From NCBI GenBank assembly GCA_910573745.1, contig CAJSYI010000009.1, forward strand, positions 1 to 64,000: DNA of 64,000 nt, given 5' to 3'. A program made the position numbers and the translations under genes. This stretch comes from Muribaculaceae bacterium. Its GTDB lineage: Bacteria; Bacteroidota; Bacteroidia; Bacteroidales; Muribaculaceae. The notes under the pieces were generated by a model. That model was not told where the DNA came from. It ran no database searches and saw only the letters and a list, made by a program, of their open reading frames with translations. Shown one piece after another: positions 1 to 64,000 of this stretch (positions are counted from its first letter, which is position 1; every line of letters starts with the position of its first letter).

Positions 1-153
1 CCCTTTTGAATATCCTTCTGTCGCAGTTCGCTCTTGGGGGCGGACTCGACCGCCCCCGCCGCTCGGGCAGCCCCCTTCGAGGAGAGAGGATTGCTTTTAT
101 TCAGCGGTTTGTTGGCAAAATCGTGCGTTTCTATTTGGATTCTTCATACTAAT
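1..153. other. Non-coding flank with GC hairpin
   Basis: No credible gene is seen before the insertion sequence. A perfect GC-rich hairpin with 8-bp arms lies at 36-57. Read on the minus strand this is the DNA that followed the pcfJ-like gene before the insertion sequence landed between them. Confidence 0.5.
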
Positions 154-279
154 GACGCGAGTTCGGGATAAGAAATGCTATAAAAAAGTTGAATAGGCAG
201 CTTGAAAAAGTTGCCTATTCTTTTGGTAATTTCACTGATATTTAGTAATTTAGAGGTGTCAAACAATAAATACTGTATC

Positions 280-1200
280 ATGATTACCGAGAGTAAAGTT
301 ACTGAAATTTTTTGTATCGCGGACGATTTCTGCAAGGAATTTGAGATCGAGGTGGCAAAAAACGCACTTCCGAGTTCCGCTGATGCTCCGAAGCGGCGCA
401 GAAAGCGCATGATGTCGGATGCCGAGGTCATCACAATCCTGATCTGCTTCCACTTCAATTCGTACCGAAACTTCAAGCACTATTATCTGGGATGTGTGCG
501 CATTCACTGGAAGCATCTGTTTCCGCAGACATTCTCCTACAACCGCTTCGTGGAGGTCATGCCCCGATGTTTTGTGGCTATGGCCATGTTCCTGCGACTT
601 GCATGTTTCGGAGAGTGCACGGGAATAAGTTTTGTGGACAGCACCTGCATTCCGGTCATTCACAACAAGCGCCAATTCAACATGAAAGTCTTCAAGGATA
701 TCGCGACCAAGGGGAAGAGTACGATGGGTTGGTATGTAGGCTTCAAGCTGCATCTTCTATGTAACGAAAAAGGAGAACTGATCAACTTTGTGCTGACACG
801 CGCCAATGTGGATGACCGCAACGAGGATGTGATTGACACGCTGACAGACAAGGTGTTCGGCAAACTTTATGCCGACAAGGGATATATATCGCAGTCTCTT
901 TTCGGACATCTCTGGGATGACGGAATACATATTGTGACAGGTCTGCGCTCGAACATGAAACAGCGTCTCATGCCGTTCTATGACAAGATGATGCTGCGTA
1001 AAAGGAGCATCATAGAGTCCATAAACGACATGCTGAAGAATGTGGCACAGCTCGTCCACTCCCGCCATCGTAGTATACACAACTTCCTCATGAACCTGCT
1101 TGCTGAAATGGGTGCATATTGTTTCTTTGCCACAAAGCCTGGAGTGAACTTCGACTTTGAGGTACCCGAGTCAAACGGGCAGCTTGTCCTCTGGGATTAG
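280..1200 (+). CDS. IS982-family DDE transposase
   Basis: This 306-residue protein catalyses cut-and-join movement of its insertion sequence. The order of features fits IS982: a basic N-terminal region, the first catalytic Asp in FVDSTCIPV, the second in the YADKGYIS block, and a C-terminal stretch RSIIESINDMLKN carrying the Glu. An upstream extension of the frame is possible, but ATG 280 gives the conserved beginning MITESKVTEIF. It appears intact, with no stop or frameshift. A small hairpin (GATTAG/CTAATC) covers its stop codon, and the 3' end of an antisense group II intron begins about ten bases further on. Confidence 0.85.
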   Translation: MITESKVTEIFCIADDFCKEFEIEVAKNALPSSADAPKRRRKRMMSDAEVITILICFHFNSYRNFKHYYLGCVRIHWKHLFPQTFSYNRFVEVMPRCFVAMAMFLRLACFGECTGISFVDSTCIPVIHNKRQFNMKVFKDIATKGKSTMGWYVGFKLHLLCNEKGELINFVLTRANVDDRNEDVIDTLTDKVFGKLYADKGYISQSLFGHLWDDGIHIVTGLRSNMKQRLMPFYDKMMLRKRSIIESINDMLKNVAQLVHSRHRSIHNFLMNLLAEMGAYCFFATKPGVNFDFEVPESNGQLVLWD

Positions 1201-1217
1201 TTTCAACCTAATCGAGT

Positions 1218-1257
1218 AGGAGGTAAACACTAATTGCAGGTGTTTATCTCCTACTTT
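1218..1257 (-). other. Group II intron domain VI hairpin
   Basis: Arms of 15 bases pair except for one A opposite C, read on the minus strand as GTAGGAGATAAACAC and GTGTTTACCTCCTAC around a loop. Directly 5' of it on the minus strand lies domain V. The unpaired A is the expected kind of branch-point nucleotide. Confidence 0.65.
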
Positions 1258-1311
1258 CGTGTTTACCGACCTCTCACACCACCGTACGTGCCGTTCGGCA
1301 TACGGCGGTTC

Positions 1312-2709
1312 TTAACGCGGATGCAGTTTCTCGTAATATTCCATAAGTGTGGGATAGTGGGCGCGTTTCAAGTTCTCATTGGATATAGCACGTGTAAGTA
1401 TGGGGCTATGAACCGTGCGCCAATACCCCTTTCGGGTGTTGGCCCATTGCCATGCCTGCCACTTTGCAATGCCACATCGTTGTAGGTTCTTGAAGCGTGT
1501 TCGCACTCGTTTCCAGCATTTCCATATACACATGCGTATGCGGCTACGCAACCATTCGTCAGTTTCTTTCACAAAGTTGCGCATCTCGGCAAGCCGAAAG
1601 TAGTTGACCCACCCTCGGATGGCATTGGTCAGTTTCTCCTTGCGCTTCTCGTACCCCCAGCCGTTACTCCGCTTTGTCAGCTCCTTGAGTTTGGATCGGA
1701 GTTTTACTTTGGTTTTCGGATGAACGCACAAGCGAGCCTTTCCTCTTCACATGTTGAACGAGTAGCCGAGGAACTTCTGTCCGTGGACTCTGCCGACGTG
1801 AGTTTTCTCGCGATTCACTTTGAGGAAGAGTTTCCCCTCTATGAACTTCGTGATGCTTTCGCATACCCTTTCGGCCGCTCTCGGACTTTTACAGAAGATG
1901 ACGCAGTCATCGGCATAACGCACAAACGGAACTCCGCGCCTTTCAAGCTCGCGGTCAAGTTCCGTCAGCATTATGTTGCTCAGTATGGGACTGAGTAGTC
2001 CGCCTTGCGGCACGCCCTCCGTTGCGTCCTCATACTTGTGGCTGACCATTACGCCTGCTTTGAGATATTTGTGTATCAGGGATATGACTCTGCCGTCCTT
2101 GACTGTCTCGCCGAGCAGCTGTATCAGCTTGCTGTGGTTGACCGTGTCGAAGAACTTTTCAAGGTCTAAGTCCACGCAGTATTTATAGCCGCCATTGATG
2201 ATTTCCTGCGCCTTTTGCAGGGCTTGGTGTGCGCCACGTCTTGGGCGGAAGCCGTAGCTCGTGGCCGAAAATTCAGGTTCGTACACCAGGCTCAGCACCT
2301 GGGCTATGGATTGCTGGATTACGCGGTCAACAACGGTGGGTATGCCGAGTTGGCGCGTCTTGCCTCCCTCTTTGGGTATCTCTACCCTCCTTACGGGATT
2401 AGGGCGGTATCTTCCGCCAAGCAGACTTTCGGTTATTTCTTCCTTGTGTTCACGCAGATACGGAAGCAGTTGCTCTACTTCCATTCCGTCGATTCCACCG
2501 CTCCCCTTGTTGGCCTTGACTTGTCTGTACGCTCTGTTAAGGTTGTCGGGAGTCAGGATGTACTCCAACATCCTGTCTGACGATAGTTGCACTTCTACGA
2601 GTTCGTCTCCAGCCATCCCAATCAAAGTAGGCGCTCCCTCATACCTTTCGCGTTCCGCGCTATTCTTCCGAGGGCAGCTTTCTGATGTTTTCGGCTTTTC
2701 TCCTTTCAT
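1312..2709 (-). pseudogene. ltrA: Group II intron reverse transcriptase/maturase, broken by a stop
   Basis: The intron-encoded protein would be about 465 residues: a reverse transcriptase domain (residues about 40-300, with DLDLEKFFDTVNH, GVPQGGLLSP and the catalytic YADD near residue 265) followed by the maturase domain X (RSNGWGYEKRK, WVNYFRLAEM). I see no HNH endonuclease domain. At 1747-1749 an in-frame TGA splits it after FLGYSFNM. Translation in the same frame continues directly with RGKARLCVHPKTK, so a single base change (for example from CGA or TGG) explains the break. The intron is probably no longer self-mobile unless a related maturase acts in trans or the stop is read through. Confidence 0.85.
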
Positions 2710-3184
2710 CGGGTAAAATAAAGTTTTGCTCGTGTGGTTAAGTTTTGCCCTTCATCGCCGCCCACGAGCTTTAAGGCAACGATTACTATGGCATCTGCTG
2801 ACTTCTGTGGGTTCGTTGTTACTGCTTGCCTTGCGGCTCGACCCACAGACCTCCCCGATTAAGAACATAATCTTTCTGTCTTATACTCCCTTGATTTACT
2901 CGCGTCAGTCCGGATAGCTATCGGGCTTTGGTTTGTGTAGCAACCTTACCCCTGACTTCGAGCCTCGCATCAAGTTTCTGTTCGTGGAGCCAGACTTTTG
3001 TCCTTGGCTTCCTTCCGATTCTCCTCACGGCAGACACCGTTGCCTCGGACTATGCGCTTCCCGCTATCGGGGCGCGCTCGGGACTTTCACCCCTTAGATT
3101 ATGCCCATGTCGGGCAAACTACAAATGAATCAGGCGACCCTGACAGGCCGCCCGATACTCTATATCCTTTGGATAGGTCGTAAA

Positions 3185-4453
3185 TTAAATATTCTTATCC
3201 CGAACTCGCGTCTTTTGGTGGCTTGCGATTGCCTTTTCTATCCGTTGCTGATACTCGCTCACCTTGTTGCAAGCTGCACGGCATTGTACCACTTTGAGCG
3301 TCCGTAGGTCTATCTCCACGGTAGCCACTGTCTTGCCGTCTATTCGGGCAGAGAATACAAGGCTCTCGGCTTTGAGATAGTATTGGCTACTGCCGACGCA
3401 GATATGCTGTGTCCTGCCTTCTTCGTAATATTCGTCAACGCTGTCGAGGGTTTTGATTTCTATCTCATTGTCGGTGAACACAAGTCCGATGAAATGACCT
3501 TTCAGTTCCCTGAACTTTTCTTCATTCTCCAACGCCTTGATTCGGTCAGCTTCTCTGCGCTCCTTCTCTCGCTGGCGGTGTACTTTCTGCACATATTCAT
3601 CGTGTGCGTCAAAGAGATTGGCGGGGGCGATAAGTTTTGGCGAGTGGGTATCACGTCCGAAGCGTTCCAGCATACGCAGATAGTCATACCACGTTGAGAG
3701 GTCGGGGATTTCATATCCGTGACGCTTGGCGATTATATATGATGCCCAGAAGTGTTTTACCTCGTCGGTATGATATGCCATATATTTAAGCATATCTGTG
3801 TTGCCCTCTTTAATCAGTGTTTCGGCTTGCGGTGAGGAAAGGAGGATTGAAAAAAGTTTGATTGGGCGGATTTTGTGAAAATTGCCGTCAAATCCGTTTC
3901 TTGTGAGAGCCGGAATTACCTTGAATTTCGGATAGAGATATTGGTCGGAGATATAGCGGTAGATGTCGTTGTCTTTTCTTATCTCCATAGGATAACCGAA
4001 GGCAAAGCAGTCAAGATGCCAGCCCATTATGCGCGGAATAGCCACAAGCGCAGTCTTTCCGTCGGGGGCAATCCAATACTGCCCGATTTCCCGAAAGGCG
4101 GACGAAGCCTTGAACCCTTTTCGCATGTTCACCTCCATGAGAAACATTCGCAGTATCTGATACTCTCCGCAGGTGGCTATAACGTTGAGATAGGATTTCT
4201 GCTGACATTTGCGCTCTAATGTTTCCTTGACTTCAAGTTGAGCCTTGCAGTTGGGGCAGGTGCATTTGTCGGTGTGTCTGGTCATCAGCCACGAATGTCC
4301 GCAGTCCATACAAGTGGTGCGACCTTTCGGCAAGCGGTAGGCATAGTGGTCGATTGTGTTTCTGAATGCCCAACGACGGGGAGCGGTGGCGAGTGGGCGA
4401 AGATGCCCACTCTGTGCGATTACCGCCTTTTCAAGTTTCGTTCTCGGTTTCAT
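3185..4453 (-). CDS. PcfJ-like protein of a conjugative element, 3' end altered by IS
   Basis: A 422-residue protein resembling the PcfJ family found on conjugative elements of Firmicutes and Bacteroidota; its biochemical role is unknown. A four-cysteine zinc-ribbon (CMDC and CPNC) lies at residues about 48-70. A charged, probably coiled stretch follows near residues 290-330 (HRQREKERREADRIKALENEEK). The C-terminal region (YYEEGRTQHICVGSSQYY) is typical of the family. The last eight residues, TRVRDKNI, are encoded by the right inverted repeat of the adjacent IS982 element, so the native C-terminus has been replaced, probably by only a few residues. It lies just downstream of a PcfK-like gene in the same direction. 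Confidence 0.75.
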   Translation of the reverse strand: MKPRTKLEKAVIAQSGHLRPLATAPRRWAFRNTIDHYAYRLPKGRTTCMDCGHSWLMTRHTDKCTCPNCKAQLEVKETLERKCQQKSYLNVIATCGEYQILRMFLMEVNMRKGFKASSAFREIGQYWIAPDGKTALVAIPRIMGWHLDCFAFGYPMEIRKDNDIYRYISDQYLYPKFKVIPALTRNGFDGNFHKIRPIKLFSILLSSPQAETLIKEGNTDMLKYMAYHTDEVKHFWASYIIAKRHGYEIPDLSTWYDYLRMLERFGRDTHSPKLIAPANLFDAHDEYVQKVHRQREKERREADRIKALENEEKFRELKGHFIGLVFTDNEIEIKTLDSVDEYYEEGRTQHICVGSSQYYLKAESLVFSARIDGKTVATVEIDLRTLKVVQCRAACNKVSEYQQRIEKAIASHQKTRVRDKNI

Positions 4454-4465
4454 AGTCGTAATGTT

Positions 4466-4900
4466 TTAGAAGTCAAAAAGACTGCCTTGTTCAACTTTGG
4501 GTCTGTTCTCTGTCGCTTTCTTGGATTGCGAGGGTCTGCGCATCTTGGACGCTTCCTCATCACGGAGTTTTGCGATGGCGTCCTGCCGAGCCTGCTCCTT
4601 TTCCTCCTCGGTGAGTTCTACCGTGTGGTTCACCACCACTTGGCAGTTGACAGGCTTTCCGACCTCTATCTCGCTTTCTTCCCAGTAGTGGACTGCCATT
4701 CCGAATATTTCATCGTCCTCGAACCCGTTGCAACCGCTTTTCTGCACTTGGCAGATTATATAGGTGATGCACTCAGAGAGCGACTTTGAGGGATTGGCAT
4801 ATTTGACGGCGAACAATGCGTCAGACTCCGCCATATTGTCAAGATAAGTTCTGATTGTGTCTTGGAACGCCATAGTTCCTTTCATTGAGTTCTGTGCCAT
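4466..4900 (-). CDS. PcfK-like protein
   Basis: A 144-residue acidic protein beginning MAQNSMKGTMAFQDTIRTYLDNMAESD and ending in QGSLFDF. The N-terminal half, with SECITYIICQVQKSGCNGFEDDEIFGMAVHYW interrupted by no gaps, matches my knowledge of the PcfK family that accompanies PcfJ on conjugative plasmids and transposons. The residues after about 100 are charged and probably coiled (EEEKEQARQDAIAKLRDEE). It ends 12 bases before the pcfJ-like gene and starts 12 bases after a small membrane-protein gene, so the three are probably one operon. Function is unknown. Confidence 0.7.
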   Translation of the reverse strand: MAQNSMKGTMAFQDTIRTYLDNMAESDALFAVKYANPSKSLSECITYIICQVQKSGCNGFEDDEIFGMAVHYWEESEIEVGKPVNCQVVVNHTVELTEEEKEQARQDAIAKLRDEEASKMRRPSQSKKATENRPKVEQGSLFDF

Positions 4901-4912
4901 AGTCGTAAATGT

Positions 4913-5131
4913 TTATAAATTTGTTATCAGCCAAAAGATTATCACAACTGCGGAGATTAGGGAGATAACCCACCCGACACCTCTGCATATCGGTTTTAGT
5001 ATCACCATAAGCACCAGCCCGACCACCGCTCCGATAATGACAGCCATCACCTTTGCAGTCCGTCTTAATGCGGTATGAGCTGGTGAAGGTGTGAAGCTCG
5101 ATTTTCTATTATGTCGGTTATCCTGTGTCAT
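4913..5131 (-). CDS. Small two-helix membrane protein
   Basis: A 72-residue ORF with a basic N-terminus (about 28 residues) followed by two hydrophobic segments, roughly residues 29-45 (VMAVIIGAVVGLVLMVI) and 51-70 (GVGWVISLISAVVIIFWLI). It precedes the PcfK and PcfJ genes with short gaps, suggesting one transcript. I do not recognise a named family. An inverted copy of its first 22 coding bases lies 270 bases upstream at 5404-5425. Confidence 0.5.
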   Translation of the reverse strand: MTQDNRHNRKSSFTPSPAHTALRRTAKVMAVIIGAVVGLVLMVILKPICRGVGWVISLISAVVIIFWLITNL

Positions 5132-5425
5132 AAGGCGATATTTTTTTTAACCTCAATGCGTCTATTTCGCAGTATGAAGTATGTTCGCTCGATAACACCA
5201 CAGCGTGACGGGAGCAAAGGGCTGTTCGCCGGCGGCTGAAAAATACGAGCCGAGCGACCGCAGGGAGCGAGGTCTGGAGATTTTTCAGTTGTCGGCAACA
5301 GAATAGCCCGTCCCGGCACGTTATCCATACCGAGCGAATATACTCCGTGCTGTGATATATGCGATTGCCGGTGAGAAACATAGAGCCGCGAGTGCCTTCA
5401 TGGTGACACAGGATAACCGACATAA
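5109..5425. repeat. 22-bp perfect inverted repeat bounding an imperfect palindrome
   Basis: Bases 5109-5130 recur as a perfect reverse complement at 5404-5425. Inside, further parts pair imperfectly: GTATGTTCGCTCG near 5178 with its relative near 5333, and GCTGAAAAAT near 5232 with ATTTTTCAG near 5279. The left arm is the first codons of the small membrane-protein gene. Confidence 0.7.
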
Positions 5426-5750
5426 CGGAATGTAAGTCCGTAAGAAAAAAGAATGTGTAATGATTCTGATTACGGCAACCCGTGACGTGTGTTGCCGCAA
5501 TCAGCGGATGTGGCGCAACCCGTAAAAAGACAATGCTGGAGCGGGCGTAAGGAACACGGGGTGACGGAGAAGGCGGTGCAGGTGTAGCGGCCTCCGTGAC
5601 GCCATCTGCACTGTCGATCCTTCACCCGGTGTTTAGCCCGCTATAATCCGTGGCGATGCGGTCTGCGGCAGTGCAGGACTCGCTCCAAACGCCGCTGACG
5701 GCATCGCCCGGAAATCGTCATGCCGTTGCGCTAATATAGATATTTCGGTA
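5426..5750. other. Non-coding stretch with three strong hairpins in a row
   Basis: No convincing gene lies here. Three hairpins follow one another: 5466-5504 (13 pairs, one mismatch), 5540-5642 (an outer 7-bp GC stem plus an inner 12-base arm with one mismatch) and 5652-5708 (16 of 18 positions paired). Possible identities are a structured RNA, a single-strand or transfer origin of the conjugative element, or a repeat; the sequence does not decide between them. Confidence 0.6.
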
Positions 5751-5801
5751 ATGAGTAAAAGAGCAACGACTCAGAATAGCCTGAATTCCAATAAAATTTT
5801 G

Positions 5802-5809
5802 TACCTTTG
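5802..5809 (+). promoter_or_regulatory. -7 promoter box of the AlbA-type ATPase gene
   Basis: TACCTTTG matches the Bacteroidota -7 consensus TAnnTTTG and lies 22 bases before ATG 5832. The upstream in-frame ATG at 5751 lies before this box, so it would not be on the transcript; this decides the start. Confidence 0.65.
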
Positions 5810-5831
5810 CATCTGTAATACCACTGAATTT

Positions 5832-7580
5832 ATGGCAATTGATTTAGATTACATAAGACATTTGGCTGAGAACCATGAAGGCGTTGATGTTGAGTTCAAG
5901 GAGACTACCGGGCAGCTTAACCGTGGAATGGAGACATTATGTGGTATGATCAACGGTTCCGGAGGCATCGTTGTGTTCGGGGTATCGAATAAAGGTAAAA
6001 TCATCGGACAGGAAATTGGCGACAAAACCACCCGTGAAATCGGAGAGGCTATCAATAAATTTGATCCGGCAGTTGACATACAGCCTATGTATGCAAGACT
6101 GGACAATTCCGATAAGTATATCATTGCTTTTCAGACGGATGGTTTAGAGACGGACAAACCATATATGTGGGACGGCAAACCGTATCACAGGCATGATAGT
6201 GTAACCAGTGTCATGCCTCGTGAAAAATTTATTCGGCTACATGAGCATCAGCACGGGTTGAAATACAGATGGGAGTCTATGGTGAATCAACAGATGACCA
6301 TCGATGATCTTGACGGACAGCTTATTCAAAATGTAATCCAGAGTGCTGTAAGGCGAGGACGCTTATCGAGCACCGCACTTAATGACAGTGTTCCGACAGC
6401 TTTGAAGCGGCTTAATCTTATCAAAGACGGAAATATATGTAATTCGGCTGCGGTGTTGTTTGGAAAAGATTTCACCGATTATCCGCAGTGCAGGTTGCGT
6501 CTTGCCCGCTTTAAGGGTACAACCAAACGGGATTTCATCGACAACCAGCAAGAGGAGGGGAACATCTTTCAGTTAGTTGACGCGGCAATGTCCTTCTTTT
6601 TCAAGCACCTTAACCTGTCAGGGACGACGCACAATCGACTTTACCGGGAAGATGAGCTTGAAATTCCATACGATGCGCTGCGCGAGAGCATTGTCAACGC
6701 ATACTGTCACATGAATTGGGGATACGAGGTTGCCACTGTCGGACTTGCAATCTATGATGACAGGATTGAGATTGAGAATGCCGGCCGGTTCCCGGCTCGT
6801 ATATCTCCGGATGCTATGATGCGGAATGAGGAGATAGAGATGGAAAACACTTCACTCCCACCAAATCCTGTCATAGCCAATGTCATGTATCTGGGCGGTC
6901 TAATTGAACACTGGGGACGCGGTCTGTCAATGATGGCGAGAGAATGCGAACGAGTCGGTTTGCCGGCACCAACATTCTTCTGCACAGGTTCCTTTGTAAA
7001 GATAACCTTTATCAGAGCTCAGGCCAAAGAAAGGATACAAAAGGACACAGTAAGACATAGCGAAGATACAGCAGGACACAGTTCAAGATTACTGAATAAT
7101 GAGCCGATACATAAATCAATCATGATTCTTATTCAAACTATCGGTGAAGACTGGTTTTCAGCTAATACTTTGTGCGAGGTAATAGGCTTATCTTCAAAAA
7201 GTTCCTTTATTAGAAATTATATCAAACCCGCAATAGAGCATGGTCTGCTGACACTTGAAAATCAAGATAAGCCCAATGCTCCAAATCAAAGATACGGCTT
7301 GACCGTGAAAGGCAAAGCTCTATATTATGAACACCGTGACAGCATTCAAAATGACCCTCAAATAGTGCAGGCTGACCCTCAAAATGGCTCTCAAAATGAC
7401 CCTCAAAAAGATGCTGTTGTCGGTGCAATAAAGAATAATAATAGAATCAGTCGTGCAGAGCTGGCCGCTATTGCCGAATGTTCCGAAAGCACCATAAAGA
7501 GGCGTTTGAAAGAATGGAATATTGCATGGCTCGGTCATCCCAAGACCGGACATTGGGTTCTTATAAAGGACATTCAATAA
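5832..7580 (+). CDS. AlbA_2 (Schlafen-like) domain ATP-binding regulator
   Basis: A 582-residue protein. The N-terminal AlbA_2 domain (residues about 10-125, EGVDVEFKETTGQL and GGIVVFGVSNKGKIIG) is followed by a GHKL/HATPase_c_4-type region (about 260-400, with YDALRESIVNAYCHMNWGYE, IENAGRFP and EHWGRGLSMM). A winged-helix region comes next (about 430-500) and a second helix-turn-helix near the end (ISRAELAAIAECSESTIKRRL). Between the last two lies a short run of DPQ-containing repeats. Such proteins are usually annotated as ATP-dependent transcriptional regulators or helicase-like, and are common on mobile DNA. A DNA-binding or defence role is inference. It has its own promoter and stands alone. 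Confidence 0.7.
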   Translation: MAIDLDYIRHLAENHEGVDVEFKETTGQLNRGMETLCGMINGSGGIVVFGVSNKGKIIGQEIGDKTTREIGEAINKFDPAVDIQPMYARLDNSDKYIIAFQTDGLETDKPYMWDGKPYHRHDSVTSVMPREKFIRLHEHQHGLKYRWESMVNQQMTIDDLDGQLIQNVIQSAVRRGRLSSTALNDSVPTALKRLNLIKDGNICNSAAVLFGKDFTDYPQCRLRLARFKGTTKRDFIDNQQEEGNIFQLVDAAMSFFFKHLNLSGTTHNRLYREDELEIPYDALRESIVNAYCHMNWGYEVATVGLAIYDDRIEIENAGRFPARISPDAMMRNEEIEMENTSLPPNPVIANVMYLGGLIEHWGRGLSMMARECERVGLPAPTFFCTGSFVKITFIRAQAKERIQKDTVRHSEDTAGHSSRLLNNEPIHKSIMILIQTIGEDWFSANTLCEVIGLSSKSSFIRNYIKPAIEHGLLTLENQDKPNAPNQRYGLTVKGKALYYEHRDSIQNDPQIVQADPQNGSQNDPQKDAVVGAIKNNNRISRAELAAIAECSESTIKRRLKEWNIAWLGHPKTGHWVLIKDIQ

Positions 7581-8214
7581 CGGATATTGAAAGGAATTTT
7601 TAACATCAATGATTGCTGTCGGTCAGACTATTATGGCTATCTTTGCGTTGTAGATATACGAAGAACATTGAAATTTCCGGGTGTGCAAAAAGGGAACATC
7701 CACGATTTTCAAGAATTCTAAAGTATTGATAGACAAAAGACTTAACCTCTGCCGAGATAAATCTCTCCGGGGTCACAATCAAAAATGGCAAAACGCCGCA
7801 AAGCACTGAAATCACTTGATTTTCAGTGCTTTTTCTTTTTGCCAAAATTTCAGAATGGCGCAGAATACAGAGGTGGTGAGTGAGTCATTCTACCGTTCCT
7901 CCGACTTTTTAGAATTGGTCAAAAAGTCGAATGTTCCCAAATGGAACGCAACCCCAATTTTCTCACGTTTCGTTTTATTTTGTCACACTACTTGGAACTG
8001 TCAAAAAATCAGAATCATCTATTACACTGATTATAAACATGATAGATAGGAACTGCCAATTTTACACCATATAAGTGTCTTTAAAAGGCATGCTCGGTAT
8101 AGACTTTATAATCAACAACTTGGCAGAGGAACTAATTTTTAGCGGCATGTTCCGTTTTGCACTTTATGTTTTGTGGATTACAAATAATTAAGTTAAACAG
8201 ATATGTAATATTTA
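7581..8214. other. Gene-poor AT-rich spacer
   Basis: Apart from the hairpin at 7785-7843 I see no gene or recognisable mobile-element end in this stretch. A remnant attachment site is possible here, because it separates the ATPase gene from the resistance operon, but no direct repeat was found to support that. Confidence 0.4.
7800..7835. terminator. Intrinsic terminator hairpin
   Basis: Perfect 12-bp arms AAAGCACTGAAA and TTTCAGTGCTTT around a 9-base loop, followed by a T-run. An outer pairing (TGGCAAAA near 7786 with TTTTTGCCA near 7837) extends the stem. It could serve either direction. Confidence 0.7.
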
Positions 8215-8838
8215 TTATTCTGTCATGTTTTCAATATTCCCAGCCATAATGAATGGTAGATTTCTTTTTATTCTATCCTTTGTCCAATCCCACCACCGAA
8301 GCGACAGTAGTTGCTCAATAATATCCGGGCTATACCGTTTGCGGATTACTTTTGCCGGTATGCCGCCAACGATAGAGTAAGGAGGAACATCCTTGGTTAC
8401 GACTGCTCTTGTTCCTATAATGGCACCATCTCCGATTTTTACACCGGCAAGAATAACTGCCTCAAAACCAATCCATACATCATTGCCTATCACGATGTCA
8501 CCTTTGTTGTCCCAAGCGGAGGCTACATTTGACTTTTCCAATTCCCAATCTTCATAAAACAGAGGAAAGGTATAGGTTGACAAGGATTTTAATGTATGGT
8601 TGGCACAGTTAAACAGAAACTTTACACCACAGGCAATGGAACAAAACTTGCCAATTATCAGTCGCTCATGATTAATAGGGTAATGATACAGCACATTATT
8701 CTGCTCGAACTGACGAGGGTCTGAGATAAAATCATTGTAAATCGTGTAATCACCTACCTCAATCGACGGGTCTTTAACCACTGCGTTCAGATAAACGGTT
8801 TGTGTGTCACCCTTACGGGGATATATTTTATTCATCAT
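8215..8838 (-). CDS. Vat/CatB-like streptogramin A or xenobiotic O-acetyltransferase
   Basis: A 207-residue left-handed beta-helix acetyltransferase. Hexapeptide repeats are visible around residues 115-165 ([29 protein letters not shown] and onwards), with the family ending [12 protein letters not shown]. The N-terminal part ([38 protein letters not shown]) has the His expected of the Vat/xenobiotic acetyltransferase group, which modifies streptogramin A or chloramphenicol with acetyl-CoA. Which drug, if any, it inactivates cannot be read from the sequence. Start ATG 8838 overlaps the stop of the MATE gene (ATGATGA), indicating translational coupling; a second ATG follows at once. Confidence 0.8.
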
Positions 8839-10139
8839 ATCCTGTTGTTTTTTGAATTGTATAATTTCAGATAAATAAAAGATTGAATACCGAGCATTAT
8901 CACATATAGATATTCCACGCTCCAATAAGTTGCCAATCGGACATTGAGATTACTCAATTCCCATAAGCAGAATAAATAGGCGGCAGTAGTGATTACTTGA
9001 AAAAAGAATACGGTCTTTGTCGCACCGGTACCAGTCACCGCATTGAGATAAATATAACCCGGCAGTGCGAAGAAGTAATTCAGAAGCATAACCACATATG
9101 GTTGCCATGCGATTTGCTTAACAACCGGATTTTCAGTATATGCCCCGATAATTAATGGATGAAGGAACAACGCAATAATAATCAATGGGGTGCCGATATA
9201 AAGCCCCAATCGGATTATCTTATGACAAAGCGGAAAAACAGCATTTCTCTCACCGGCACCAATTAAATTGCTTACCAAAGAGCTTGTGACAGCCGCAAAC
9301 GCAGTTACTATAACAGAGAATAAAGCGGAAACACTTCTTACAATATTAGATACCGCCAATTCGATTTCTCCCAATCTCTCTATAGCGATAAAAAACAAGA
9401 ACCAGATGGCTACGCTTGTAAAAAACTGGAGCATACTCCAGACAGAGACAGAAAACATCTCTTTTAGTATTTTTATGTCTATACGCCAAGATAAACCATA
9501 CTTGTGTTTTCTTACGCAAAGAAACATATAAGCTACCAATATCAACAATGAGCACAACTCTGCAAATGAAGAGCCGATAGCGGCTCCTGATATACCCATA
9601 TCATATCTGAAAATCAAAAGCCAATTGAGAGGAATGTTCATCAATACGGCAGTCAAAGCAGCTAAATTCAGAGGTCTTGTTTCTGTAATGCCGACTAAAA
9701 ACGAGCGGATGGCAAGAAACGGGAAAGAGAAGAACAATCCTATTATACGCCAATCCAGATACTTGACAACTGCATTATAGACTTCGGCAGAGGTAATCAG
9801 ATACCTTAATAGTTGCGGAGAAAAGAACTTTGACAACAGACAAAGTAATGACGCGAGCATCAGTAAGAAACACAGGCCTTGAAAAAACGTTTTTCCAGTT
9901 TCTTCGTATTTTTGTTCTCCGTTGCGTCGTGCAATTACAACTTGCAGCCCTACACTGAACCCTAAACCAAGCATATAGATTGCCAAGAACCATATTCCGG
10001 CAAGTGCGGATGCGCCAAGTTCGATTTCACCGACATGCCCCAAGAACAATGCATCGGTTATATTTATCAGTTGTTCAATAAGAAAGCTCATCATCACAGG
10101 ATATGCGATGAGCCATATTTGTTTATAGCTATAATTCAC
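8835..10139 (-). CDS. MATE-family multidrug exporter
   Basis: A 434-residue membrane protein with about 12 hydrophobic segments, the layout of MATE transporters that expel drugs in exchange for Na+ or H+. Typical family parts are [22 protein letters not shown] near residue 27, [19 protein letters not shown] near 58 and the duplicated half beginning near residue 230. It is the first gene of an operon with the Vat-like acetyltransferase and shares its stop with that gene's start. A long structured leader precedes it. The pairing of an exporter with a drug-modifying enzyme suggests a resistance cassette. Base composition is more AT-rich than the core genes of this window. Confidence 0.85.
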
Positions 10140-10267
10140 TTGTTCAAATCAATATGATAAGATACAGTAAGCCACACCACATAATGCGGTGTAACGCTGC
10201 CTAATGTAAAATGAAATTGTAAAATGGGGATATATGGCAAAGCAATAAAGGGCAGGCTTCGATAAGC

Positions 10268-10306
10268 CTACCTATTGCTGAATAGCATTGGTTGGGAGTG
10301 CTATTC
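10268..10306 (-). promoter_or_regulatory. Leader with six-codon ORF and hairpins, possible attenuator
   Basis: On the minus strand, ATG at 10288 opens the peptide MLFSNR and stops at 10268-10270. The ATG lies inside the 3' arm of a perfect 8-bp hairpin (10280-10306), and the stop overlaps a second hairpin (10254-10269, arms AGGCTT/AAGCCT). This arrangement in a 230-base leader of a resistance operon resembles drug-sensing ribosome-stalling attenuators, but no anti-terminator was proven. Confidence 0.4.
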
Positions 10307-10376
10307 GTTGAGCGTAGCTATATGCACAACTGCCATTTCATATTGTTGAACTGTGCTGTATTTTCGATTTGTTCCA

Positions 10377-10406
10377 CAAAGTTAATCATTATATATGAGT
10401 TTGCAA
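10377..10406 (-). promoter_or_regulatory. Promoter of the MATE-vat operon
   Basis: On the minus strand TTG (10404-10406) and the -7 box TAACTTTG (10377-10384) are 19 bases apart. The transcript would begin near 10370 and carry a leader of about 230 bases. Confidence 0.65.
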
Positions 10407-10431
10407 AATAATCCCTTTTTGAGTGAGTGTT

Positions 10432-10669
10432 ATGGCAGCTACGGTAAATCCGTATCCCTCAGTCTTCTACCAGTTGGTTAACTCCTGCGCTGTGCCACGG
10501 ACGAATTTCATCGCCGTGACAATCACTGCGCCGGGTGGAAGTTTCTCCACCTCGTCTTTTGCAGCCTCCATCGTCTCGACTGTAATCGGTTCGTTGCCGG
10601 ACTTGACAAGCAGACCAGCCTAAGCCGACGGTCTGATTCGGAGGCATCTACAATGAGGATTTTGTTCAT
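10432..10669 (-). pseudogene. Decayed response-regulator receiver fragment
   Basis: The minus strand begins MNKILIVDASESDRRL, a receiver-domain opening, then shifts frame and continues as GLLVKSGNEPITVETMEAA and KLPPGAVIVTAMKFVRGTAQELTNW before an in-frame TAG, after which KTEGYG follows in the same frame. One frameshift, one stop and loss of the rest leave it dead. The pattern resembles the receiver of regulators carried by Bacteroidales conjugative elements (RteB-like), which is an impression rather than a proven match. Confidence 0.6.
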
Positions 10670-10780
10670 TGTTAGATAAATTTAGATTATTAGAATACAC
10701 AGTCAGATACGCTCCATGAAAGAGCATGAAACGTATCTGAGTTTTGTGGTTATTTGTCAGAATATCACATAAGCCATGTA

Positions 10781-11704
10781 TTATTTGGTGCGGCTTACCA
10801 CATGTATGGTTTTGCCTTCTTTATCGAGCAAATTCAGTTTAAGATTCTCTTTGTCGGCGGTCAGGACAGAGAATCCGGGAGAATCGTTGCAAAATACGGT
10901 GCCCTCGATTTCTTTCGGAGTCCGTGTGAGGGAGCCGGATGTGTTGACCACATAGTCGATTTTTGAATCCCGGCGGCGGATGTGCTGGTAATTGTGGATA
11001 TGACCGCAGATATACATGTCCACGTTGTGCTTCCGCAGGATTGTGTCAACTTTCTTCTGCATATCAGTCCGCTCGGATTCCGACTTGTCGGTATCGGCAT
11101 AGATGGGATGATGACCGACCACAACGATCCAGTCTTCCGTCGCCTCGGTCAAAGTCTTTTCGAGCCATTGCAGTTGGGCTTCGGTATCCTGATTTACAGC
11201 ATCGGGATATGTGTCGGTCTTTTTCCGATACTTGTCAATCAATGGTGTGGTGTCGAGAAATACCACCTTGACAGTTGTCCCGTCATCTTCAAAGGTCTTG
11301 GCGTAATATCTCGCAGGCATCTCCCAACGTCGGGATATGCCGGAATAGTCGATAACCGCCTGAGTGTTGCCGCGATATTCATGGTTGCCGCAGACGGGAT
11401 ACCAGTTCACCATAAGCTCCGGGTGGTCGTAGATAAGCTCATAGTTGGTCATCCACAAGGGGTCTGTCACACTTTCCACTCCGCCGTAGTGATGTGTGTC
11501 GCCAAGAGCAAGAATGGCATCGGGGCCTATTTGTTCCGCAATTCTGCCCATCATCGCTGCAACGGGCTTCTGGTCATAGTGACCATTACGTCCGAGGTCT
11601 GACACTACCATCAGATTCACATCGCCTTTGGCGATTTCAGTCTGGGCAATGGCTCCAAAAGAGGGGATGAGAGCCAAAGCCGCGATAAGTAATTTACGAA
11701 TCAT
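10781..11704 (-). CDS. Secreted calcineurin-like acid phosphatase
   Basis: A 307-residue metallophosphoesterase with a signal peptide (residues 1-20, ending GAIAQ), similar to tartrate-resistant purple acid phosphatases. Metal-binding motifs appear in order: SDLG near 36, GDTHHYG near 68, GNHEY near 108, GHHPIYAD near 196 and GHIHNYQH near 232. It should release phosphate from organic phosphate esters outside the cytoplasm. The gene starts 12 bases after the stop of the TonB-dependent receptor gene, so the two are one operon. The surrounding regulators and transporters point to phosphate scavenging. Confidence 0.8.
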   Translation of the reverse strand: MIRKLLIAALALIPSFGAIAQTEIAKGDVNLMVVSDLGRNGHYDQKPVAAMMGRIAEQIGPDAILALGDTHHYGGVESVTDPLWMTNYELIYDHPELMVNWYPVCGNHEYRGNTQAVIDYSGISRRWEMPARYYAKTFEDDGTTVKVVFLDTTPLIDKYRKKTDTYPDAVNQDTEAQLQWLEKTLTEATEDWIVVVGHHPIYADTDKSESERTDMQKKVDTILRKHNVDMYICGHIHNYQHIRRRDSKIDYVVNTSGSLTRTPKEIEGTVFCNDSPGFSVLTADKENLKLNLLDKEGKTIHVVSRTK

Positions 11705-11716
11705 TGTTTTGTATAT

Positions 11717-14467
11717 TTAGAATGTTACTTTTACACCTCCGTTGAGTTTCACTCCGTAATACTCCTGCTGCATCGTGTAGTCCTTGCTGCCTTGATAATA
11801 GCGCAGAGGTTGGTTGAGGAGGTTATTGCAGTCGGCATATACGGTTATTTTTGTTTTGCGCCCGAATGTGTAGCTGACGTTAAGGTCCAGATATTTCACG
11901 GCATCATAGTATCGGTCGTAGAACGAACTTGCGCCCATTTCGTCGATAAATGCCGAGGCATAGTTGAACGAGGCTCTTGCGGAGAAACCGCATTTGTCGA
12001 AATACAGCGAGAGATTGGCTGTATGCTCGGGAGAACCGGGAAGACTAAGGCCTTTCTCGTTTTCACGACCCTCGAAGTTGAAGTCGGTAATGCGTGAGTG
12101 GGTATAGGTATATGTGGCGTAAAGACCGAGACATTTCATCGCCGGCGTGATGAAGCTGAAATCGCGCTGCCATGCCATTTCCACTCCGAAAAGATTAGCG
12201 TTTCCACCGTTTTTAGGTTGTGTGAACTTAGTCCAGACAGTACCCTGATACTCCTTGTTATAAGCCACCTCATCAACGATGAATCCTTCTATTCTTTTAT
12301 AGAAAATTCCGGCGGACACAAGTCCGATTGATTTCCAGTAATATTCAGCGTTGAGGTCGATATTGTGAGATGTCGTTGCTTTCAGACCGGGATTCCCGAT
12401 CCTTATCTCATTGTCGCCACGCTTGATATTCATGCCGGGAACGAGTGCGGAATATTTTGGCCGGGATATGGACTGGTTATAACCGGCACGCAGCATGAAA
12501 TCCTTGTTGATGTCCCATTTCAATAATAATGAGGGAAGGAAATTTATATAATTTGAAGTTTCAGGCTCGGTCTTGGAGACACTGTTGGATTCATCATCGT
12601 AATTTCTGCCTATGTAACGCAGTGATGTGTTCTCGACACGCAGACCGCCCATAAAGTTAAGGTTGTCGGAAAGTCTGGAATCAATACGCACATAACCTGA
12701 TGCCACATTCTCCCTCGCATGGAAATTGCCCGCAAGTTCCTCTGCAATTTGCTCTCGCTCAAATAAATTGGGATCGTCAAGATTGAGGGAGCCAAGAAAT
12801 TTCTTGTCAACGAATGTGCCGGTCTGATATTTTGAGGAAGGCATGAATCTGTCGGTACTTTGGTCTGCGGTATGTGCAAGCGCATCCGCGTTAAATGCCT
12901 TTTTGTCAAGCGGAGTATATTCGTAATAATCTATCTCCTTGTCTTTTGTCTTGTTCACAAACTTGAAGCCGAACTTGATTTTTGAGCGTTCGCTAAGTCG
13001 GGCCTTGAAATCCAGTGCCGCCTTGAAGTCCTGCTCCACAATATTCTCCTGCTGCTGTGTAAGCTCTTTGAGCGAGAAGTCATCGTTAAGGGTCATTGTA
13101 TATCCCTCGTCGGGAGTGGCAAATGGCTCTCTCGGATTGCTCAGGTCGAAACTGAACCTCTGAGATTTGAGCCGATAGTCGATGTAACGCTCATTCGGAC
13201 GTTCCTCCGTTGCGCGGGCATATCCCAGTTTCCAGTCCATGTCAAGTATCCCTAAACGGTTCTCGCCTCCCAAAGTGAAATCCATTGTCCTCTGGCGTTC
13301 AAGACGGGCGTTTCTCTCATCGCCCGAACCTCCTTTTGTCTGGACACGCACATCGGCTTTCCCTTCGGGCGTAATGTCTTTGAGTGTTGTCCTGTAACGA
13401 TTTTCCCAATCATTACGGTTGTTGAAAATACCCTTGAACCAGACCTTGTTGAAGTCATTGAACTTCCAGTCGAGCGACAATGAGTAGCTCTGTCGCTCTC
13501 GTGTGACATAATACTGCCTTATCTGATAGTCGTTGACATAGATTTTGCCGTCGTCATCCTTTTCCCATATAAACTCCGTGTTGTAGGATCCGGCGGGTGC
13601 ATTATTATAGGAGGCCGCAAGCATCACTCCGAAGCGGTCATTGAAGAAACGGTTACCGAGAGTGAGTCCGAAATTCATCTGCGCCTTACGGCTTATCCAG
13701 TTGTAGCCTGTTCCCGCTACGGCTCCGACAGTAAATCTGTGTGGCGAATTTTTCGTAACGAGATTGATTGACCCGCCGATGGCATCGCCATCTTGATCCG
13801 GCATAAGTGTCTTGCTGACCTCTATTGTCTGAATCATATCGGACGGTATAAGGTCAAGCTGGACATTGCGAATGTCTCCCTCGGCTGACGGCAGTCTTGA
13901 CCCGTTGATTGTCACCGAACTGAACTCAGCCGGAGTTCCGCGCACCTGACCGAAACGGGCCTCGCCCTGATCATACTGCACATTGATACCGCTTATACGT
14001 TTCAGAGCATCTCCGATATTCGAGTCGGGGAATTTGCCAATCTGGTCGGCAGACACCACATTGGTTATATTGATATTATTCTTTTGGGCATTTATGGCTC
14101 TCTGCTGCCCGGAGAAAACGCCAGTCACTACAACTTCATTCAGTTCCTGTGATGTATCCGACATTACAATGTCGTCAACCGTCGATTCTTCCGAAACCAC
14201 GATTGTTTTACTGACCGGAAGAAAACCAATATACGTTACTTTCAGATTATGATTCCCGGATAACAGATTGGCAAACGAGAAAAAGCCGTCGAGATCCGTA
14301 ACCGCCGACAGCTTGTTGCCGTCGATGATAACCACCGCTCCCGGCAGCGGGTTCTTCTCATTGTCAAGGATGCGGCCTTTAAGTTGTCCGTATTTCGGAC
14401 TGTCAGCCGCCATAATGGTCAGACTTGAAGCAAGTGCGACCAAAAAAGTTGACATTAATTTTTTCAT
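11717..14467 (-). CDS. TonB-dependent outer-membrane receptor
   Basis: A 916-residue receptor: signal peptide (MKKLMSTFLVALASSLTIMAA), a carboxypeptidase-regulatory-like domain (about 30-110, GRILDNEKNPLPGAVVIIDG), a plug (about 130-250, IGKFPDSNIGDALKRISGINV and RGTPAEFSSVTINGSRLP), then a 22-stranded type barrel ending in Phe (GVKVTF). Start ATG 14467 was preferred over an upstream in-frame alternative because it begins the signal peptide. Being co-transcribed with a phosphatase and facing a PhoB-like regulator suggests it imports a phosphate-containing compound; the ligand is unknown. A Pho-box-like promoter lies directly upstream. Confidence 0.85.
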   Translation of the reverse strand: MKKLMSTFLVALASSLTIMAADSPKYGQLKGRILDNEKNPLPGAVVIIDGNKLSAVTDLDGFFSFANLLSGNHNLKVTYIGFLPVSKTIVVSEESTVDDIVMSDTSQELNEVVVTGVFSGQQRAINAQKNNINITNVVSADQIGKFPDSNIGDALKRISGINVQYDQGEARFGQVRGTPAEFSSVTINGSRLPSAEGDIRNVQLDLIPSDMIQTIEVSKTLMPDQDGDAIGGSINLVTKNSPHRFTVGAVAGTGYNWISRKAQMNFGLTLGNRFFNDRFGVMLAASYNNAPAGSYNTEFIWEKDDDGKIYVNDYQIRQYYVTRERQSYSLSLDWKFNDFNKVWFKGIFNNRNDWENRYRTTLKDITPEGKADVRVQTKGGSGDERNARLERQRTMDFTLGGENRLGILDMDWKLGYARATEERPNERYIDYRLKSQRFSFDLSNPREPFATPDEGYTMTLNDDFSLKELTQQQENIVEQDFKAALDFKARLSERSKIKFGFKFVNKTKDKEIDYYEYTPLDKKAFNADALAHTADQSTDRFMPSSKYQTGTFVDKKFLGSLNLDDPNLFEREQIAEELAGNFHARENVASGYVRIDSRLSDNLNFMGGLRVENTSLRYIGRNYDDESNSVSKTEPETSNYINFLPSLLLKWDINKDFMLRAGYNQSISRPKYSALVPGMNIKRGDNEIRIGNPGLKATTSHNIDLNAEYYWKSIGLVSAGIFYKRIEGFIVDEVAYNKEYQGTVWTKFTQPKNGGNANLFGVEMAWQRDFSFITPAMKCLGLYATYTYTHSRITDFNFEGRENEKGLSLPGSPEHTANLSLYFDKCGFSARASFNYASAFIDEMGASSFYDRYYDAVKYLDLNVSYTFGRKTKITVYADCNNLLNQPLRYYQGSKDYTMQQEYYGVKLNGGVKVTF

Positions 14468-14500
14468 TGTGATTGTTGTTTTTGTTTCTGATTCACGCTG

Positions 14501-14557
14501 CAAAATTCGCTAACTAATATTTCATGGGTTTATCACATTTGTTTAGATTTTATGAAA
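14501..14557 (-). promoter_or_regulatory. Candidate Pho box and promoter of the TonB receptor operon
   Basis: On the minus strand four hexamers 11 bases apart, TTTCAT, CTAAAC, TGATAA and TGAAAT, end exactly 10 bases before a -7-like box GAATTTTG (14501-14508). The same spacing recurs upstream of the phosphate transporter and of the PhoU-like gene. Confidence 0.55.
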
Positions 14558-14568
14558 TAAATTGTGTC

Positions 14569-14590
14569 ATTAAACTTTTATTAAACTTTT
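14569..14590. repeat. Perfect 11-bp tandem direct repeat, possible extra PhoB site
   Basis: ATTAAACTTTT occurs twice back to back between the divergent TonB receptor and response regulator genes. Its complement gives TTTAAT twice at 11-base spacing, the same hexamer that starts the Pho-box-like arrays at 17227 and 19676. Confidence 0.55.
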
Positions 14591-14606
14591 GAGCATTAGG
14601 ACTGTA

Positions 14607-14630
14607 TTTGACCTATTATTAGTAATTTTG
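14607..14630 (+). promoter_or_regulatory. Promoter of the two-component operon
   Basis: TTTGAC at 14607-14612 and the -7 box TAATTTTG at 14623-14630, only a few bases before ATG 14635. The transcript would have a very short or no leader. Confidence 0.5.
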
Positions 14631-14634
14631 CGGC

Positions 14635-15330
14635 ATGGAAACAAAAAAGAAGATACTTGTTGTCGATGATGAGGAAGCCCTGTGTGACGGCCTTGGATTC
14701 AATCTTGAAGCGGAAGGCTATCAGGTCGACATGGCGTATAGCGCGGAGGAGGCTCTTGCCCTCAACCTTGCCGCCTATGACTTGATACTCCTCGATATTA
14801 TGATGGGGGAAATATCCGGGACTCAACTGGCACGCATAATGAAGTCGAATCCGGCAACGGCCTCCGTTCCCATCATATTCTGCACAGCAAAAGACACGGA
14901 GGAGGATATGATTTCGGGACTCGATCTCGGGGCTGATGACTATATCATGAAGCCATATTCTCTTAATGCTGTGCTTGCCCGAATAAGGACTGTGCTTCGC
15001 CGTACGGCGGCTTCTGTCGCACTTGCCAAGGCTGATTCCGACCTTGTTTCATACAAGGGGCTGGTACTGTCTGCAAAAAACAGGACCTGCACGGTTGATG
15101 GTACGGAGGTGAAAATGCCTAAAAAGGAGTTTGAGATATTGCTTAAACTAATCTCAAATTCGGGGCAGGTTTTCACCCGCGCGGATTTGCTCAACGAGAT
15201 ATGGCCCGACGAGGTTGTGGTGCTCGACAGGGTTGTAGATGTGAACATAACCCGTATCCGCCAGAAAATCGGCATCTACGGCAAGAATATTGTAACTCGC
15301 TCGGGGTACGGTTATGGGTTCATTGAATAA
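14635..15330 (+). CDS. PhoB/OmpR-family response regulator
   Basis: A 231-residue regulator: receiver domain (1-120) with the acidic pocket VVDDEE, the phospho-acceptor Asp54 in LILLDIMMG, Thr84 and Lys106 (YIMKP). A winged-helix DNA-binding domain (about 135-231, KKEFEILLKLISNSGQVFTRADLLNEIW, RIRQKIG, TRSGYGYGF) follows. Its 3' end overlaps the histidine kinase gene by 17 bases, so they are a pair. Neighbouring phosphatase, TonB receptor, PiT transporter and PhoU-like protein make phosphate starvation the likely signal, which is inference from context. Confidence 0.85.
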   Translation: METKKKILVVDDEEALCDGLGFNLEAEGYQVDMAYSAEEALALNLAAYDLILLDIMMGEISGTQLARIMKSNPATASVPIIFCTAKDTEEDMISGLDLGADDYIMKPYSLNAVLARIRTVLRRTAASVALAKADSDLVSYKGLVLSAKNRTCTVDGTEVKMPKKEFEILLKLISNSGQVFTRADLLNEIWPDEVVVLDRVVDVNITRIRQKIGIYGKNIVTRSGYGYGFIE

Positions 15331-16762
15331 GCTCTCCTATCCGCAGCGGCTGTTCGTGTGGCTTCTTGGATATTCCTTGCTGATGGTAGGCTGCTTTGTC
15401 GTGTTTCAGTATCATAGGGAAAAGGAATTCAAAGCGGAAGAGATTGACAAGCAGCTCCAGCTTATCAATACATATATTCTTACAGAACTAAGAGAGGGAC
15501 ACGATGTCCCGGATATCAGACTCGACGATTTCAAACCGTTTGACGATATCCGTGTCAGCGTAATTTCCGACAAAGGACATATAATATATGACAACACACT
15601 TGATTCCCTGCCTAAAACCAACCACCTTGACCGTCAGGAAATACGGGATGCCGTACGGCATGGGGCGGGCTACGCTGTAAGACGGCACAGCGAGAGTACG
15701 GGCAACTACTATTTTTACTCGGCGAAAAAGAGCGATGACGGGAATATTGTCCGTACTGCGGTGCCATATTCGGTTTCATTCAGAGGACTGTTGCAGGCCG
15801 ATTATGGCTTTCTGTGGATTATGGGGATTATCACAATGGTGATGTGCGTACTTGGCTATTTCGCAACCCGAAGGGTCGGCCTCCACATAATCAGGCTGAA
15901 CAGATTTGCGGAAAACGTAGAAAACGGTGCCCAGATTTCCGACACCGAACCGTTCCCCCATGACGAGCTTGGCGAGATTTCAAACCACATTGTCCGCCTT
16001 TATGCCCGTTTGCAACAGGCTGTCGCCGACAGGGACAGCGAACATCGCGCAGCCCTCCATGAACAGCTTGAAAAGGAACGCATCAAAAAGCAACTCACGA
16101 ATAACATAAACCACGAACTGAAAACCCCGGTCGCATCAATCAGGGTCAGTGTGGAGACGATGCTGGCACACAGGAATATGAGCGATGAAAAGCAGATATT
16201 GTTCCTGCAACGTTGTCTTACAAACACAGAAAGGCTCCAAAGGCTTCTGACCGATGTCTCGCTCCTGACACGCATGGACGACGGAAGCGCCTCTATATTG
16301 AAAGAACAGGTTAATCTCACGGATATAATAAATGACGTGGTTGAGGACCGACAGATAATCGCCGACACAAAGGGCATAAGGATTGAGAATTTTGTTTCTC
16401 ATAACGTAATCATGGCCGGTAATGCTTCTCTGCTTGAGGCCGTTTTCAACAACCTTATAGACAATGCGATTGTTTATAGTGGAGGAACCAGAATAAAAAT
16501 AGAATTAATCAGTATCGACAACGATAAAGTTGTAATTGCATTGTCCGACAACGGATGCGGCGTTCCTCCCGAACACCTGCCAAGACTGTTTGAAAGGTTC
16601 TATCGCATTGACAAGGGACGGTCACGAGCGGCCGGTGGCACCGGACTCGGGCTTTCGATAGTGAAAAACGCCGTGATTCTTCATGGCGGTGAAATCTCCG
16701 CCGAAACTCAATGCTCAGGCGGATTATTGTTCAAAATAACATTTTCAAGAAACTCAAAATGA
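15314..16762 (+). CDS. PhoR-like sensor histidine kinase
   Basis: A 482-residue inner-membrane sensor with two transmembrane segments (about 12-30 and 170-190) flanking a periplasmic domain of about 135 residues. A HAMP-like linker follows, then a HisKA domain with His267 in NHELKTPVASIR. The ATPase domain shows NNLIDNAIVYS, DNGCGVPPEHLPRLFERFYR and GGTGLGLSIVKN. It should autophosphorylate and pass phosphate to the response regulator encoded just upstream. Its stop overlaps the start of mgsA (ATGA), so the kinase and methylglyoxal synthase are translated from one message. Confidence 0.85.
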   Translation: MGSLNKLSYPQRLFVWLLGYSLLMVGCFVVFQYHREKEFKAEEIDKQLQLINTYILTELREGHDVPDIRLDDFKPFDDIRVSVISDKGHIIYDNTLDSLPKTNHLDRQEIRDAVRHGAGYAVRRHSESTGNYYFYSAKKSDDGNIVRTAVPYSVSFRGLLQADYGFLWIMGIITMVMCVLGYFATRRVGLHIIRLNRFAENVENGAQISDTEPFPHDELGEISNHIVRLYARLQQAVADRDSEHRAALHEQLEKERIKKQLTNNINHELKTPVASIRVSVETMLAHRNMSDEKQILFLQRCLTNTERLQRLLTDVSLLTRMDDGSASILKEQVNLTDIINDVVEDRQIIADTKGIRIENFVSHNVIMAGNASLLEAVFNNLIDNAIVYSGGTRIKIELISIDNDKVVIALSDNGCGVPPEHLPRLFERFYRIDKGRSRAAGGTGLGLSIVKNAVILHGGEISAETQCSGGLLFKITFSRNSK

Positions 16763-17205
16763 AGACAAAACTAAAAATCGCGCTTGTAGCTCACGACCAA
16801 CGCAAAGCCGATATGGTCGATTGGGTAAAATTCAACGCCCAATACCTTTCACAGCATGAGCTGGTATGTACCGGCACGACTGGAGGGCTTATAAAGAATG
16901 CTTTATCAGAAGCAGGAATAGATGTCCAAGTCGAATGTATGAACTCCGGGCCGATGGGCGGTGACGCCGAAATAGCCGCAATGGTGGTAAGAAACGAGAT
17001 TGATCTTGCCATATTCCTGATAGACGACCTCAATGCGCAGCCCCACGAGGCGGACATTCAGATGCTTTTGCGTCAATGCCGGCTCCACAACGTGCCGATC
17101 GCCTGCAACAGAATAAGTGCGGACCTGATGATTTCAAGCCGTCTGTGGGATGACCCTACATATAAACCCATCGAACAGAGCTATATACGGTTTGACCGCA
17201 ATTAA
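16759..17205 (+). CDS. mgsA: Methylglyoxal synthase
   Basis: A 148-residue enzyme that turns dihydroxyacetone phosphate into methylglyoxal and free phosphate. Family marks include IALVAHDQRKADM at the N-terminus, the phosphate-binding CTGTTGGLI near 44-52, the catalytic Asp in GPMGGDAEIAAM near 71, and FLIDDLNAQPHEADIQMLLRQC. Start ATG 16759 overlaps the kinase stop. Known bacterial enzymes are inhibited by phosphate, so expression with a phosphate-responsive system would let the cell regain phosphate from sugar phosphates under starvation; that logic is inference. Confidence 0.9.
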   Translation: MKTKLKIALVAHDQRKADMVDWVKFNAQYLSQHELVCTGTTGGLIKNALSEAGIDVQVECMNSGPMGGDAEIAAMVVRNEIDLAIFLIDDLNAQPHEADIQMLLRQCRLHNVPIACNRISADLMISSRLWDDPTYKPIEQSYIRFDRN

Positions 17206-17226
17206 ACTCTCTGTCAGTCCGGCAGT

Positions 17227-17283
17227 TTTAATAAATGGTTAAGGATTTTGAAATAATCATGAAATGTTTTCTTAGTTACTTTG
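17227..17283 (+). promoter_or_regulatory. Candidate Pho box and promoter of the PiT gene
   Basis: Hexamers TTTAAT, GTTAAG, TGAAAT and TGAAAT start at 17227, 17238, 17249 and 17260, each 11 bases apart. They are followed after exactly 10 bases by TTACTTTG (17276-17283), a near match to the -7 box. Confidence 0.6.
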
Positions 17284-17309
17284 CGGCAGAATAAGTAATT
17301 GAGATAACA

Positions 17310-19592
17310 ATGGAAATACTGTTTCTTTACGTAGTAATTTTTCTTTTCCTGCTGGCTGTGTTTGACCTGTCAGTAGGTGTGAGTAACGATGCTGTCAACT
17401 TCCTGAACTCGGCTATCGGGTCTAAGGCGGCATCATTCAAAAGAGTCCTGATTGTCGCTTCCATCGGTGTTTTCATCGGTGCGGCGATGAGCAACGGTAT
17501 GATGGAGATTGCCCGGCACGGAATTTTCCGTCCCGAGCATTTTTCATTTTATGACCTTATCTGCATCTTCATGGCGGTAATGGTCACGGACATCATCCTT
17601 CTCGACGTGTTCAACTCGCTGGGTATGCCGACATCGACAACCGTGTCAATGGTTTTCGAGCTGCTGGGTGCCACCTTTGTCGTTGCATTGATTAAAATGG
17701 CAGGAGGCATCGGTCTCGGTTTCGATGACTTGCTTAACACGGAGAAAGCCCTGTCGGTGATTCTCGGAATATTCCTGTCGGTGGCGATAGCCTTTTTCTT
17801 CGGAACGGTGGTGCAGTTCATATCCCGTATGGTGTTCTCGTTCAATTACCGGAGCAACCTGAAATGGAAGATAGGAATATTCGGAGGTATATGTGCAACT
17901 GCGATTGTTTACTTTCTTCTGATTAAAGGGGCTAAAGATCTTTCTTTCATGACCCCTGAACTGAAAGCGTGGATAAAAAACAATACTGCGCTGATCATAC
18001 TGTCCTGTTTCGCAGTTTTTACAGTGCTGATGCAACTGCTCCATGTCTGCAAGGTTAATGTGCTGAAAGTAATTGTGCTGATGGGTACATTCTCGCTTGC
18101 CGTGGCATTTGCAGGTAATGACCTTGTGAACTTCATAGGTGTTCCCTTGAGCGGTCTGGCTTCATATCAGGATTTTATGGCTAACGGCGGAGGGGACTCC
18201 AAAGGTTTCCTTATGGATTCACTTAACGGCCCGGCAAATACACCGATATATTTCCTCATCGGTGCCGGAGTCATAATGGTGGTGTCACTTGCAACGTCAA
18301 AAAAAGCCCGGAATGTGACCAAGACTGAAATCGGTCTCGGAAGCCAGCAGGGTGGCGATGAGATGTTTGGTTCTTCCCGCATTGCCCGGCGGCTGGTAAG
18401 ATGGACCTTATCATTCCTTTCTTGGTTAAGGCGTGTCACACCCGCGAAAGTACGCCGTTGGTTCAACCGTCGTTTTAATGTGGATGAGACCATTATGGAT
18501 CAAGGTGCGGCTTTCGACCTCATACGCGGCTCTGTCAATCTGGTGCTTGCCGGAGCGCTCATTGCCCTCGGCACCTCGCTGAAACTGCCCCTGTCAACCA
18601 CTTTCGTAACATTTATGGTCGCTATGGGTACTTCTCTTGCCGACAGGGCATGGGGGCGTGAAAGTGCTGTGTTCCGCATCACCGGCGTGATTTCCGTAAT
18701 CGGCGGTTGGTTTCTTACTGCGGGTGCGGCGTTTATCGGCGCAGGACTGATTGTTGCAGCAATGCACTATGGTGGTCTGTGGGTGATGCTTCTGTTGGCG
18801 GCTTTGACGATATTCATAATCATCAACAGCAACCGGAGGTTCAGAAAGAAGACAGAAGAAGATAACGGTGATGCACTGTTCCAGACTATAATATCCACTC
18901 AGGATCGGGAGCAGACATGGCCGTTGCTTATGATGTATATCACCGAGCAACAAGAGAAGTTCATGACCTATGCCGAGGAAAAATACCGGGATATAACATC
19001 GGCTTTCATAACTGAGAGCGCCGGGATTCTCGGCAAGACGGAATCGAGTCTCGCCCGCCAGAAGACCATACTTAAAAACGCCCGCCGTAAGGAAACTCTA
19101 TGTCTGCGTCATTTGACACGCGAGATGGCGATAGAAAAAAGCACTTGGTTCTATCTCAGCAACAACTGCTGTATGGGCATACTTTACAACCTGCGCCGCA
19201 TCAACGAGGTCTGCAAAGAGCATGTCGACAACAATTTCCTTCCTCTGCCTCCCAAATATACTACTGAATACGAGATGATACGGACACAAATAAGTACACT
19301 GTTCAATGATACCGTCAAACTTATGGGGAGCGGGGATACAGATACGATAAGCACTCTTCGCCGACACTGTGACGAGATAAAGGATACTGTTTCCGACACA
19401 TATCATCGTGTGCATGACCAGCTCCGCGACGGAGACACATCGGCAATGGCTGTTCTGTATGTCTATGTCAATATGCTTCAGGAAACGCAGGAAATGGTAT
19501 CGTCAATAAGGAAATATCTGCGGGCGTTTGCCAAGCTGCGCGACTCAGATTTCCGCACACGCCCTGCCAAAATTATGGTACCAACAACATAA
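17310..19592 (+). CDS. PiT-family inorganic phosphate transporter with PhoU-like tail
   Basis: A 760-residue protein. The N-terminal 500 residues hold about ten membrane segments and the duplicated PiT signature, first copy FDLSVGVSNDAVNFLNSAIGSK (split across residues 19-40) and second copy in RGSVNLVLAGALIALGTSLKLPLSTT near 405. PiT carriers import phosphate with H+ or Na+. The last 230 residues are helical and soluble and resemble PhoU, a layout seen in Bacteroidota PiT proteins. Its promoter carries a Pho-box-like array. A terminator hairpin follows. Confidence 0.85.
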   Translation: MEILFLYVVIFLFLLAVFDLSVGVSNDAVNFLNSAIGSKAASFKRVLIVASIGVFIGAAMSNGMMEIARHGIFRPEHFSFYDLICIFMAVMVTDIILLDVFNSLGMPTSTTVSMVFELLGATFVVALIKMAGGIGLGFDDLLNTEKALSVILGIFLSVAIAFFFGTVVQFISRMVFSFNYRSNLKWKIGIFGGICATAIVYFLLIKGAKDLSFMTPELKAWIKNNTALIILSCFAVFTVLMQLLHVCKVNVLKVIVLMGTFSLAVAFAGNDLVNFIGVPLSGLASYQDFMANGGGDSKGFLMDSLNGPANTPIYFLIGAGVIMVVSLATSKKARNVTKTEIGLGSQQGGDEMFGSSRIARRLVRWTLSFLSWLRRVTPAKVRRWFNRRFNVDETIMDQGAAFDLIRGSVNLVLAGALIALGTSLKLPLSTTFVTFMVAMGTSLADRAWGRESAVFRITGVISVIGGWFLTAGAAFIGAGLIVAAMHYGGLWVMLLLAALTIFIIINSNRRFRKKTEEDNGDALFQTIISTQDREQTWPLLMMYITEQQEKFMTYAEEKYRDITSAFITESAGILGKTESSLARQKTILKNARRKETLCLRHLTREMAIEKSTWFYLSNNCCMGILYNLRRINEVCKEHVDNNFLPLPPKYTTEYEMIRTQISTLFNDTVKLMGSGDTDTISTLRRHCDEIKDTVSDTYHRVHDQLRDGDTSAMAVLYVYVNMLQETQEMVSSIRKYLRAFAKLRDSDFRTRPAKIMVPTT

Positions 19593-19625
19593 AGTCTAAG
19601 GTAAAAAAGATTGTTCCTAAGGTTG

Positions 19626-19655
19626 AGATGGGAGTGCATATCTCCCATCTTTTTG
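19626..19655 (+). terminator. Intrinsic terminator after the PiT gene
   Basis: Arms AGATGGGAG and CTCCCATCT (9 bp) with a 7-base loop, followed by TTTTTG. Confidence 0.75.
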
Positions 19656-19675
19656 TATTATAACTGATTGATAAA

Positions 19676-19732
19676 TTTAATATTTATCTAATATCTCAGA
19701 CATAAACGTGAAATATAAATATGGTTACTTTG
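19676..19732 (+). promoter_or_regulatory. Candidate Pho box and promoter of the PhoU-like gene
   Basis: Hexamers TTTAAT, TCTAAT, AGACAT and TGAAAT at 19676, 19687, 19698 and 19709, then 10 bases to TTACTTTG (19725-19732). The first and last hexamers and the spacing are identical to the array before the PiT gene. Confidence 0.6.
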
Positions 19733-19754
19733 CATCAAAGAAATTCTATAAATC

Positions 19755-20453
19755 ATGTACGTTACAGTTCTCTCGATAATGGCTCTGGCCGGAATCATCG
19801 TTATGTTGCGACGGCATATCCGCAGACGTAAGGTCAAGGAAATGTATTGTATTATTCCCAATAGTCCTGTCGGAAAGTCTTGTTTGACCGTGACGATGCA
19901 GTTATGCGGTCCGATTATCGACAAAGCGTTGAAATGTCTTTCAAACAATGACAGTATAGCCGTTTGCAAGAATCATCGAATCGGGTCAGAAACCATTGAC
20001 ATAATCAGTGAGAAAGTCCGGAATTGTTCGGCGGACTCTGATGATACTATCGGCAAGACTGCGCTATATTGTGAATATATGCTTGAGGCTACGGACAAGA
20101 TTGCCGAAACCACACGTCATCTTGTCACTTCCCCGGATGGCTATATACCTATCTCTTACAAATGTGAGATCGAAACAATTCGTGGAGGGATTGTCCGACT
20201 GTCTCAATTAGCTGACAGCATACTCAGTTCAGATGTTGATACAGTGAAGATTAATGGAGATGCGGGCTTGGAGAAAGATTTTATCGAACACAGCATCGCC
20301 ATACATTCCAAAGGGATGACCCATGAAGATTTTGATGAAGGAGCCCCCTCATATTCCTATCTGATGCTCTTGTATTATCTACATTCCTTTATCAGTTCCT
20401 TTCTACAGGCAATCAAAAACATTAAAACAAGCAATAAACCAATGACAGCATGA
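19755..20453 (+). CDS. Small PhoU-like helical protein with N-terminal membrane anchor
   Basis: A 232-residue protein with one hydrophobic segment at residues 3-18 followed by a basic stretch (RRHIRRRKVK), then a mostly helical soluble region. The helical part resembles the PhoU-like tail of the upstream PiT protein in spacing and in blocks such as ALYCEYMLEATDKIAETTRHL. I do not recognise a named family, so PhoU-like is tentative. Its own promoter carries the same Pho-box-like array as the transporter. The stop overlaps the start of the next, truncated gene. Confidence 0.5.
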   Translation: MYVTVLSIMALAGIIVMLRRHIRRRKVKEMYCIIPNSPVGKSCLTVTMQLCGPIIDKALKCLSNNDSIAVCKNHRIGSETIDIISEKVRNCSADSDDTIGKTALYCEYMLEATDKIAETTRHLVTSPDGYIPISYKCEIETIRGGIVRLSQLADSILSSDVDTVKINGDAGLEKDFIEHSIAIHSKGMTHEDFDEGAPSYSYLMLLYYLHSFISSFLQAIKNIKTSNKPMTA

Positions 20454-20650
20454 AACGGATTTTAATTATGACGGCATTGTCAGTATTTGCATTGTCTGCC
20501 GTGGCTCAGGATAAAAATCCATTTATCCCGGAGCATCCGCTCAAGGGATTGAATTTTCCTGAGTTGAGCCTGTCCGTTCCGGTTAATCTGACATATTGTC
20601 GCATGCTGAGAGTCGATGGTTTTCTGCATCGACTCAATCTGGGCGGATAA
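20450..20650 (+). pseudogene. Truncated secreted-protein gene, 5' part only
   Basis: The first 20 residues form a signal peptide (MKRILIMTALSVFALSAVAQ), followed by DKNPFIPEHPLKGLNFPELSLSVPVNLTY. From about 20595 the sequence instead belongs, on the other strand, to an IS66-type transposase remnant. The gene therefore kept its start and lost everything downstream. Position after the PhoU-like gene (ATGA overlap) suggests the lost product belonged to the phosphate block, perhaps an outer-membrane protein. Confidence 0.55.
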
Positions 20651-20760
20651 TCCGCGCAGCACTTCTGTTATGTCATTAACCGGCTGTTTCACAGATACAA
20701 AGATAGCGGTTTTATCTGACAAAAGCAAATAAAACCGCATCTAATTTCTTTAAAAGAAAC
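20595..20760 (-). mobile_element. IS66-type transposase remnant
   Basis: On the minus strand a GTG start near 20688 gives VKQPVNDITEVLRGLSAQ, then IESMQKTIDSQHATICQI, the coiled-coil N-terminus style of IS66 TnpC. It is cut off near 20595. Upstream are a -7-like TATCTTTG and an imperfect hairpin (AGATGCGGTTTTAT paired with ATAAAACCGCTATCT, about 20698-20740). Confidence 0.45.
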
Positions 20761-21040
20761 AAATTAAACGCCCTTATAGGTGTGACGTCAATTCAACATT
20801 ATTGCCGTAGTGTGTCCGCTGAATAGTTACCATTGAATATCGTAGATTTATAGCCAACTTTGCACTGAATCGGTTGACAAATCGAAGCAGAACATTGATT
20901 TGGCGGAGTGAATGATTGGTGAATGACACTTGTATCTCCAACCATAGTCCTTTGACCATCAGTGTTGTTAAATGATATAGCCCCGACTTCTACATGGGCA
21001 CCAAGCAAAATGCGGGATATTCCCCGGACAGGACACCTTT
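20761..21040. other. Gene-free remnant region
   Basis: Short open frames exist on the minus strand but none resembles a known family or has a convincing start. It is probably debris next to the IS66 remnant. Confidence 0.4.
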
Positions 21041-21955
21041 TCAGTTGTCTGGACAGAATTCATTCCTGAACACTTTGGGGCTTTTGCCGGAAACTCGCTT
21101 GAACAAGCGCGTGAAATGCTGCGGATACTGGAATCCGAGATCGTATGCGATGGAGCTTATGTCGGCATCGGTGGAAGCCAACCGGCGTTTGGCTTCTGCA
21201 ATGATACGGAGTGTGATTATTTCCTGCGCCGTATTTCCCGTTTCCCGTTTTATCAGGTCTCCGAAATACCCGGGCGTGAGGTGGGCTTTTTCGGCAAAAT
21301 AAGAGACACGGGGAACCTCAGCCACGGTCGCTCCGGCGGCATAGATCTCCGACAGCTCCTTCTCGAACGCCGCCACAACGGATGAATTCACTTTGTGGCG
21401 CGTTATGAACTGGCGGTCATAGAACCGGCTCAGGTATTCAAGAAGAAGCTGTATGTTTGCTGAAATCAGCTCTGCGGAATGGCTGTCAACAGGATGCGCC
21501 AACTCCACGCTTATTCTCCCCAGACATTCCAGAAACATCTTCTTTTCGGCATCAGAAAGATGCACGGCCTCACGCTGGGAATAATTGAAGAACCCGTAAC
21601 TGCCTATCCTCGAGGCAAGAGGAGTCCCGCATATAAGGTCGGGATGGAACATCAGGCCTACCACGTCTGGAGCCATCGGCTTGCCGACGGTGTCAACATC
21701 GATTATCTGTCCGGGCGAGAAGGTTACGATTGACCCTTCCTGGTAATCATAGTATTCCCGTCCATACTTCAACGAGCAGTCAACGCCGTTCTTGAGATAT
21801 ATGGCATAGACGCCGTAGTTCATCCTGAGACGTCCGATCTGACGGGTGGCTTTCTTAAGGTCAATGACCGAGACGAGCGGATGAAGCGTAGTCAGGCCGA
21901 ACAGTCTGTTATATGCATCGATCGAATCGAGTTTTACTGTATAATCCTTTTCCAT
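21041..21955 (-). CDS. AraC-family transcriptional regulator
   Basis: A 304-residue regulator with an N-terminal cupin-like sensing half (residues about 20-190, including VDCSLKYGREYYDYQEGSIVTFSPGQ broken by no stops) and a C-terminal AraC helix-turn-helix pair (about 205-300; HLTPGYFGDLIKRETGNTAQ, ISSIAYDLGFQYPQHFTRLFKR, GKSPKVFR). The ligand is unknown. It is transcribed away from the DUF6377 gene. A -7 box TAACTTTG lies only four bases before its ATG, so its message may be nearly leaderless. Confidence 0.85.
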   Translation of the reverse strand: MEKDYTVKLDSIDAYNRLFGLTTLHPLVSVIDLKKATRQIGRLRMNYGVYAIYLKNGVDCSLKYGREYYDYQEGSIVTFSPGQIIDVDTVGKPMAPDVVGLMFHPDLICGTPLASRIGSYGFFNYSQREAVHLSDAEKKMFLECLGRISVELAHPVDSHSAELISANIQLLLEYLSRFYDRQFITRHKVNSSVVAAFEKELSEIYAAGATVAEVPRVSYFAEKAHLTPGYFGDLIKRETGNTAQEIITLRIIAEAKRRLASTDADISSIAYDLGFQYPQHFTRLFKRVSGKSPKVFRNEFCPDN

Positions 21956-21958
21956 ATG

Positions 21959-21966
21959 GCAAAGTT
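21959..21966 (-). promoter_or_regulatory. -7 box immediately before the AraC gene
   Basis: TAACTTTG on the minus strand ends four bases before ATG 21955, which would place transcription start at or beside the start codon. Confidence 0.45.
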
Positions 21967-22092
21967 AGGAATTAAATTCCAGGTTTCCGCGTCTGCCCGC
22001 AAATATGGTAAGACTTCCTTTCATCAGGGTAAACTCAGTTTTTTTGACTGCAAAACCAAGTTAGAGTGGTTTCATTGTTCGGAAAATTTTCG

Positions 22093-22100
22093 TACTTTTG
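22093..22100 (+). promoter_or_regulatory. -7 box of the DUF6377 regulator gene
   Basis: TACTTTTG matches TAnnTTTG and lies about 80 bases upstream of the ATG at 22181. Confidence 0.5.
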
Positions 22101-22180
22101 TCCCTTACAATGCGAATGACCTGACATGACGCAATCAATGCCGGCATGTCCTGACTGTGATTCAACTTATTGCTTTGAAT

Positions 22181-23782
22181 ATGAAACATAGCTTAAACTT
22201 CGGACGTGTATTGCCGGCAATATGCGCCATAATCATAACCTGCCTGCCCTGCAGAGGGGACGGGTCGGCATCGCGCAGACCTGAAATACCCAAGCAAGAG
22301 CTGAAAATGCTTAACAGCGCAATCAACAAGTCGAAACAATTCGATGCCCTCAAGCTCCAGCAAATAGATTCACTCAAAAAAGCCGCCGAAAACATACCGG
22401 CAGACGATGCGACCCGTCGGCTTGAGGCCGTCCTGACGATTGCCGACCAGTATCTGACCACCAACGCCGATTCTGCATTGGCTTATGCCCGGCGCGGAAT
22501 CGAACTTTCAAACCACACCCCTAACGGGCAGGCAAACGCGAAGATTGCATACATCAATGCCTTGAGCGTTTCGGGAATATTCTCTCCGGCGCTCTCAGAG
22601 CTTGACTCAGTCCAGAGGCTTCCGCTTGACAAGAAACAGAAGATAGAAATGTGGAAGTCGGGCAGACGCCTTTATTCCTATATGATGAGCTATGTCTCCG
22701 AGAAAAGCCCGATATATGCGACATACGGACAAAAATATATCGAGTTTGACGACAGCCTCCTGACAAGCCTTCCAAAAACCGACAATTTCTATTTCTTCCT
22801 GAAATGCGAACGTGCAGTCGCCGACGGTAAATACAAAGAAGCGAAAAAGATGCTTGAAACGCTCCTCGACCGTCTGCCCGTAAAGTCAAACCTCTACGGC
22901 ATAGCTGCATTCCAGATGGCCGAGGTCTACCGGAACCAGGGCGACGAGACAATGTATGCCTCGTTCCTTGCAAAAGCCGCAGTCAGCGACATAGAGGCTG
23001 CCGTGAAGGAGGGGCTGGCACTCCCCACACTCGCAAACTGGCTATACCTGCAAGGGCATCTCAACGAGGCTTTTGAATACATAAACTTTGCCCTCGAAGA
23101 CGCCACAAACAGCAATGCGAGGGTTCGTGCCGTAGCCATCGCGCCGGTCATTCCCTTAATAGACGAAGCCTACAGAAAACAGATAAGCGACACCCACGAC
23201 CGTCTTGTCACATGGGCGTTCCTTGCATCTTTCCTGCTGATATTGACTGCAGTCCTTCTCTTCTATCTCGGCCGGCAGATAAGACGCAGCCGACAGTCGC
23301 AACAGAAACTTGAGTCCGTCTCGCAAATCCAGGAGTCATATATAGGCAATTTCGTGAGCCTTTGTTCCTCCTACGCCGACAGGCTCGACTCTCTGTGCAG
23401 GCTCGTCGCCGTAAAGGTTGCCGCCGGCCAGACCGACGAGCTGCTGAAACTCATCAAATCTGGACGTTTCGGCGAATCCAAGGACGAAGAATTCTTCCGG
23501 AAGTTCGACGAAGCGTTCCTTGACCTATATCCCGACTTCGTGATGAAAGTGAACCAGCTGCTCAGGGAAGAAGAACAGATCATGCTCAAGAAAGACGAAG
23601 GCCTGTCTCCCGAATTGAGGATATACGCCTTCGTCAAGCTCGGGGTAGAGGAAAGCACACGCATAGCCCAGATTCTGCATTATTCGGTCAGCACCATTTA
23701 TGCCTACCGCAACAAGATGCGCAACAAGGCCATAAACCGGGAAACGTTTGAAGCCGACATCGTGGCCATAAAACGCCATTGA
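22181..23782 (+). CDS. DUF6377-type membrane-anchored TPR regulator
   Basis: A 533-residue protein: signal-like N-terminus, helical TPR-like repeats (about 60-320), one transmembrane segment (about 340-360, WAFLASFLLILTAVLLFYLG), a short coiled stretch and a C-terminal cytoplasmic domain. That domain ends in a LuxR-like helix-turn-helix (LSPELRIYAFVKLGVEES and ILHYSVSTIYAYRNKMRNKA). This matches the DUF6377 group common in Bacteroidales, thought to sense periplasmic signals and act as transcription factors; direct evidence is lacking. ATG 22181 was chosen over GTG 22157. Confidence 0.75.
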   Translation: MKHSLNFGRVLPAICAIIITCLPCRGDGSASRRPEIPKQELKMLNSAINKSKQFDALKLQQIDSLKKAAENIPADDATRRLEAVLTIADQYLTTNADSALAYARRGIELSNHTPNGQANAKIAYINALSVSGIFSPALSELDSVQRLPLDKKQKIEMWKSGRRLYSYMMSYVSEKSPIYATYGQKYIEFDDSLLTSLPKTDNFYFFLKCERAVADGKYKEAKKMLETLLDRLPVKSNLYGIAAFQMAEVYRNQGDETMYASFLAKAAVSDIEAAVKEGLALPTLANWLYLQGHLNEAFEYINFALEDATNSNARVRAVAIAPVIPLIDEAYRKQISDTHDRLVTWAFLASFLLILTAVLLFYLGRQIRRSRQSQQKLESVSQIQESYIGNFVSLCSSYADRLDSLCRLVAVKVAAGQTDELLKLIKSGRFGESKDEEFFRKFDEAFLDLYPDFVMKVNQLLREEEQIMLKKDEGLSPELRIYAFVKLGVEESTRIAQILHYSVSTIYAYRNKMRNKAINRETFEADIVAIKRH

Positions 23783-23938
23783 ACAGAAAAATCAAAGAGA
23801 AAAAACATCCAAAAATGCGTTTATACCACCTTTATAAAAGGCATATAAAGGTTTATATTCTTATTTTGTATAAAACTCTATATCAAGGATATATAATTAT
23901 AACCACTTATATTTCCACTTATAAATCCATTATATGGC
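23783..23938. other. AT-rich spacer
   Basis: Very AT-rich, with repeated TTATA/TATAA-like words and no open frame of note. It separates the DUF6377 gene from the promoter at 23939. Confidence 0.4.
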
Positions 23939-23969
23939 TTGCACAAGCCCCGGAGACTTACTAATTTTG
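23939..23969 (+). promoter_or_regulatory. Promoter of a candidate ncRNA
   Basis: TTG at 23939-23941 and TAATTTTG at 23962-23969 are 20 bases apart, a good match to the Bacteroidota promoter. No gene follows on this strand. Confidence 0.6.
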
Positions 23970-23975
23970 CAGCGT

Positions 23976-24201
23976 AAAAACCTGCGGCTTCCGGCAGCGG
24001 CCGGTCGATATGATGAATCGCAGGAACAACAGAATTAGTTTCTCATGATGATTACGAATTACAGGTTAGTGAAAAGATTATAGGTTTATAAAAGGTGTAA
24101 TAAGGATATTAATGACTACTTAAATTCGTTATGTTAGGTTTGTAGTAAAAAATTTTGATTCGCATTACGGCAGGCTTCTTGTGAAAGACGTCTGCCTTTT
24201 T
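23976..24201 (+). ncRNA. Candidate free-standing non-coding RNA
   Basis: A promoter upstream and a strong terminator at 24169-24201 define a transcript of about 225 nt that ends two bases before the stop of the convergent membrane-protein gene. The only open frames are tiny (for example 12 codons at about 24010 and 7 codons at about 24048). I recognise no known RNA family; 6S RNA is one possibility by size only. Confidence 0.45.
24169..24201 (+). terminator. Intrinsic terminator of the candidate ncRNA
   Basis: GGCAGGC pairs with GTCTGCC, then after one mismatch TCTT pairs with AAGA around a GTGA tetraloop; a TTTTT run follows on the plus strand only. Confidence 0.7.
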
Positions 24202-24202
24202 G

Positions 24203-24961
24203 CTATTTCCTCCTTTGATAAATGTAACGAGCAAGGCCAAAAACGTATCTTCGGAAGCCGGGCACATAATGCACCACGGAATCAAACCATTTTGAACGTG
24301 CAACCGTAACCTTTACCACAATGCCTACATATACCATCGCGAACAGAGTGCCAGGGCCGATTATGTTCCACCTCCATTGGCCGAAAAACAGAAAGCTGCC
24401 CGCCACTGCAAGCAATACAAGTGCAGTGTCAACACATATCTTCATTTTAGGGAAAGGAGTGCCGGACACCCTGCTCAGAGCCACTGTAATGCCTTCTCCG
24501 GGCATCGTAACGGAGCCGCACCTGACCTCGAAAGCTATACCGATTCCCATCACCGTGCATCCAGCCAACTGCACCGTGGCCTTAGACCACAGACTTCCAC
24601 ACTCCAGGCCTGCCAGCATACCGGCGTTCAGGTCTATGAGCCATCCGAAGACAAAACCTATGACAAGCTGGAAAAGCTGTACCGGCTCGAACCTGCGCCT
24701 CAGGACGACCACCTGCAAGACGACAAAAACGAAATTCATCAAAACCGTATATCCTCCCACTGTCCACTCTGGCATAACGCCGCCTGAGCCTGCGATGGAA
24801 AAGGCCAGGGGAAGAGATGAGATTACGCTGCTCCCCAGATATGACTTTATACAGAGGACTACCCCTAAAGTCATAAGATACAACGAGATGAAGAGAAGAA
24901 GATGCTGCCATAGAAAAGACGCGATTCTCCCTTTGGAAACAGCTGATGATACATATGCCAT
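24203..24961 (-). CDS. YczE/DUF6198-type integral membrane protein
   Basis: A 252-residue protein with about five to six hydrophobic segments, beginning at residue 18 (LWQHLLLFISLYLMTLGVVL). Blocks such as LGSSVISSLPLAFS, GFVFGWLIDLNAG and CGSVTMPGEGITVALS fit the YczE/YitT-like membrane family of unknown function. A transporter or membrane-regulatory role is only a guess. It stands alone and faces the candidate ncRNA. Confidence 0.7.
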   Translation of the reverse strand: MAYVSSAVSKGRIASFLWQHLLLFISLYLMTLGVVLCIKSYLGSSVISSLPLAFSIAGSGGVMPEWTVGGYTVLMNFVFVVLQVVVLRRRFEPVQLFQLVIGFVFGWLIDLNAGMLAGLECGSLWSKATVQLAGCTVMGIGIAFEVRCGSVTMPGEGITVALSRVSGTPFPKMKICVDTALVLLAVAGSFLFFGQWRWNIIGPGTLFAMVYVGIVVKVTVARSKWFDSVVHYVPGFRRYVFGLARYIYQRRK

Positions 24962-25358
24962 AACAGTTCTTATTTTTCTGCGAAATTAACGATTTTCGCT
25001 CATACCACCGCAATGCTTCCTTTCATGCATTATGACAAACGCATCAAAAAACGGCAGATCCGTCGTCTTAAAAATGCTGTTTTAGACCAAATTAATGTTA
25101 AGCAAATTGCGGCTTTGGCTTCGGAACACATATTTAGGTGTATTTCTTATCCACGTCCTTTTCTCACATAAGGAGATTTAAAGGATTCGGAGATTAAGGA
25201 CAAAACCATATTTTTGTCACGCTCGTTTAAAAATGTGTCTGGATTTTTCAAGATTTCCATAAAGAAGGATTTTGAGACAAATCTGCTTACGCAGTCGAAA
25301 AACAAGAGTATCAAACAAATATACGACACTCTAAAAACACTTATTAAATTTTGTTACT
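24962..25358. other. AT-rich intergenic region
   Basis: About 400 bases between divergent genes. I see no gene. A TAAATTTTG-like word lies directly before the DUF892 start codon, too close to be an ordinary promoter unless the message is leaderless. Confidence 0.4.
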
Positions 25359-26009
25359 ATGAACACTAAAGCAAAAAAGGAAGACACTTCCAAGAAGGAA
25401 GACACAAAAGCGAAAGCTGAAACCAAAGGAAAAGATGCGGCTGAACCGAAATCCGCCTCTAAGGCCACCAAAGAGTCCAAGAAACCGGGAGAGGCCAATA
25501 GCAAAAAAGAGGAACAGGGCGGAGAGTTCCGTGAGTTTTTCATCGACGAACTGAAAGACATCCTCTGGGCCGAGAAAGCCCTGTTGAAAGCATTGCCCAA
25601 GATGAGCAAAGCCGCTACAGGCAAGGAGCTTGCATCGTCATTCGACAATCATCTGACGGAGACCGAGAAACAGATTGCCGTAGTCGAGCAAGTGTTTGAG
25701 CTTATGGGCGAAAAACCGGCTACAAAGAAATGCGACGCAATGGAGGGTCTTGTCAAAGAAACGGAAAGCATAATCTCCGACACTGAAAAGGGGTCTGCCA
25801 TCCGCGATGCCGGGCTTATCCTGGCCGCACAGAAAGTAGAACACTATGAAATAGCCACTTATGGCACTCTTGCGGCTTTCGCCGACGCTATGGAAGAACC
25901 AAAGGTCGCAAAACTGCTGAGGTCTGTCCTGCGAGACGAAAAGGATTCCGACAAGAAGCTCACCGCCCTTGCCCTTGAATCAGTCAACGAAGCCGCTTCG
26001 GAAGAATAG
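25359..26009 (+). CDS. DUF892 (YciE/YciF) ferritin-like protein with lysine-rich tail
   Basis: A 216-residue protein. Residues 1-52 are a low-complexity Lys/Ala/Glu segment (KKEDTSKKEDTKAKAETKG and similar), and residues about 55-210 form the DUF892 ferritin-like four-helix bundle (FREFFIDELKDILWAEKALLKAL broken only by family-typical loops, and EHYEIATYGTLAAFA). DUF892 proteins are stress-induced in several bacteria and bind di-metal sites. The histone-H1-like extension is unusual and could bind nucleic acid; this is inference. Monocistronic. Confidence 0.75.
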   Translation: MNTKAKKEDTSKKEDTKAKAETKGKDAAEPKSASKATKESKKPGEANSKKEEQGGEFREFFIDELKDILWAEKALLKALPKMSKAATGKELASSFDNHLTETEKQIAVVEQVFELMGEKPATKKCDAMEGLVKETESIISDTEKGSAIRDAGLILAAQKVEHYEIATYGTLAAFADAMEEPKVAKLLRSVLRDEKDSDKKLTALALESVNEAASEE

Positions 26010-26269
26010 CACGCACGATCAGACCGACTGTTGACGAGGCCGTGTCAAATTCGAGATTCATAGTTATTGCTCGTTAAACACATAAGGACACGTCTACAAT
26101 GAATGAACGCATTCCTTGTATGACATCGCCCTGCGGTTCAGCGGCAACCGAAGAATCTGGAATTCCGACACGGCCTAATCCTTGACTCGTCATGCAAGGC
26201 AATCTCATATGTCCACGCAAACCCCACACTCGGAAAGGGATAAACAACGGAATGTCGCATATTTTTCGT
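26010..26269. other. Intergenic region without a recognised gene
   Basis: No gene, strong hairpin or repeat is apparent; it ends in the promoter of the M16 peptidase gene. Confidence 0.4.
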
Positions 26270-26277
26270 AATTTTGC
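26270..26277 (+). promoter_or_regulatory. -7 box of the M16 peptidase gene
   Basis: TAATTTTG lies 31 bases before ATG 26309 and rules out the upstream in-frame ATGs as the main start. Confidence 0.55.
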
Positions 26278-26308
26278 AACACGTTTCCTCATACGAGAAA
26301 TCAACAGA

Positions 26309-27535
26309 ATGACAATCAGCGACTACAACATCTTCACCCTCCCAAACGGAATGCGGGTCGTACACCGGCAGACCGACAGCCATGTCGGCTATTCAGGTGT
26401 GGTGATACGCGCAGGAAGCCGAGATGAAGGCAGCGGCCTCCACGGCCTTGCCCATTTCGTGGAACACACCATATTCAAAGGCACAGCACATCGTTCAAGC
26501 TGGCACATCAACAACAGGCTCGAGAGCATCGGAGGTGAGCTGAATGCCTACACCACCAAGGAGGAGACCCTGCTTTTCGCAAACACCCCTGCCGGAAACA
26601 CCGAACGTGCGTTTGAACTGCTCTATGACCTTATAGCCTACTGCAACTTCCCGCATGCGGAAATCGAACGGGAGCGCGACGTGGTCATTGAAGAAATCAA
26701 TTCCTACCTCGACAACCCCGGCGATTCGGCATTCGACGAATTTGAAGACAGGATATACGCCGGGAGCGGACTGGGCCACAACATACTGGGCACTCCCGAA
26801 AGCGTAAGGATGCTAAACAGTGAAGACTGCAGGGCATTCATCGACAGGCTTTACCGTCCAGAAGACATGGTGCTATACTGCGCCGACCCTGCAACTCCGT
26901 CCAAAGTCGAAAAGCTCGCCTTCAAGCATTTCGGGCGCCTGCGCCATCCCGGAAGCGGAACGGAAAGGACGCCGGTACCGCCGGCAGAGACGTTCTCGGA
27001 GACCATCGACCGCAACGGACATCAGGCACACACCCTTATAGGGACACGGTTGTTCGGACGCGAAGACCCAAGAAGCCACGCGCTTTTCCTGCTCAACAAC
27101 CATATAGGCGGCCCCGGCATGAGTTCTCTTCTCAACCAGGAACTACGTGAAAAAAGAGGATACGTATATACAGTGGAAAGCAATGTGGCATTGATGAGCG
27201 ACTGCGGCGTCTGGACGGCCTATTTCGGGTCAGACCATAAGACCGTGGACAAATGCATCCGCATAGCGGCCGCAGAAATAGCCCGGCTCGCCGATTCAAA
27301 TCTGTCGGAAGCCAAAATAGAACGCATAAAGCGGCAATACATAGGCCAGATGCAGGTCGCCTCCGACCACCGGGAGTCCATGGCAATGTCAATGGGCAAG
27401 AGCCTTGCATACTTCAATGAAATCCACGACATAGACTGGATCACTGAACGCATCAGGGCCGTAAGCGCCTCAGACCTGCGCTCAATCGCAGAGATGATAC
27501 ATCCGTCCTCTTGGTCAAGGCTGACCATATGCTGA
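26309..27535 (+). CDS. M16-family zinc metallopeptidase
   Basis: A 408-residue insulinase-type peptidase. The inverted zinc motif HFVEH lies at residues 49-53, with a downstream Glu in EINSYLDNPGDSAFDE. The second half shows the family RGYVYTVESNV block, where Arg and Tyr bind substrate. The length fits a single-chain cytoplasmic or periplasmic M16B enzyme that degrades peptides. No signal peptide is evident with this start. It is separated from dusB by about 125 bases and has its own promoter. Confidence 0.85.
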   Translation: MTISDYNIFTLPNGMRVVHRQTDSHVGYSGVVIRAGSRDEGSGLHGLAHFVEHTIFKGTAHRSSWHINNRLESIGGELNAYTTKEETLLFANTPAGNTERAFELLYDLIAYCNFPHAEIERERDVVIEEINSYLDNPGDSAFDEFEDRIYAGSGLGHNILGTPESVRMLNSEDCRAFIDRLYRPEDMVLYCADPATPSKVEKLAFKHFGRLRHPGSGTERTPVPPAETFSETIDRNGHQAHTLIGTRLFGREDPRSHALFLLNNHIGGPGMSSLLNQELREKRGYVYTVESNVALMSDCGVWTAYFGSDHKTVDKCIRIAAAEIARLADSNLSEAKIERIKRQYIGQMQVASDHRESMAMSMGKSLAYFNEIHDIDWITERIRAVSASDLRSIAEMIHPSSWSRLTIC

Positions 27536-27593
27536 CAGGATTGTCCGCAAACGCCTAATGTATGTCCCATTCCGATACAAAAAGGCCCTGACA

Positions 27594-27625
27594 TTGCAGT
27601 TTCCGGATTATTTGTCTTAATTTTG
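27594..27625 (+). promoter_or_regulatory. Promoter of dusB
   Basis: TTG at 27594-27596 and TAATTTTG at 27618-27625, 21 bases apart; the ATG follows at 27662. Confidence 0.6.
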
Positions 27626-27661
27626 CACCGTGCAACACGCACAAGACAACGGATTGACCAA

Positions 27662-28672
27662 ATGAAAATAGCAGACCTCGACCTTGGGCCACGCCCGGTC
27701 ATGCTCGCCCCGATGGAAGACGTTACCGACCCGTCGTTCCGGCTGATTTGCCGAGAGATGGGCGCAAGGCTCGTCTATACCGAATTCGTCTCGGCAGAAG
27801 CCCTCATCAGAAACATCAACAGCACAACGCGCAAGCTGCATATCGACGACCGCGAACGCCCTGTAGCCATCCAGATTTACGGCCGTGAGCCCGACGCTAT
27901 GGTGGAGGCGGCGAGAATCGCAGAAGAGGCAGGCCCCGACCTGCTCGACATAAACTTCGGATGCCCAGTCAAGAAAGTGGCATCGAAAGGCGCAGGCGCA
28001 GGAATGCTCCGCGACATACCAAAGATGCTGGCCATCACAAAGTCTGTGGTCAATGCCGTATCAATACCCGTTACCGTGAAGACGAGACTCGGATGGGACC
28101 ATGAGAACAAAATAATAACCGACCTCGGCCCTATGCTGCAGGACTGCGGAATAAAAGCCATAACAGTCCACGGCCGCACGAGAAGCCAGATGTATACCGG
28201 ACAGGCAGACTGGGAGCTAATCGGCAGGCTCAAGGCCGACCCGCGCATGGAGATACCTGTGATAGGCAACGGCGACATCACCACCCCAGAGGCAGTGAAA
28301 TCGGCTTTCGAGACCTACGGAGTGGACGGGATAATGATAGGACGCGGGGCAATCGGCTCACCCTGGATTTTCCATGAAGTGGAGCAGTTCATGTCGTCAG
28401 GAAGCTATAACCCTATTCCGGTTGAAGAGAAGTTCGCCGTCCTGAGACGCCAGATACGTGAATCCATCGAACGCATAGACGAATACCGCGGCATCCTCCA
28501 CATTCGCCGGCATCTCGCGGCAACCCCTCTTTTCAAGGGTTTGCCCAATTTCCGAGAGACACGCATAAACATGCTCAGGGCTGAAAGCGAGGCTGAGATA
28601 CTGAGACTGTTCGATGAAATCGGACAAAAATACTTCAATACAGAATGTCATACAAACGACACAAATCAATAA
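27662..28672 (+). CDS. dusB: tRNA-dihydrouridine synthase
   Basis: A 336-residue FMN enzyme that reduces uridines in tRNA D-loops. It begins with the family LGPRPVMLAPMEDVTDPSFR and carries the catalytic Cys101 in DINFGCPVKKV. The FMN/substrate motifs VTVKTRLGW, ITVHGRTRSQMYTG and IGNGDI follow, then GIMIGRGAIGSPWIF and a C-terminal helical domain. Start ATG 27662 replaces an upstream in-frame extension that would overlap the promoter. The GIN-domain gene follows 30 bases after its stop and may be on the same transcript. Confidence 0.9.
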   Translation: MKIADLDLGPRPVMLAPMEDVTDPSFRLICREMGARLVYTEFVSAEALIRNINSTTRKLHIDDRERPVAIQIYGREPDAMVEAARIAEEAGPDLLDINFGCPVKKVASKGAGAGMLRDIPKMLAITKSVVNAVSIPVTVKTRLGWDHENKIITDLGPMLQDCGIKAITVHGRTRSQMYTGQADWELIGRLKADPRMEIPVIGNGDITTPEAVKSAFETYGVDGIMIGRGAIGSPWIFHEVEQFMSSGSYNPIPVEEKFAVLRRQIRESIERIDEYRGILHIRRHLAATPLFKGLPNFRETRINMLRAESEAEILRLFDEIGQKYFNTECHTNDTNQ

Positions 28673-28702
28673 AACAGCCAACAATTGCATAAACATACAA
28701 AT

Positions 28703-29578
28703 ATGAAAAGATTCATTGCCTTTATTGTCGCTTTTGCGGCAATTCTCTCGATGAAACCGGAGAAAACCACCACATACACCACCTATTGCGGGCCTTTCGA
28801 CAAAATCGAAGTAACGGACAATGTCAACGTGGTGTACGAATGCCGACAAGATTCGGCCGGATATCTCACATATTCGGGAGCGCACAGGTTTGCCGATGCC
28901 TTCATCCTGAACAACAACAAAGGGAAACTCAAGATACAGGTCAACACCGAAGACGTCAACGACCCTGAACTCCCGACAATACACGTCTATTCAAATTTCC
29001 TCACATCCGTGGAGAACTCTTCGGTGATGAAGCTGGAAATCAGGACAATCGCACCCTGCTCCAACCTGAACATAAAGCAAATCGGCAACGGAACCATTTC
29101 CGTGGACGGCGCAAAATGCGACCGCCTGAAAGCATCGCTCGCAACCGGAAACGGCACCATAGTCATAACAGGCTCGGCCGCAGAGGCAAAATACGTAATG
29201 GTGGGGACAGGAACCATTCAGGCCGACCTTCTTTGCGCCGACGTGGTGAAATGCACCGTGGTCGGCTCAGGAGCGATAGGATGCTGGCCCACAGAATCGA
29301 TAAGCGTCAAAGGTCTCGGCTCCACAAAAGTGTACTACCGCGGCGACCCTGTGGTCAAGAAAGGCCCCGGACTCAAACTTTTCAGGATTGGAGGCAACAA
29401 AGGCTCATCCTCCACCTACGAAGACGACGAGCCCGTCCCCGACGAGACACCGGCACAGGAAGAGCCGGCGCCGGATGAAGACCACGAAGACGAGGCTGAT
29501 GACGCGTCAAGCCAGGAAAGCGAAACCGTCGAGGAGACGACCCCCGAAGAAGAGGAGGAGGCGATAGAAGAATACTGA
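28703..29578 (+). CDS. Exported DUF2807 (head GIN domain) protein with acidic tail
   Basis: A 291-residue protein with a signal peptide (MKRFIAFIVAFAAILSM) and a DUF2807 beta-helix-like domain (about 30-210, FDKIEVTDNVNVVYE, NGTISVDGAKCDRLKASLATGNG in part, VGSGAIGCW). The last 60 residues are strongly acidic (DEDHEDEADDASSQE and EEEEEAIEEY). The domain is widespread in Bacteroidota envelope proteins of unknown role, sometimes called putative auto-transporter adhesin. It is followed after 16 bases by the flippase gene. Confidence 0.75.
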   Translation: MKRFIAFIVAFAAILSMKPEKTTTYTTYCGPFDKIEVTDNVNVVYECRQDSAGYLTYSGAHRFADAFILNNNKGKLKIQVNTEDVNDPELPTIHVYSNFLTSVENSSVMKLEIRTIAPCSNLNIKQIGNGTISVDGAKCDRLKASLATGNGTIVITGSAAEAKYVMVGTGTIQADLLCADVVKCTVVGSGAIGCWPTESISVKGLGSTKVYYRGDPVVKKGPGLKLFRIGGNKGSSSTYEDDEPVPDETPAQEEPAPDEDHEDEADDASSQESETVEETTPEEEEEAIEEY

Positions 29579-29594
29579 CAATACCATAACATCA

Positions 29595-31073
29595 ATGCCC
29601 GCAAGCCCCGAAACGGATTCCGCCGAACCTTCATTGAAACTGAAGACGGCTCGGACGCTTAAATGGAACACAATCGACAGGTTGTCTTCCCAGCTGGTCT
29701 ATGCCGTAGTGGGCATAGTGCTGGCCAACAAAGTGAGTCCGGAAGACTTCGGCCTTGTGGGCGTGCTGCTAATATTCCAGGCGTTCGCCACAATCCTCAC
29801 GGACGGAGGCTTCGGAATGGCACTGCTGCAGAAGAAGGAAGCCACCCAAGCCGACTATTCAACGGTGTTTTGGTTCAACCTTGTCTTCAGCGCGGCAATC
29901 TACTGCGCATTATGGTTTGCCGCACCACTGATAGCCGACACGTTCCAAGGGGAAACGAGGCTCATCGGCCTGTCAAGGGTGATGTTTGCAGCTTTCGTCC
30001 TCAACGGACTCTCAATAGTCCAGAACACGCGTCTGATGAAAAGCATGGACGTAAGGATGGCCGCCATAGCCAACGTGGCCGGGCTGATGACAGGCGGAAT
30101 CGCAGGCACGCTTCTCGCAATCTACGAATTCGGGGCATGGGCACTCGTCTGGCAAAGCGTTACGGCGGCGGCGGTGAAGACCGCAATCTTATGGGGCACA
30201 AGCCGGTGGAGGCCGTCTTTTGAGTTCGACTTCAAATCGCTGAAAAGCATACTCCCGGTCGGTTCAAGCGTACTGCTCAACCAGATACTCAACACCACGT
30301 GCCTCAAGATATACATCTACGTCACAGGGGCGTTCTACTCGCTGCGGGCGGCAGGCATCTACACAGTGGCCGACAAATGGAGCACCATGGGAAGCGCGGC
30401 CATAACGCAGATTCTCACATCAAGCTTCATTCCCCTGCTTTCGAAGTTCAGCAACGAGCCGGAAACGCACCGGAGATACATCCGACGCATCAACCGGTTC
30501 ACGGCATTGCTCACCTTCCCTGCGCTCATCGGCCTTGCCGCAGTTGGAGAGCCGTTGTTCCACACCCTCTTCGGCCACAAGTGGGATGCCGCAATAATCC
30601 TGTTCCAGATTCTGTCGATAAGAGGGATATTCGTAGTCCTTACACAATTGTACTACAACTACACTGTCTCTCTTGGACGCTCACGCGCAATGATAGCAAT
30701 AGAGACGGCCAAAGACGCCCTTGTTTTCATAGCCATTCCGGCGACTATATTTTCCGGATCGCTCGAAGTGCTCGTATGGGGACAGGCGGCGGCCTCGCTC
30801 ATCACATTCGTCATCGCGCTTGCCATCTCATCAAAAGCCACCGGCTATGGAGCCGTCCGGATGCTCAAAGACCTTGTGCCGTTCCTTGCCATATCCGTAT
30901 TGTCCGCCGCAGCCGCGATGCTGGCCGGAAGCCTGATTGCCTCGCCAATGCTTATGCTTTCAGCAGAAATAGCCATGGGAGCATTGGCCTACATATGGAT
31001 GCTTAAGACACTACGCATCCCCGAACTTCCGGAAATGGCATCTTACCTGCTGGGCCGTTTCAGGAAAAAATAA
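29595..31073 (+). CDS. Polysaccharide flippase (Wzx/MOP superfamily)
   Basis: A 492-residue membrane protein with 12-14 hydrophobic segments, opening LKTARTLKWNTIDRLSSQL, then VYAVVGIVLANKVSPEDFGLVG, as in the lipopolysaccharide/oligosaccharide flippase family. It should move lipid-linked sugars across the inner membrane for surface polysaccharide. No glycosyltransferases sit beside it, so the substrate is unknown. Its stop codon lies at the edge of the terminator of the minus-strand small RNA candidate at 31072-31155. Confidence 0.85.
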   Translation: MPASPETDSAEPSLKLKTARTLKWNTIDRLSSQLVYAVVGIVLANKVSPEDFGLVGVLLIFQAFATILTDGGFGMALLQKKEATQADYSTVFWFNLVFSAAIYCALWFAAPLIADTFQGETRLIGLSRVMFAAFVLNGLSIVQNTRLMKSMDVRMAAIANVAGLMTGGIAGTLLAIYEFGAWALVWQSVTAAAVKTAILWGTSRWRPSFEFDFKSLKSILPVGSSVLLNQILNTTCLKIYIYVTGAFYSLRAAGIYTVADKWSTMGSAAITQILTSSFIPLLSKFSNEPETHRRYIRRINRFTALLTFPALIGLAAVGEPLFHTLFGHKWDAAIILFQILSIRGIFVVLTQLYYNYTVSLGRSRAMIAIETAKDALVFIAIPATIFSGSLEVLVWGQAAASLITFVIALAISSKATGYGAVRMLKDLVPFLAISVLSAAAAMLAGSLIASPMLMLSAEIAMGALAYIWMLKTLRIPELPEMASYLLGRFRKK

Positions 31074-31141
31074 AAAAGTCTACCTCTTTTCTCAAAGAAA
31101 TAGACCGAAACCTTAATCTTAAATTTAATACTATGAAAAAC
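31072..31141 (-). ncRNA. Candidate small RNA, copy B of a two-member family
   Basis: On the minus strand a -7 box TACCTTTG (31148-31155) is followed by TTTTTCATAGTATTA and a perfect 12-bp hairpin with GAGA loop (31078-31105) and a T-run. A near-identical layout occurs at 60513-60596. Transcript length would be about 70 nt. No coding potential is evident. Confidence 0.5.
31078..31105 (-). terminator. Terminator of small RNA copy B
   Basis: Twelve-base arms (including two G-T pairs) close a GAGA loop and precede TTTTTT on the minus strand. Confidence 0.7.
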
Positions 31142-31357
31142 ACTGTGCAAAGGTAGCAATTTCCTGCATTCCACACAAATTTTCCAGACATAAAATTCCC
31201 TCATTTAACCAATTTTCAGAACATGTCTTTCCGATGCTATAAATTTAAACACAAATTAGCACCGGAATCAGTGCCAATTCTCAACGCCATGACCGACGCT
31301 GCCTGAAAACGCACACTAAATTTTCGCACCTTATTTTGCGGGATGCCGAATTTTAGT

Positions 31358-31365
31358 TAATTTTG
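31358..31365 (+). promoter_or_regulatory. -7 box of the psd operon
   Basis: TAATTTTG lies about 55 bases before ATG 31420. The rest of the 31156-31357 region shows no gene. Confidence 0.5.
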
Positions 31366-31419
31366 CAAGACAAAGCCGCTTTCAGACAACATTATTTCAG
31401 AATCGCGACTTTCAGGAAC

Positions 31420-32094
31420 ATGAGAATCCACCGAGAAGGGACAAACATACTAATACTGCTCTTCGCAGTGCTCATCGCAATCAATGTGCCGGTGTGGCTG
31501 TTCATGCCGCCTCCGGTCATTCCGGCGGCATGCACCGCCTTTTCCGCGTTGACATACGGCTTCGTGTTCAACTTCTTCCGATGCCCCAGGCGCACATACC
31601 GTGGACAGCGCGAAAACCACGTGGCAAGTTCCGTTGACGGGAAAGTGGTGGCCATCGAACCAACCGACGAGTCCGAATACATCAAGGGGAAAGCGATGAT
31701 GCTTTCAGTGTTCATGTCGCCCCTGAACGTGCATGCCAACTGGTTCCCGGCAGACGGCACGGTGGAATACATACGCCACCACAAAGGCCGCTTCCTGTCG
31801 GCATATCTCCCGAAGGCAAGCACCGAGAACGAGCGCAGCACCATAGGCATAATATGCGAAAACGGACAGCGCATCACAGTCAGGCAGATAGCCGGGGCAA
31901 TGGCGCGCCGCATAGTAACCTACGCGCGCAAAGGGCAACGCGCCGACATCGACGACCATCTCGGATTCATAAAGTTCGGTTCAAGGGTAGACATCTACCT
32001 TCCGCTCGACGCCGAAATCCTTGTCAAGATAGGAGACAGGACAGTAGGCGGCGTAACGCCCATAGCAAAGCTCAAGACACAACCACGAGAATGA
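31420..32094 (+). CDS. psd: Phosphatidylserine decarboxylase
   Basis: A 224-residue short-type enzyme that makes phosphatidylethanolamine from phosphatidylserine. An N-terminal membrane hairpin (about 8-50, ILLFAVLIAINVPVWLFMP) is followed by the catalytic domain: SVFMSPLNVHANWFPADG with its conserved His, and the self-cleavage site Gly187-Ser188 in KFGSRVDIYLP, where Ser becomes the pyruvoyl group. Stop overlaps the start of pssA (ATGA), so both steps of phosphatidylethanolamine synthesis are coupled in one operon. Confidence 0.9.
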   Translation: MRIHREGTNILILLFAVLIAINVPVWLFMPPPVIPAACTAFSALTYGFVFNFFRCPRRTYRGQRENHVASSVDGKVVAIEPTDESEYIKGKAMMLSVFMSPLNVHANWFPADGTVEYIRHHKGRFLSAYLPKASTENERSTIGIICENGQRITVRQIAGAMARRIVTYARKGQRADIDDHLGFIKFGSRVDIYLPLDAEILVKIGDRTVGGVTPIAKLKTQPRE

Positions 32095-32813
32095 ACCCCA
32101 TCACACGTCAGATTCCCAACGCCATAACATGCCTCAACATCCTTTCCGGATGCATGGCAATCATATTCGCTTCCCGAGGCACAAGCCAGATCGCCGGTCT
32201 CCCGGCGTTCTATTGGGCTTTCATCGCAATCGGCACGGCCGCAGTGGCCGATTTCTGCGACGGGTTCGCTGCACGTGCGCTCCACGCATATTCCGAACTC
32301 GGCAAACAGCTCGACTCCCTGTGCGATGCCGTCAGCTTCGGGGTGGCTCCCGCGATGCTCCTCTACCATTTCCTCATCGATGCCGGCTCTCCCCCCTACG
32401 CCGCACTGGCCGCACTGCTGATTCCCGTGGCGGGAGTGCTGCGTCTGGCCAAGTTCAACATAGACACACGCCAGACATCTTCATTCATCGGGCTTCCCAT
32501 TCCCGCCAACGCTATATTCTGGATCGGCTACGTCTCCATGGTCCACGACGGCGCATCGTTCCTTGCCGAACCGTGGATTCTGATTCCGGTCATCGTTGCG
32601 GAATGCTGGCTGATGGTCTCCCCGCTGAGGATGTTCTCCCTCAAGTTCAAGAATCCCGGATGGAAAGGCAACGAGGCCCGGTGGATGCTCGTCATAGCCG
32701 CAATCGCATTCATATCCGCACTGCGCACAAGCGGCCTCTTGTGGCTCATCGTGTTCTACATAATTGCGTCTGCCCTTCCGTTCAGCCGCCGCGATTCCGC
32801 AGATTTGGCATAG
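32091..32813 (+). CDS. pssA: CDP-diacylglycerol-serine O-phosphatidyltransferase
   Basis: A 240-residue integral membrane enzyme with the complete CDP-alcohol phosphatidyltransferase motif, DFCDGFAAR followed at the expected distance by GKQLDSLCD. It makes phosphatidylserine from CDP-diacylglycerol and serine, the substrate of psd encoded just upstream with a 4-base overlap. About seven hydrophobic segments span the chain. Confidence 0.9.
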   Translation: MNPITRQIPNAITCLNILSGCMAIIFASRGTSQIAGLPAFYWAFIAIGTAAVADFCDGFAARALHAYSELGKQLDSLCDAVSFGVAPAMLLYHFLIDAGSPPYAALAALLIPVAGVLRLAKFNIDTRQTSSFIGLPIPANAIFWIGYVSMVHDGASFLAEPWILIPVIVAECWLMVSPLRMFSLKFKNPGWKGNEARWMLVIAAIAFISALRTSGLLWLIVFYIIASALPFSRRDSADLA

Positions 32814-32900
32814 GATTTGAAATTTAACCCGCAGTAAGACGTTAATAAACCATCGGGGGCCGTACAACCGACCATCCGGAAAACCAAAAACCGTACTGCA

Positions 32901-33299
32901 ATGACCACAGCCATCATACTGCTCATACTTTTCCTCTTATTCCTGCTATGGCCGCGCATTATGCGCGCGCTCCGGCCTGTCATACACCGATGGATGGCCC
33001 GGCGGATGGAGAACTTCATCCGTAAAGCCGCAGGGATGCCTCCCCGCGACAAGAACGAAAGGAGGCGTGAACAGAGAGAGCAACGGCATAACGAACGTCA
33101 GAACGCCCGGCATGCATACCGGACTTACGGCAAAGGCGAACCCATAATACCCAAAGAATACGCAGAAGACGTGGAATTTACCGAGACCGTCAGATACTCG
33201 TCCGACAAGGACGTGGCCTCCGACGGCACAAGGCGCGCCTCCGAACGGACTTCTGCAGAAACCCAGGTAAGCGATGCCGAATGGGAAGAAATCAGATGA
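32901..33299 (+). CDS. DUF4834 family small membrane protein
   Basis: A 132-residue protein with one N-terminal membrane segment (TAIILLILFLLFLLW) followed by a charged soluble tail rich in Arg and Glu (NERRREQREQRHNERQ). This matches the DUF4834 family of Bacteroidota, often found beside phospholipid genes. Function is unknown. It lies 87 bases after pssA and just before a HAD phosphatase gene. Confidence 0.75.
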   Translation: MTTAIILLILFLLFLLWPRIMRALRPVIHRWMARRMENFIRKAAGMPPRDKNERRREQREQRHNERQNARHAYRTYGKGEPIIPKEYAEDVEFTETVRYSSDKDVASDGTRRASERTSAETQVSDAEWEEIR

Positions 33300-33336
33300 G
33301 CGGCATTCCCTCAACCACAAAACCAGCAACAACGGA

Positions 33337-34182
33337 TTGAAAACTCTTTACATAAGCGACCTCGACGGGACTCTCCTCGGCAATGACGCAGCCGTCAGCC
33401 CGGAAAGCACCGAGATGCTCAACGAAGCCATCTCTGCCGGGGCGATGTTCTCCGTGGCAACTGCCCGCACTCCGGCCACTGTGGCCTCCATACTGTCTGA
33501 CATAGACACACGGCTGCCGATGGCAGTCATGACCGGCGCGACATTATGGAACGCTGCCGACAGGCAGTATTCCCACACACGCTTCCTGCCTGAAAAGGAA
33601 GCCAGGAAAGTGATAGAGATATACCGCGAGACAGGGTTCTCCTCTTTCGTCTACACCCTGCGCGACAACATGCTCCACATCTACCACATAGGCCAGCTGT
33701 CATGGCAAGAACGCATGTTCATGGCCGAACGTGAGCATTCAAGCTTCAAGACGTTCCACATCCCACCCGACGGAGAATCCGCGCTGTCCGACACGCTCGA
33801 CAACGTAGTGCTGTTCTACGGGATACGCAACAACGAGATTTCACTCAAGGCGCACGAATCTGTAAGCAGGCTCGTAGAATGCTCGCCGTTGTGCTACCAC
33901 GACATATACGGGCAGGAAACCGCCGTGGCGGAAGTCTTTGCAAAAGAGGCCACAAAAGCCGAAGGGATAAGGACATTGGCACAGATTGCCGGGGCACAAC
34001 GGGTCGTGGCTTTCGGAGACAACATAAACGACCTTCCGATGATGCGGGAGGCCGACCTGGCGGTGGCGGTCAGCAACGCCCTGCCGGAAGTGAAGGATGC
34101 AGCCGACATAGTGATCGGGGCCAACACCGATGATGCCGTGGCCCGGTTCATCCTCTACGATTCATCCATGACCGACAGATGA
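33337..34182 (+). CDS. Cof-type HAD-IIB hydrolase
   Basis: A phosphatase of about 281 residues with the HAD nucleophile motif SDLDGTLL at residues 6-13 and the C-terminal metal-binding GDNINDLPM. The cap is of type IIB. Members dephosphorylate sugar phosphates or flavin precursors; the substrate here is not predictable. TTG 33337 gives the usual start only five residues before the Asp motif. The alternative in-frame ATG 33274 would overlap the upstream gene and add 21 unconserved residues. The stop overlaps the kinase start (ATGA). Confidence 0.8.
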   Translation: MKTLYISDLDGTLLGNDAAVSPESTEMLNEAISAGAMFSVATARTPATVASILSDIDTRLPMAVMTGATLWNAADRQYSHTRFLPEKEARKVIEIYRETGFSSFVYTLRDNMLHIYHIGQLSWQERMFMAEREHSSFKTFHIPPDGESALSDTLDNVVLFYGIRNNEISLKAHESVSRLVECSPLCYHDIYGQETAVAEVFAKEATKAEGIRTLAQIAGAQRVVAFGDNINDLPMMREADLAVAVSNALPEVKDAADIVIGANTDDAVARFILYDSSMTDR

Positions 34183-35414
34183 CATTTGCCGTGGCAAGCA
34201 TATACGACAGACAGCGCACAGGCAAACTTGTATTCATCGTGGTGGCGGTCATCGCGGTGATAATCTTCCTTCTCGTCTCCAACAACCTCGTCAAGCAGCT
34301 GGGACAGCAGGAAAAGGAACGGATGGACATCTGGGCGCAGTCCACCGAACGCCTCGCCAAGGCCGATGTCAACGCAGACTTCGAGTTCCTCCTCTCAATA
34401 ATAAGCCAGAACAACTCCATACCGGTGCTGGTGACGGACTCCGCGTTCAACATTCTGGAGCACCGCAACTTTCCTCTGCCCGACAAAGACGACAAGGAGA
34501 AGTTCATATTCTCCGAGCTTTCCGACAAGAACAAGGAATACCTCAACGGCCGCCTCCGGAAAGCCGCAGGAGCCAAGCCGCTCCACGAACTCGCCCTCAC
34601 CAACCAGCATTTCATAGAAGTGGAAATCTTCGGCGGCGCACACCAATACATATATTATGAGGATTCGATCCTGCTGCGGAGGCTGTCCATGTATCCCTAC
34701 ATACAGATTGTGGCCATGGTCATACTTGCCATAATAATATACGTGGCAGTCCTCTACACAAAGCGCGCCGAGCAGAACCGCGTGTGGGCCGGACTCTCGA
34801 AAGAAACAGCCCACCAGCTCGGCACACCGATCTCCTCGCTTATGGCGTGGACACAGTTCCTTGAGGCCTCCGGCACCGACCCCGACATAGTAGGCGAAAT
34901 AGACAAGGACGTGAAACGCCTATCCACCATCGCGCAACGGTTCTCCAAAATAGGTTCGCGCCCTGAGCTGCAGCTCGAATACCTGAACGAGACCGTAAGC
35001 ACAGCCCTGCAATACATGCGCAGCCGCGTGAGCGGAAAAGTGGAAATCAGCCTCGACCTCTCGCCCGACGACCATGCCGTGATGCTTTCTGCCTCCCTTT
35101 TCGAGTGGGTGATGGAAAACCTCACCAAAAACGCCGTCGATGCTATGGACGGTTCCGGCTCCATTGCCATAACCACTGGCACCGACCGCGACAGGGCGTT
35201 CATCGAAGTCAAAGACACCGGGAAAGGAATAGCGCGCAAGAACTTCAAGAACGTGTTCAACCCCGGCTTCACCACAAAAAAACGCGGATGGGGACTCGGG
35301 CTGACACTCGTCAAACGCATAATCGAAGACTACCACCGCGGACGGATATTCGTCAAAGAATCGGAAATAGGGAAAGGGACCACGTTCCGCATCGAGATTC
35401 CTCTTGCGGGGTAA
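34179..35414 (+). CDS. Sensor histidine kinase, orphan
   Basis: A 411-residue membrane kinase: transmembrane segments at about 19-38 and 173-190 flank an extracytoplasmic sensor domain. His212 in KETAHQLGTPISSL is the likely phosphorylation site, then NLTKNAVDAMDGSG, KDTGKGI and GWGLGLTLVKRI form the ATPase domain. No response regulator is encoded next to it. It is translationally coupled to the HAD gene and followed by an acyltransferase gene, so it may be part of the envelope-lipid operon. Signal and partner are unknown. Confidence 0.8.
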   Translation: MTFAVASIYDRQRTGKLVFIVVAVIAVIIFLLVSNNLVKQLGQQEKERMDIWAQSTERLAKADVNADFEFLLSIISQNNSIPVLVTDSAFNILEHRNFPLPDKDDKEKFIFSELSDKNKEYLNGRLRKAAGAKPLHELALTNQHFIEVEIFGGAHQYIYYEDSILLRRLSMYPYIQIVAMVILAIIIYVAVLYTKRAEQNRVWAGLSKETAHQLGTPISSLMAWTQFLEASGTDPDIVGEIDKDVKRLSTIAQRFSKIGSRPELQLEYLNETVSTALQYMRSRVSGKVEISLDLSPDDHAVMLSASLFEWVMENLTKNAVDAMDGSGSIAITTGTDRDRAFIEVKDTGKGIARKNFKNVFNPGFTTKKRGWGLGLTLVKRIIEDYHRGRIFVKESEIGKGTTFRIEIPLAG

Positions 35415-35439
35415 TGCCCCCATTTTTCAGACTTCACAT

Positions 35440-36390
35440 ATGAGAAACAGCACGTCAGCATTCATGGAACGGTGCATGTACGCACTCCTTTTATCCATCT
35501 TCTTCCTCCTCTCTCTGTTTCCGCTGCGCCCCCTCTACTGCATCTCCGACGCGCTCGCATGGCTGCTGCACAGCGTGGTCAGGTACAGGCGCAAGGTGGT
35601 GGACGCCAACCTGCGCTCTTCCTTCCCCGACAAGACCGACGCCGAAATCAGACTCATCACGCGCCGCTTCTACCGTTTCCTGTCAGACTATTTCATGGAG
35701 ACGGTGAAGCTCACCACCATGGGGCGGCGGCAGATGTCGAGGCGCATGCGCTTCGAAGGGCTTGAAGAGGCCGACAAGGCCATGGCGGCCGGACATGACG
35801 TAACGCTTTATCTCGGCCACTACTGCAACTGGGAGTGGGTCAGCTCCCTCCCCGCGCATTTCTCGGCGGAGGCCGTCGGAGGCCAGATCTACCATCCCCT
35901 CGAGAACCGTGCCTCAGACCGTCTGTTCCTGCGCATCCGGAGCCGCTGGGGAGCCGTGTCCATACGCCTCCACGAGACATTGAAAGTCATCACACGCTGG
36001 CACCGCGAAGGCACAGTGTCGATGGTAGGATACATAGCCGACCAAGTGCCCGGCTACAACGGCATACACTGCTGGGTGGATTTCCTCAACCACGACACGC
36101 CGGTCTATTCAGGCCCTGAGCGCATAGCGCGGATGCAGCATTCCCAAGTCTATTACCTCGACATAAGGCGGCCCAGAAGAGGCTATTACATCGGAAAGTT
36201 CATCAAGATGGCCGACGATGCGGCGGAATGCGAAAAGTTCACCCTGACAAAAGAGTATTTCCGTCTGCTTGAGGAGTCGATAAGGCGCCAACCGCAGTAT
36301 TGGCTCTGGAGCCACCGCCGGTGGAAACGCACGCGGGCGGCATTCATGGCCCGCTTCCCCGACGCAGACGAACGCCTGCGCCGGCTCTGA
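35440..36390 (+). CDS. LpxL/HtrB-type lysophospholipid acyltransferase
   Basis: A protein of 316 residues with one N-terminal membrane segment (YALLLSIFFLLSLFPLRPLY) and the acyltransferase motif HYCNWEW (His-x4-Glu) in LYLGHYCNWEWVSSLP. Later blocks include WVDFLNHDTPVYSGPERIA. It probably adds a secondary acyl chain to lipid A or to a related lipid. ATG 35440 gives the better N-terminus; ATG 35404 overlaps the kinase gene. Gene order from psd to here suggests one envelope-lipid cluster. Confidence 0.8.
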   Translation: MRNSTSAFMERCMYALLLSIFFLLSLFPLRPLYCISDALAWLLHSVVRYRRKVVDANLRSSFPDKTDAEIRLITRRFYRFLSDYFMETVKLTTMGRRQMSRRMRFEGLEEADKAMAAGHDVTLYLGHYCNWEWVSSLPAHFSAEAVGGQIYHPLENRASDRLFLRIRSRWGAVSIRLHETLKVITRWHREGTVSMVGYIADQVPGYNGIHCWVDFLNHDTPVYSGPERIARMQHSQVYYLDIRRPRRGYYIGKFIKMADDAAECEKFTLTKEYFRLLEESIRRQPQYWLWSHRRWKRTRAAFMARFPDADERLRRL

Positions 36391-36439
36391 CATCCGCCAT
36401 AAAGCCGCATATAAGGTTGCGTGAACGGAAAAGTTTTGA

Positions 36440-36447
36440 TAACTTTG
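36440..36447 (+). promoter_or_regulatory. -7 box of the TPR regulator gene
   Basis: TAACTTTG lies 28 bases before ATG 36475 and makes the upstream in-frame ATG at 36421 unlikely. Confidence 0.6.
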
Positions 36448-36474
36448 CAAAACTTTTCCACCAACATCTTTCTA

Positions 36475-38250
36475 ATGAGATTCTTTTACATTGCCACACA
36501 CATCTTCTTATTGCTCATATCGTCAGTAGCCTGTTCGCGGTCAGACATTGCCGACAAGCTTTCCCGCGTGGAGGAATTGTCGGAATGCGATTCAGACTCG
36601 GCTCTTGCAATCATCGACTCCATCGACCCTTCAACCCTCGGTTCCGAATCGGAAAAGGCGAAATACGCACTGCTGCTGACTGCGATGAAAATCGACAACG
36701 GAAAGGTCTTGGGCAACGATTCGCTCATAGACATAGCCATTTCATACTATTCCAAGCACGATGCCACCTATGATCAGATGAGGGCATTGTACTACAAAGG
36801 GATATCCAACTATATGAAAGGCCGGCTCGCCAACGCCATAGTGCCTGCCACATGTTCCCGCGAACTTGCGATAAAGACAGACAACGATTACTGGCGGGCG
36901 AAGTCCACGGAACTCCTCGGAGCAATATTCAACTATTCCCAGAACAAAAAGGAAGCCATAAATTACTTCAAGGAAGCCGCCGATTACTATCAAAAGACCG
37001 GAAAGACCACCGAACACCGCCTCGCCCTATGCTACTTCGCCGTGGCAAAGAGCGGCAAAGAGCCAAATCCCGAAAGCATCGCAATGCTCGACAGCCTGCA
37101 CGCGCTCGCAAAGGCCGCGCCTTCAGACAGCATACTCATGTCGTACTGCTACAAGGAACTTCTGCCTATGTACCTGAGTTCAAACCGCAATGAGGACGCA
37201 GCATATGCCCTTCAGGAACTATCATCCCTGAAAATAAGACGCATATCCGATGCGCAGAAACATGCATATACGGCAAACCTCGCGCTGAATCTCGGCGACA
37301 CGGCAAAAGCCGCAAAAGAACTCCTGACAGCAGAGTCGCTGGCAAGAAGCGCGACGGAAAAAGTGCTGGCATACACCAACTACATCAACCTCTACAAAGC
37401 GGAAGGCCGTTTCCGCGAAGCGTTGGCATTGACCGACAGCATAATCCGTGCACAGAACCGAGGAATAGCCACTGTGATGAACCTGTCAGTAGTCGGAGAG
37501 CAGCGCGACTATTTCCGCGAAAAAGCCGAAAAAGAGGCGTTCCGTTCTGCCCGGCTGAAGGCATTCATCCTGTTCGGGGGGGTGGCTGTAATGCTTCTTG
37601 TGGCGTTTCTCATATACCGCCACAAGATGAAGATGAAAGTCAAGAAGGCGGAAATCGACAGCCGAATGAACGACATCCTGCGCCTGACAGAAAGCATAGA
37701 GAAGGAAAAGAGAAAAAAGGACAACGAAATCTCTTCGCTCACCGAATCCCTCAACGAAACCATCGAAAGGCAGAAGTCCGAGATACGAGAACTCGGCGAA
37801 ATCGTAGCCCGCAAAGAGACCGAACGCGTCCCGCCCGTGGCAGACGTCAGGATAGAAAGCCTCTTCAAGGAGCAATGGCGATTCCTCAACATGCTCTGCA
37901 ACGACTACTTCGAGAAAGGCGACTCCCCGAAGGCCCGCACCGGCATAATACACAGCATCGAAAAGGAAATCGAGAAACTGCGCAAGCCAAGCAACCTGCG
38001 CGACATCGAGAAGGCCGTGGACGAATGCCAGGGAGGAGTCGTAAGCCGCCTGCGTACGCAATGCCCGTTCCTGAAAGAGACCGACATCGTGTTCATAAGC
38101 CTGATATATGCAGGCCTGTCCCCGAAGGCCGTCTGCATATTCACCGACATCAAAATAAAATACTACTACAACAAGAAGAAACGCCTCACCGACAGAATCG
38201 AGGCGTCTGACGCTCCCGACAAAGACCTCTTCATCTCAAAGATGGCTTAG
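36475..38250 (+). CDS. Lipoprotein-type TPR membrane regulator with C-terminal DNA-binding-like domain
   Basis: A 591-residue protein: lipoprotein-type signal (LLISSVAC with Cys near residue 20), TPR-like helices (about 45-360), one transmembrane segment (about 372-392, AFILFGGVAVMLLVAFLIY), a long coiled coil (about 395-465) and a C-terminal helical domain. That domain resembles the LuxR-like end of the regulator at 22181, in TDIVFISLIYAGLSPKAVC and KIKYYYNKKKRLT. It is probably a membrane-bound transcription regulator. It has its own promoter and converges on lpxB. Confidence 0.7.
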   Translation: MRFFYIATHIFLLLISSVACSRSDIADKLSRVEELSECDSDSALAIIDSIDPSTLGSESEKAKYALLLTAMKIDNGKVLGNDSLIDIAISYYSKHDATYDQMRALYYKGISNYMKGRLANAIVPATCSRELAIKTDNDYWRAKSTELLGAIFNYSQNKKEAINYFKEAADYYQKTGKTTEHRLALCYFAVAKSGKEPNPESIAMLDSLHALAKAAPSDSILMSYCYKELLPMYLSSNRNEDAAYALQELSSLKIRRISDAQKHAYTANLALNLGDTAKAAKELLTAESLARSATEKVLAYTNYINLYKAEGRFREALALTDSIIRAQNRGIATVMNLSVVGEQRDYFREKAEKEAFRSARLKAFILFGGVAVMLLVAFLIYRHKMKMKVKKAEIDSRMNDILRLTESIEKEKRKKDNEISSLTESLNETIERQKSEIRELGEIVARKETERVPPVADVRIESLFKEQWRFLNMLCNDYFEKGDSPKARTGIIHSIEKEIEKLRKPSNLRDIEKAVDECQGGVVSRLRTQCPFLKETDIVFISLIYAGLSPKAVCIFTDIKIKYYYNKKKRLTDRIEASDAPDKDLFISKMA

Positions 38251-38306
38251 AGTGTGTTTGGAATTCTTCATTCAAGACTTTCAGAGTGTTTCTTTGACGC
38301 GCCTTT

Positions 38307-39707
38307 TCACTCGGACGTCTCCGTCCGGGGGCGCGGACGCGGTTTGCGTCTACGCGGCCTTGGACGCGGAGGCCCCGTCTGCTCCGCGGAATCAGCCACA
38401 TCAGGCTTCCGGCTCTCAGCGGCCACCGACTTCGTCTTCGGAGCGGCCTCTCCCTCGGTCTGCGGCCTGCGTCGGCGGGGCTTGCGTGGACGCGGAGCCG
38501 CATCCGCGTCGCAAGAGACTGAGGCAACCGACTGAACCGCCTCCGCGCCGGCCAAGGCACCGGCCGCCAGACCGGGCCTCAAAGAATCCACAAGGAGCTC
38601 TGCGGCATATTTTGAAGCCACGGAGGTGCCGAGTTTGCGCCTCATGGCTTTGTAGCTGTTCACCTGCCATTCGCGCTGAGGCGAATTCTGGAGAAGGGAA
38701 GAAAGCTCACGCGCTATGGAATCGACCGTGCAGTTATGCACAAGAAGCTCCGGGACCACCTGATTGCCCACTATCAGGTTGGGCAGCGACACATACTTCA
38801 CTTTCAGCAGCTTTTCCATTATCTTGTAGGAAAGCTTCTTTCCGTTGGCACGGTAGCACACCACCTGCGGCGTCCCTACCAAAGCGGTCTCAAGCGTGGC
38901 GGTGCCGGAAGTAACAAGCGCGGCACGCGAATACTTCAGAAGAGTCGGCGTGCACCCGAACACGACCGGAAGCCCCGGATCCTGAGCCGTCTCACGGTAG
39001 AAGCGTTCGGGAACCGCCGGAGCGGCGGCCACGACATAGCGGAACTCCGGAAAGCGTTTCGCCGCCTCAATCATAAGCGGCAGGTTGTTGCGTATCTCAC
39101 CCTTCCTCGACCCCGGGAGAAGGGCTATCAGCGGCCTGTCGTCCCCGCCGAGACCCTGACGCTCGATGAAATGCTTCACCGGAGGAAGGTGCCCGAGCGC
39201 ATAGTCCATCTCCTGCACCGAGGGATTACCGACGTACACGGCCTTATAGCCATGGCGCGCATAGAACGCCACCTCGAACGGCAATATGGAATACATCGAA
39301 GACACATGCTTCTTTATCTTCTTGACTCGCCATTCCTTCCAGGCCCACACCTTGGGCGAGATGTAATAGTCCGCACGTATGCCGCGGCGATGCGCATATC
39401 TGGCAAGCTTAAGGTTGAAGCCCGGATAGTCCACGAGCACAAGCACGTCCGGACGGAAAGCGTCAAGCAGACGCTTGGCCTTCTTCAGGTTGCCGAAAAT
39501 GCGCGGCAGCCTCCTCAGCACCTCGCTGAATCCCATCACGTTCATCTGGTCGTAATGCAGATCGGGCTTGCACCGCGCGGCCTTGGCCATGAGGTCGCCT
39601 CCGAAAAAGCGGATCTCCGCAGCCGGATCCAATTCGCGGATTGAGCTGATGAGATGCGAGGCATGCAGGTCGCCCGAAGCCTCGCCGGCTATGAACATAT
39701 ATTTCAT
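38307..39707 (-). CDS. lpxB: Lipid-A-disaccharide synthase with basic C-terminal tail
   Basis: A 466-residue glycosyltransferase joining UDP-diacylglucosamine and lipid X in lipid A synthesis. The core (1-380) shows the family opening YMFIAGEASGDLHASHL, FGGDLMA, DYPGFNLKLARYAHRRG, SPKVWAWKEWRVKKI and the sugar-nucleotide block TSGTATLETAL. The enzyme normally ends near residue 380. Here an 85-residue tail rich in Arg, Pro and Lys (KPRRRRPQ, RPRPRRRKPRPRPR) is added in frame. Whether the tail is functional is unknown. Confidence 0.9.
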   Translation of the reverse strand: MKYMFIAGEASGDLHASHLISSIRELDPAAEIRFFGGDLMAKAARCKPDLHYDQMNVMGFSEVLRRLPRIFGNLKKAKRLLDAFRPDVLVLVDYPGFNLKLARYAHRRGIRADYYISPKVWAWKEWRVKKIKKHVSSMYSILPFEVAFYARHGYKAVYVGNPSVQEMDYALGHLPPVKHFIERQGLGGDDRPLIALLPGSRKGEIRNNLPLMIEAAKRFPEFRYVVAAAPAVPERFYRETAQDPGLPVVFGCTPTLLKYSRAALVTSGTATLETALVGTPQVVCYRANGKKLSYKIMEKLLKVKYVSLPNLIVGNQVVPELLVHNCTVDSIARELSSLLQNSPQREWQVNSYKAMRRKLGTSVASKYAAELLVDSLRPGLAAGALAGAEAVQSVASVSCDADAAPRPRKPRRRRPQTEGEAAPKTKSVAAESRKPDVADSAEQTGPPRPRPRRRKPRPRPRTETSE

Positions 39708-39830
39708 CTCGGTTATTTGTCTAAATTCTCAGAAAACACGTCCTGATCAGTGCCATGCACTTTGCATGTCATTGTGTGCCCGGAGCGCTTCGGGCATACA
39801 ATAATACGTATGCACGGGCGTTTTTCGTAT

Positions 39831-41294
39831 ATGGCAAACGCACGAATTTTCCTGTTATCGATAATAGCCGCGCTCGGACTCGCCGTCAGCTCCTGCATCA
39901 CCGACGACTTCACCACATCTTCGTCCGATGTCCTGGCATTCTCCACCGACACGCTCACGTTCGACACGGTATTCACCGACCTCGGCACGCCTACAGCCCG
40001 CCTGAAGGTCTACAACCGCGCAAAGAAATCCATCAACATATCGTCGATACGCTTCAAGAACCCGGAATCGGAATTCCAGCTCAACGTGGACGGAATGAGC
40101 GGGGTCGATTTCCACGACGTGGAGATACGCGGGAAAGACTCGATCTATGTCTTCGTGGAATGCTTCATACCGCCAAGCGAATCCAATGAGCCGCATCTCG
40201 TGGAAGACCAGCTTGTCTTCGTCACCAACGGCGTGCAGCAGGAAGTGCAGGTGGAAGCCTACGGGCAGAACGTCAACCGCCTGCGCGGCATCACCCTGAC
40301 CGAGGACACGCGCCTCACCACCGAACGCCCTTACGTGGTCTTCGACTCGCTCGTGGTGGCCCAAGGAGCCACGCTCTCAATCGGCCCCGGGGTCAAGCTC
40401 CTGTTCCACGACAAGGCCAGGCTCATAGTGAACGGCCGCCTCGATGCCGTAGGCGAACCCGGAAAGATGATAGACATGCGCGGCGACAGGCTCGACAATG
40501 TGCTGCCCGACGTCGGATATGACATCCTTGCCGGGCAATGGACCGGAATCAGGTTCGCACCGGGGTCATTCGACAACCGGATGGAATACGTAGACATGCG
40601 TTCAACCTCCGAAGGGATAAGGATCGACTCATGCGGCGACACGGACAGGCAGAAGCTGGTTCTGCGCAATTCCTGGCTCCACAACTCGCAGTCCTCCGTG
40701 CTCGACAGCCGATATGCAAAAGTGGATGCCTACGGCGTGTGCTTCTCCGAGGCCGCGGATGCCGTGGTGCGGCTCACCGGCGGCAGACACGAGTTCATAC
40801 AATGCACCATCTCCAACTATTACCTCTTCTCGGCGGTCTCAGAGCCTCTGCTGAGCCTGTACCACTGTCTTCCCGAATCCGGCGTTCCGGCCAACGACAA
40901 CCCGCTCATGCGCGCATCGTTCGAGAACTGCATCGTCTATGGGCTCGGCTCCGACATCAACGAAGGCGACCTCACCGGCTCGCAGGTCTTCCTGCGCAAC
41001 GTGCTCCTGAAATCGGAAGGGACTGACGACGACAACTTCATCAACTGCCTTTGGGGCGAAGATCCCCTCTTCTACACCGTGCGCTCAGACTATTACTTCA
41101 ACTACCGTCTGAAACCCGACTCCCCGGCAATCGGGGCAGGCAACCGGGAATACGTCAACGACCCGACACTCTATGATATGGACGGCCTCAACCGGCTTGC
41201 CGACGGCAACCCCGCGCTCGGGGCCTACGTCTTCGTCCCCGAAGAGAACCCCGAAGCCCTGCGCCGCCACCGCCTCGCGCGCCCACGCCGCTGA
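39831..41294 (+). CDS. Lipoprotein with right-handed beta-helix domain
   Basis: A 487-residue lipoprotein (signal ending SSC near residue 21) with an immunoglobulin-like N-terminal part (about 35-140, where DTVFTDLGTPTARLKVYNRAKKSI is split by no gaps) and parallel beta-helix repeats (about 150-420). The end resembles a pectate-lyase-like or LPXTG-lacking cell-surface carbohydrate protein. I recognise the shape but not a specific enzyme. ATG 39831 places the lipobox correctly; two upstream in-frame ATGs are less likely. Confidence 0.65.
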   Translation: MANARIFLLSIIAALGLAVSSCITDDFTTSSSDVLAFSTDTLTFDTVFTDLGTPTARLKVYNRAKKSINISSIRFKNPESEFQLNVDGMSGVDFHDVEIRGKDSIYVFVECFIPPSESNEPHLVEDQLVFVTNGVQQEVQVEAYGQNVNRLRGITLTEDTRLTTERPYVVFDSLVVAQGATLSIGPGVKLLFHDKARLIVNGRLDAVGEPGKMIDMRGDRLDNVLPDVGYDILAGQWTGIRFAPGSFDNRMEYVDMRSTSEGIRIDSCGDTDRQKLVLRNSWLHNSQSSVLDSRYAKVDAYGVCFSEAADAVVRLTGGRHEFIQCTISNYYLFSAVSEPLLSLYHCLPESGVPANDNPLMRASFENCIVYGLGSDINEGDLTGSQVFLRNVLLKSEGTDDDNFINCLWGEDPLFYTVRSDYYFNYRLKPDSPAIGAGNREYVNDPTLYDMDGLNRLADGNPALGAYVFVPEENPEALRRHRLARPRR

Positions 41295-41318
41295 CCCCCT
41301 GCACACTACAGAACGCCA

Positions 41319-42237
41319 ATGAAACGCACATACATACGCACAGCCTTCACCGCGATTGCCCATACGCGGAGTTGCTGACGATTTCGAATCATACAGGACG
41401 TTTGACGTCAACCGCGCAGGCGAATAGACCATCATCGATGAAGACCAGTCTCCAGGCTGCGGCACATCCTACTTCTTCCCCGGCAGCAACGGCCCGATGG
41501 GATGGGTTGTGATGTAACCTGCCGCAATACCGAGAATCGGCGGAGGCACCAACAAAGACCGCTTCCCCGCATACTCCGGCGAAAAGATGATGATGGCATA
41601 CAACCCCGCTTCGGGCGACAATATGGACTGGCTCATAACCCCTGAGCTTTCAGGTCGAGCCCACGAGGTCAGCTTTATGGCACGCGCAGAGTCCAAAAAG
41701 GCCGGACGCGAGATGTTCGAGGTCTATTATTCGACCTCCGGCAACACGCTTGCCGACATGGAACGCCTCGACAACGTGGACCATCGCACCTCGCTCGAAG
41801 GCTGGTCGGAATTCAAGTTCCAGGTGCCTGAAGGCGCGAAATACTTTGCGGTGCGTTGCGTAAGCCACAGCCGTCTTTGCATGCACATCGACGATTTCAA
41901 GTACGAAAGCGCCCCCACACCGCTCAAGGTCAAGTTCATCGGCTACAACATATACCGCGACGGTCTGAGCATCAACGACGAGCCATTCACATCGCCGTCA
42001 TATCTTGACAGCTCCGTGGCCGAAGACGAGACGCACAAATACACCGTGCGCGTTGTCTACGACCGTGGCGAATCAGACCATTCCAACGAAGTATCGATAA
42101 CCCGCAGCGGCATCGACACTATAGGCATCGACGCGGAAGAAGGCCAATACTACGATCTCCTCGGGCGCAAGGCTTCCAAGACCGGCAACAAGAACGAGAT
42201 CATAGTGAAGCAAGGAACGAAAGTGATACGCAAGTGA
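41319..42237 (+). pseudogene. Decayed T9SS-type choice-of-anchor J protein
   Basis: A start with signal-like MKRTYIRTAFTAIA is followed by a frameshift. Then one frame runs through DDFESYRTFDVNRAGE, a TAG stop at 41425, more sequence, a TAA at 41515 and on to 42234. It resembles jelly-roll (choice-of-anchor J) proteins such as the one at 51978 and ends in a T9SS-like sorting region (YYDLLGRKASKTG, VIRK). Two stops plus a frameshift mean it is not functional as one protein; the last 216 codons remain open from ATG 41587. Confidence 0.75.
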
Positions 42238-42272
42238 TCCGTGCTTACGCAATCCACAAACATTAATAAACT

Positions 42273-42301
42273 GGCGGCCCGTCTTTTTTAGACGGGCCGC
42301 C
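42273..42301. terminator. Bidirectional intrinsic terminator
   Basis: Perfect 12-bp arms GGCGGCCCGTCT and AGACGGGCCGCC around a T-rich 5-base loop, between the plus-strand pseudogene and the minus-strand birA gene. Confidence 0.75.
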
Positions 42302-42326
42302 TATCTTTTCCTTTTCCCATCCCAAG

Positions 42327-43061
42327 TCAAAGGATGAATTCCACCTGCTTGAAAAGATATCCACGCATGCTCCCGTCTACGAGGCGCAGATGCAGAGGGC
42401 CGTCTGGGTCTATGCCCGCTATCGATGCCTCGAAGGCCTCTCCTGTCGCCGTGTCGCGGAAAGGATAAGCCTTGCCGTCGCCGCGCCACAGCCTTCCGGA
42501 AAATTCCTTATGCACCCTCTGCCTCCCCTCTTCGTCGGCGATGCGTGAAAATGCCGATTCGAGCCTTCGCACCATCTCGTCCCTTACGGCTGCGAGCTGA
42601 GTCTCCCGGCCGAGCAGCTGCCACATCGACACCGGATTGGGCGCGGGACTCAGAAAACGCTTCTGGTTGACGTTGACGCCCGCCCCAGCTATGGTGTGCA
42701 TCAGCTCCGCACCCATCAGGGAATGCTCTATGAGGATGCCGCATATCTTCCGGTCGCCGACGTATATGTCGTTGGGCCATTTAACTTTCGCCTCCACCCC
42801 GAACGCACCGAGCGTGTCGGCCACGGCAAGAGCCACAGCCTCGCTGACAGCGAACTGCCTGCGTGCCGGGAACCCGTGAAGCCTTACGAAAACGGAGAAG
42901 GTCAGGTTCGCGCCTGGCTCCGACTCCCAGGAGTTGCCCCGCTGGCCGCGTCCGGCCGTCTGCGCACGCGCAACGACCATCGACGGAGACACCAGCGACC
43001 CGGCATTCTCCTTGACATAGTCATTGGTGCTTCTGACTGATTCGAGTTCTATAAGCTTCAT
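42327..43061 (-). CDS. birA: Biotin-[acetyl-CoA-carboxylase] ligase
   Basis: A 244-residue enzyme that attaches biotin to carboxylases. It has the biotinyl-AMP motif AGRGQRGNSWESE near 41-53, then KWPNDIYVGDRKICGILIE (split here from its continuation) and the C-terminal SH3-like domain. It lacks the DNA-binding N-terminus of E. coli BirA, as is usual in this phylum. ATG 43061 overlaps the tsaE stop (ATGA), so the two are one operon. Confidence 0.9.
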   Translation of the reverse strand: MKLIELESVRSTNDYVKENAGSLVSPSMVVARAQTAGRGQRGNSWESEPGANLTFSVFVRLHGFPARRQFAVSEAVALAVADTLGAFGVEAKVKWPNDIYVGDRKICGILIEHSLMGAELMHTIAGAGVNVNQKRFLSPAPNPVSMWQLLGRETQLAAVRDEMVRRLESAFSRIADEEGRQRVHKEFSGRLWRGDGKAYPFRDTATGEAFEASIAGIDPDGPLHLRLVDGSMRGYLFKQVEFIL

Positions 43062-43483
43062 AGGCCTTTTATGTCTATTGTCCGGGAACCCGTGCCGGAA
43101 TCGACCGTGATCTCCACATCGACGGTTCCGGGAGGAAGAATCGGCTCCACGACTTCCGGCCATTCCACGAAGCAATAGCAGCCAGAATAGAAATAGTCTT
43201 CCGCCCCGATGTCGAAAGCCTCTTCCGGCGATTCGAGGCGGTAGAAGTCAAAATGGCATATCGGTTCGCCGCTCGTGCGCGAACGGTACTCGTTGAGGAT
43301 GCTGAAAGTGGGGCTGGCGCTCTCGTCGCCGACGCCGAGCCGGCGGCACAGCTCCGCGATGAAGGTGGTCTTCCCCGCCCCCATCTGCGCATGGAAAGCG
43401 AAGACACGGTGTCCTTTGGCCGCCTCCAGGAATTTTTCGGCCGCCGCAGACAGCCCCTCGATTGAATCTACTACAATTTTCAT
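43058..43483 (-). CDS. tsaE: tRNA t6A-biosynthesis ATPase
   Basis: A 141-residue P-loop ATPase with Walker A GAGKTT near residues 36-41, the switch-like SPTFSILNEY and HFDFYRL with conserved aromatic residues, and VEWPE near 105. TsaE works with TsaB and TsaD to make threonylcarbamoyladenosine at position 37 of tRNAs. It precedes birA with a 4-base overlap. Confidence 0.9.
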   Translation of the reverse strand: MKIVVDSIEGLSAAAEKFLEAAKGHRVFAFHAQMGAGKTTFIAELCRRLGVGDESASPTFSILNEYRSRTSGEPICHFDFYRLESPEEAFDIGAEDYFYSGCYCFVEWPEVVEPILPPGTVDVEITVDSGTGSRTIDIKGL

Positions 43484-43514
43484 GACGCAAAATTACAAAA
43501 AATCCGCTAAATGT

Positions 43515-43545
43515 TTGGCCGTTACCGTGAATTGGATTACTTTTG
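43515..43545 (+). promoter_or_regulatory. Promoter of the carboxynorspermidine synthase gene
   Basis: TTG at 43515-43517 and TACTTTTG at 43538-43545 are 20 bases apart; ATG 43582 follows. Confidence 0.6.
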
Positions 43546-43581
43546 CAGATTAAGACACAAACAAACTCAAATATACTGTTA

Positions 43582-44784
43582 ATGGGAAAAGCATTGATCA
43601 TCGGCGCAGGCGGCGTCGGAACGGTAGTTGCCCACAAATGCGCGCAACATCCCGAAGTGTTTGAAGAGATCGTGATCGCTTCACGGACAATCGCCAAATG
43701 CGACGCGCTCGCCAAGAGAATCGGAGCAAAGAACATCTCGACCGATTGCGTGGACGCAGACAGCGTGGAGCAGCTTGTGGAGCTTTTCAACCGCCACAGG
43801 CCCGACATCTGCATCAACGTGGCCCTCCCCTACCAAGACCTCACTATCATGGAGGCATGCCTGCAGACCGGGGTCAACTACCTCGACACGGCCAACTACG
43901 AGCCTAAGGACGAGGCGCATTTCGAGTATTCCTGGCAATGGGCATACCGCGAACGCTTCGAGAAGGCCGGACTGACGGCAATCCTCGGATGCGGCTTCGA
44001 CCCGGGAGTGTCGGCGATATTCGTGGCCTACGCGGCAAAACACCATTTCTCCGAAATGCAGTATCTCGACATCGTGGACTGCAATGCCGGAAACCACGGA
44101 AAGGCTTTCGCCACCAACTTCAACCCCGAAATCAACATACGCGAAATCACCCAGAAGGGCAAATACTGGCAGGACGGCAGATGGGTAGAGACCGGAAACC
44201 TCGAAATCCACCGCCCGCTCACATATCCCAACATCGGCGAACGCGAATCATATCTCCTTTACCACGAAGAGCTTGAATCGCTCGTGCAGAACTTCCCGAC
44301 CATACGCCGCGCACGCTTCTGGATGACATTCGGGCAGGAATACCTAACCCACCTCCGTGTGATACAGGACATCGGCATGGCACGCATCGACCCGGTGATG
44401 TACGAAGGGAAGGAAATAGTGCCCATCCAGTTCCTGAAAGCCGTTCTCCCCGACCCCGGAAGCCTCGGAGAGAACTACACGGGAGAGACCTCCATCGGCT
44501 GCCGCATCCGAGGAATCGACAAGGAAGGCAAGGAATCGACCTACTACATCTACAACAACTGTTCGCATGAGGCCGCCTACAAGGAGACCGGGGCGCAGGC
44601 CGTGAGCTACACCACCGGCGTGCCGGCCATGGTGGGAGCCTACATGTTCCTGACCGGGAAATGGGTGATGCCCGGCGTGCACAACGTAGAGGAGTTCGAT
44701 CCCGACCCGTTCCTGGAGATGCTCGCCGCCTCCGGGCTCCCATGGAGCGTCGTCACCGACGGCGACATCGAGCTTGAGGCCTGA
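43582..44784 (+). CDS. Saccharopine dehydrogenase-family carboxynorspermidine synthase
   Basis: A 400-residue NAD(P)-dependent enzyme with the Rossmann start MGKALIIGAGGVGTVVAHKC and family blocks LPYQDLTIMEACLQTGVNYLDTANYE (in part), ILGCGFDPGVSAIFVAYAAKH, TGVPAMVGAYMFLTGKW. In Bacteroidota this group usually performs carboxynorspermidine or carboxyspermidine formation in the alternative spermidine pathway. No decarboxylase is next to it. An upstream in-frame extension of 13 codons is ignored because it begins inside the promoter. Confidence 0.8.
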   Translation: MGKALIIGAGGVGTVVAHKCAQHPEVFEEIVIASRTIAKCDALAKRIGAKNISTDCVDADSVEQLVELFNRHRPDICINVALPYQDLTIMEACLQTGVNYLDTANYEPKDEAHFEYSWQWAYRERFEKAGLTAILGCGFDPGVSAIFVAYAAKHHFSEMQYLDIVDCNAGNHGKAFATNFNPEINIREITQKGKYWQDGRWVETGNLEIHRPLTYPNIGERESYLLYHEELESLVQNFPTIRRARFWMTFGQEYLTHLRVIQDIGMARIDPVMYEGKEIVPIQFLKAVLPDPGSLGENYTGETSIGCRIRGIDKEGKESTYYIYNNCSHEAAYKETGAQAVSYTTGVPAMVGAYMFLTGKWVMPGVHNVEEFDPDPFLEMLAASGLPWSVVTDGDIELEA

Positions 44785-44811
44785 CAACCCGCAAAAGGCA
44801 CGAAACCATAC

Positions 44812-44860
44812 CCACGCCCTGCCACGGACTTGAAAAACATCCGCGGCAGGGCGTGGCCTT
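44812..44860 (+). terminator. Intrinsic terminator
   Basis: Perfect 12-bp arms CCACGCCCTGCC and GGCAGGGCGTGG around a 21-base loop, followed by CCTTTTCC. Confidence 0.65.
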
Positions 44861-45009
44861 TTCCGTATTCTTCACAAGCCCACTGTCCATATCCGTCTCT
44901 CCAGCCCCACTTTTCACGCAATCGACTGCAGGCCACCGCATTACCCCCCCGATTAAAAAAAATCGTTAAAAAGTTTGCGTCAAATAGCAATCATATCAGA
45001 AAAAAACAC

Positions 45010-45017
45010 TAACTTTG
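45010..45017 (+). promoter_or_regulatory. -7 box of the first secreted-protein operon
   Basis: TAACTTTG, about 96 bases before the ATG at 45114. No TTG is found at the usual upstream distance. Confidence 0.5.
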
Positions 45018-45113
45018 GCACATCAAATACAGACGACTTTTCACAGCCAGAACGTTTATCACGTTCAATAATGGCAAAAACCTGAAAACAAAAAACTCAA
45101 ACTACTATAATTT

Positions 45114-46985
45114 ATGAATAAAAGACTACGCTACACTTTTTCAGCCTGTATGCTTGTCGCAGCAGCCCTGGGCCATGCACAGGAAGGCGTAAGCTACGGC
45201 TATTGTTCCGACGAAATCGAAGGATGCGGATTCACCGTCGACGGCAAATACTGGATCGCAGGCGCGTTCAAGATGACCGACGCCGACGTGAGCCAATTCG
45301 ACGGATGCGAAATCACCGGAGTGAGCATCGGATTCGGAAGCGGACGCAACAAGGACATCAAAATCTTCATGACCGAAGACCTCGCCAGCGAACCGTTCTA
45401 CACACAGGCAGGACGCGTAAGGGCATCGCAGTGGTGCGACATACCTGTTACCGAGCCAGTAAAGATTGAAAAAGGGAAGCCGTTCTACATCGGCTACACC
45501 TATTATGTGGACAACATGACCGCCAAGCCCATCGGAACGGACGGAAACACCCTTTCCTACACCGACGGAGCCGACTGGATGGCCGCGGCAATGACCGAAG
45601 AGGAACTGTCCTCCCAATGGAAGCAATACGGAAAAGAGGTCGGCAACATCTGCATACGGGCCATAATCAACGGAGAAAACCTCTCCAAGGCCAACTGCGT
45701 GCCTGTGGCCCTCGACATGCCGGAACTCGCCACCCCGGGCGAGCCGTTCAAGTTCTCGCTTTCGTTCACCAACGCATCCTCGGTGCCGGTCAGCAACGTT
45801 GAGGTGGTCTACCAGCTCGGCTCGGACGCCGAACAGACGATACAGTACGACCTTCCGCAGCCGGTCGCCACCAACGCGCGCGGCGAAATCGAGATTGACG
45901 GACTGACCGACCAGGACGAGCTTGAAATCCCGTCATGGGCAAGAATAACAAAAGTCAACGGGCTTCCCAACGACATGGCCGACCGCAAGGCATACGGCAC
46001 ACTGGTCTGCACCACCGGCCTGTTCGAGCGCAAAATGGTGGTAGAGAAGTTCTCAGGCGTACATTGCGGCTATTGCCCCCGAGGAATCGTCGGTTTCGAC
46101 TATATGAACGAACACCATAAGGACGCATTCATCGGCATCTCCGTGCAGAACTATTCCGCCTCAGACCCGATGTACTGCACCGCATACGAACCCTGGAAAA
46201 AGAAATTCAGCGCCGGAGGCGCACCTTACTGCTACGTGAACCGCAACAAGATGCTGACAACCAACCCCGAGAAAGGCACCCTCGAGGACGCTTTCAATAC
46301 GGTACATTACCGTACGAGCAACATCGGAATAAAGGTTACGGCAGAAGCCACGGCCGATCCGATGGCATATGACGTTACCGGAACCGTGAAAGTGGCTCGC
46401 GACGTGGAAGATGCCAGCCTCGCCATGACATTCGTGGTCACGGAAGACTTCGTGGGGCCCTACAGGCAGACCAACAACTTCAACACCTCGCCCGGATGCC
46501 CCGAATTCAGCGGCAAAGGCAACCCCGTGAACATGCTCTTCCACGACGTGGCACGCAACATACCCTCCGACTGGGAAGGATACGCCAACAGCGTGCCCCA
46601 GACCCTTAAAGCAGGCGAGGAATATCCGTTCACCGTAAAAGCCTTGAGCCTGGGACGCACCTCCGAGCCGAAGAACGCCAACATCATAGCACTGCTCATC
46701 GACACCAAGACCTCCGAAATAATCAATGCCGACCGAATGCACATAGACCCCTCCCGAGACGACAACCCCGGAGGAATCGACGCGGCAGACGGCGGCGAGC
46801 CGAGATTCATCGTGACAGGCGGAGAAGGATTCATCGCGCTGGACGGCGACGAATGCGAAGCGCAGATATACTCCGTCTCCGGACAGCTGACCGCAGTAAT
46901 ACGCACCGGAGAGACCGTCGAGGCAGCGCCCGGCATGTACATCGTAAAGACCCCGGCCAAGGCCGAGAAGACAATAGTCAGATAA
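45114..46985 (+). CDS. Secreted Omp28-related thioredoxin-fold protein with T9SS-like C-terminus
   Basis: A 623-residue exported protein: signal peptide (about 1-22, ending GHAQ), an N-terminal beta domain, then an Omp28/thioredoxin-like region around Cys318-Gly-Tyr-Cys321 in EKFSGVHCGYCPRGIVG. A beta-rich domain follows and the chain ends in a type A sorting-like end (AQIYSVSGQLTAVIRTG, PGMYIVK, TIVR). Omp28-related proteins are outer-membrane or surface proteins of Bacteroidota with unknown roles. The two following genes start 35 and 27 bases apart, probably one transcript. Confidence 0.7.
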   Translation: MNKRLRYTFSACMLVAAALGHAQEGVSYGYCSDEIEGCGFTVDGKYWIAGAFKMTDADVSQFDGCEITGVSIGFGSGRNKDIKIFMTEDLASEPFYTQAGRVRASQWCDIPVTEPVKIEKGKPFYIGYTYYVDNMTAKPIGTDGNTLSYTDGADWMAAAMTEEELSSQWKQYGKEVGNICIRAIINGENLSKANCVPVALDMPELATPGEPFKFSLSFTNASSVPVSNVEVVYQLGSDAEQTIQYDLPQPVATNARGEIEIDGLTDQDELEIPSWARITKVNGLPNDMADRKAYGTLVCTTGLFERKMVVEKFSGVHCGYCPRGIVGFDYMNEHHKDAFIGISVQNYSASDPMYCTAYEPWKKKFSAGGAPYCYVNRNKMLTTNPEKGTLEDAFNTVHYRTSNIGIKVTAEATADPMAYDVTGTVKVARDVEDASLAMTFVVTEDFVGPYRQTNNFNTSPGCPEFSGKGNPVNMLFHDVARNIPSDWEGYANSVPQTLKAGEEYPFTVKALSLGRTSEPKNANIIALLIDTKTSEIINADRMHIDPSRDDNPGGIDAADGGEPRFIVTGGEGFIALDGDECEAQIYSVSGQLTAVIRTGETVEAAPGMYIVKTPAKAEKTIVR

Positions 46986-47020
46986 GCACCACCAAAGACT
47001 TCAAACGAACATCAACAGAC

Positions 47021-48610
47021 ATGGCAAAAAACTTCAAAACGGCCGTTGCGGCACTCGCATTCGGCGCGCTGTTCGGCACATCTGCCGCTGAAGCCCAGAC
47101 AAGCGAAACGTGGAAGCCGATAGGCACCGGCCTGATACGCGACGACGTAATAACATCGTTCTACATCCAGGACTCTTTCTGGGAATTCCCGGCAGAAATC
47201 GAAGAAAGCGAACAGACCCCGGGACGCTACCGGATATTGAACGCATACAAGAACTGTCCGTCGGTAGGAGGCCCCGAGTTTCCCGCAGTGGACAACTATC
47301 TGGTGGTCGACGCATCCGACCCGGTGCACGTCTACATCGAACCGGCATGCGTCAACTACTACATAGGCGAAGGGCAAGTCCTGTGCCTATGGACAATGGC
47401 CGACGACTATTACAACAACCGGTACGGCAACTGGGAGCTCGCCGACAAGGAAGGGATATGCGGCCGCATAGAAGACGGAACCATCACATTCCCCGCCAGA
47501 ACCCTGCTCGCCGGATTCATAGAGGAAACAGCGTTCAATCCCTCGGAGCACGACATTATGTGGAAACAGGTGAACACGAACAGCATGTTCCGCATAAAGC
47601 TGCCCGGCACCCCCAACACCGACATCGGCATATCCTTGGTCGGCATAAACCAGGACAAGACAGGCGTGCAGTACGAAATAAGCATCCCCGCAGACACGGA
47701 ATACGCGAAAATAGGGGTCTTCGAAGGCGAATACACCGATTCCATGCGCGCCGCAGTGGAGAACGACGAGACGGAGACATTCAAATGCGAGAAATCCCAG
47801 ACATTCACAGTCCCATTCGAGAAAGACGGCATCTACACGCTCGTGGCCGTGCCTTACGTCAACGGGAAGTCATACCGGGATTCATACACGACAAGCGAAT
47901 GGAGCTATTCCGAGGCGGAATGGAGGAAGGCCGGAAAGGCAAAATACACAGAAGCCATCCTTTCAAGCAACGAACTCAGCAACTACGGATTCATAATCGA
48001 CGAGTATGAATACGAAGTGGACGTCGAGCAGGGAGTGGCCCAGCCATGGATGATACGCCTGACAGACCCTTACGGGCCGGAATGCTACCCTTACGCCACA
48101 GACGTGAACTACGACTCCAAGAAGAAGCACTACATGTGTTTCGACCTCAGCGACTTCAGCTGCGTAGACCTCAAGCACACCGAAGACATCGGCCTCGACC
48201 TCAGCCAGGGACGCATGTCGGTACGCTCCAACTCAGACCTGTACATGAACGACCGCCCCTTCGGCGACAACATGACAAAAGAGGAATACAAGGCCGACAG
48301 CTCATTGCCGAAGTGCAGATACGACGCTCAGACGAAGACCATCGTGTTCGAGCCCAACTCGATCCGTCTGCTGTTTCCCGACCGCCGTCCCGACGCATGG
48401 TACTACGCCAACATGAACGGACACGCAAAAGTGTCGCTTCCATCCGACATCGACATCAAAGAGTCGTCTGTAGCCGCAATCGAGGCTGAAGCCCAGGCTG
48501 AAGCCGAATATTTCACCATCGACGGCATCAAGGCGGACTGCCGCAACCTGGACAGCGGAATCTACATAGTGCGCAAGGGCAACGAGACGTCAAAAGTAAT
48601 CATCAGATAA
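47021..48610 (+). CDS. Secreted protein with T9SS-like C-terminus, unknown function
   Basis: A 529-residue protein with a signal peptide (MAKNFKTAVAALAFGALFGTSAAEAQ split at residue 26) and mainly beta-rich sequence without a domain I recognise. It ends with YFTIDGIKADCRNLDSGIYIV and KVIIR, the pattern of T9SS type A sorting domains (turn, GIYIV, basic end). It starts 35 bases after the Omp28-related gene. Repeated tyrosine-rich blocks suggest a surface beta-sandwich protein. Confidence 0.65.
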   Translation: MAKNFKTAVAALAFGALFGTSAAEAQTSETWKPIGTGLIRDDVITSFYIQDSFWEFPAEIEESEQTPGRYRILNAYKNCPSVGGPEFPAVDNYLVVDASDPVHVYIEPACVNYYIGEGQVLCLWTMADDYYNNRYGNWELADKEGICGRIEDGTITFPARTLLAGFIEETAFNPSEHDIMWKQVNTNSMFRIKLPGTPNTDIGISLVGINQDKTGVQYEISIPADTEYAKIGVFEGEYTDSMRAAVENDETETFKCEKSQTFTVPFEKDGIYTLVAVPYVNGKSYRDSYTTSEWSYSEAEWRKAGKAKYTEAILSSNELSNYGFIIDEYEYEVDVEQGVAQPWMIRLTDPYGPECYPYATDVNYDSKKKHYMCFDLSDFSCVDLKHTEDIGLDLSQGRMSVRSNSDLYMNDRPFGDNMTKEEYKADSSLPKCRYDAQTKTIVFEPNSIRLLFPDRRPDAWYYANMNGHAKVSLPSDIDIKESSVAAIEAEAQAEAEYFTIDGIKADCRNLDSGIYIVRKGNETSKVIIR

Positions 48611-48637
48611 TATATTCAATTCAAAACCATCCAAATC

Positions 48638-51600
48638 ATGAACAGCAGACTACACCCATTCATCCTGGGGGCGGCCGCAATCATGGCGGCAACCCCGGCA
48701 GGCGCAAGGCAGGTGGACGCGTTCCCGGAAAGGCTGATGCCATCCGAAAACCATCTACGGGCACCCATAAACCGCGCTCCCCTCAACCAGGAGGCCAGTC
48801 TTGGGACAAAAGTGTTCGGCACGACGCTTATGGACTACAACCTGGCCCGCTCATTCTCCAACTATTACGAAAACCGTTATGAGCTGGAGAAGCTCAACCT
48901 CATCTACGACGAGGCAATAGACGACTCTTCGGTCCCGACACTCTACATCATCAATGCCGGAGCCTACAACACCTCCGACGGCAACTATTACGCCTACAAG
49001 GTGAAATACTACACCATAGGCATCACCTACGCCTACCAATGGCTCAAGGTGAACCCTGCCGACGGGAAATGGGAAGTCCTGGCCACCCTCGAAAACCACA
49101 GCCATGACCACACCCCCCTCTACGACATGGCCTACAGCCCTTATGACGACGAGATGTACGGACTCGTGCAGAACGACGACGGACAGGTGAAGTCGCGCAT
49201 AGGCAAAGTGAACCTCAGCAATTCCGAAGTCTACGACCTCATACAGCTCGACGAGTATTACCTGGCCGCCGCATTCGACTATGACGGCAACCTCTACGCC
49301 ATCCGCTGGGACTACAACTCCGAAGGGAACATAACCGGCACGAGGCTCGACCGTTTCGACATGGACTTCAAGGTGGTCGATTCAAAGAAAGTAACGGTTG
49401 ACGGCAAAGCCTTCATGTCCTATTACCAGCATGGCCTCGACTTCGACTACACCACTGGAGAGCTGATATGGGCGGCGACAAACAACGAAGCCGACCAGTA
49501 CATGGTGCGTATCGAACCGGAGACAGCCGCCACCACCAACTACGGAAAGGTGGGGTTCAACGAGGTGATGACAGGCCTGCACGTGCCTTACACCACCGCG
49601 GCCCACCGTGAAGCGCCGGCAAAGGTCAACGGTCTCGGATTCACAATCGACCCACAAGGGCAGAACAACGTAACCATCTCCTGGACCAACCCGACAACGA
49701 AATGGAACCGCACAGCCCTCGACAACCTCGTTTCGGTCAAGATATACCGTGATGCCCACAGCGGAGCCCCCATAGCCACCGTCGACGCCGCAGGCAAGGA
49801 AGGAGAGAAGATGGAATTCACCGACAAAGGCGCGCCCCAAGGCATACACAAGTACTATGTCATAGCGGTCAACGACAAAGGTGAAGGCGTGGAGACGTTC
49901 ATCGAGGCATTCGTGGGCCGCGACGTCCCGGGACAGGTCAACGACCTAACCGTCAAAGACAAAGACAACGGAAAGAGCGTGGAAATCACGTGGACGGCAC
50001 CGACCGTCGGAGCCAGCGAAGGGTGGTTCGACAGCAAGATTACCTATGACGTAGAACGCCTGCCCGGCAACACCAAGCTGGCCACAGGGCTCGAGACGCT
50101 GTCATACACCGACGCCAACATCGAGGAATCGCAGTTCTACAGCTACGTGATAACCCCCGTAACCTCCGACGGACGCGGCGAGTCCCGCACCTCCGATGGG
50201 ATACTTGCGGGCGGAAGCCTGAAGGTGCCTTTCAGCACCGAGTTCTCCACCCGGCAGGAGGCTGCCCGCTTCCTGAGTTTCTACGGCTTCGGAGGCAATT
50301 CGTCTTTCGAATACACGCACAACAACACCAAGCCGGGCACAATGGCCATGATTTACCAATACCAGCCCGAAAACGACGCCACCCTCAGCTCTCCCCCGAT
50401 GAACCTGACCAAAGGGAAGAAATACCGCGTCGACTGGCACGTAACCTTATGCGGATTCGGAAGGGTGTTCGAAGACAGGTACAACCATTTCAAGATAATG
50501 GGCGGCACAGCTCCCAACGCGCAGGAGATGACCGAAGTCCTCGCCGACCATAAGGACTTCCTGAGCATCAAGGCTCCTTACAGCTGCGTGATCACCACCT
50601 ATTTCGAATCGCCCGTGGACGGGGACTACTGCGTAGGGCTCAACGTCGCCACCAACGACCAGGAAAGGAAAGACGACTGGATATATGTTACCGGATTCTC
50701 CATCTCCGAAAGCCCTGCCGACGACCTTGCTGCCGAAAAGCTGACATGTCCGCTGATAGTGTCTGCCAACAATGACAACTACTTCGACGTGGAAGTCTAC
50801 AACAACGGAGACAACAAACAGAGGAACTACAAAGTAGAAATAGGGATCGCCCGCCTCGACGGCGTGTTCGAGCCTTTCGCCTCCACCGACAAAGTGCTGG
50901 CAATCGAACCGCACGACACCCAGACAATCAGGGTTGTGGGCAAACCCGGCAAATACGGCATTCAGGACATCGCTGCACGCGTGGTGCTCACCGGAGACGG
51001 CAACGCCGACAACGACATCTCAGGGATGTGCCAGGTAAAGGTGGAAGCAGGCTCGGCCTACAACAATACCGTCAACGACACGGAGACTAACCATACCGAC
51101 TCCGGCCTCCCGTTTTCAGTGTACCATTCCAACTCAGCGTCGCAGACCATCTACACCCCCGAGATGCTCGGATTCGAGAATGAACACAACCTGATCGACG
51201 GTCTGGCCTGGGAATACACCTCTTCAAAGGAGATCAGCAACATCAAGATGAAAGTCTACCTCGGCGCAACCGACAAATCTGAATACGACAAAAACCGGGG
51301 CAAATTCATCACCGAAGGGAACAATCTCGTGTATGACGGCACCGTGGCGGCGGAAATGGATGAGGAGAACTTCAGATGGATGAACATACGGTTCCCTGAC
51401 TCGCCTTTCAGCTTACCGAAGGACAAGGGACTCGTGGTAACCGTCATTGCCGAGGAGACCGCCAACAACGGGGCATTCCCGCTATTGTTCAAGGTATTCA
51501 ATTCCTCCAATGCCAACCCCGACATCGCGGACAACCTCTACCACACAGTAATCGCACGCGACAGCAAGGAAATCGACATCGCCAACCCGGGAAGCATATT

Positions 51601-51892
51601 CAAAGCCTGCGAGATGCCTGTGCTGCATATAAGCCTCGGCAAAGGGTCAGGAGGTGTCGGCGAGATCAGCGGAGACGGCGGAGACCTCGGATTCAGCATC
51701 CTCGGCAACGCAATACGCTTCAACGGCAACGCGGCATACGCTGCCGTCTACGACATGAACGGACGACTGCTCATAGCGTCGGCAGTGGAAAGCAGCGGCT
51801 GCATGCCGCTCAACCTCTGCAACGGCATCTACATCCTCAGAGTCCAGGATGCCGACGGCAACATGAAGAGCGCAAAGTTCATCGTCCGATAG
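48638..51892 (+). CDS. Large secreted fibronectin type III protein with T9SS-like C-terminus
   Basis: A 1084-residue exported protein. A signal peptide covers about residues 1-23. A beta-propeller-like tyrosine-rich section (about 60-320) resembles accumulation of NHL-like strands. Two fibronectin type III domains follow (about 330-430 and 432-525, NVTISWTNP and SVEITWTAP), then a jelly-roll-like part (about 530-700) and further Ig-like sequence. It closes with a sorting region (YAAVYDMNGRLLIASA, CNGIYILRV, KFIVR). Function unknown; likely a surface adhesin or glycan-related protein. Confidence 0.7.
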   Translation: MNSRLHPFILGAAAIMAATPAGARQVDAFPERLMPSENHLRAPINRAPLNQEASLGTKVFGTTLMDYNLARSFSNYYENRYELEKLNLIYDEAIDDSSVPTLYIINAGAYNTSDGNYYAYKVKYYTIGITYAYQWLKVNPADGKWEVLATLENHSHDHTPLYDMAYSPYDDEMYGLVQNDDGQVKSRIGKVNLSNSEVYDLIQLDEYYLAAAFDYDGNLYAIRWDYNSEGNITGTRLDRFDMDFKVVDSKKVTVDGKAFMSYYQHGLDFDYTTGELIWAATNNEADQYMVRIEPETAATTNYGKVGFNEVMTGLHVPYTTAAHREAPAKVNGLGFTIDPQGQNNVTISWTNPTTKWNRTALDNLVSVKIYRDAHSGAPIATVDAAGKEGEKMEFTDKGAPQGIHKYYVIAVNDKGEGVETFIEAFVGRDVPGQVNDLTVKDKDNGKSVEITWTAPTVGASEGWFDSKITYDVERLPGNTKLATGLETLSYTDANIEESQFYSYVITPVTSDGRGESRTSDGILAGGSLKVPFSTEFSTRQEAARFLSFYGFGGNSSFEYTHNNTKPGTMAMIYQYQPENDATLSSPPMNLTKGKKYRVDWHVTLCGFGRVFEDRYNHFKIMGGTAPNAQEMTEVLADHKDFLSIKAPYSCVITTYFESPVDGDYCVGLNVATNDQERKDDWIYVTGFSISESPADDLAAEKLTCPLIVSANNDNYFDVEVYNNGDNKQRNYKVEIGIARLDGVFEPFASTDKVLAIEPHDTQTIRVVGKPGKYGIQDIAARVVLTGDGNADNDISGMCQVKVEAGSAYNNTVNDTETNHTDSGLPFSVYHSNSASQTIYTPEMLGFENEHNLIDGLAWEYTSSKEISNIKMKVYLGATDKSEYDKNRGKFITEGNNLVYDGTVAAEMDEENFRWMNIRFPDSPFSLPKDKGLVVTVIAEETANNGAFPLLFKVFNSSNANPDIADNLYHTVIARDSKEIDIANPGSIFKACEMPVLHISLGKGSGGVGEISGDGGDLGFSILGNAIRFNGNAAYAAVYDMNGRLLIASAVESSGCMPLNLCNGIYILRVQDADGNMKSAKFIVR

Positions 51893-51907
51893 ACAATTCA
51901 CCACCCA

Positions 51908-51941
51908 TTTTCAGGAGCGGCACGCGTGCCGCTCCTGAAAA
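51908..51941. terminator. Perfect 34-bp palindrome, probable terminator
   Basis: Two 17-base arms with no mismatch and no loop (centre CACG/CGTG at 51924/51925), with T-run and A-run edges. It would stop transcripts in either direction, although as DNA it could also be a binding site. Confidence 0.65.
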
Positions 51942-51977
51942 ACCACTTTTTCAAACATAAAAACAAATTTCAGACAC

Positions 51978-54164
51978 ATGGCAAACAAACTACTTTTCGC
52001 TGCGGCGGCCTCATTGCTGGCAATGCCAGCCGCCACGGCATTCAGCCCCCTGAGAACAGGCATGTCGGAATATGACCCTGCCTTCAAGGGACACGCTAAA
52101 TCCACCCGGGACAAGTCCGCAGGATTCACACACAAAGACTCCGGCAACGGCATGATGCGCTCGCTCGGAGTGGCCGGAGGCGGCATCGAGCAGGTAACCA
52201 AATACGGCGACCTCACGCTCCTGATCGAGGAGGACTTCTCGCTCCTGTCCACCGGCACCGAAGAGGAGCCGGACACCGAGACAATCCTCAACTACGAATG
52301 GGACGATCCCGAATACCAATATGTATGGAACAACATGAAGCCCGAATTCGTACACGGCAACCTCAAATGGGGCATAGGCAACGCCTATCCGGCAGGCGGC
52401 TCGGCATGCTTCATGTTTTCCGCCAGCAATCCTGAGGCTCACATCGTAACCCCCATGATGGACCTTACGGCCAACGACGGCTCGTTCGTGGTCGAGTTCC
52501 GCGCAAAGGCAAGCGCTGATGCGGAAATCTTCAAGCTGATGGTAGAGGCCAGCGAAACACGCAACTGGGGGCCCACCTGGGACGAATTCGACAATTCGGT
52601 GGAGTTCACCACAATCTCCAACGAATGGACCACATACCGCGCCATATTCCAGAAAGGCGGCCCGACCAGCCTCTGCAACATCTATGCCGCAGGCATGGCC
52701 GGGAACCTCTATGTGGACGACGTGAAGATATATTCGCTCAAGCCTTTCGTGGACACCCCGACCCTCAAACGCCACACCGACTTCACCCAGACCTCGTTCA
52801 AGGCCAACTGGGAGCCCGTGGACGGAGCCGACAGATACTTCCTGAGCGTATGGAGCATCAACGAAGAGGGAGAAAGGGAGTTCGTGCTTGAAGACAAGGA
52901 GATCGCCGGTGCGACTTCCTGCGAGGTCAACGGCGTGTCGGAGACCACCACGTATTTCTACGACGTAAGAGCCGCCAAGGGCGAACAGATGTCCCTCCTG
53001 CCGCTTCCCTACGAAGTGTTCGACATAGTGTCTCCCGAAATGATGCCTGCGGAACAGGGAAGCGACGAACGCACGTTCATCAGCCGCGTAAAGCCGCTGG
53101 AGGCAGCCAGAGGCTACAACTTCTACGCAATGACCGAGCGCACTGCCAAGACCGACGGCCCGTTCGTGATCACCGACGAGCAGTTCACCGGATGGAAGCA
53201 CCCCAACATCGAGACAGAGCAGCCAGAATGGACAATCGAGAACCCTTATGACCAAGTCTCAAGCCTTTGGTATCCCACCGACATACGCCAGCAGGGATGG
53301 CACGGAGAGAACTTTATGACCTATAAGGATTTCCTTTGCATCGACCCGTTCTTCTGGGAGGCCGGCGGCGAACAGTGCGGCTGGATTTCGCCCGAATTCG
53401 ACCTCTCCAAAGACGGCGGAAAGATTTCCATAGACCTCAAGCTCGCAGGCAAGGTGTGCGAACTGTTCAACGAAGACGGCACCCCCGCAGGCACGGTGAT
53501 TGCCGACTGCCTCATCGCCCTGTTCAACTGGAACGACGAAATCGGCGATTATGAACAGGTGGAAAGCGTGCGGTGCTCGGACGTAACCACATCCTGGAAA
53601 CCATACCACGTGGAACTCACAAAAGGCTCTTCACGCTCCGTAATCGGATTCTTCGCGGTGCATTCGCTCGACAACCTCTACGTGGACGACATCCTCATCC
53701 AACAGAACTACAAGGCCGGAGAGAAGTTCTACGACCCGTTCGCCTACCGCACCTGGCTCCTCGCAGACCAGATAAGGGGAGAAGGCGGCGACCCGGAACG
53801 ATTCGAGTACACGCTGCCCAGCCACGCATGGGACCGGGACATCTACCACAAGGCCCAGGCCGCACGCATACATTTCGACAAGAACAACAGCCACGACGGC
53901 GAGGCGCTGTCAGGCTTCTCAAAAACAGAATACGTCGGGAACTTCGAGAGCGGCCTGTCGCTCGTGCTTGACGAAAACGACGGCTCCGCCCGCGTCATCG
54001 ACGGGACAATCACCATACTCAACCCCGAAGGCAAAGATGTGATGCTCTTTTCAGCCGACGGCAAGGCCGCTCTGCTCGGCAGTTCCGCTGAAATCAGGCA
54101 CAAGGCCCCGAGGGGGGCATACGTGGTCCGCATCGGCACGAAATCCATCAAATTAGTACACTGA
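51978..54164 (+). CDS. Secreted double jelly-roll (choice-of-anchor J) protein with T9SS-like C-terminus
   Basis: A 728-residue exported protein with a signal peptide (about 1-21, ATAFS). It carries two jelly-roll domains of the choice-of-anchor J type (about 75-255, with FVVEFRAKASADAEIFKLMV and DDVKIYSL; and about 385-580, with KISIDLKLAGK and VDDILIQ) separated by a fibronectin-like domain (about 258-350). The sorting-like end is DVMLFSADGKAALLGSS and GAYVVRIGTKSIKLVH. Such proteins are common T9SS cargo in Bacteroidota. Function unknown. Confidence 0.7.
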   Translation: MANKLLFAAAASLLAMPAATAFSPLRTGMSEYDPAFKGHAKSTRDKSAGFTHKDSGNGMMRSLGVAGGGIEQVTKYGDLTLLIEEDFSLLSTGTEEEPDTETILNYEWDDPEYQYVWNNMKPEFVHGNLKWGIGNAYPAGGSACFMFSASNPEAHIVTPMMDLTANDGSFVVEFRAKASADAEIFKLMVEASETRNWGPTWDEFDNSVEFTTISNEWTTYRAIFQKGGPTSLCNIYAAGMAGNLYVDDVKIYSLKPFVDTPTLKRHTDFTQTSFKANWEPVDGADRYFLSVWSINEEGEREFVLEDKEIAGATSCEVNGVSETTTYFYDVRAAKGEQMSLLPLPYEVFDIVSPEMMPAEQGSDERTFISRVKPLEAARGYNFYAMTERTAKTDGPFVITDEQFTGWKHPNIETEQPEWTIENPYDQVSSLWYPTDIRQQGWHGENFMTYKDFLCIDPFFWEAGGEQCGWISPEFDLSKDGGKISIDLKLAGKVCELFNEDGTPAGTVIADCLIALFNWNDEIGDYEQVESVRCSDVTTSWKPYHVELTKGSSRSVIGFFAVHSLDNLYVDDILIQQNYKAGEKFYDPFAYRTWLLADQIRGEGGDPERFEYTLPSHAWDRDIYHKAQAARIHFDKNNSHDGEALSGFSKTEYVGNFESGLSLVLDENDGSARVIDGTITILNPEGKDVMLFSADGKAALLGSSAEIRHKAPRGAYVVRIGTKSIKLVH

Positions 54165-54173
54165 CCATTCAGT

Positions 54174-54210
54174 GGGGCTGTGCCGCAATGGATGTTTACG
54201 GCACAGCCCC
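54174..54210 (+). terminator. Intrinsic terminator
   Basis: Perfect 12-bp arms GGGGCTGTGCCG and CGGCACAGCCCC around a 13-base loop, ten bases after the upstream stop codon. The T-run is poor. Confidence 0.65.
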
Positions 54211-54231
54211 TTGCACCAAAATCAAACAATT

Positions 54232-56667
54232 ATGCGAAAACTATTATCATCACTGGCACTCCTGTTTGCCACAACCGCTCTGGCCTCCCCCGGGACAGAC
54301 ACGTTCCTGGGCGAAGACTTCAAAATCGAAACTGGCGATTACTTTTCAGGAAACGTCTCCGGCGCCGAGACCGGGGCGAAATACGAATTCACCAAAATAT
54401 TCGGATGGTGGGGCGCATGCTACATGAAGGCGGAAGACGGCGCATTCATCACAGTGACAGAACCGGCGGGCAGGCTCAGAAGCATCAGCAGGGACGGAGG
54501 AGTTGAGAACTCCCACTTCACCGTCTACTGTTCATCCTCCCCGATCACGAAAGACAACGCCTCGCAGGCCGAATTCATCGGAACGCTTGACGCGGCACAG
54601 ACCTTCAGTCCGACAGGAGACTACGCATACGTCGCCCTGGAGTCGAGCGTGCCTGAGGCATATTTCAACTCCCTCAGCTTCACCTGGGACGACCCGGCCC
54701 AAGGAGGGGAAGAGGGTCCCGACCACATCACGGCTGCAAACCTGCAATCCCAGAATCCGGAAGGCAACTTCTCCGCCACAAAATACGACGACCATGACGC
54801 CATGAATCCGTCAATCCGATACACCGGTGGAAGCGGAGCGGTCTACGACTTTGTGGAACTGATATCAGACGGAACGTGGTGGACACTGGACTGGAACTAT
54901 CCCTCCCCTGCCGGACATATGGTTACGTCCACGAGCGGCGGATACCTGAAAAGCGTCAAGTTCGAGATGGATTGGGTGCCGGAGTACATCAGCTTTTATG
55001 TAAGCCCGGATCCTTTGACGCAGGAAAACAAGAATGACGCCACTCAAATAACCCTCTACAGGGAAAACGGCATCATCCCCGAATGGACTGCGGACGGCAT
55101 ATACAGGTATCTCCTCTTCAGCACGGCACAGGAACGCATAACCGACCTCGCCATAGAATGGACCGAGGAGAGTCCGGTGGTAGAGGCCAAGACCCCTTCC
55201 ATCAAATGCTACGACAATCCCGTAACCGCAGGAAGTCAAGTGTACATATCCACCGAAACGCAGGATGCCACGCTGCATGTGTACGTCTATCTCAACGGGG
55301 AGAGACACTTCGGCGAGGAAGACCAGCCCACCTCCGCGACACACGAAGGCAGCAGCTATTCGTTCCGCCTTCCGGGAAAGAGCGGAGACACGGTGCTTGT
55401 CGAGGCATTCGCGACCAAAGAGGGATTTGCCGTAAGCAATACCGCCTCTCAGGAATTCTCGCTCCAGATGCCACTGGCCGAACGCCCCGGATGCGACACG
55501 TATCTTTCCAAAGTATTGCCCGGACAGACCATAACAATATCTTCGTCCACCGAAAACGCCACAATCTCATACAAATACGGAATCATCAACCATAACAACG
55601 AATCGGACAACTGGACGAGCGAACAACTCAACGGCCCCTCGCCGGTTTCGATCACAGTTCCCGCCACGGCACAGAAAGGCATGGTGTTCTTCGTAGAAGC
55701 CACAGCCACGGCGGAGGGCTTCGCTGAAAGCAGCCTATACGAACTCTACACTCCTGTCGCTTCCGCCAAGCTCGACCCGCCGTCGTTCAGCATAGAATCG
55801 GGACGCGAAGTGCGCCCAGGCACAAAGGTGGCCATAACCCGGCCCGACGATGCGAAAGCCATCCACTATTCCGTCAACGGAGGCGAGGCAAAAACGTCGG
55901 AAGAGTTCCAGGTAGAGATCGCAATCACCGAGGACACCGCCATCGAGGCATGGGTTTCAGGCGAACCGCCGTATGTGGACAGCGACAAAGCCACTGCCAC
56001 CTACACTGTGGAGGTGCTTTCTCCGCGGCAGGATGCCATCACACCTGAAATGTTCACAGACGACACCAGCAACGACAAGTATGCCGAATACGCCATGAAG
56101 TCCCAGACCACCGGATACGAATATGTCTACAACGGAGGCATGTGGACGAAAAACGACGCGATCTGTTTCTATTTAGACAGAAAAAGCCCTGAAGGCATGC
56201 AATCGATACTCTACAACAAAGAGGGCAGGAAAATCACACGCGTAAAGCTTGAATCCACCTACGACTGGAGCGGATGCTACATAATGTTCTCAAAAGAGCC
56301 GATCACACAAGTGACCGAGACCATGCAGGGATTCGACTGGATGGAAGGCCGCCTGCGCATCATGAACGACGATGACAGGGCTGATTTCGGATTCGGAGAA
56401 TGGATAGACCTATCGACACTCGAAGAGGATTTCCAAGATTGTTCATACTTCGCGGTATGGAGGTTCAGCCAGAACAGCTACGTGTCCCGTATAATAATCG
56501 AATACGCGGACAAAGAAGACGGCATAGACGGAATCAATGCCGAAAACTGCGGAACCGAAGCAATCTACGACCTGAACGGAACAAGGATGCAGTCCGTGTC
56601 GGGGCTTCGTCCGGGAATCTACATCCGCGTGGCCGGAAGCAAAACCGAGAAAATCATTGTGAAGTAA
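54232..56667 (+). CDS. Secreted protein with chitobiase-C-like repeats and T9SS-like C-terminus
   Basis: An 811-residue exported protein: signal peptide (about 1-18, ALASP), two beta domains with WWxxC/WWT features (about 20-300), and three tandem domains of about 90 residues (about 325-600). These resemble the CHB_HEX_C_1 fold, with repeated TAGSQVYIST, PGQTITISSST and PGTKVAITRP openings. A further jelly-roll-like part follows, then the sorting-like end (AIYDLNGTRMQSVSGLRPGI, KIIVK). It starts ATG 54232; an upstream frame extension runs through the terminator and is discarded. Confidence 0.7.
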   Translation: MRKLLSSLALLFATTALASPGTDTFLGEDFKIETGDYFSGNVSGAETGAKYEFTKIFGWWGACYMKAEDGAFITVTEPAGRLRSISRDGGVENSHFTVYCSSSPITKDNASQAEFIGTLDAAQTFSPTGDYAYVALESSVPEAYFNSLSFTWDDPAQGGEEGPDHITAANLQSQNPEGNFSATKYDDHDAMNPSIRYTGGSGAVYDFVELISDGTWWTLDWNYPSPAGHMVTSTSGGYLKSVKFEMDWVPEYISFYVSPDPLTQENKNDATQITLYRENGIIPEWTADGIYRYLLFSTAQERITDLAIEWTEESPVVEAKTPSIKCYDNPVTAGSQVYISTETQDATLHVYVYLNGERHFGEEDQPTSATHEGSSYSFRLPGKSGDTVLVEAFATKEGFAVSNTASQEFSLQMPLAERPGCDTYLSKVLPGQTITISSSTENATISYKYGIINHNNESDNWTSEQLNGPSPVSITVPATAQKGMVFFVEATATAEGFAESSLYELYTPVASAKLDPPSFSIESGREVRPGTKVAITRPDDAKAIHYSVNGGEAKTSEEFQVEIAITEDTAIEAWVSGEPPYVDSDKATATYTVEVLSPRQDAITPEMFTDDTSNDKYAEYAMKSQTTGYEYVYNGGMWTKNDAICFYLDRKSPEGMQSILYNKEGRKITRVKLESTYDWSGCYIMFSKEPITQVTETMQGFDWMEGRLRIMNDDDRADFGFGEWIDLSTLEEDFQDCSYFAVWRFSQNSYVSRIIIEYADKEDGIDGINAENCGTEAIYDLNGTRMQSVSGLRPGIYIRVAGSKTEKIIVK

Positions 56668-56689
56668 CCTCACGACACAGAACAACGAA

Positions 56690-56718
56690 GGTGTGCCGGA
56701 AAATGGTTCCGGCACACC
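56690..56718 (+). terminator. Intrinsic terminator-like hairpin
   Basis: Perfect 11-bp arms GGTGTGCCGGA and TCCGGCACACC around a 7-base loop; no strong T-run follows, so it may only attenuate. Confidence 0.55.
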
Positions 56719-56738
56719 CTCCACTAAAAAACGCAATC

Positions 56739-57221
56739 ATGAAACTAAAGACCGCAATCGCGATCACATGTATGATTTCTGCCGGGACACTCACGGCCTC
56801 GGCCGACTCAAAAGTGATAGTGGACCCGGCTCAGGAAGGAGCGCCCTCCCAAGAGACGGCACTCAGCGTGGACACGAAAATCACGTTCACATCCACAGGC
56901 GTGCAGATCGAAAACGGCGGCGACACACGAGCTTTCAAATACGCGGACATCGGCGGAATCAGGTTCGTAACGTCCACATCGTCTGTAACCGTAATCGAAC
57001 GCGATGCCAAATACGCCCTGCGCACCAATCCGGTGGAGACGGAACTTGAGATAACCGGACATGCCGGTACACCAGTCCCCCTGTCTATATTCTCACTCAA
57101 CGGACAGCAGATGCTATCCACCCTTAACTGGCAAGGCGAAACCCTGAACGTTGCCACACTCGCACCCGGCACATACCTGGTCAGAATCAACAACGAAACT
57201 TTTAAATTCATCAAGAAATGA
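56739..57221 (+). CDS. Short secreted protein with T9SS-like C-terminus
   Basis: A 160-residue exported protein with signal peptide (about 1-22, TASA). The first half is beta-rich (TKITFTSTGVQIENGGDTRAF) and the second half is a typical type A sorting domain: PLSIFSLNGQQMLSTLNW, APGTYLVRIN and KFIKK. It could be a small surface protein made almost only of its sorting domain. Its stop overlaps the next start (ATGA), giving translational coupling. Confidence 0.7.
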   Translation: MKLKTAIAITCMISAGTLTASADSKVIVDPAQEGAPSQETALSVDTKITFTSTGVQIENGGDTRAFKYADIGGIRFVTSTSSVTVIERDAKYALRTNPVETELEITGHAGTPVPLSIFSLNGQQMLSTLNWQGETLNVATLAPGTYLVRINNETFKFIKK

Positions 57222-58528
57222 AGAGAATTTCCATAATAATGGCATCTTTGGCAGTAGGCATTTCCTCTTTCGCCCAGACCACTGCCGAGCCAAACCGTCT
57301 TTTCCTCAATGACGAGGCCGGAGGGAAGCGCGGATACGTAATCGACCGCATGTCAGACATCACCTTCGGCCGGGTGGACGGAGAAGTTAAGGCGGAAGTG
57401 CAGATCCACTCCGTGGAAAAAGACGCACTTAAAGTATCGGTTACCCGGACAGCCGCATGCGAGGCGTTCAGAATCGACGTGCTCCCGCGATCTATCGCCA
57501 ACATGCTGACCACGCCGACGGCAATGGTCAACTATATGGATTCCCACAGCCCGGCACAGCAATACAGCCAAGACTTCACCGAGGCCGACCTCACCGGACT
57601 CGAACTTGTGGACGGAGGCGATTACACGCTGGTCACCGTCGGCATAGACGCATACGGAGTCCAGGACGGCGTATGCCGTGCAAACTTCACTGCCCCGGCC
57701 ATACCAGTGGCAGGAGACCCCAAGGTTACCGCCACCCTGAAAGAAGCCACCACGACCTCGTTCACCGTGGAGTTCGTGCCCAACTCAGACGTAAGCTCAT
57801 ATTACACAGTGGCCGGAGAAAAAGGCACCATGGAAGAGCAGTACGAGCAGTTCGGACCGATGTTCGGATTCGCCAGCTTCACCGAGATGATAATGAAATG
57901 GAGCATCGAGAAACAGGGGACTGAATCAGTAACATGGAAAGACATGGCTCCCAACACGGAATACGAGGTATACATCGTGGCATGCGACAAGTACGGAAAC
58001 CCTGCTGCACCTCAGGTGTTCGAGACGGCCACGCTCTCCATGGGCGGCCAGGGAGACGCCAAAGTGGACATAAAGCTCGGAGCCTACAAGCTCGAGAACT
58101 GGGACAACCAGATGATGCCTTCGCAGTTCATCACGTTCACACCCAACGACCAGGCTGGATGTTTCCGTTTCTCGGTCTACAAAGCCGAACAGTATGACGC
58201 ACAGGCCGACGAAATCAAGTCTGGCCTCTGTTCCGAACCTCCGATGCCGTCGATGGCCAACTGGTTCTTCTACGAACCCATCACCACCGATTTCCAGATT
58301 GACCCCGCCACGGAATGCGTAGCCATAGCCGCGGCAAAGAACATCGACGGCGTATGGGGCGAAGTAAACGAACTGAGGTTCACCACTCCGAACGAACGTC
58401 CGACGTCGGCACCCGCAACCGGCAAAATCATCCCGCGCATATCCCCACGCAAGACCACGGCCACATTCACCCAAGGGAAATTCCCCCAGCTGGAGTCTCC
58501 GAAGAGAATGACGCTGATACAGAAATGA
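57218..58528 (+). CDS. Secreted fibronectin-like protein, last of the cluster
   Basis: A 436-residue exported protein with a signal peptide (MKRISIIMASLAVGISSFAQ). Its N-terminal part (about 20-60, LFLNDEAGGKRGYVIDRMSDITFGRVDGE in two parts) resembles the start of the 56739 protein, and it has two fibronectin-like domains (about 65-165 and 170-270). A last beta part is followed by a basic Pro/Thr-rich end. Unlike its neighbours it lacks a clear T9SS sorting end; it may be a partner held by the small upstream protein to which it is translationally coupled. Confidence 0.65.
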   Translation: MKRISIIMASLAVGISSFAQTTAEPNRLFLNDEAGGKRGYVIDRMSDITFGRVDGEVKAEVQIHSVEKDALKVSVTRTAACEAFRIDVLPRSIANMLTTPTAMVNYMDSHSPAQQYSQDFTEADLTGLELVDGGDYTLVTVGIDAYGVQDGVCRANFTAPAIPVAGDPKVTATLKEATTTSFTVEFVPNSDVSSYYTVAGEKGTMEEQYEQFGPMFGFASFTEMIMKWSIEKQGTESVTWKDMAPNTEYEVYIVACDKYGNPAAPQVFETATLSMGGQGDAKVDIKLGAYKLENWDNQMMPSQFITFTPNDQAGCFRFSVYKAEQYDAQADEIKSGLCSEPPMPSMANWFFYEPITTDFQIDPATECVAIAAAKNIDGVWGEVNELRFTTPNERPTSAPATGKIIPRISPRKTTATFTQGKFPQLESPKRMTLIQK

Positions 58529-58619
58529 GCAAAGCGTGAGAAACCAGCCTTGGATGCATTCGGCAAGCATCCGGACTGATTTCAGACACTTGCTCCACCT
58601 ACAGCCGCACAGACCAGCA

Positions 58620-58660
58620 CGTGGCCGACGACTCGAAAAGAGCCATCGGCCACGCTCATT
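58620..58660 (+). terminator. Intrinsic terminator after the secreted-protein cluster
   Basis: Arms CGTGGCCGA and TCGGCCACG (9 bp) at 58620-58654, followed by CTCATTTTT. Confidence 0.65.
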
Positions 58661-58691
58661 TTTGCCGTCTCGGAAAGTTTCCGTAACTTTG
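58661..58691 (+). promoter_or_regulatory. Promoter of the small secreted ORF
   Basis: TTTG at 58661-58664 and TAACTTTG at 58684-58691 with 19 bases between; ATG at 58725. Confidence 0.6.
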
Positions 58692-58724
58692 CCTGCGAAA
58701 ATCAGGTCAAAGATTCAGCTGAAA

Positions 58725-58871
58725 ATGAAACCATACGCCCTTACAGCCACTTGCCTTCTGTCAGCCGCAATGGCTTTTCCTGCCGTTTCATACGGAATCA
58801 AGACTCAGGAAGATTCCATCGGCATATCATGCATATGGGATTTCTCGCGCCTTTCACTCCGCATAAATTAA
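58725..58871 (+). CDS. Short secreted peptide, possibly a gene remnant
   Basis: A 48-residue ORF with a good promoter and a signal-peptide-like start (MKPYALTATCLLSAAMAFPA), then only about 25 further residues (SYGIKTQEDSIGISCIW). Its stop codon TAA is exactly the target duplication of the MITE that follows. Either it is a real small exported peptide or the 5' end of a decayed gene. I recognise no family. Confidence 0.4.
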   Translation: MKPYALTATCLLSAAMAFPAVSYGIKTQEDSIGISCIWDFSRLSLRIN

Positions 58872-59181
58872 GAGGCTGTTTAAAAATGCTTGTTAACGCA
58901 GAGCCGGAAGATTTGTGATGTATTTATCCCTGCAGCGAAGGGGCATGGCGGGCTATGGGACTGAGCCGAAGGGACAAAGACGCGCAAAGGTTCCGGAATG
59001 GCGGCAGGCATTCCTGCAAAGCCTCTTTAAAAGAATTTGATGTTTCAGTCTGAATGGTGTCTTTTCCGTTAATCCGCACTTTAATCGTCGGTCACATATC
59101 CCGATATGCTCCCTCCTCATAAAGTGCGCCTTAACAAAAAATCCACCACTCTGCGTTTAACAATGATTTTTAAACAGCCTC
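58872..59181. mobile_element. MITE, 310 bp with about 32-bp terminal inverted repeats
   Basis: The left end begins GAGGCTGTTTAAAAAT and continues with TTGTTAACGCAGAG; the right end is the inverted near-copy (59150-59181). A 3-bp TAA flanks both sides (58869-58871 and 59182-59184). There is no transposase inside. A TNA-type 3-bp duplication fits movement by an IS5-family (IS1031-like) transposase encoded elsewhere. Confidence 0.75.
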
Positions 59182-59199
59182 TAAACACAAACCAAGGAT

Positions 59200-60336
59200 A
59201 TGAATCCCGACGCAACCGCACTTCCCGGAAAAAGGAACACAGTAATCTCAATCTGCAAGGGTCTGGCCATCATCCTGATGGTGATAGGCCATGCCGAAGC
59301 CCCCGACCTCCTGACGCGGATAATATACACTTTCCACATGCCGCTCTTCTTCATCACGGCAGGCTATTTCTTCTCGGCACGCAATGCCGACGAACCGTGG
59401 AAATTCTGCGCACGGCGGTTCAAGGGGCTTTACATCCCTTTCCTTAAGTGGAGCCTTTTCTTCCTCTTGCTGCACAACGTCTTCTTCCACTTCGGAATCC
59501 TCAACGAGACTTACGGCAACTGGAGCGGAGGCGTAACCCACCCCTATTCGTGGCACTCCGCCGGCGCGCGCCTGATGCAGATGTTCACGGGAATGGCAGG
59601 ATACGACGAATTTCTCGCCGGCGCGTTCTGGTTCTTCCGGGGACTGCTCGTGGCCTCTGTGCTTTTCGTGGTGCTCTACAGGCTTTTGGCAGGAACCCGA
59701 CGGCTGAACCATGTCCAGACCGCCGCCCTTGTCTGCATCGGAGCACTGGCGTTCACCGCATTCAGGATAGCGGGCGGATACAAGATAAGCGTGATTCCCA
59801 ACGGCGGAATGCGCGAGATATGGGGCCTCTTTTTCTTCGGGACAGGCGTGCTTTACAGGCATTTCGAACCGAGAATCAAAGAGAACTTCTGGCTTTTCCT
59901 CGTCTACTTCCTTCTCATCTGCGGAGCCGGATGGCTTCATCTGAGCGGAATGAACCACCGAGGCACTCTGCGCGACATATGGTCGCTGCCGCTCACAGGC
60001 ACAATCGGGTTCCTGATGGTGCATTATGCCGCCAAGATGCTTGACAAGCGGCACAACCGCCTGCGCGACATACTCGTATTCATCGGCGACAACACGCTCT
60101 ACGTGCTTGTGTTCCACATACTTGCCTACAAGGCCGTCAGTCTCTTGAAGATATGGCACTACGGACTGGAATGGGAGCAGATAGGATGCCATATGGTGAT
60201 CCATGACTTCCGCGACGACGGTTATTGGATTCTCTACTCCATCGCAGGCGTGGCGTTGCCGCTTCTCGGCCTCATCCTCGTCCGCTCCCTGCGCCGCCGC
60301 TTCTCCACGCAGTTGACAGACACTGAAATAGCATGA
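59200..60336 (+). CDS. Acyltransferase 3-family membrane protein
   Basis: A 378-residue protein with about ten hydrophobic segments, opening with the family signature KRNTVISICKGLAIILMVIGH and FHMPLFFITAGYFFS. Acyltransferase-3 proteins O-acetylate or otherwise acylate surface polysaccharides or lipids. The substrate is unknown. Without the MITE the gene would start 16 bases after the small secreted ORF, so the two may once have been one transcript. Confidence 0.8.
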   Translation: MNPDATALPGKRNTVISICKGLAIILMVIGHAEAPDLLTRIIYTFHMPLFFITAGYFFSARNADEPWKFCARRFKGLYIPFLKWSLFFLLLHNVFFHFGILNETYGNWSGGVTHPYSWHSAGARLMQMFTGMAGYDEFLAGAFWFFRGLLVASVLFVVLYRLLAGTRRLNHVQTAALVCIGALAFTAFRIAGGYKISVIPNGGMREIWGLFFFGTGVLYRHFEPRIKENFWLFLVYFLLICGAGWLHLSGMNHRGTLRDIWSLPLTGTIGFLMVHYAAKMLDKRHNRLRDILVFIGDNTLYVLVFHILAYKAVSLLKIWHYGLEWEQIGCHMVIHDFRDDGYWILYSIAGVALPLLGLILVRSLRRRFSTQLTDTEIA

Positions 60337-60512
60337 CGACAAAACCGTCAATCGCTTTCCGCTCCCCAAAAAGCACACAGAAGGCCCCGGACGCGCTTCT
60401 GCATACGCAAAACAATATTAATTAAGCACTGGAATCTTGAACCAATGCTTAATTAATCATAAACATATGATAAAAGGAGGTGTTTTATAGCAGTGTTTTG
60501 GGAAATTGTTTG
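60337..60512. other. Intergenic region with hairpin
   Basis: Contains a perfect 11-bp hairpin (arms TTAATTAAGCA and TGCTTAATTAA, 60418-60456) that may end the acyltransferase transcript. No gene is seen. Confidence 0.5.
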
Positions 60513-60520
60513 TAACTTTG
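60513..60520 (+). promoter_or_regulatory. -7 box of small RNA copy A
   Basis: TAACTTTG; the upstream -33 element is weak. Transcription would begin near 60527. Confidence 0.5.
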
Positions 60521-60526
60521 CATAGA

Positions 60527-60596
60527 GTTTTTCATGGTATTAGATTTTAAGGTTAACATTGAGGATTGGTTGTCGAGACGACAATCAATTTTTTTG
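60527..60596 (+). ncRNA. Candidate small RNA, copy A of a two-member family
   Basis: After the -7 box come TTTTTCATGGTATTAG, ATTTTAAGGTTAAC and a terminator hairpin at 60565-60589. The layout and the first 30 bases match copy B at 31072-31155 on the other strand. A frame beginning at ATG 60534 runs on beyond the terminator and looks incidental. Confidence 0.5.
60565..60596 (+). terminator. Terminator of small RNA copy A
   Basis: Eleven-bp stem ATTGGTTGTCG/CGACAATCAAT (one G-T pair), AGA loop, followed by TTTTTT. Confidence 0.75.
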
Positions 60597-60739
60597 TTTT
60601 ATGCCAGCCCTCCAATGTCAAATAAATATCCTTGGAGTGCGTTTGGATTCTCACCCTTATTTTTACAATGAATTTCCGAGCCTTGGAACGAGCCGCACAA
60701 CCGTATGCGCAAAGAGTGAATACCAACAAATCTTTATCG

Positions 60740-61129
60740 TCAGCGGGTGGTGAGCGGCGGAAGGAAAGCGTCTTCGAGATGGTCGAGCGTACAGCTGCCT
60801 TGGGTTCCGCTAACGGTGATGACGTCGAAACGGTACTCAAACCCGTATGGCAACGACTGAAGATAAGCGTTTGCCGCCCGCACAAGGCGGCTGATCTTCT
60901 TGCGTCCGACCGCATCGGCCGGATCATAGTCCTCGTCAGTACGTGCCTTCACCTCGACGAAGACAATCACGTTGTCGGCCTGCGTGATTATGTCCACCTC
61001 AAGATGGGAGCCTTTCGGCCTCCAGTTGCGTTCCCTGATGGTGTATCCCTTGGCCATAAGATATTCGGAGGCAAGCTGCTCCGCAACCTGCCCCCAATTC
61101 TCATCGGCATCCGCCCCTTTGCGGTTCAT
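60740..61129 (-). CDS. yraN: YraN/UPF0102 endonuclease-like protein
   Basis: A 129-residue protein with the restriction-endonuclease-like core of the UPF0102 family: GQVAEQLASEYLMAKGYTIR, then NWRPKGSHLEVDIITQADN and IVFVEVKAR, giving Asp and the Glu-x-Lys catalytic pattern. Its biological role is unclear; it often lies near core translation or DNA genes. ATG 61129 overlaps the manC stop. Confidence 0.85.
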   Translation of the reverse strand: MNRKGADADENWGQVAEQLASEYLMAKGYTIRERNWRPKGSHLEVDIITQADNVIVFVEVKARTDEDYDPADAVGRKKISRLVRAANAYLQSLPYGFEYRFDVITVSGTQGSCTLDHLEDAFLPPLTTR

Positions 61130-62211
61130 ACGAACTCCTCGCCGAAACGGGACCTGACATCGTTGACTATCTGGCGTATCTTCTGCTCGTCGGCCACCGG
61201 ATATATGAGCAAAGCGTTGCCGTTGTCGGCCACGATGTAGTCTTTAAGGCCGGAAGCGACTATGATTTTGTCCCCCTTCACTGCAAACAGGGAGCCTTCA
61301 CAGCCCGAAGCATGCACCTTGCAGTTCTGCACCACATTCCCGTCTCCGTTCTTGGGCGAGATTTCATAAAGGGCCTTCCATGTGCCGAGGTCGCTCCATC
61401 CGAGATCTACCGTCTTCACGTATACGTTGGATGCCTTCTCCATCACCGCATAGTCTATTGAAATGCTCTGCGCGTTCTGGAAGTTCTCGTCGATGAAACC
61501 GCGCTCGAGCGGGGTGGCATAATACTCCGCACCGGCATCGAAGATCTGCGCCATATCGGGACAGAACTCGGCAAAGGCCTTCAGTATGTCGTCGGCGCGC
61601 CAAATGAATATGCCCGAGTTCCAATAGAATTCGCCGCTGTCAACAAACAGACGCGCCATTTCCAGACTCGGCTTCTCAGTGAACGACTTCACCTTCATCG
61701 TGTCGTCGATTCCATCCACGGGTCTTCCGAGCTGTATGTATCCGTAGCCTGTGTTGGGCGACGTCGGCTTGATTCCGAGGGTGAGCAGCCTTCCTCCCTG
61801 TGCCACGAAATCGAGACCCGATTCAAGCGCACGCACGAACGCCTCTTCTTTGAGCACAAGATGGTCGGAAGGGAGAGTGGCTATAAGAGCGTCTTTGCAT
61901 CTCGCGTATATGTGGTTGGCGGCCCAGCATATGCACGGGGCCGTGTTGCGGCGCGCAGGCTCGAAAAGAATGTTCTCCTCCGGAATCTCCGGAAGCTGTC
62001 CACGTATCACCGACGCATATTTCGCATTCGTAACAAGGATTATGTTTTCGACAGGGACCACAGGGCGCACCCTGTCCACGGCCATCTGGAGCAACGAACG
62101 CCCCGTGCCGAAGAAATCGAGGAACTGCTTAGGCATGTTGTCACGGCTGAAAGGCCAGAAACGGGAACCGACGCCGCCACACATTATCACGCAGAATTTA
62201 TTGGATTTCAT
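61126..62211 (-). CDS. manC: Mannose-1-phosphate guanylyltransferase
   Basis: A 361-residue nucleotidyltransferase with the signature CGGVGSRFWPFSRDNMPKQFL near the N-terminus. Later blocks TLPSDHLVL, GYGYIQLG, FTEKP, WNSGIFIW and DLGWSDLGTW all belong to the GDP-mannose pyrophosphorylase family. It makes GDP-mannose from mannose-1-phosphate and GTP for glycans. It has no fused isomerase domain (the length is that of the transferase alone). It is transcribed with yraN by a 4-base overlap. Confidence 0.9.
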   Translation of the reverse strand: MKSNKFCVIMCGGVGSRFWPFSRDNMPKQFLDFFGTGRSLLQMAVDRVRPVVPVENIILVTNAKYASVIRGQLPEIPEENILFEPARRNTAPCICWAANHIYARCKDALIATLPSDHLVLKEEAFVRALESGLDFVAQGGRLLTLGIKPTSPNTGYGYIQLGRPVDGIDDTMKVKSFTEKPSLEMARLFVDSGEFYWNSGIFIWRADDILKAFAEFCPDMAQIFDAGAEYYATPLERGFIDENFQNAQSISIDYAVMEKASNVYVKTVDLGWSDLGTWKALYEISPKNGDGNVVQNCKVHASGCEGSLFAVKGDKIIVASGLKDYIVADNGNALLIYPVADEQKIRQIVNDVRSRFGEEFV

Positions 62212-62282
62212 AACGGATATAAGATATATGTAGCTGTTAAAGATTGAACCACTGCTTATTTTGATATTATGTCAACATGGAA

Positions 62283-64000
62283 TCAGACAGGGTCAGCTGG
62301 CTTGAACTGATGCTTCACGCCCTCCACGACATTGAGCATATAGTCACCGAGCTTCTCGGCCTCTCCGATAAGATCCATGAAGAAGATTCCCTCCTGATAG
62401 TCATATTTCTTGCTGTTGATGTTGAATATGTTGTCATCGCGCAGACGGTTGCGCAGATTGTTGATTTCACGCTCCTTGTTGTAGGCCGTTACGATTTTAG
62501 AGCCTTCGGGCGTCTCCATCTCGCGCAGTATGCCGAGCATATTCTCCATTGCTCCGTCCACCATCTGATACATCGTGTCGATTTCCTTCAACACGGGAGC
62601 CTCTAAATCCACATGGTTGCGGTTTTTGCGGGCAAGAGTCTTGGCCACGTTGAAACATCCGTCGGCTATCGATTCTATCTCGCTGATTATGCGGAGCATG
62701 CCCGATATGCGCATCTTGGACTCCGGACTAAGGCGGCCCTCGGCCACATGGTTGAGGTAATTGCCGATCTCTATTTCCATCCGGTCTGAAATCTCCTCAT
62801 ACTTCTCGATGCGGTTGTAGGTTGAAGTATATTTCTCATCCTTCTCTTTGAGATGGATGAGGTCGCGGGCCATTCCGAGCATCCTGTGGACACGCTCGCC
62901 ATAGACGACAATCTCCTTCTGAGCCTGGGCTATGTTGAGCTCTGAGGCCGAAAGCATTCCCCTTCCGATGTATTTCAGCGAGAACTCCTCCTCCATATCC
63001 TTATGGCGCGTAGGCATTATCCAGCACACGGCCTTGACATAAAGGTCGGTGAACCATATCATTATAAGGAGATTGAACGTATTGAACACCGTAGGGAACA
63101 TGGCAAGGCCGAAAGCCACCGCAGCCTGAGCCTTCGAGGTGAGCCCACCGGCGGGATTCAGAAGCGTGCTGTCGGCCATTCCGGCCTCCTGCGCGGCATC
63201 TATGGAGAGAGGGTTGAGGCCCTGACAGATGCCGGTGATGTCGGCCACAAGCGCAGTAAACGGATGGAACACGCAAAGCACTATCACAGAGCCGATCACA
63301 TTGAACAGCACATGCCCCATGGCTGCGCGTTTCGCGGCAAGATTGCCGCTGAGCGAAGCAAGCACCGGAGTTATGGTGGTGCCTATGTTGCCGCCGAGGA
63401 TTATGGCACATCCCAGCTCAAACGAAATCCAGCTCTGGGAACACATGATAAGCGTTATGGCAAACGTGGCCGCTGAGCTTTGAGCCACCATCGTAAGCAC
63501 CAACCCTATGCAGAAGAAAATCAGCACAGACCCGAAACCGAGCGACGTGTATCCCGACATGAACTTGAGCATCTCAGGATTCTCCTGGAGGTTAGGCACA
63601 TACTGGCTTATGAGGTCAAGCCCCATGAACAGGAAGCAGAATCCTATGAGGAACTCTCCCATGCTCTTGTAGGCACTTTTCTTCATGAAGAGCATCGGCA
63701 CTCCAACGGCCAGGAGCAGTATGCTGTAGTCTGATATGTTGACCTCGAACGAGAAAGCCGAGATTATCCACGTAGTGAACGTGGTGCCGACGTTGGCCCC
63801 GAAAATGACAGCCATTGACTGCGCCATGGACATGAGTCCGGCGTTCACGAAGCTGACCACCATCACCGTAGAGGCACTGGAACTCTGTATCAAGGCCGTA
63901 ATCAAAACACCGGTGATTACACCCGTAACGCGGTTCTTTGTCATCACGCCGAGAATCGTGCGCAGGCGGTCGCCGGCCACTTTCTGCAAACCTTCACTCA
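62283..64000 (-). CDS. Na/Pi cotransporter family protein, 5' end outside the window
   Basis: The visible 572-codon part holds the membrane half with the duplicated QSSSA signatures (ALIQSSSASTVMVVSFVNAG and VAQSSAATFAITLIM) and a C-terminal PhoU-like helical half (about the last 230 residues). This matches NptA-type Na+/phosphate cotransporters of Bacteroidota. The N-terminus, including the first membrane segments, lies beyond position 64000. It is not near the phosphate block at 10.8-20.6 kb and has no Pho-box-like array in view because its promoter is outside. Confidence 0.85.
   Translation of the reverse strand, partial: SEGLQKVAGDRLRTILGVMTKNRVTGVITGVLITALIQSSSASTVMVVSFVNAGLMSMAQSMAVIFGANVGTTFTTWIISAFSFEVNISDYSILLLAVGVPMLFMKKSAYKSMGEFLIGFCFLFMGLDLISQYVPNLQENPEMLKFMSGYTSLGFGSVLIFFCIGLVLTMVAQSSAATFAITLIMCSQSWISFELGCAIILGGNIGTTITPVLASLSGNLAAKRAAMGHVLFNVIGSVIVLCVFHPFTALVADITGICQGLNPLSIDAAQEAGMADSTLLNPAGGLTSKAQAAVAFGLAMFPTVFNTFNLLIMIWFTDLYVKAVCWIMPTRHKDMEEEFSLKYIGRGMLSASELNIAQAQKEIVVYGERVHRMLGMARDLIHLKEKDEKYTSTYNRIEKYEEISDRMEIEIGNYLNHVAEGRLSPESKMRISGMLRIISEIESIADGCFNVAKTLARKNRNHVDLEAPVLKEIDTMYQMVDGAMENMLGILREMETPEGSKIVTAYNKEREINNLRNRLRDDNIFNINSKKYDYQEGIFFMDLIGEAEKLGDYMLNVVEGVKHQFKPADPV

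Follow-up and report, generated by a model that had tools for sequence, protein, structure and literature searches.

An array of four hexamers in 11-base steps, placed exactly 10 bases upstream of a promoter element, is present at three promoters of a phosphate gene module in a Muribaculaceae bacterium. The array has a fixed period and spacing, lies close to a gene for a PhoB-type regulator and, throughout the class, is specific for genes of phosphate metabolism and uptake. It is very probably the Pho box of the Bacteroidota, in which four half-sites for PhoB, at about -61 to -23, would drive the transcription of phosphate-uptake genes. The sequence-only reading of the analysed stretch (the window, 64,000 nucleotides) had proposed a Bacteroidales form of the Pho box, and its proposal was right in substance, as judged by the specificity of the array for phosphate genes and its conservation upstream of the PiT transporter gene.

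Array geometry and the phosphate module

The promoters of the PiT gene (17227-17283) and of a gene termed "PhoU-like" (19676-19732) agree in their first (TTTAAT) and fourth (TGAAAT) hexamers, the 11-base steps, the 10-base gap, the -7 octamer and the total length of 57 bases, all of which can be read from the sequence as had been reported, while hexamers 2 and 3 are not alike (Table 1). The promoter of a TonB-dependent receptor gene (minus strand, 14558-14499) had been grouped with them and does belong there as a weaker member, the next-best site of the window reaching 7.4 bits. The skeleton TTTAAT-N27-TGAAAT-N10-TTACTTTG has exactly two matches in the window, at 17227 and 19676, and none in 100 Markov-shuffled windows searched on both strands. 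When TGAAAT-N10-TTACTTTG was scanned with two mismatches allowed, perfect matches occurred only at these two arrays and the remainder were about as frequent as with a reversed-pattern control. Two further hexamers, TTTAAT-N5-TTTAAT, are located on the minus strand between the TonB array and phoB (14568-14586).

Table 1. Arrays, promoter elements and genes of the phosphate module (window coordinates; hexamers in capitals, spacers in lower case)
Feature	Position	Strand	Description
Pho-box array of PiT	17227..17265	+	TTTAAT aaatg GTTAAG gattt TGAAAT aatca TGAAAT; 11-base steps; 44.5 bits (profile R1); kept in PiT orthologues
-7 promoter element of PiT	17276..17283	+	TTACTTTG, Bacteroidota TAnnTTTG type; 10 bases (gttttcttag) past the array
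Pho-box array of PhoU-like gene	19676..19714	+	TTTAAT attta TCTAAT atctc AGACAT aaacg TGAAAT; 11-base steps; 24.1 bits
-7 promoter element of PhoU-like gene	19725..19732	+	TTACTTTG, after ataaatatgg
Pho-box array of TonB receptor	14519..14557	-	TTTCAT aaaat CTAAAC aaatg TGATAA accca TGAAAT; 20.2 bits, genome-wide E 0.0012
-7 promoter element of TonB receptor gene	14501..14508	-	GAATTTTG, after attagttagc
Metallophosphoesterase	10781..11704	-	Pfam Metallophos; downstream of TonB receptor
TonB-dependent receptor with CarboxypepD_reg domain	11717..14503	-	Probable start ATG near 14467
Response regulator PhoB, proposed array binder	14635..15330	+	NCBIfam NF053854 RespRegPhoBBctds, equivalog, 329 bits (cut-off 270)
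Sensor kinase PhoR	15314..16762	+	HisKinPhoRBctds, 466 bits, slightly under cut-off of 500
Methylglyoxal synthase MgsA, between phoR and PiT	16760..17205	+	NF003559, 2.8e-50 for ORF 16711-17205; start near 16760
PiT-type inorganic phosphate transporter, 760 aa	17310..19592	+	Pfam PHO4, 5.8e-23
232-aa "PhoU-like" protein, family unconfirmed	19755..20453	+	First gene of an operon reaching a phosphate-selective porin in relatives (seen in L320)
Phosphate-selective porin gene, 5' remnant	20450..20532	+	Ends at 20532 here; intact copy Porin_O_P 3.5e-11

A refined consensus, TTTAAY-N5-YYTAAY-N5-TGAAAY-N5-TGAAAY-N10-TANTTTTGC, was derived from 92 distinct sites at pst loci of related genomes, with the second hexamer position (YYTAAY) being the more degenerate. 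Using a matrix of the array alone, from which the -7 element was omitted, TNNNTTTG was found 10 bases downstream in 84 of 95 cases, at 21 bases (10 + 11, one repeat off register) in 10 cases and at 6 bases in one. Conversely, anchoring on the last hexamer and the -7 element placed TKWAAY hexamers at -11 in 79 and at -33 in 39 of 91 sites, with other offsets near zero. Within the -7 octamer, the logo of the pst-locus sites shows T at 0.98, a mixture of A and T at the second base, TTTG at 0.98-1.00 and a following C at 0.89; the plus-strand copies in the window carry T at the second base. The octamer conforms to the Bacteroidota -7 element, TAnnTTTG, of primary-sigma promoters (PMC9723704). Accordingly, the array and the 10-base gap of the originally claimed consensus hold, but TTACTTTG lies outside the box and represents the ordinary -7 promoter element. 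The direct repeats in 11-base steps thus come shortly before the -10/-7 element and occupy the place of a -35/-33 element. For Flavobacterium psychrophilum, the -7 element is reported to span positions -12 to -5 (PMC9723704); if this numbering applies here, the half-sites would be situated at -61 to -56, -50 to -45, -39 to -34 and -28 to -23.

The label "PhoU-like" was not confirmed for the 232-aa protein, which has no Pfam match, showed no BLASTP match to the PhoU-like end of PiT (E 0.065) and yielded an all-helical AlphaFold model of low confidence (pLDDT 45). The porin gene behind it is broken off in the home genome, i.e., the genome to which the window belongs, and nearly all compared copies lose homology at 20532 (region 20450-20660). 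Upstream of phoB, a -7-like TAATTTTG (14623-14635) ends 4 bases 5' of the ATG, and the phoB message may therefore be leaderless. The mgsA gene is part of the phoBR-PiT cluster (16760-17205) and has an array of its own in one relative (L207:8536-8596); Pho control of the methylglyoxal bypass is possible.

Specificity and conservation of the array

A sequence-only profile (R1) was built from 19 PiT promoters of other genomes and contains no sequence of the home genome. In its training alignment, A is invariant at columns 7, 18, 29 and 40, a period of exactly 11. Matches in a single genome above an E value of about 0.001 were taken as noise. Searching the 3.08-Mb home genome with R1 returned four sites, located upstream of PiT (4.5e-11), a second PiT gene on contig C34 (9e-5), the PhoU-like gene (1.2e-4) and the TonB receptor gene (1.2e-3), followed by a fifth match at the level of noise (E 0.29). 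Since PhoU-like and TonB receptor genes were absent from the training set, the recovery of their sites is an independent success of the profile. The same four sites were identified with a second profile (R2) trained on 45 diverse sites, one of which is near-identical to the PiT promoter of the home genome. The site on contig C34 (G000:C34; L076:7611-12071) belongs to a second phoB-phoR-PiT cluster, in which the array is located between phoR and PiT.

A search for phosphate transporters found no pstC in the home genome, and its phosphate uptake may consequently rest on PiT. For this reason, the test on pst loci was carried out in relatives, using 80 loci from Bacteroidales metagenome-assembled genomes (MAGs) labelled as several families and outside the R1 training set. 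R1 identified 95 sites at E<0.01, of which 93 were on the sense strand. A plain weight matrix with a threshold of at least 20 bits gave 95 sense and two antisense matches in 74 of the 80 loci, as compared to a mean of 0.03 matches for 60 column-permuted matrices on the same loci. The genes following 98 pst-locus matches code for phosphate-type porins (66), Na/Pi cotransporters (21), PstS (5), PiT (2), PstC directly (2), a TonB receptor (1) and MgsA (1).

In the wider order, all 17 matches at E<=1e-4 among 198 genomes (home genome and training set excluded) precede porins, PiT, PstS, phoB, TonB receptors or small CarboxypepD proteins, including one (G333) that is not immediately followed by a clear intact gene but is nearly identical to the porin site of another genome (G230), and one (G308) that precedes a 438-aa family read as a porin from the weak Porin_O_P match of a relative. 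Across the class, R2 located sites upstream of phoB, PstS, PiT, porins, TonB receptors, PhoX and metallophosphoesterase genes, with some matches lacking a clear gene, and further target types in the order and class scans were GDPD, PAP2 and polyphosphate kinase (Ppk). Genome-wide, the array is therefore specific for phosphate-regulon genes. The scope of the box had been given as Bacteroidales, in which it is indeed present, but it is not confined to them and occurs in other orders of the class as well. In these other orders, a family of 420-455-aa outer-membrane-like proteins was repeatedly found behind the box (L145:1597-2910, L314:200-1477, L302, L311 and L313), mostly without a Pfam match and with one weak Porin_O_P match. 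This family is likely a family of phosphate porins.

Among PiT orthologues of the family, down to an identity of about 46-58%, nearly all carry four hexamers in 11-base steps at exactly 10 bases from the -7 element, and shuffled versions of the upstream regions never reached the array scores of the real promoters. Near-identical island copies (96-97%) were excluded as independent evidence of conservation. More distant PiT types or paralogues (36-39% identity) were found without the array, some of them directly after phoR. Two outcomes had been named as speaking against a Pho box, namely equal frequency of matches before unrelated genes and loss of the array in relatives that keep the gene. Neither was observed, as all four home-genome sites and nearly all sites in the 80 pst loci are at phosphate genes, and nearly all genomes with this type of PiT retain the array.

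The candidate regulator and alternative explanations

The home genome encodes both PhoB and PhoR, with two proteins above the cut-off of NF053854 and an adjoining PhoR-type kinase. Of the 77 strong array matches in the home family, 46 have a PhoB gene no more than 6 kb away, and some of the matches to the PhoB model represent a second PhoB-like paralogue. In Bacteroides fragilis (PhoRB being BF1575-BF1576), the expression of pstC at low phosphate depends on PhoB, which in electrophoretic mobility shift assays binds a fragment of 512 bp from the pstC promoter (PMC3547664). A comparison of the recognition helices of E. coli PhoB (DRTVDVHIRRLR) and Bacteroidota PhoBs (DRVVDVNITRIR) revealed that R201 and R203 are retained, while H198 is replaced by N and R200 by T, changes that would fit an altered half-site, TGWAAY for TGTCAT. 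Neighbourhood and orthology thus point to PhoB as the probable ligand of the array.

In the proposed model, low phosphate would be sensed by PhoR, which would in turn phosphorylate PhoB. Its half-sites would be the 11-base direct repeats (consensus TKWAAY), which read TGAAAY or TGTAAY at the two positions closest to the promoter, and two PhoB dimers would be arranged head to tail on four of them, between about -61 and -23. The dimers may stand in for a -33 element that is weak or not clearly present and would recruit or hold the primary-sigma RNA polymerase at the -7 promoter, leading to transcription of phosphate uptake genes. The putative targets in the window are PiT, the operon of the PhoU-like and porin genes, and the TonB receptor gene together with its phosphatase gene.

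It is improbable that the array is bound not by the adjacent PhoB but by another regulator of the OmpR family that happens to act on phosphate genes, such as the second PhoB-like paralogue, which is not clustered. Such a role would agree with the presence of more than one regulator above the PhoB-model cut-off in many genomes of the family and with the 31 of 77 strong arrays that have no listed PhoB gene within 6 kb, a number partly owed to short contigs. However, the array recurs beside phoB and before phoB itself in other families, both phoB genes of the home genome are part of phoBR-PiT clusters carrying an array, and it is PhoB that directly binds the pstC promoter in B. fragilis (PMC3547664).

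Two further explanations dispense with a phosphate regulator or with a shared element altogether, and both are extremely improbable. Being rich in A/T and followed by a standard -7 element, the hexamers might form a general UP-like element of strong Bacteroidota promoters, yet the genome-wide scan finds only four such promoters, a scarcity that refutes this explanation; in addition, column-permuted profiles of the same composition match nothing, and the invariant A columns and the period of exactly 11 bases argue against it. Similarly, the likeness of the two window arrays, which are 2.4 kb apart and have their first and fourth hexamers in common, might be ascribed to a recent promoter duplication or to chance. 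Against this, the spacers and hexamers 2 and 3 are not alike, the 100 shuffled windows contain no match, and the recurrence of the pattern at unrelated genes in many families refutes both. The assignment of the array to PhoB is therefore preferred.

Relation to known Pho boxes and significance

The Pho box of E. coli consists of 11-base direct repeats of CTGTCAT to which PhoB binds head to tail, immediately 5' of the -10 element and at the place of a -35 element (PMC4415409; PMC3348028). The array resembles it in its 11-base direct repeats, the proposed regulator of the OmpR/PhoB family, the replacement of the -35 element and the position before phosphate genes, and the E. coli phoB promoter (TTTCAT-N5-TGTCAT-N5-TGACGC) shows the same step. 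In contrast, neither the R1 alignment nor the pst-locus sites exhibit the half-site TGTCAT but TGWAAY instead, usually with four half-sites and a fixed 10-base gap to the Bacteroidota -7 element, and the array is therefore a variant and not the E. coli form. In both layout and letters, it comes closest to the PhoP box of Bacillus subtilis, which comprises TTAACA-type hexamers in 11-base spacing, usually four, i.e., four A/T-rich hexamers on which a regulator of the PhoB family binds as two dimers, although phylum, promoter and sigma factor differ.

Within the Bacteroidota, the window regulator passes the NCBI Bacteroides PhoB model, and the B. fragilis PhoRB/pstC system likewise has PhoB at a phosphate promoter, but that study names the concept of a Pho box without defining its sequence (PMC3547664). 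For Riemerella anatipestifer, DAP-seq of PhoP, which belongs to a two-component system induced by phosphate starvation, yielded 583 peaks with TTTAACA as the most conserved letters of a motif called ArcA-like (PMC9603813). By its motif letters, TTTAACA matches half-site 1 of the array (TTTAAC), whereas a layout of four half-sites with a fixed -7 gap does not appear in the consulted passages of that report. On the Bacteroidetes Pho box, the open-access literature yielded only papers on B. fragilis, Flavobacterium and Riemerella. The impression that such a box had not been described hence holds in that no Bacteroidota Pho box was found in this literature, but is to be qualified by the motif published for Riemerella PhoP. 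The array is the variant, in one lineage, of an element that is well known, and it has partial precedents.

A 12-kb block of the window at about 8.2-20.53 kb (8190-20532), which comprises the phoBR-mgsA-PiT-TonB-phosphatase genes, recurs with 94-98% nucleotide identity in genomes of several other genera, yet most genomes of the home genus lack it, and it has therefore moved horizontally. To the left of the phosphate module, at 202-4900, mobile-element genes are found, namely a DDE transposase, PcfJ/PcfK genes and a group II intron reverse transcriptase/maturase divided between two ORFs.

A wider, combined view is somewhat more likely than not. In this view, a class-wide Pho box of four half-sites, locked 10 bases from the -7 element, defines the phosphate regulon of Bacteroidota from the gut and the environment, with TonB receptors, phosphate porins and perhaps also methylglyoxal synthase among its members. 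In Muribaculaceae-like bacteria, a complete phoBR-PiT-porin-TonB module that brings its own boxes would be transferred between genera as a phosphate island under its own regulation, here in a genome without a Pst transporter. Among the Gram-negative bacteria of the gut, the Bacteroidota are the main group, and the survival of B. fragilis in abscesses is governed by PhoB. A profile that picks four promoters from 3 Mb renders the phosphate regulon predictable and testable in any Bacteroidota genome and hints at what orphan TonB receptors and porins may do, and the array promoters would provide ready-made phosphate-inducible promoters for Bacteroides genetics.
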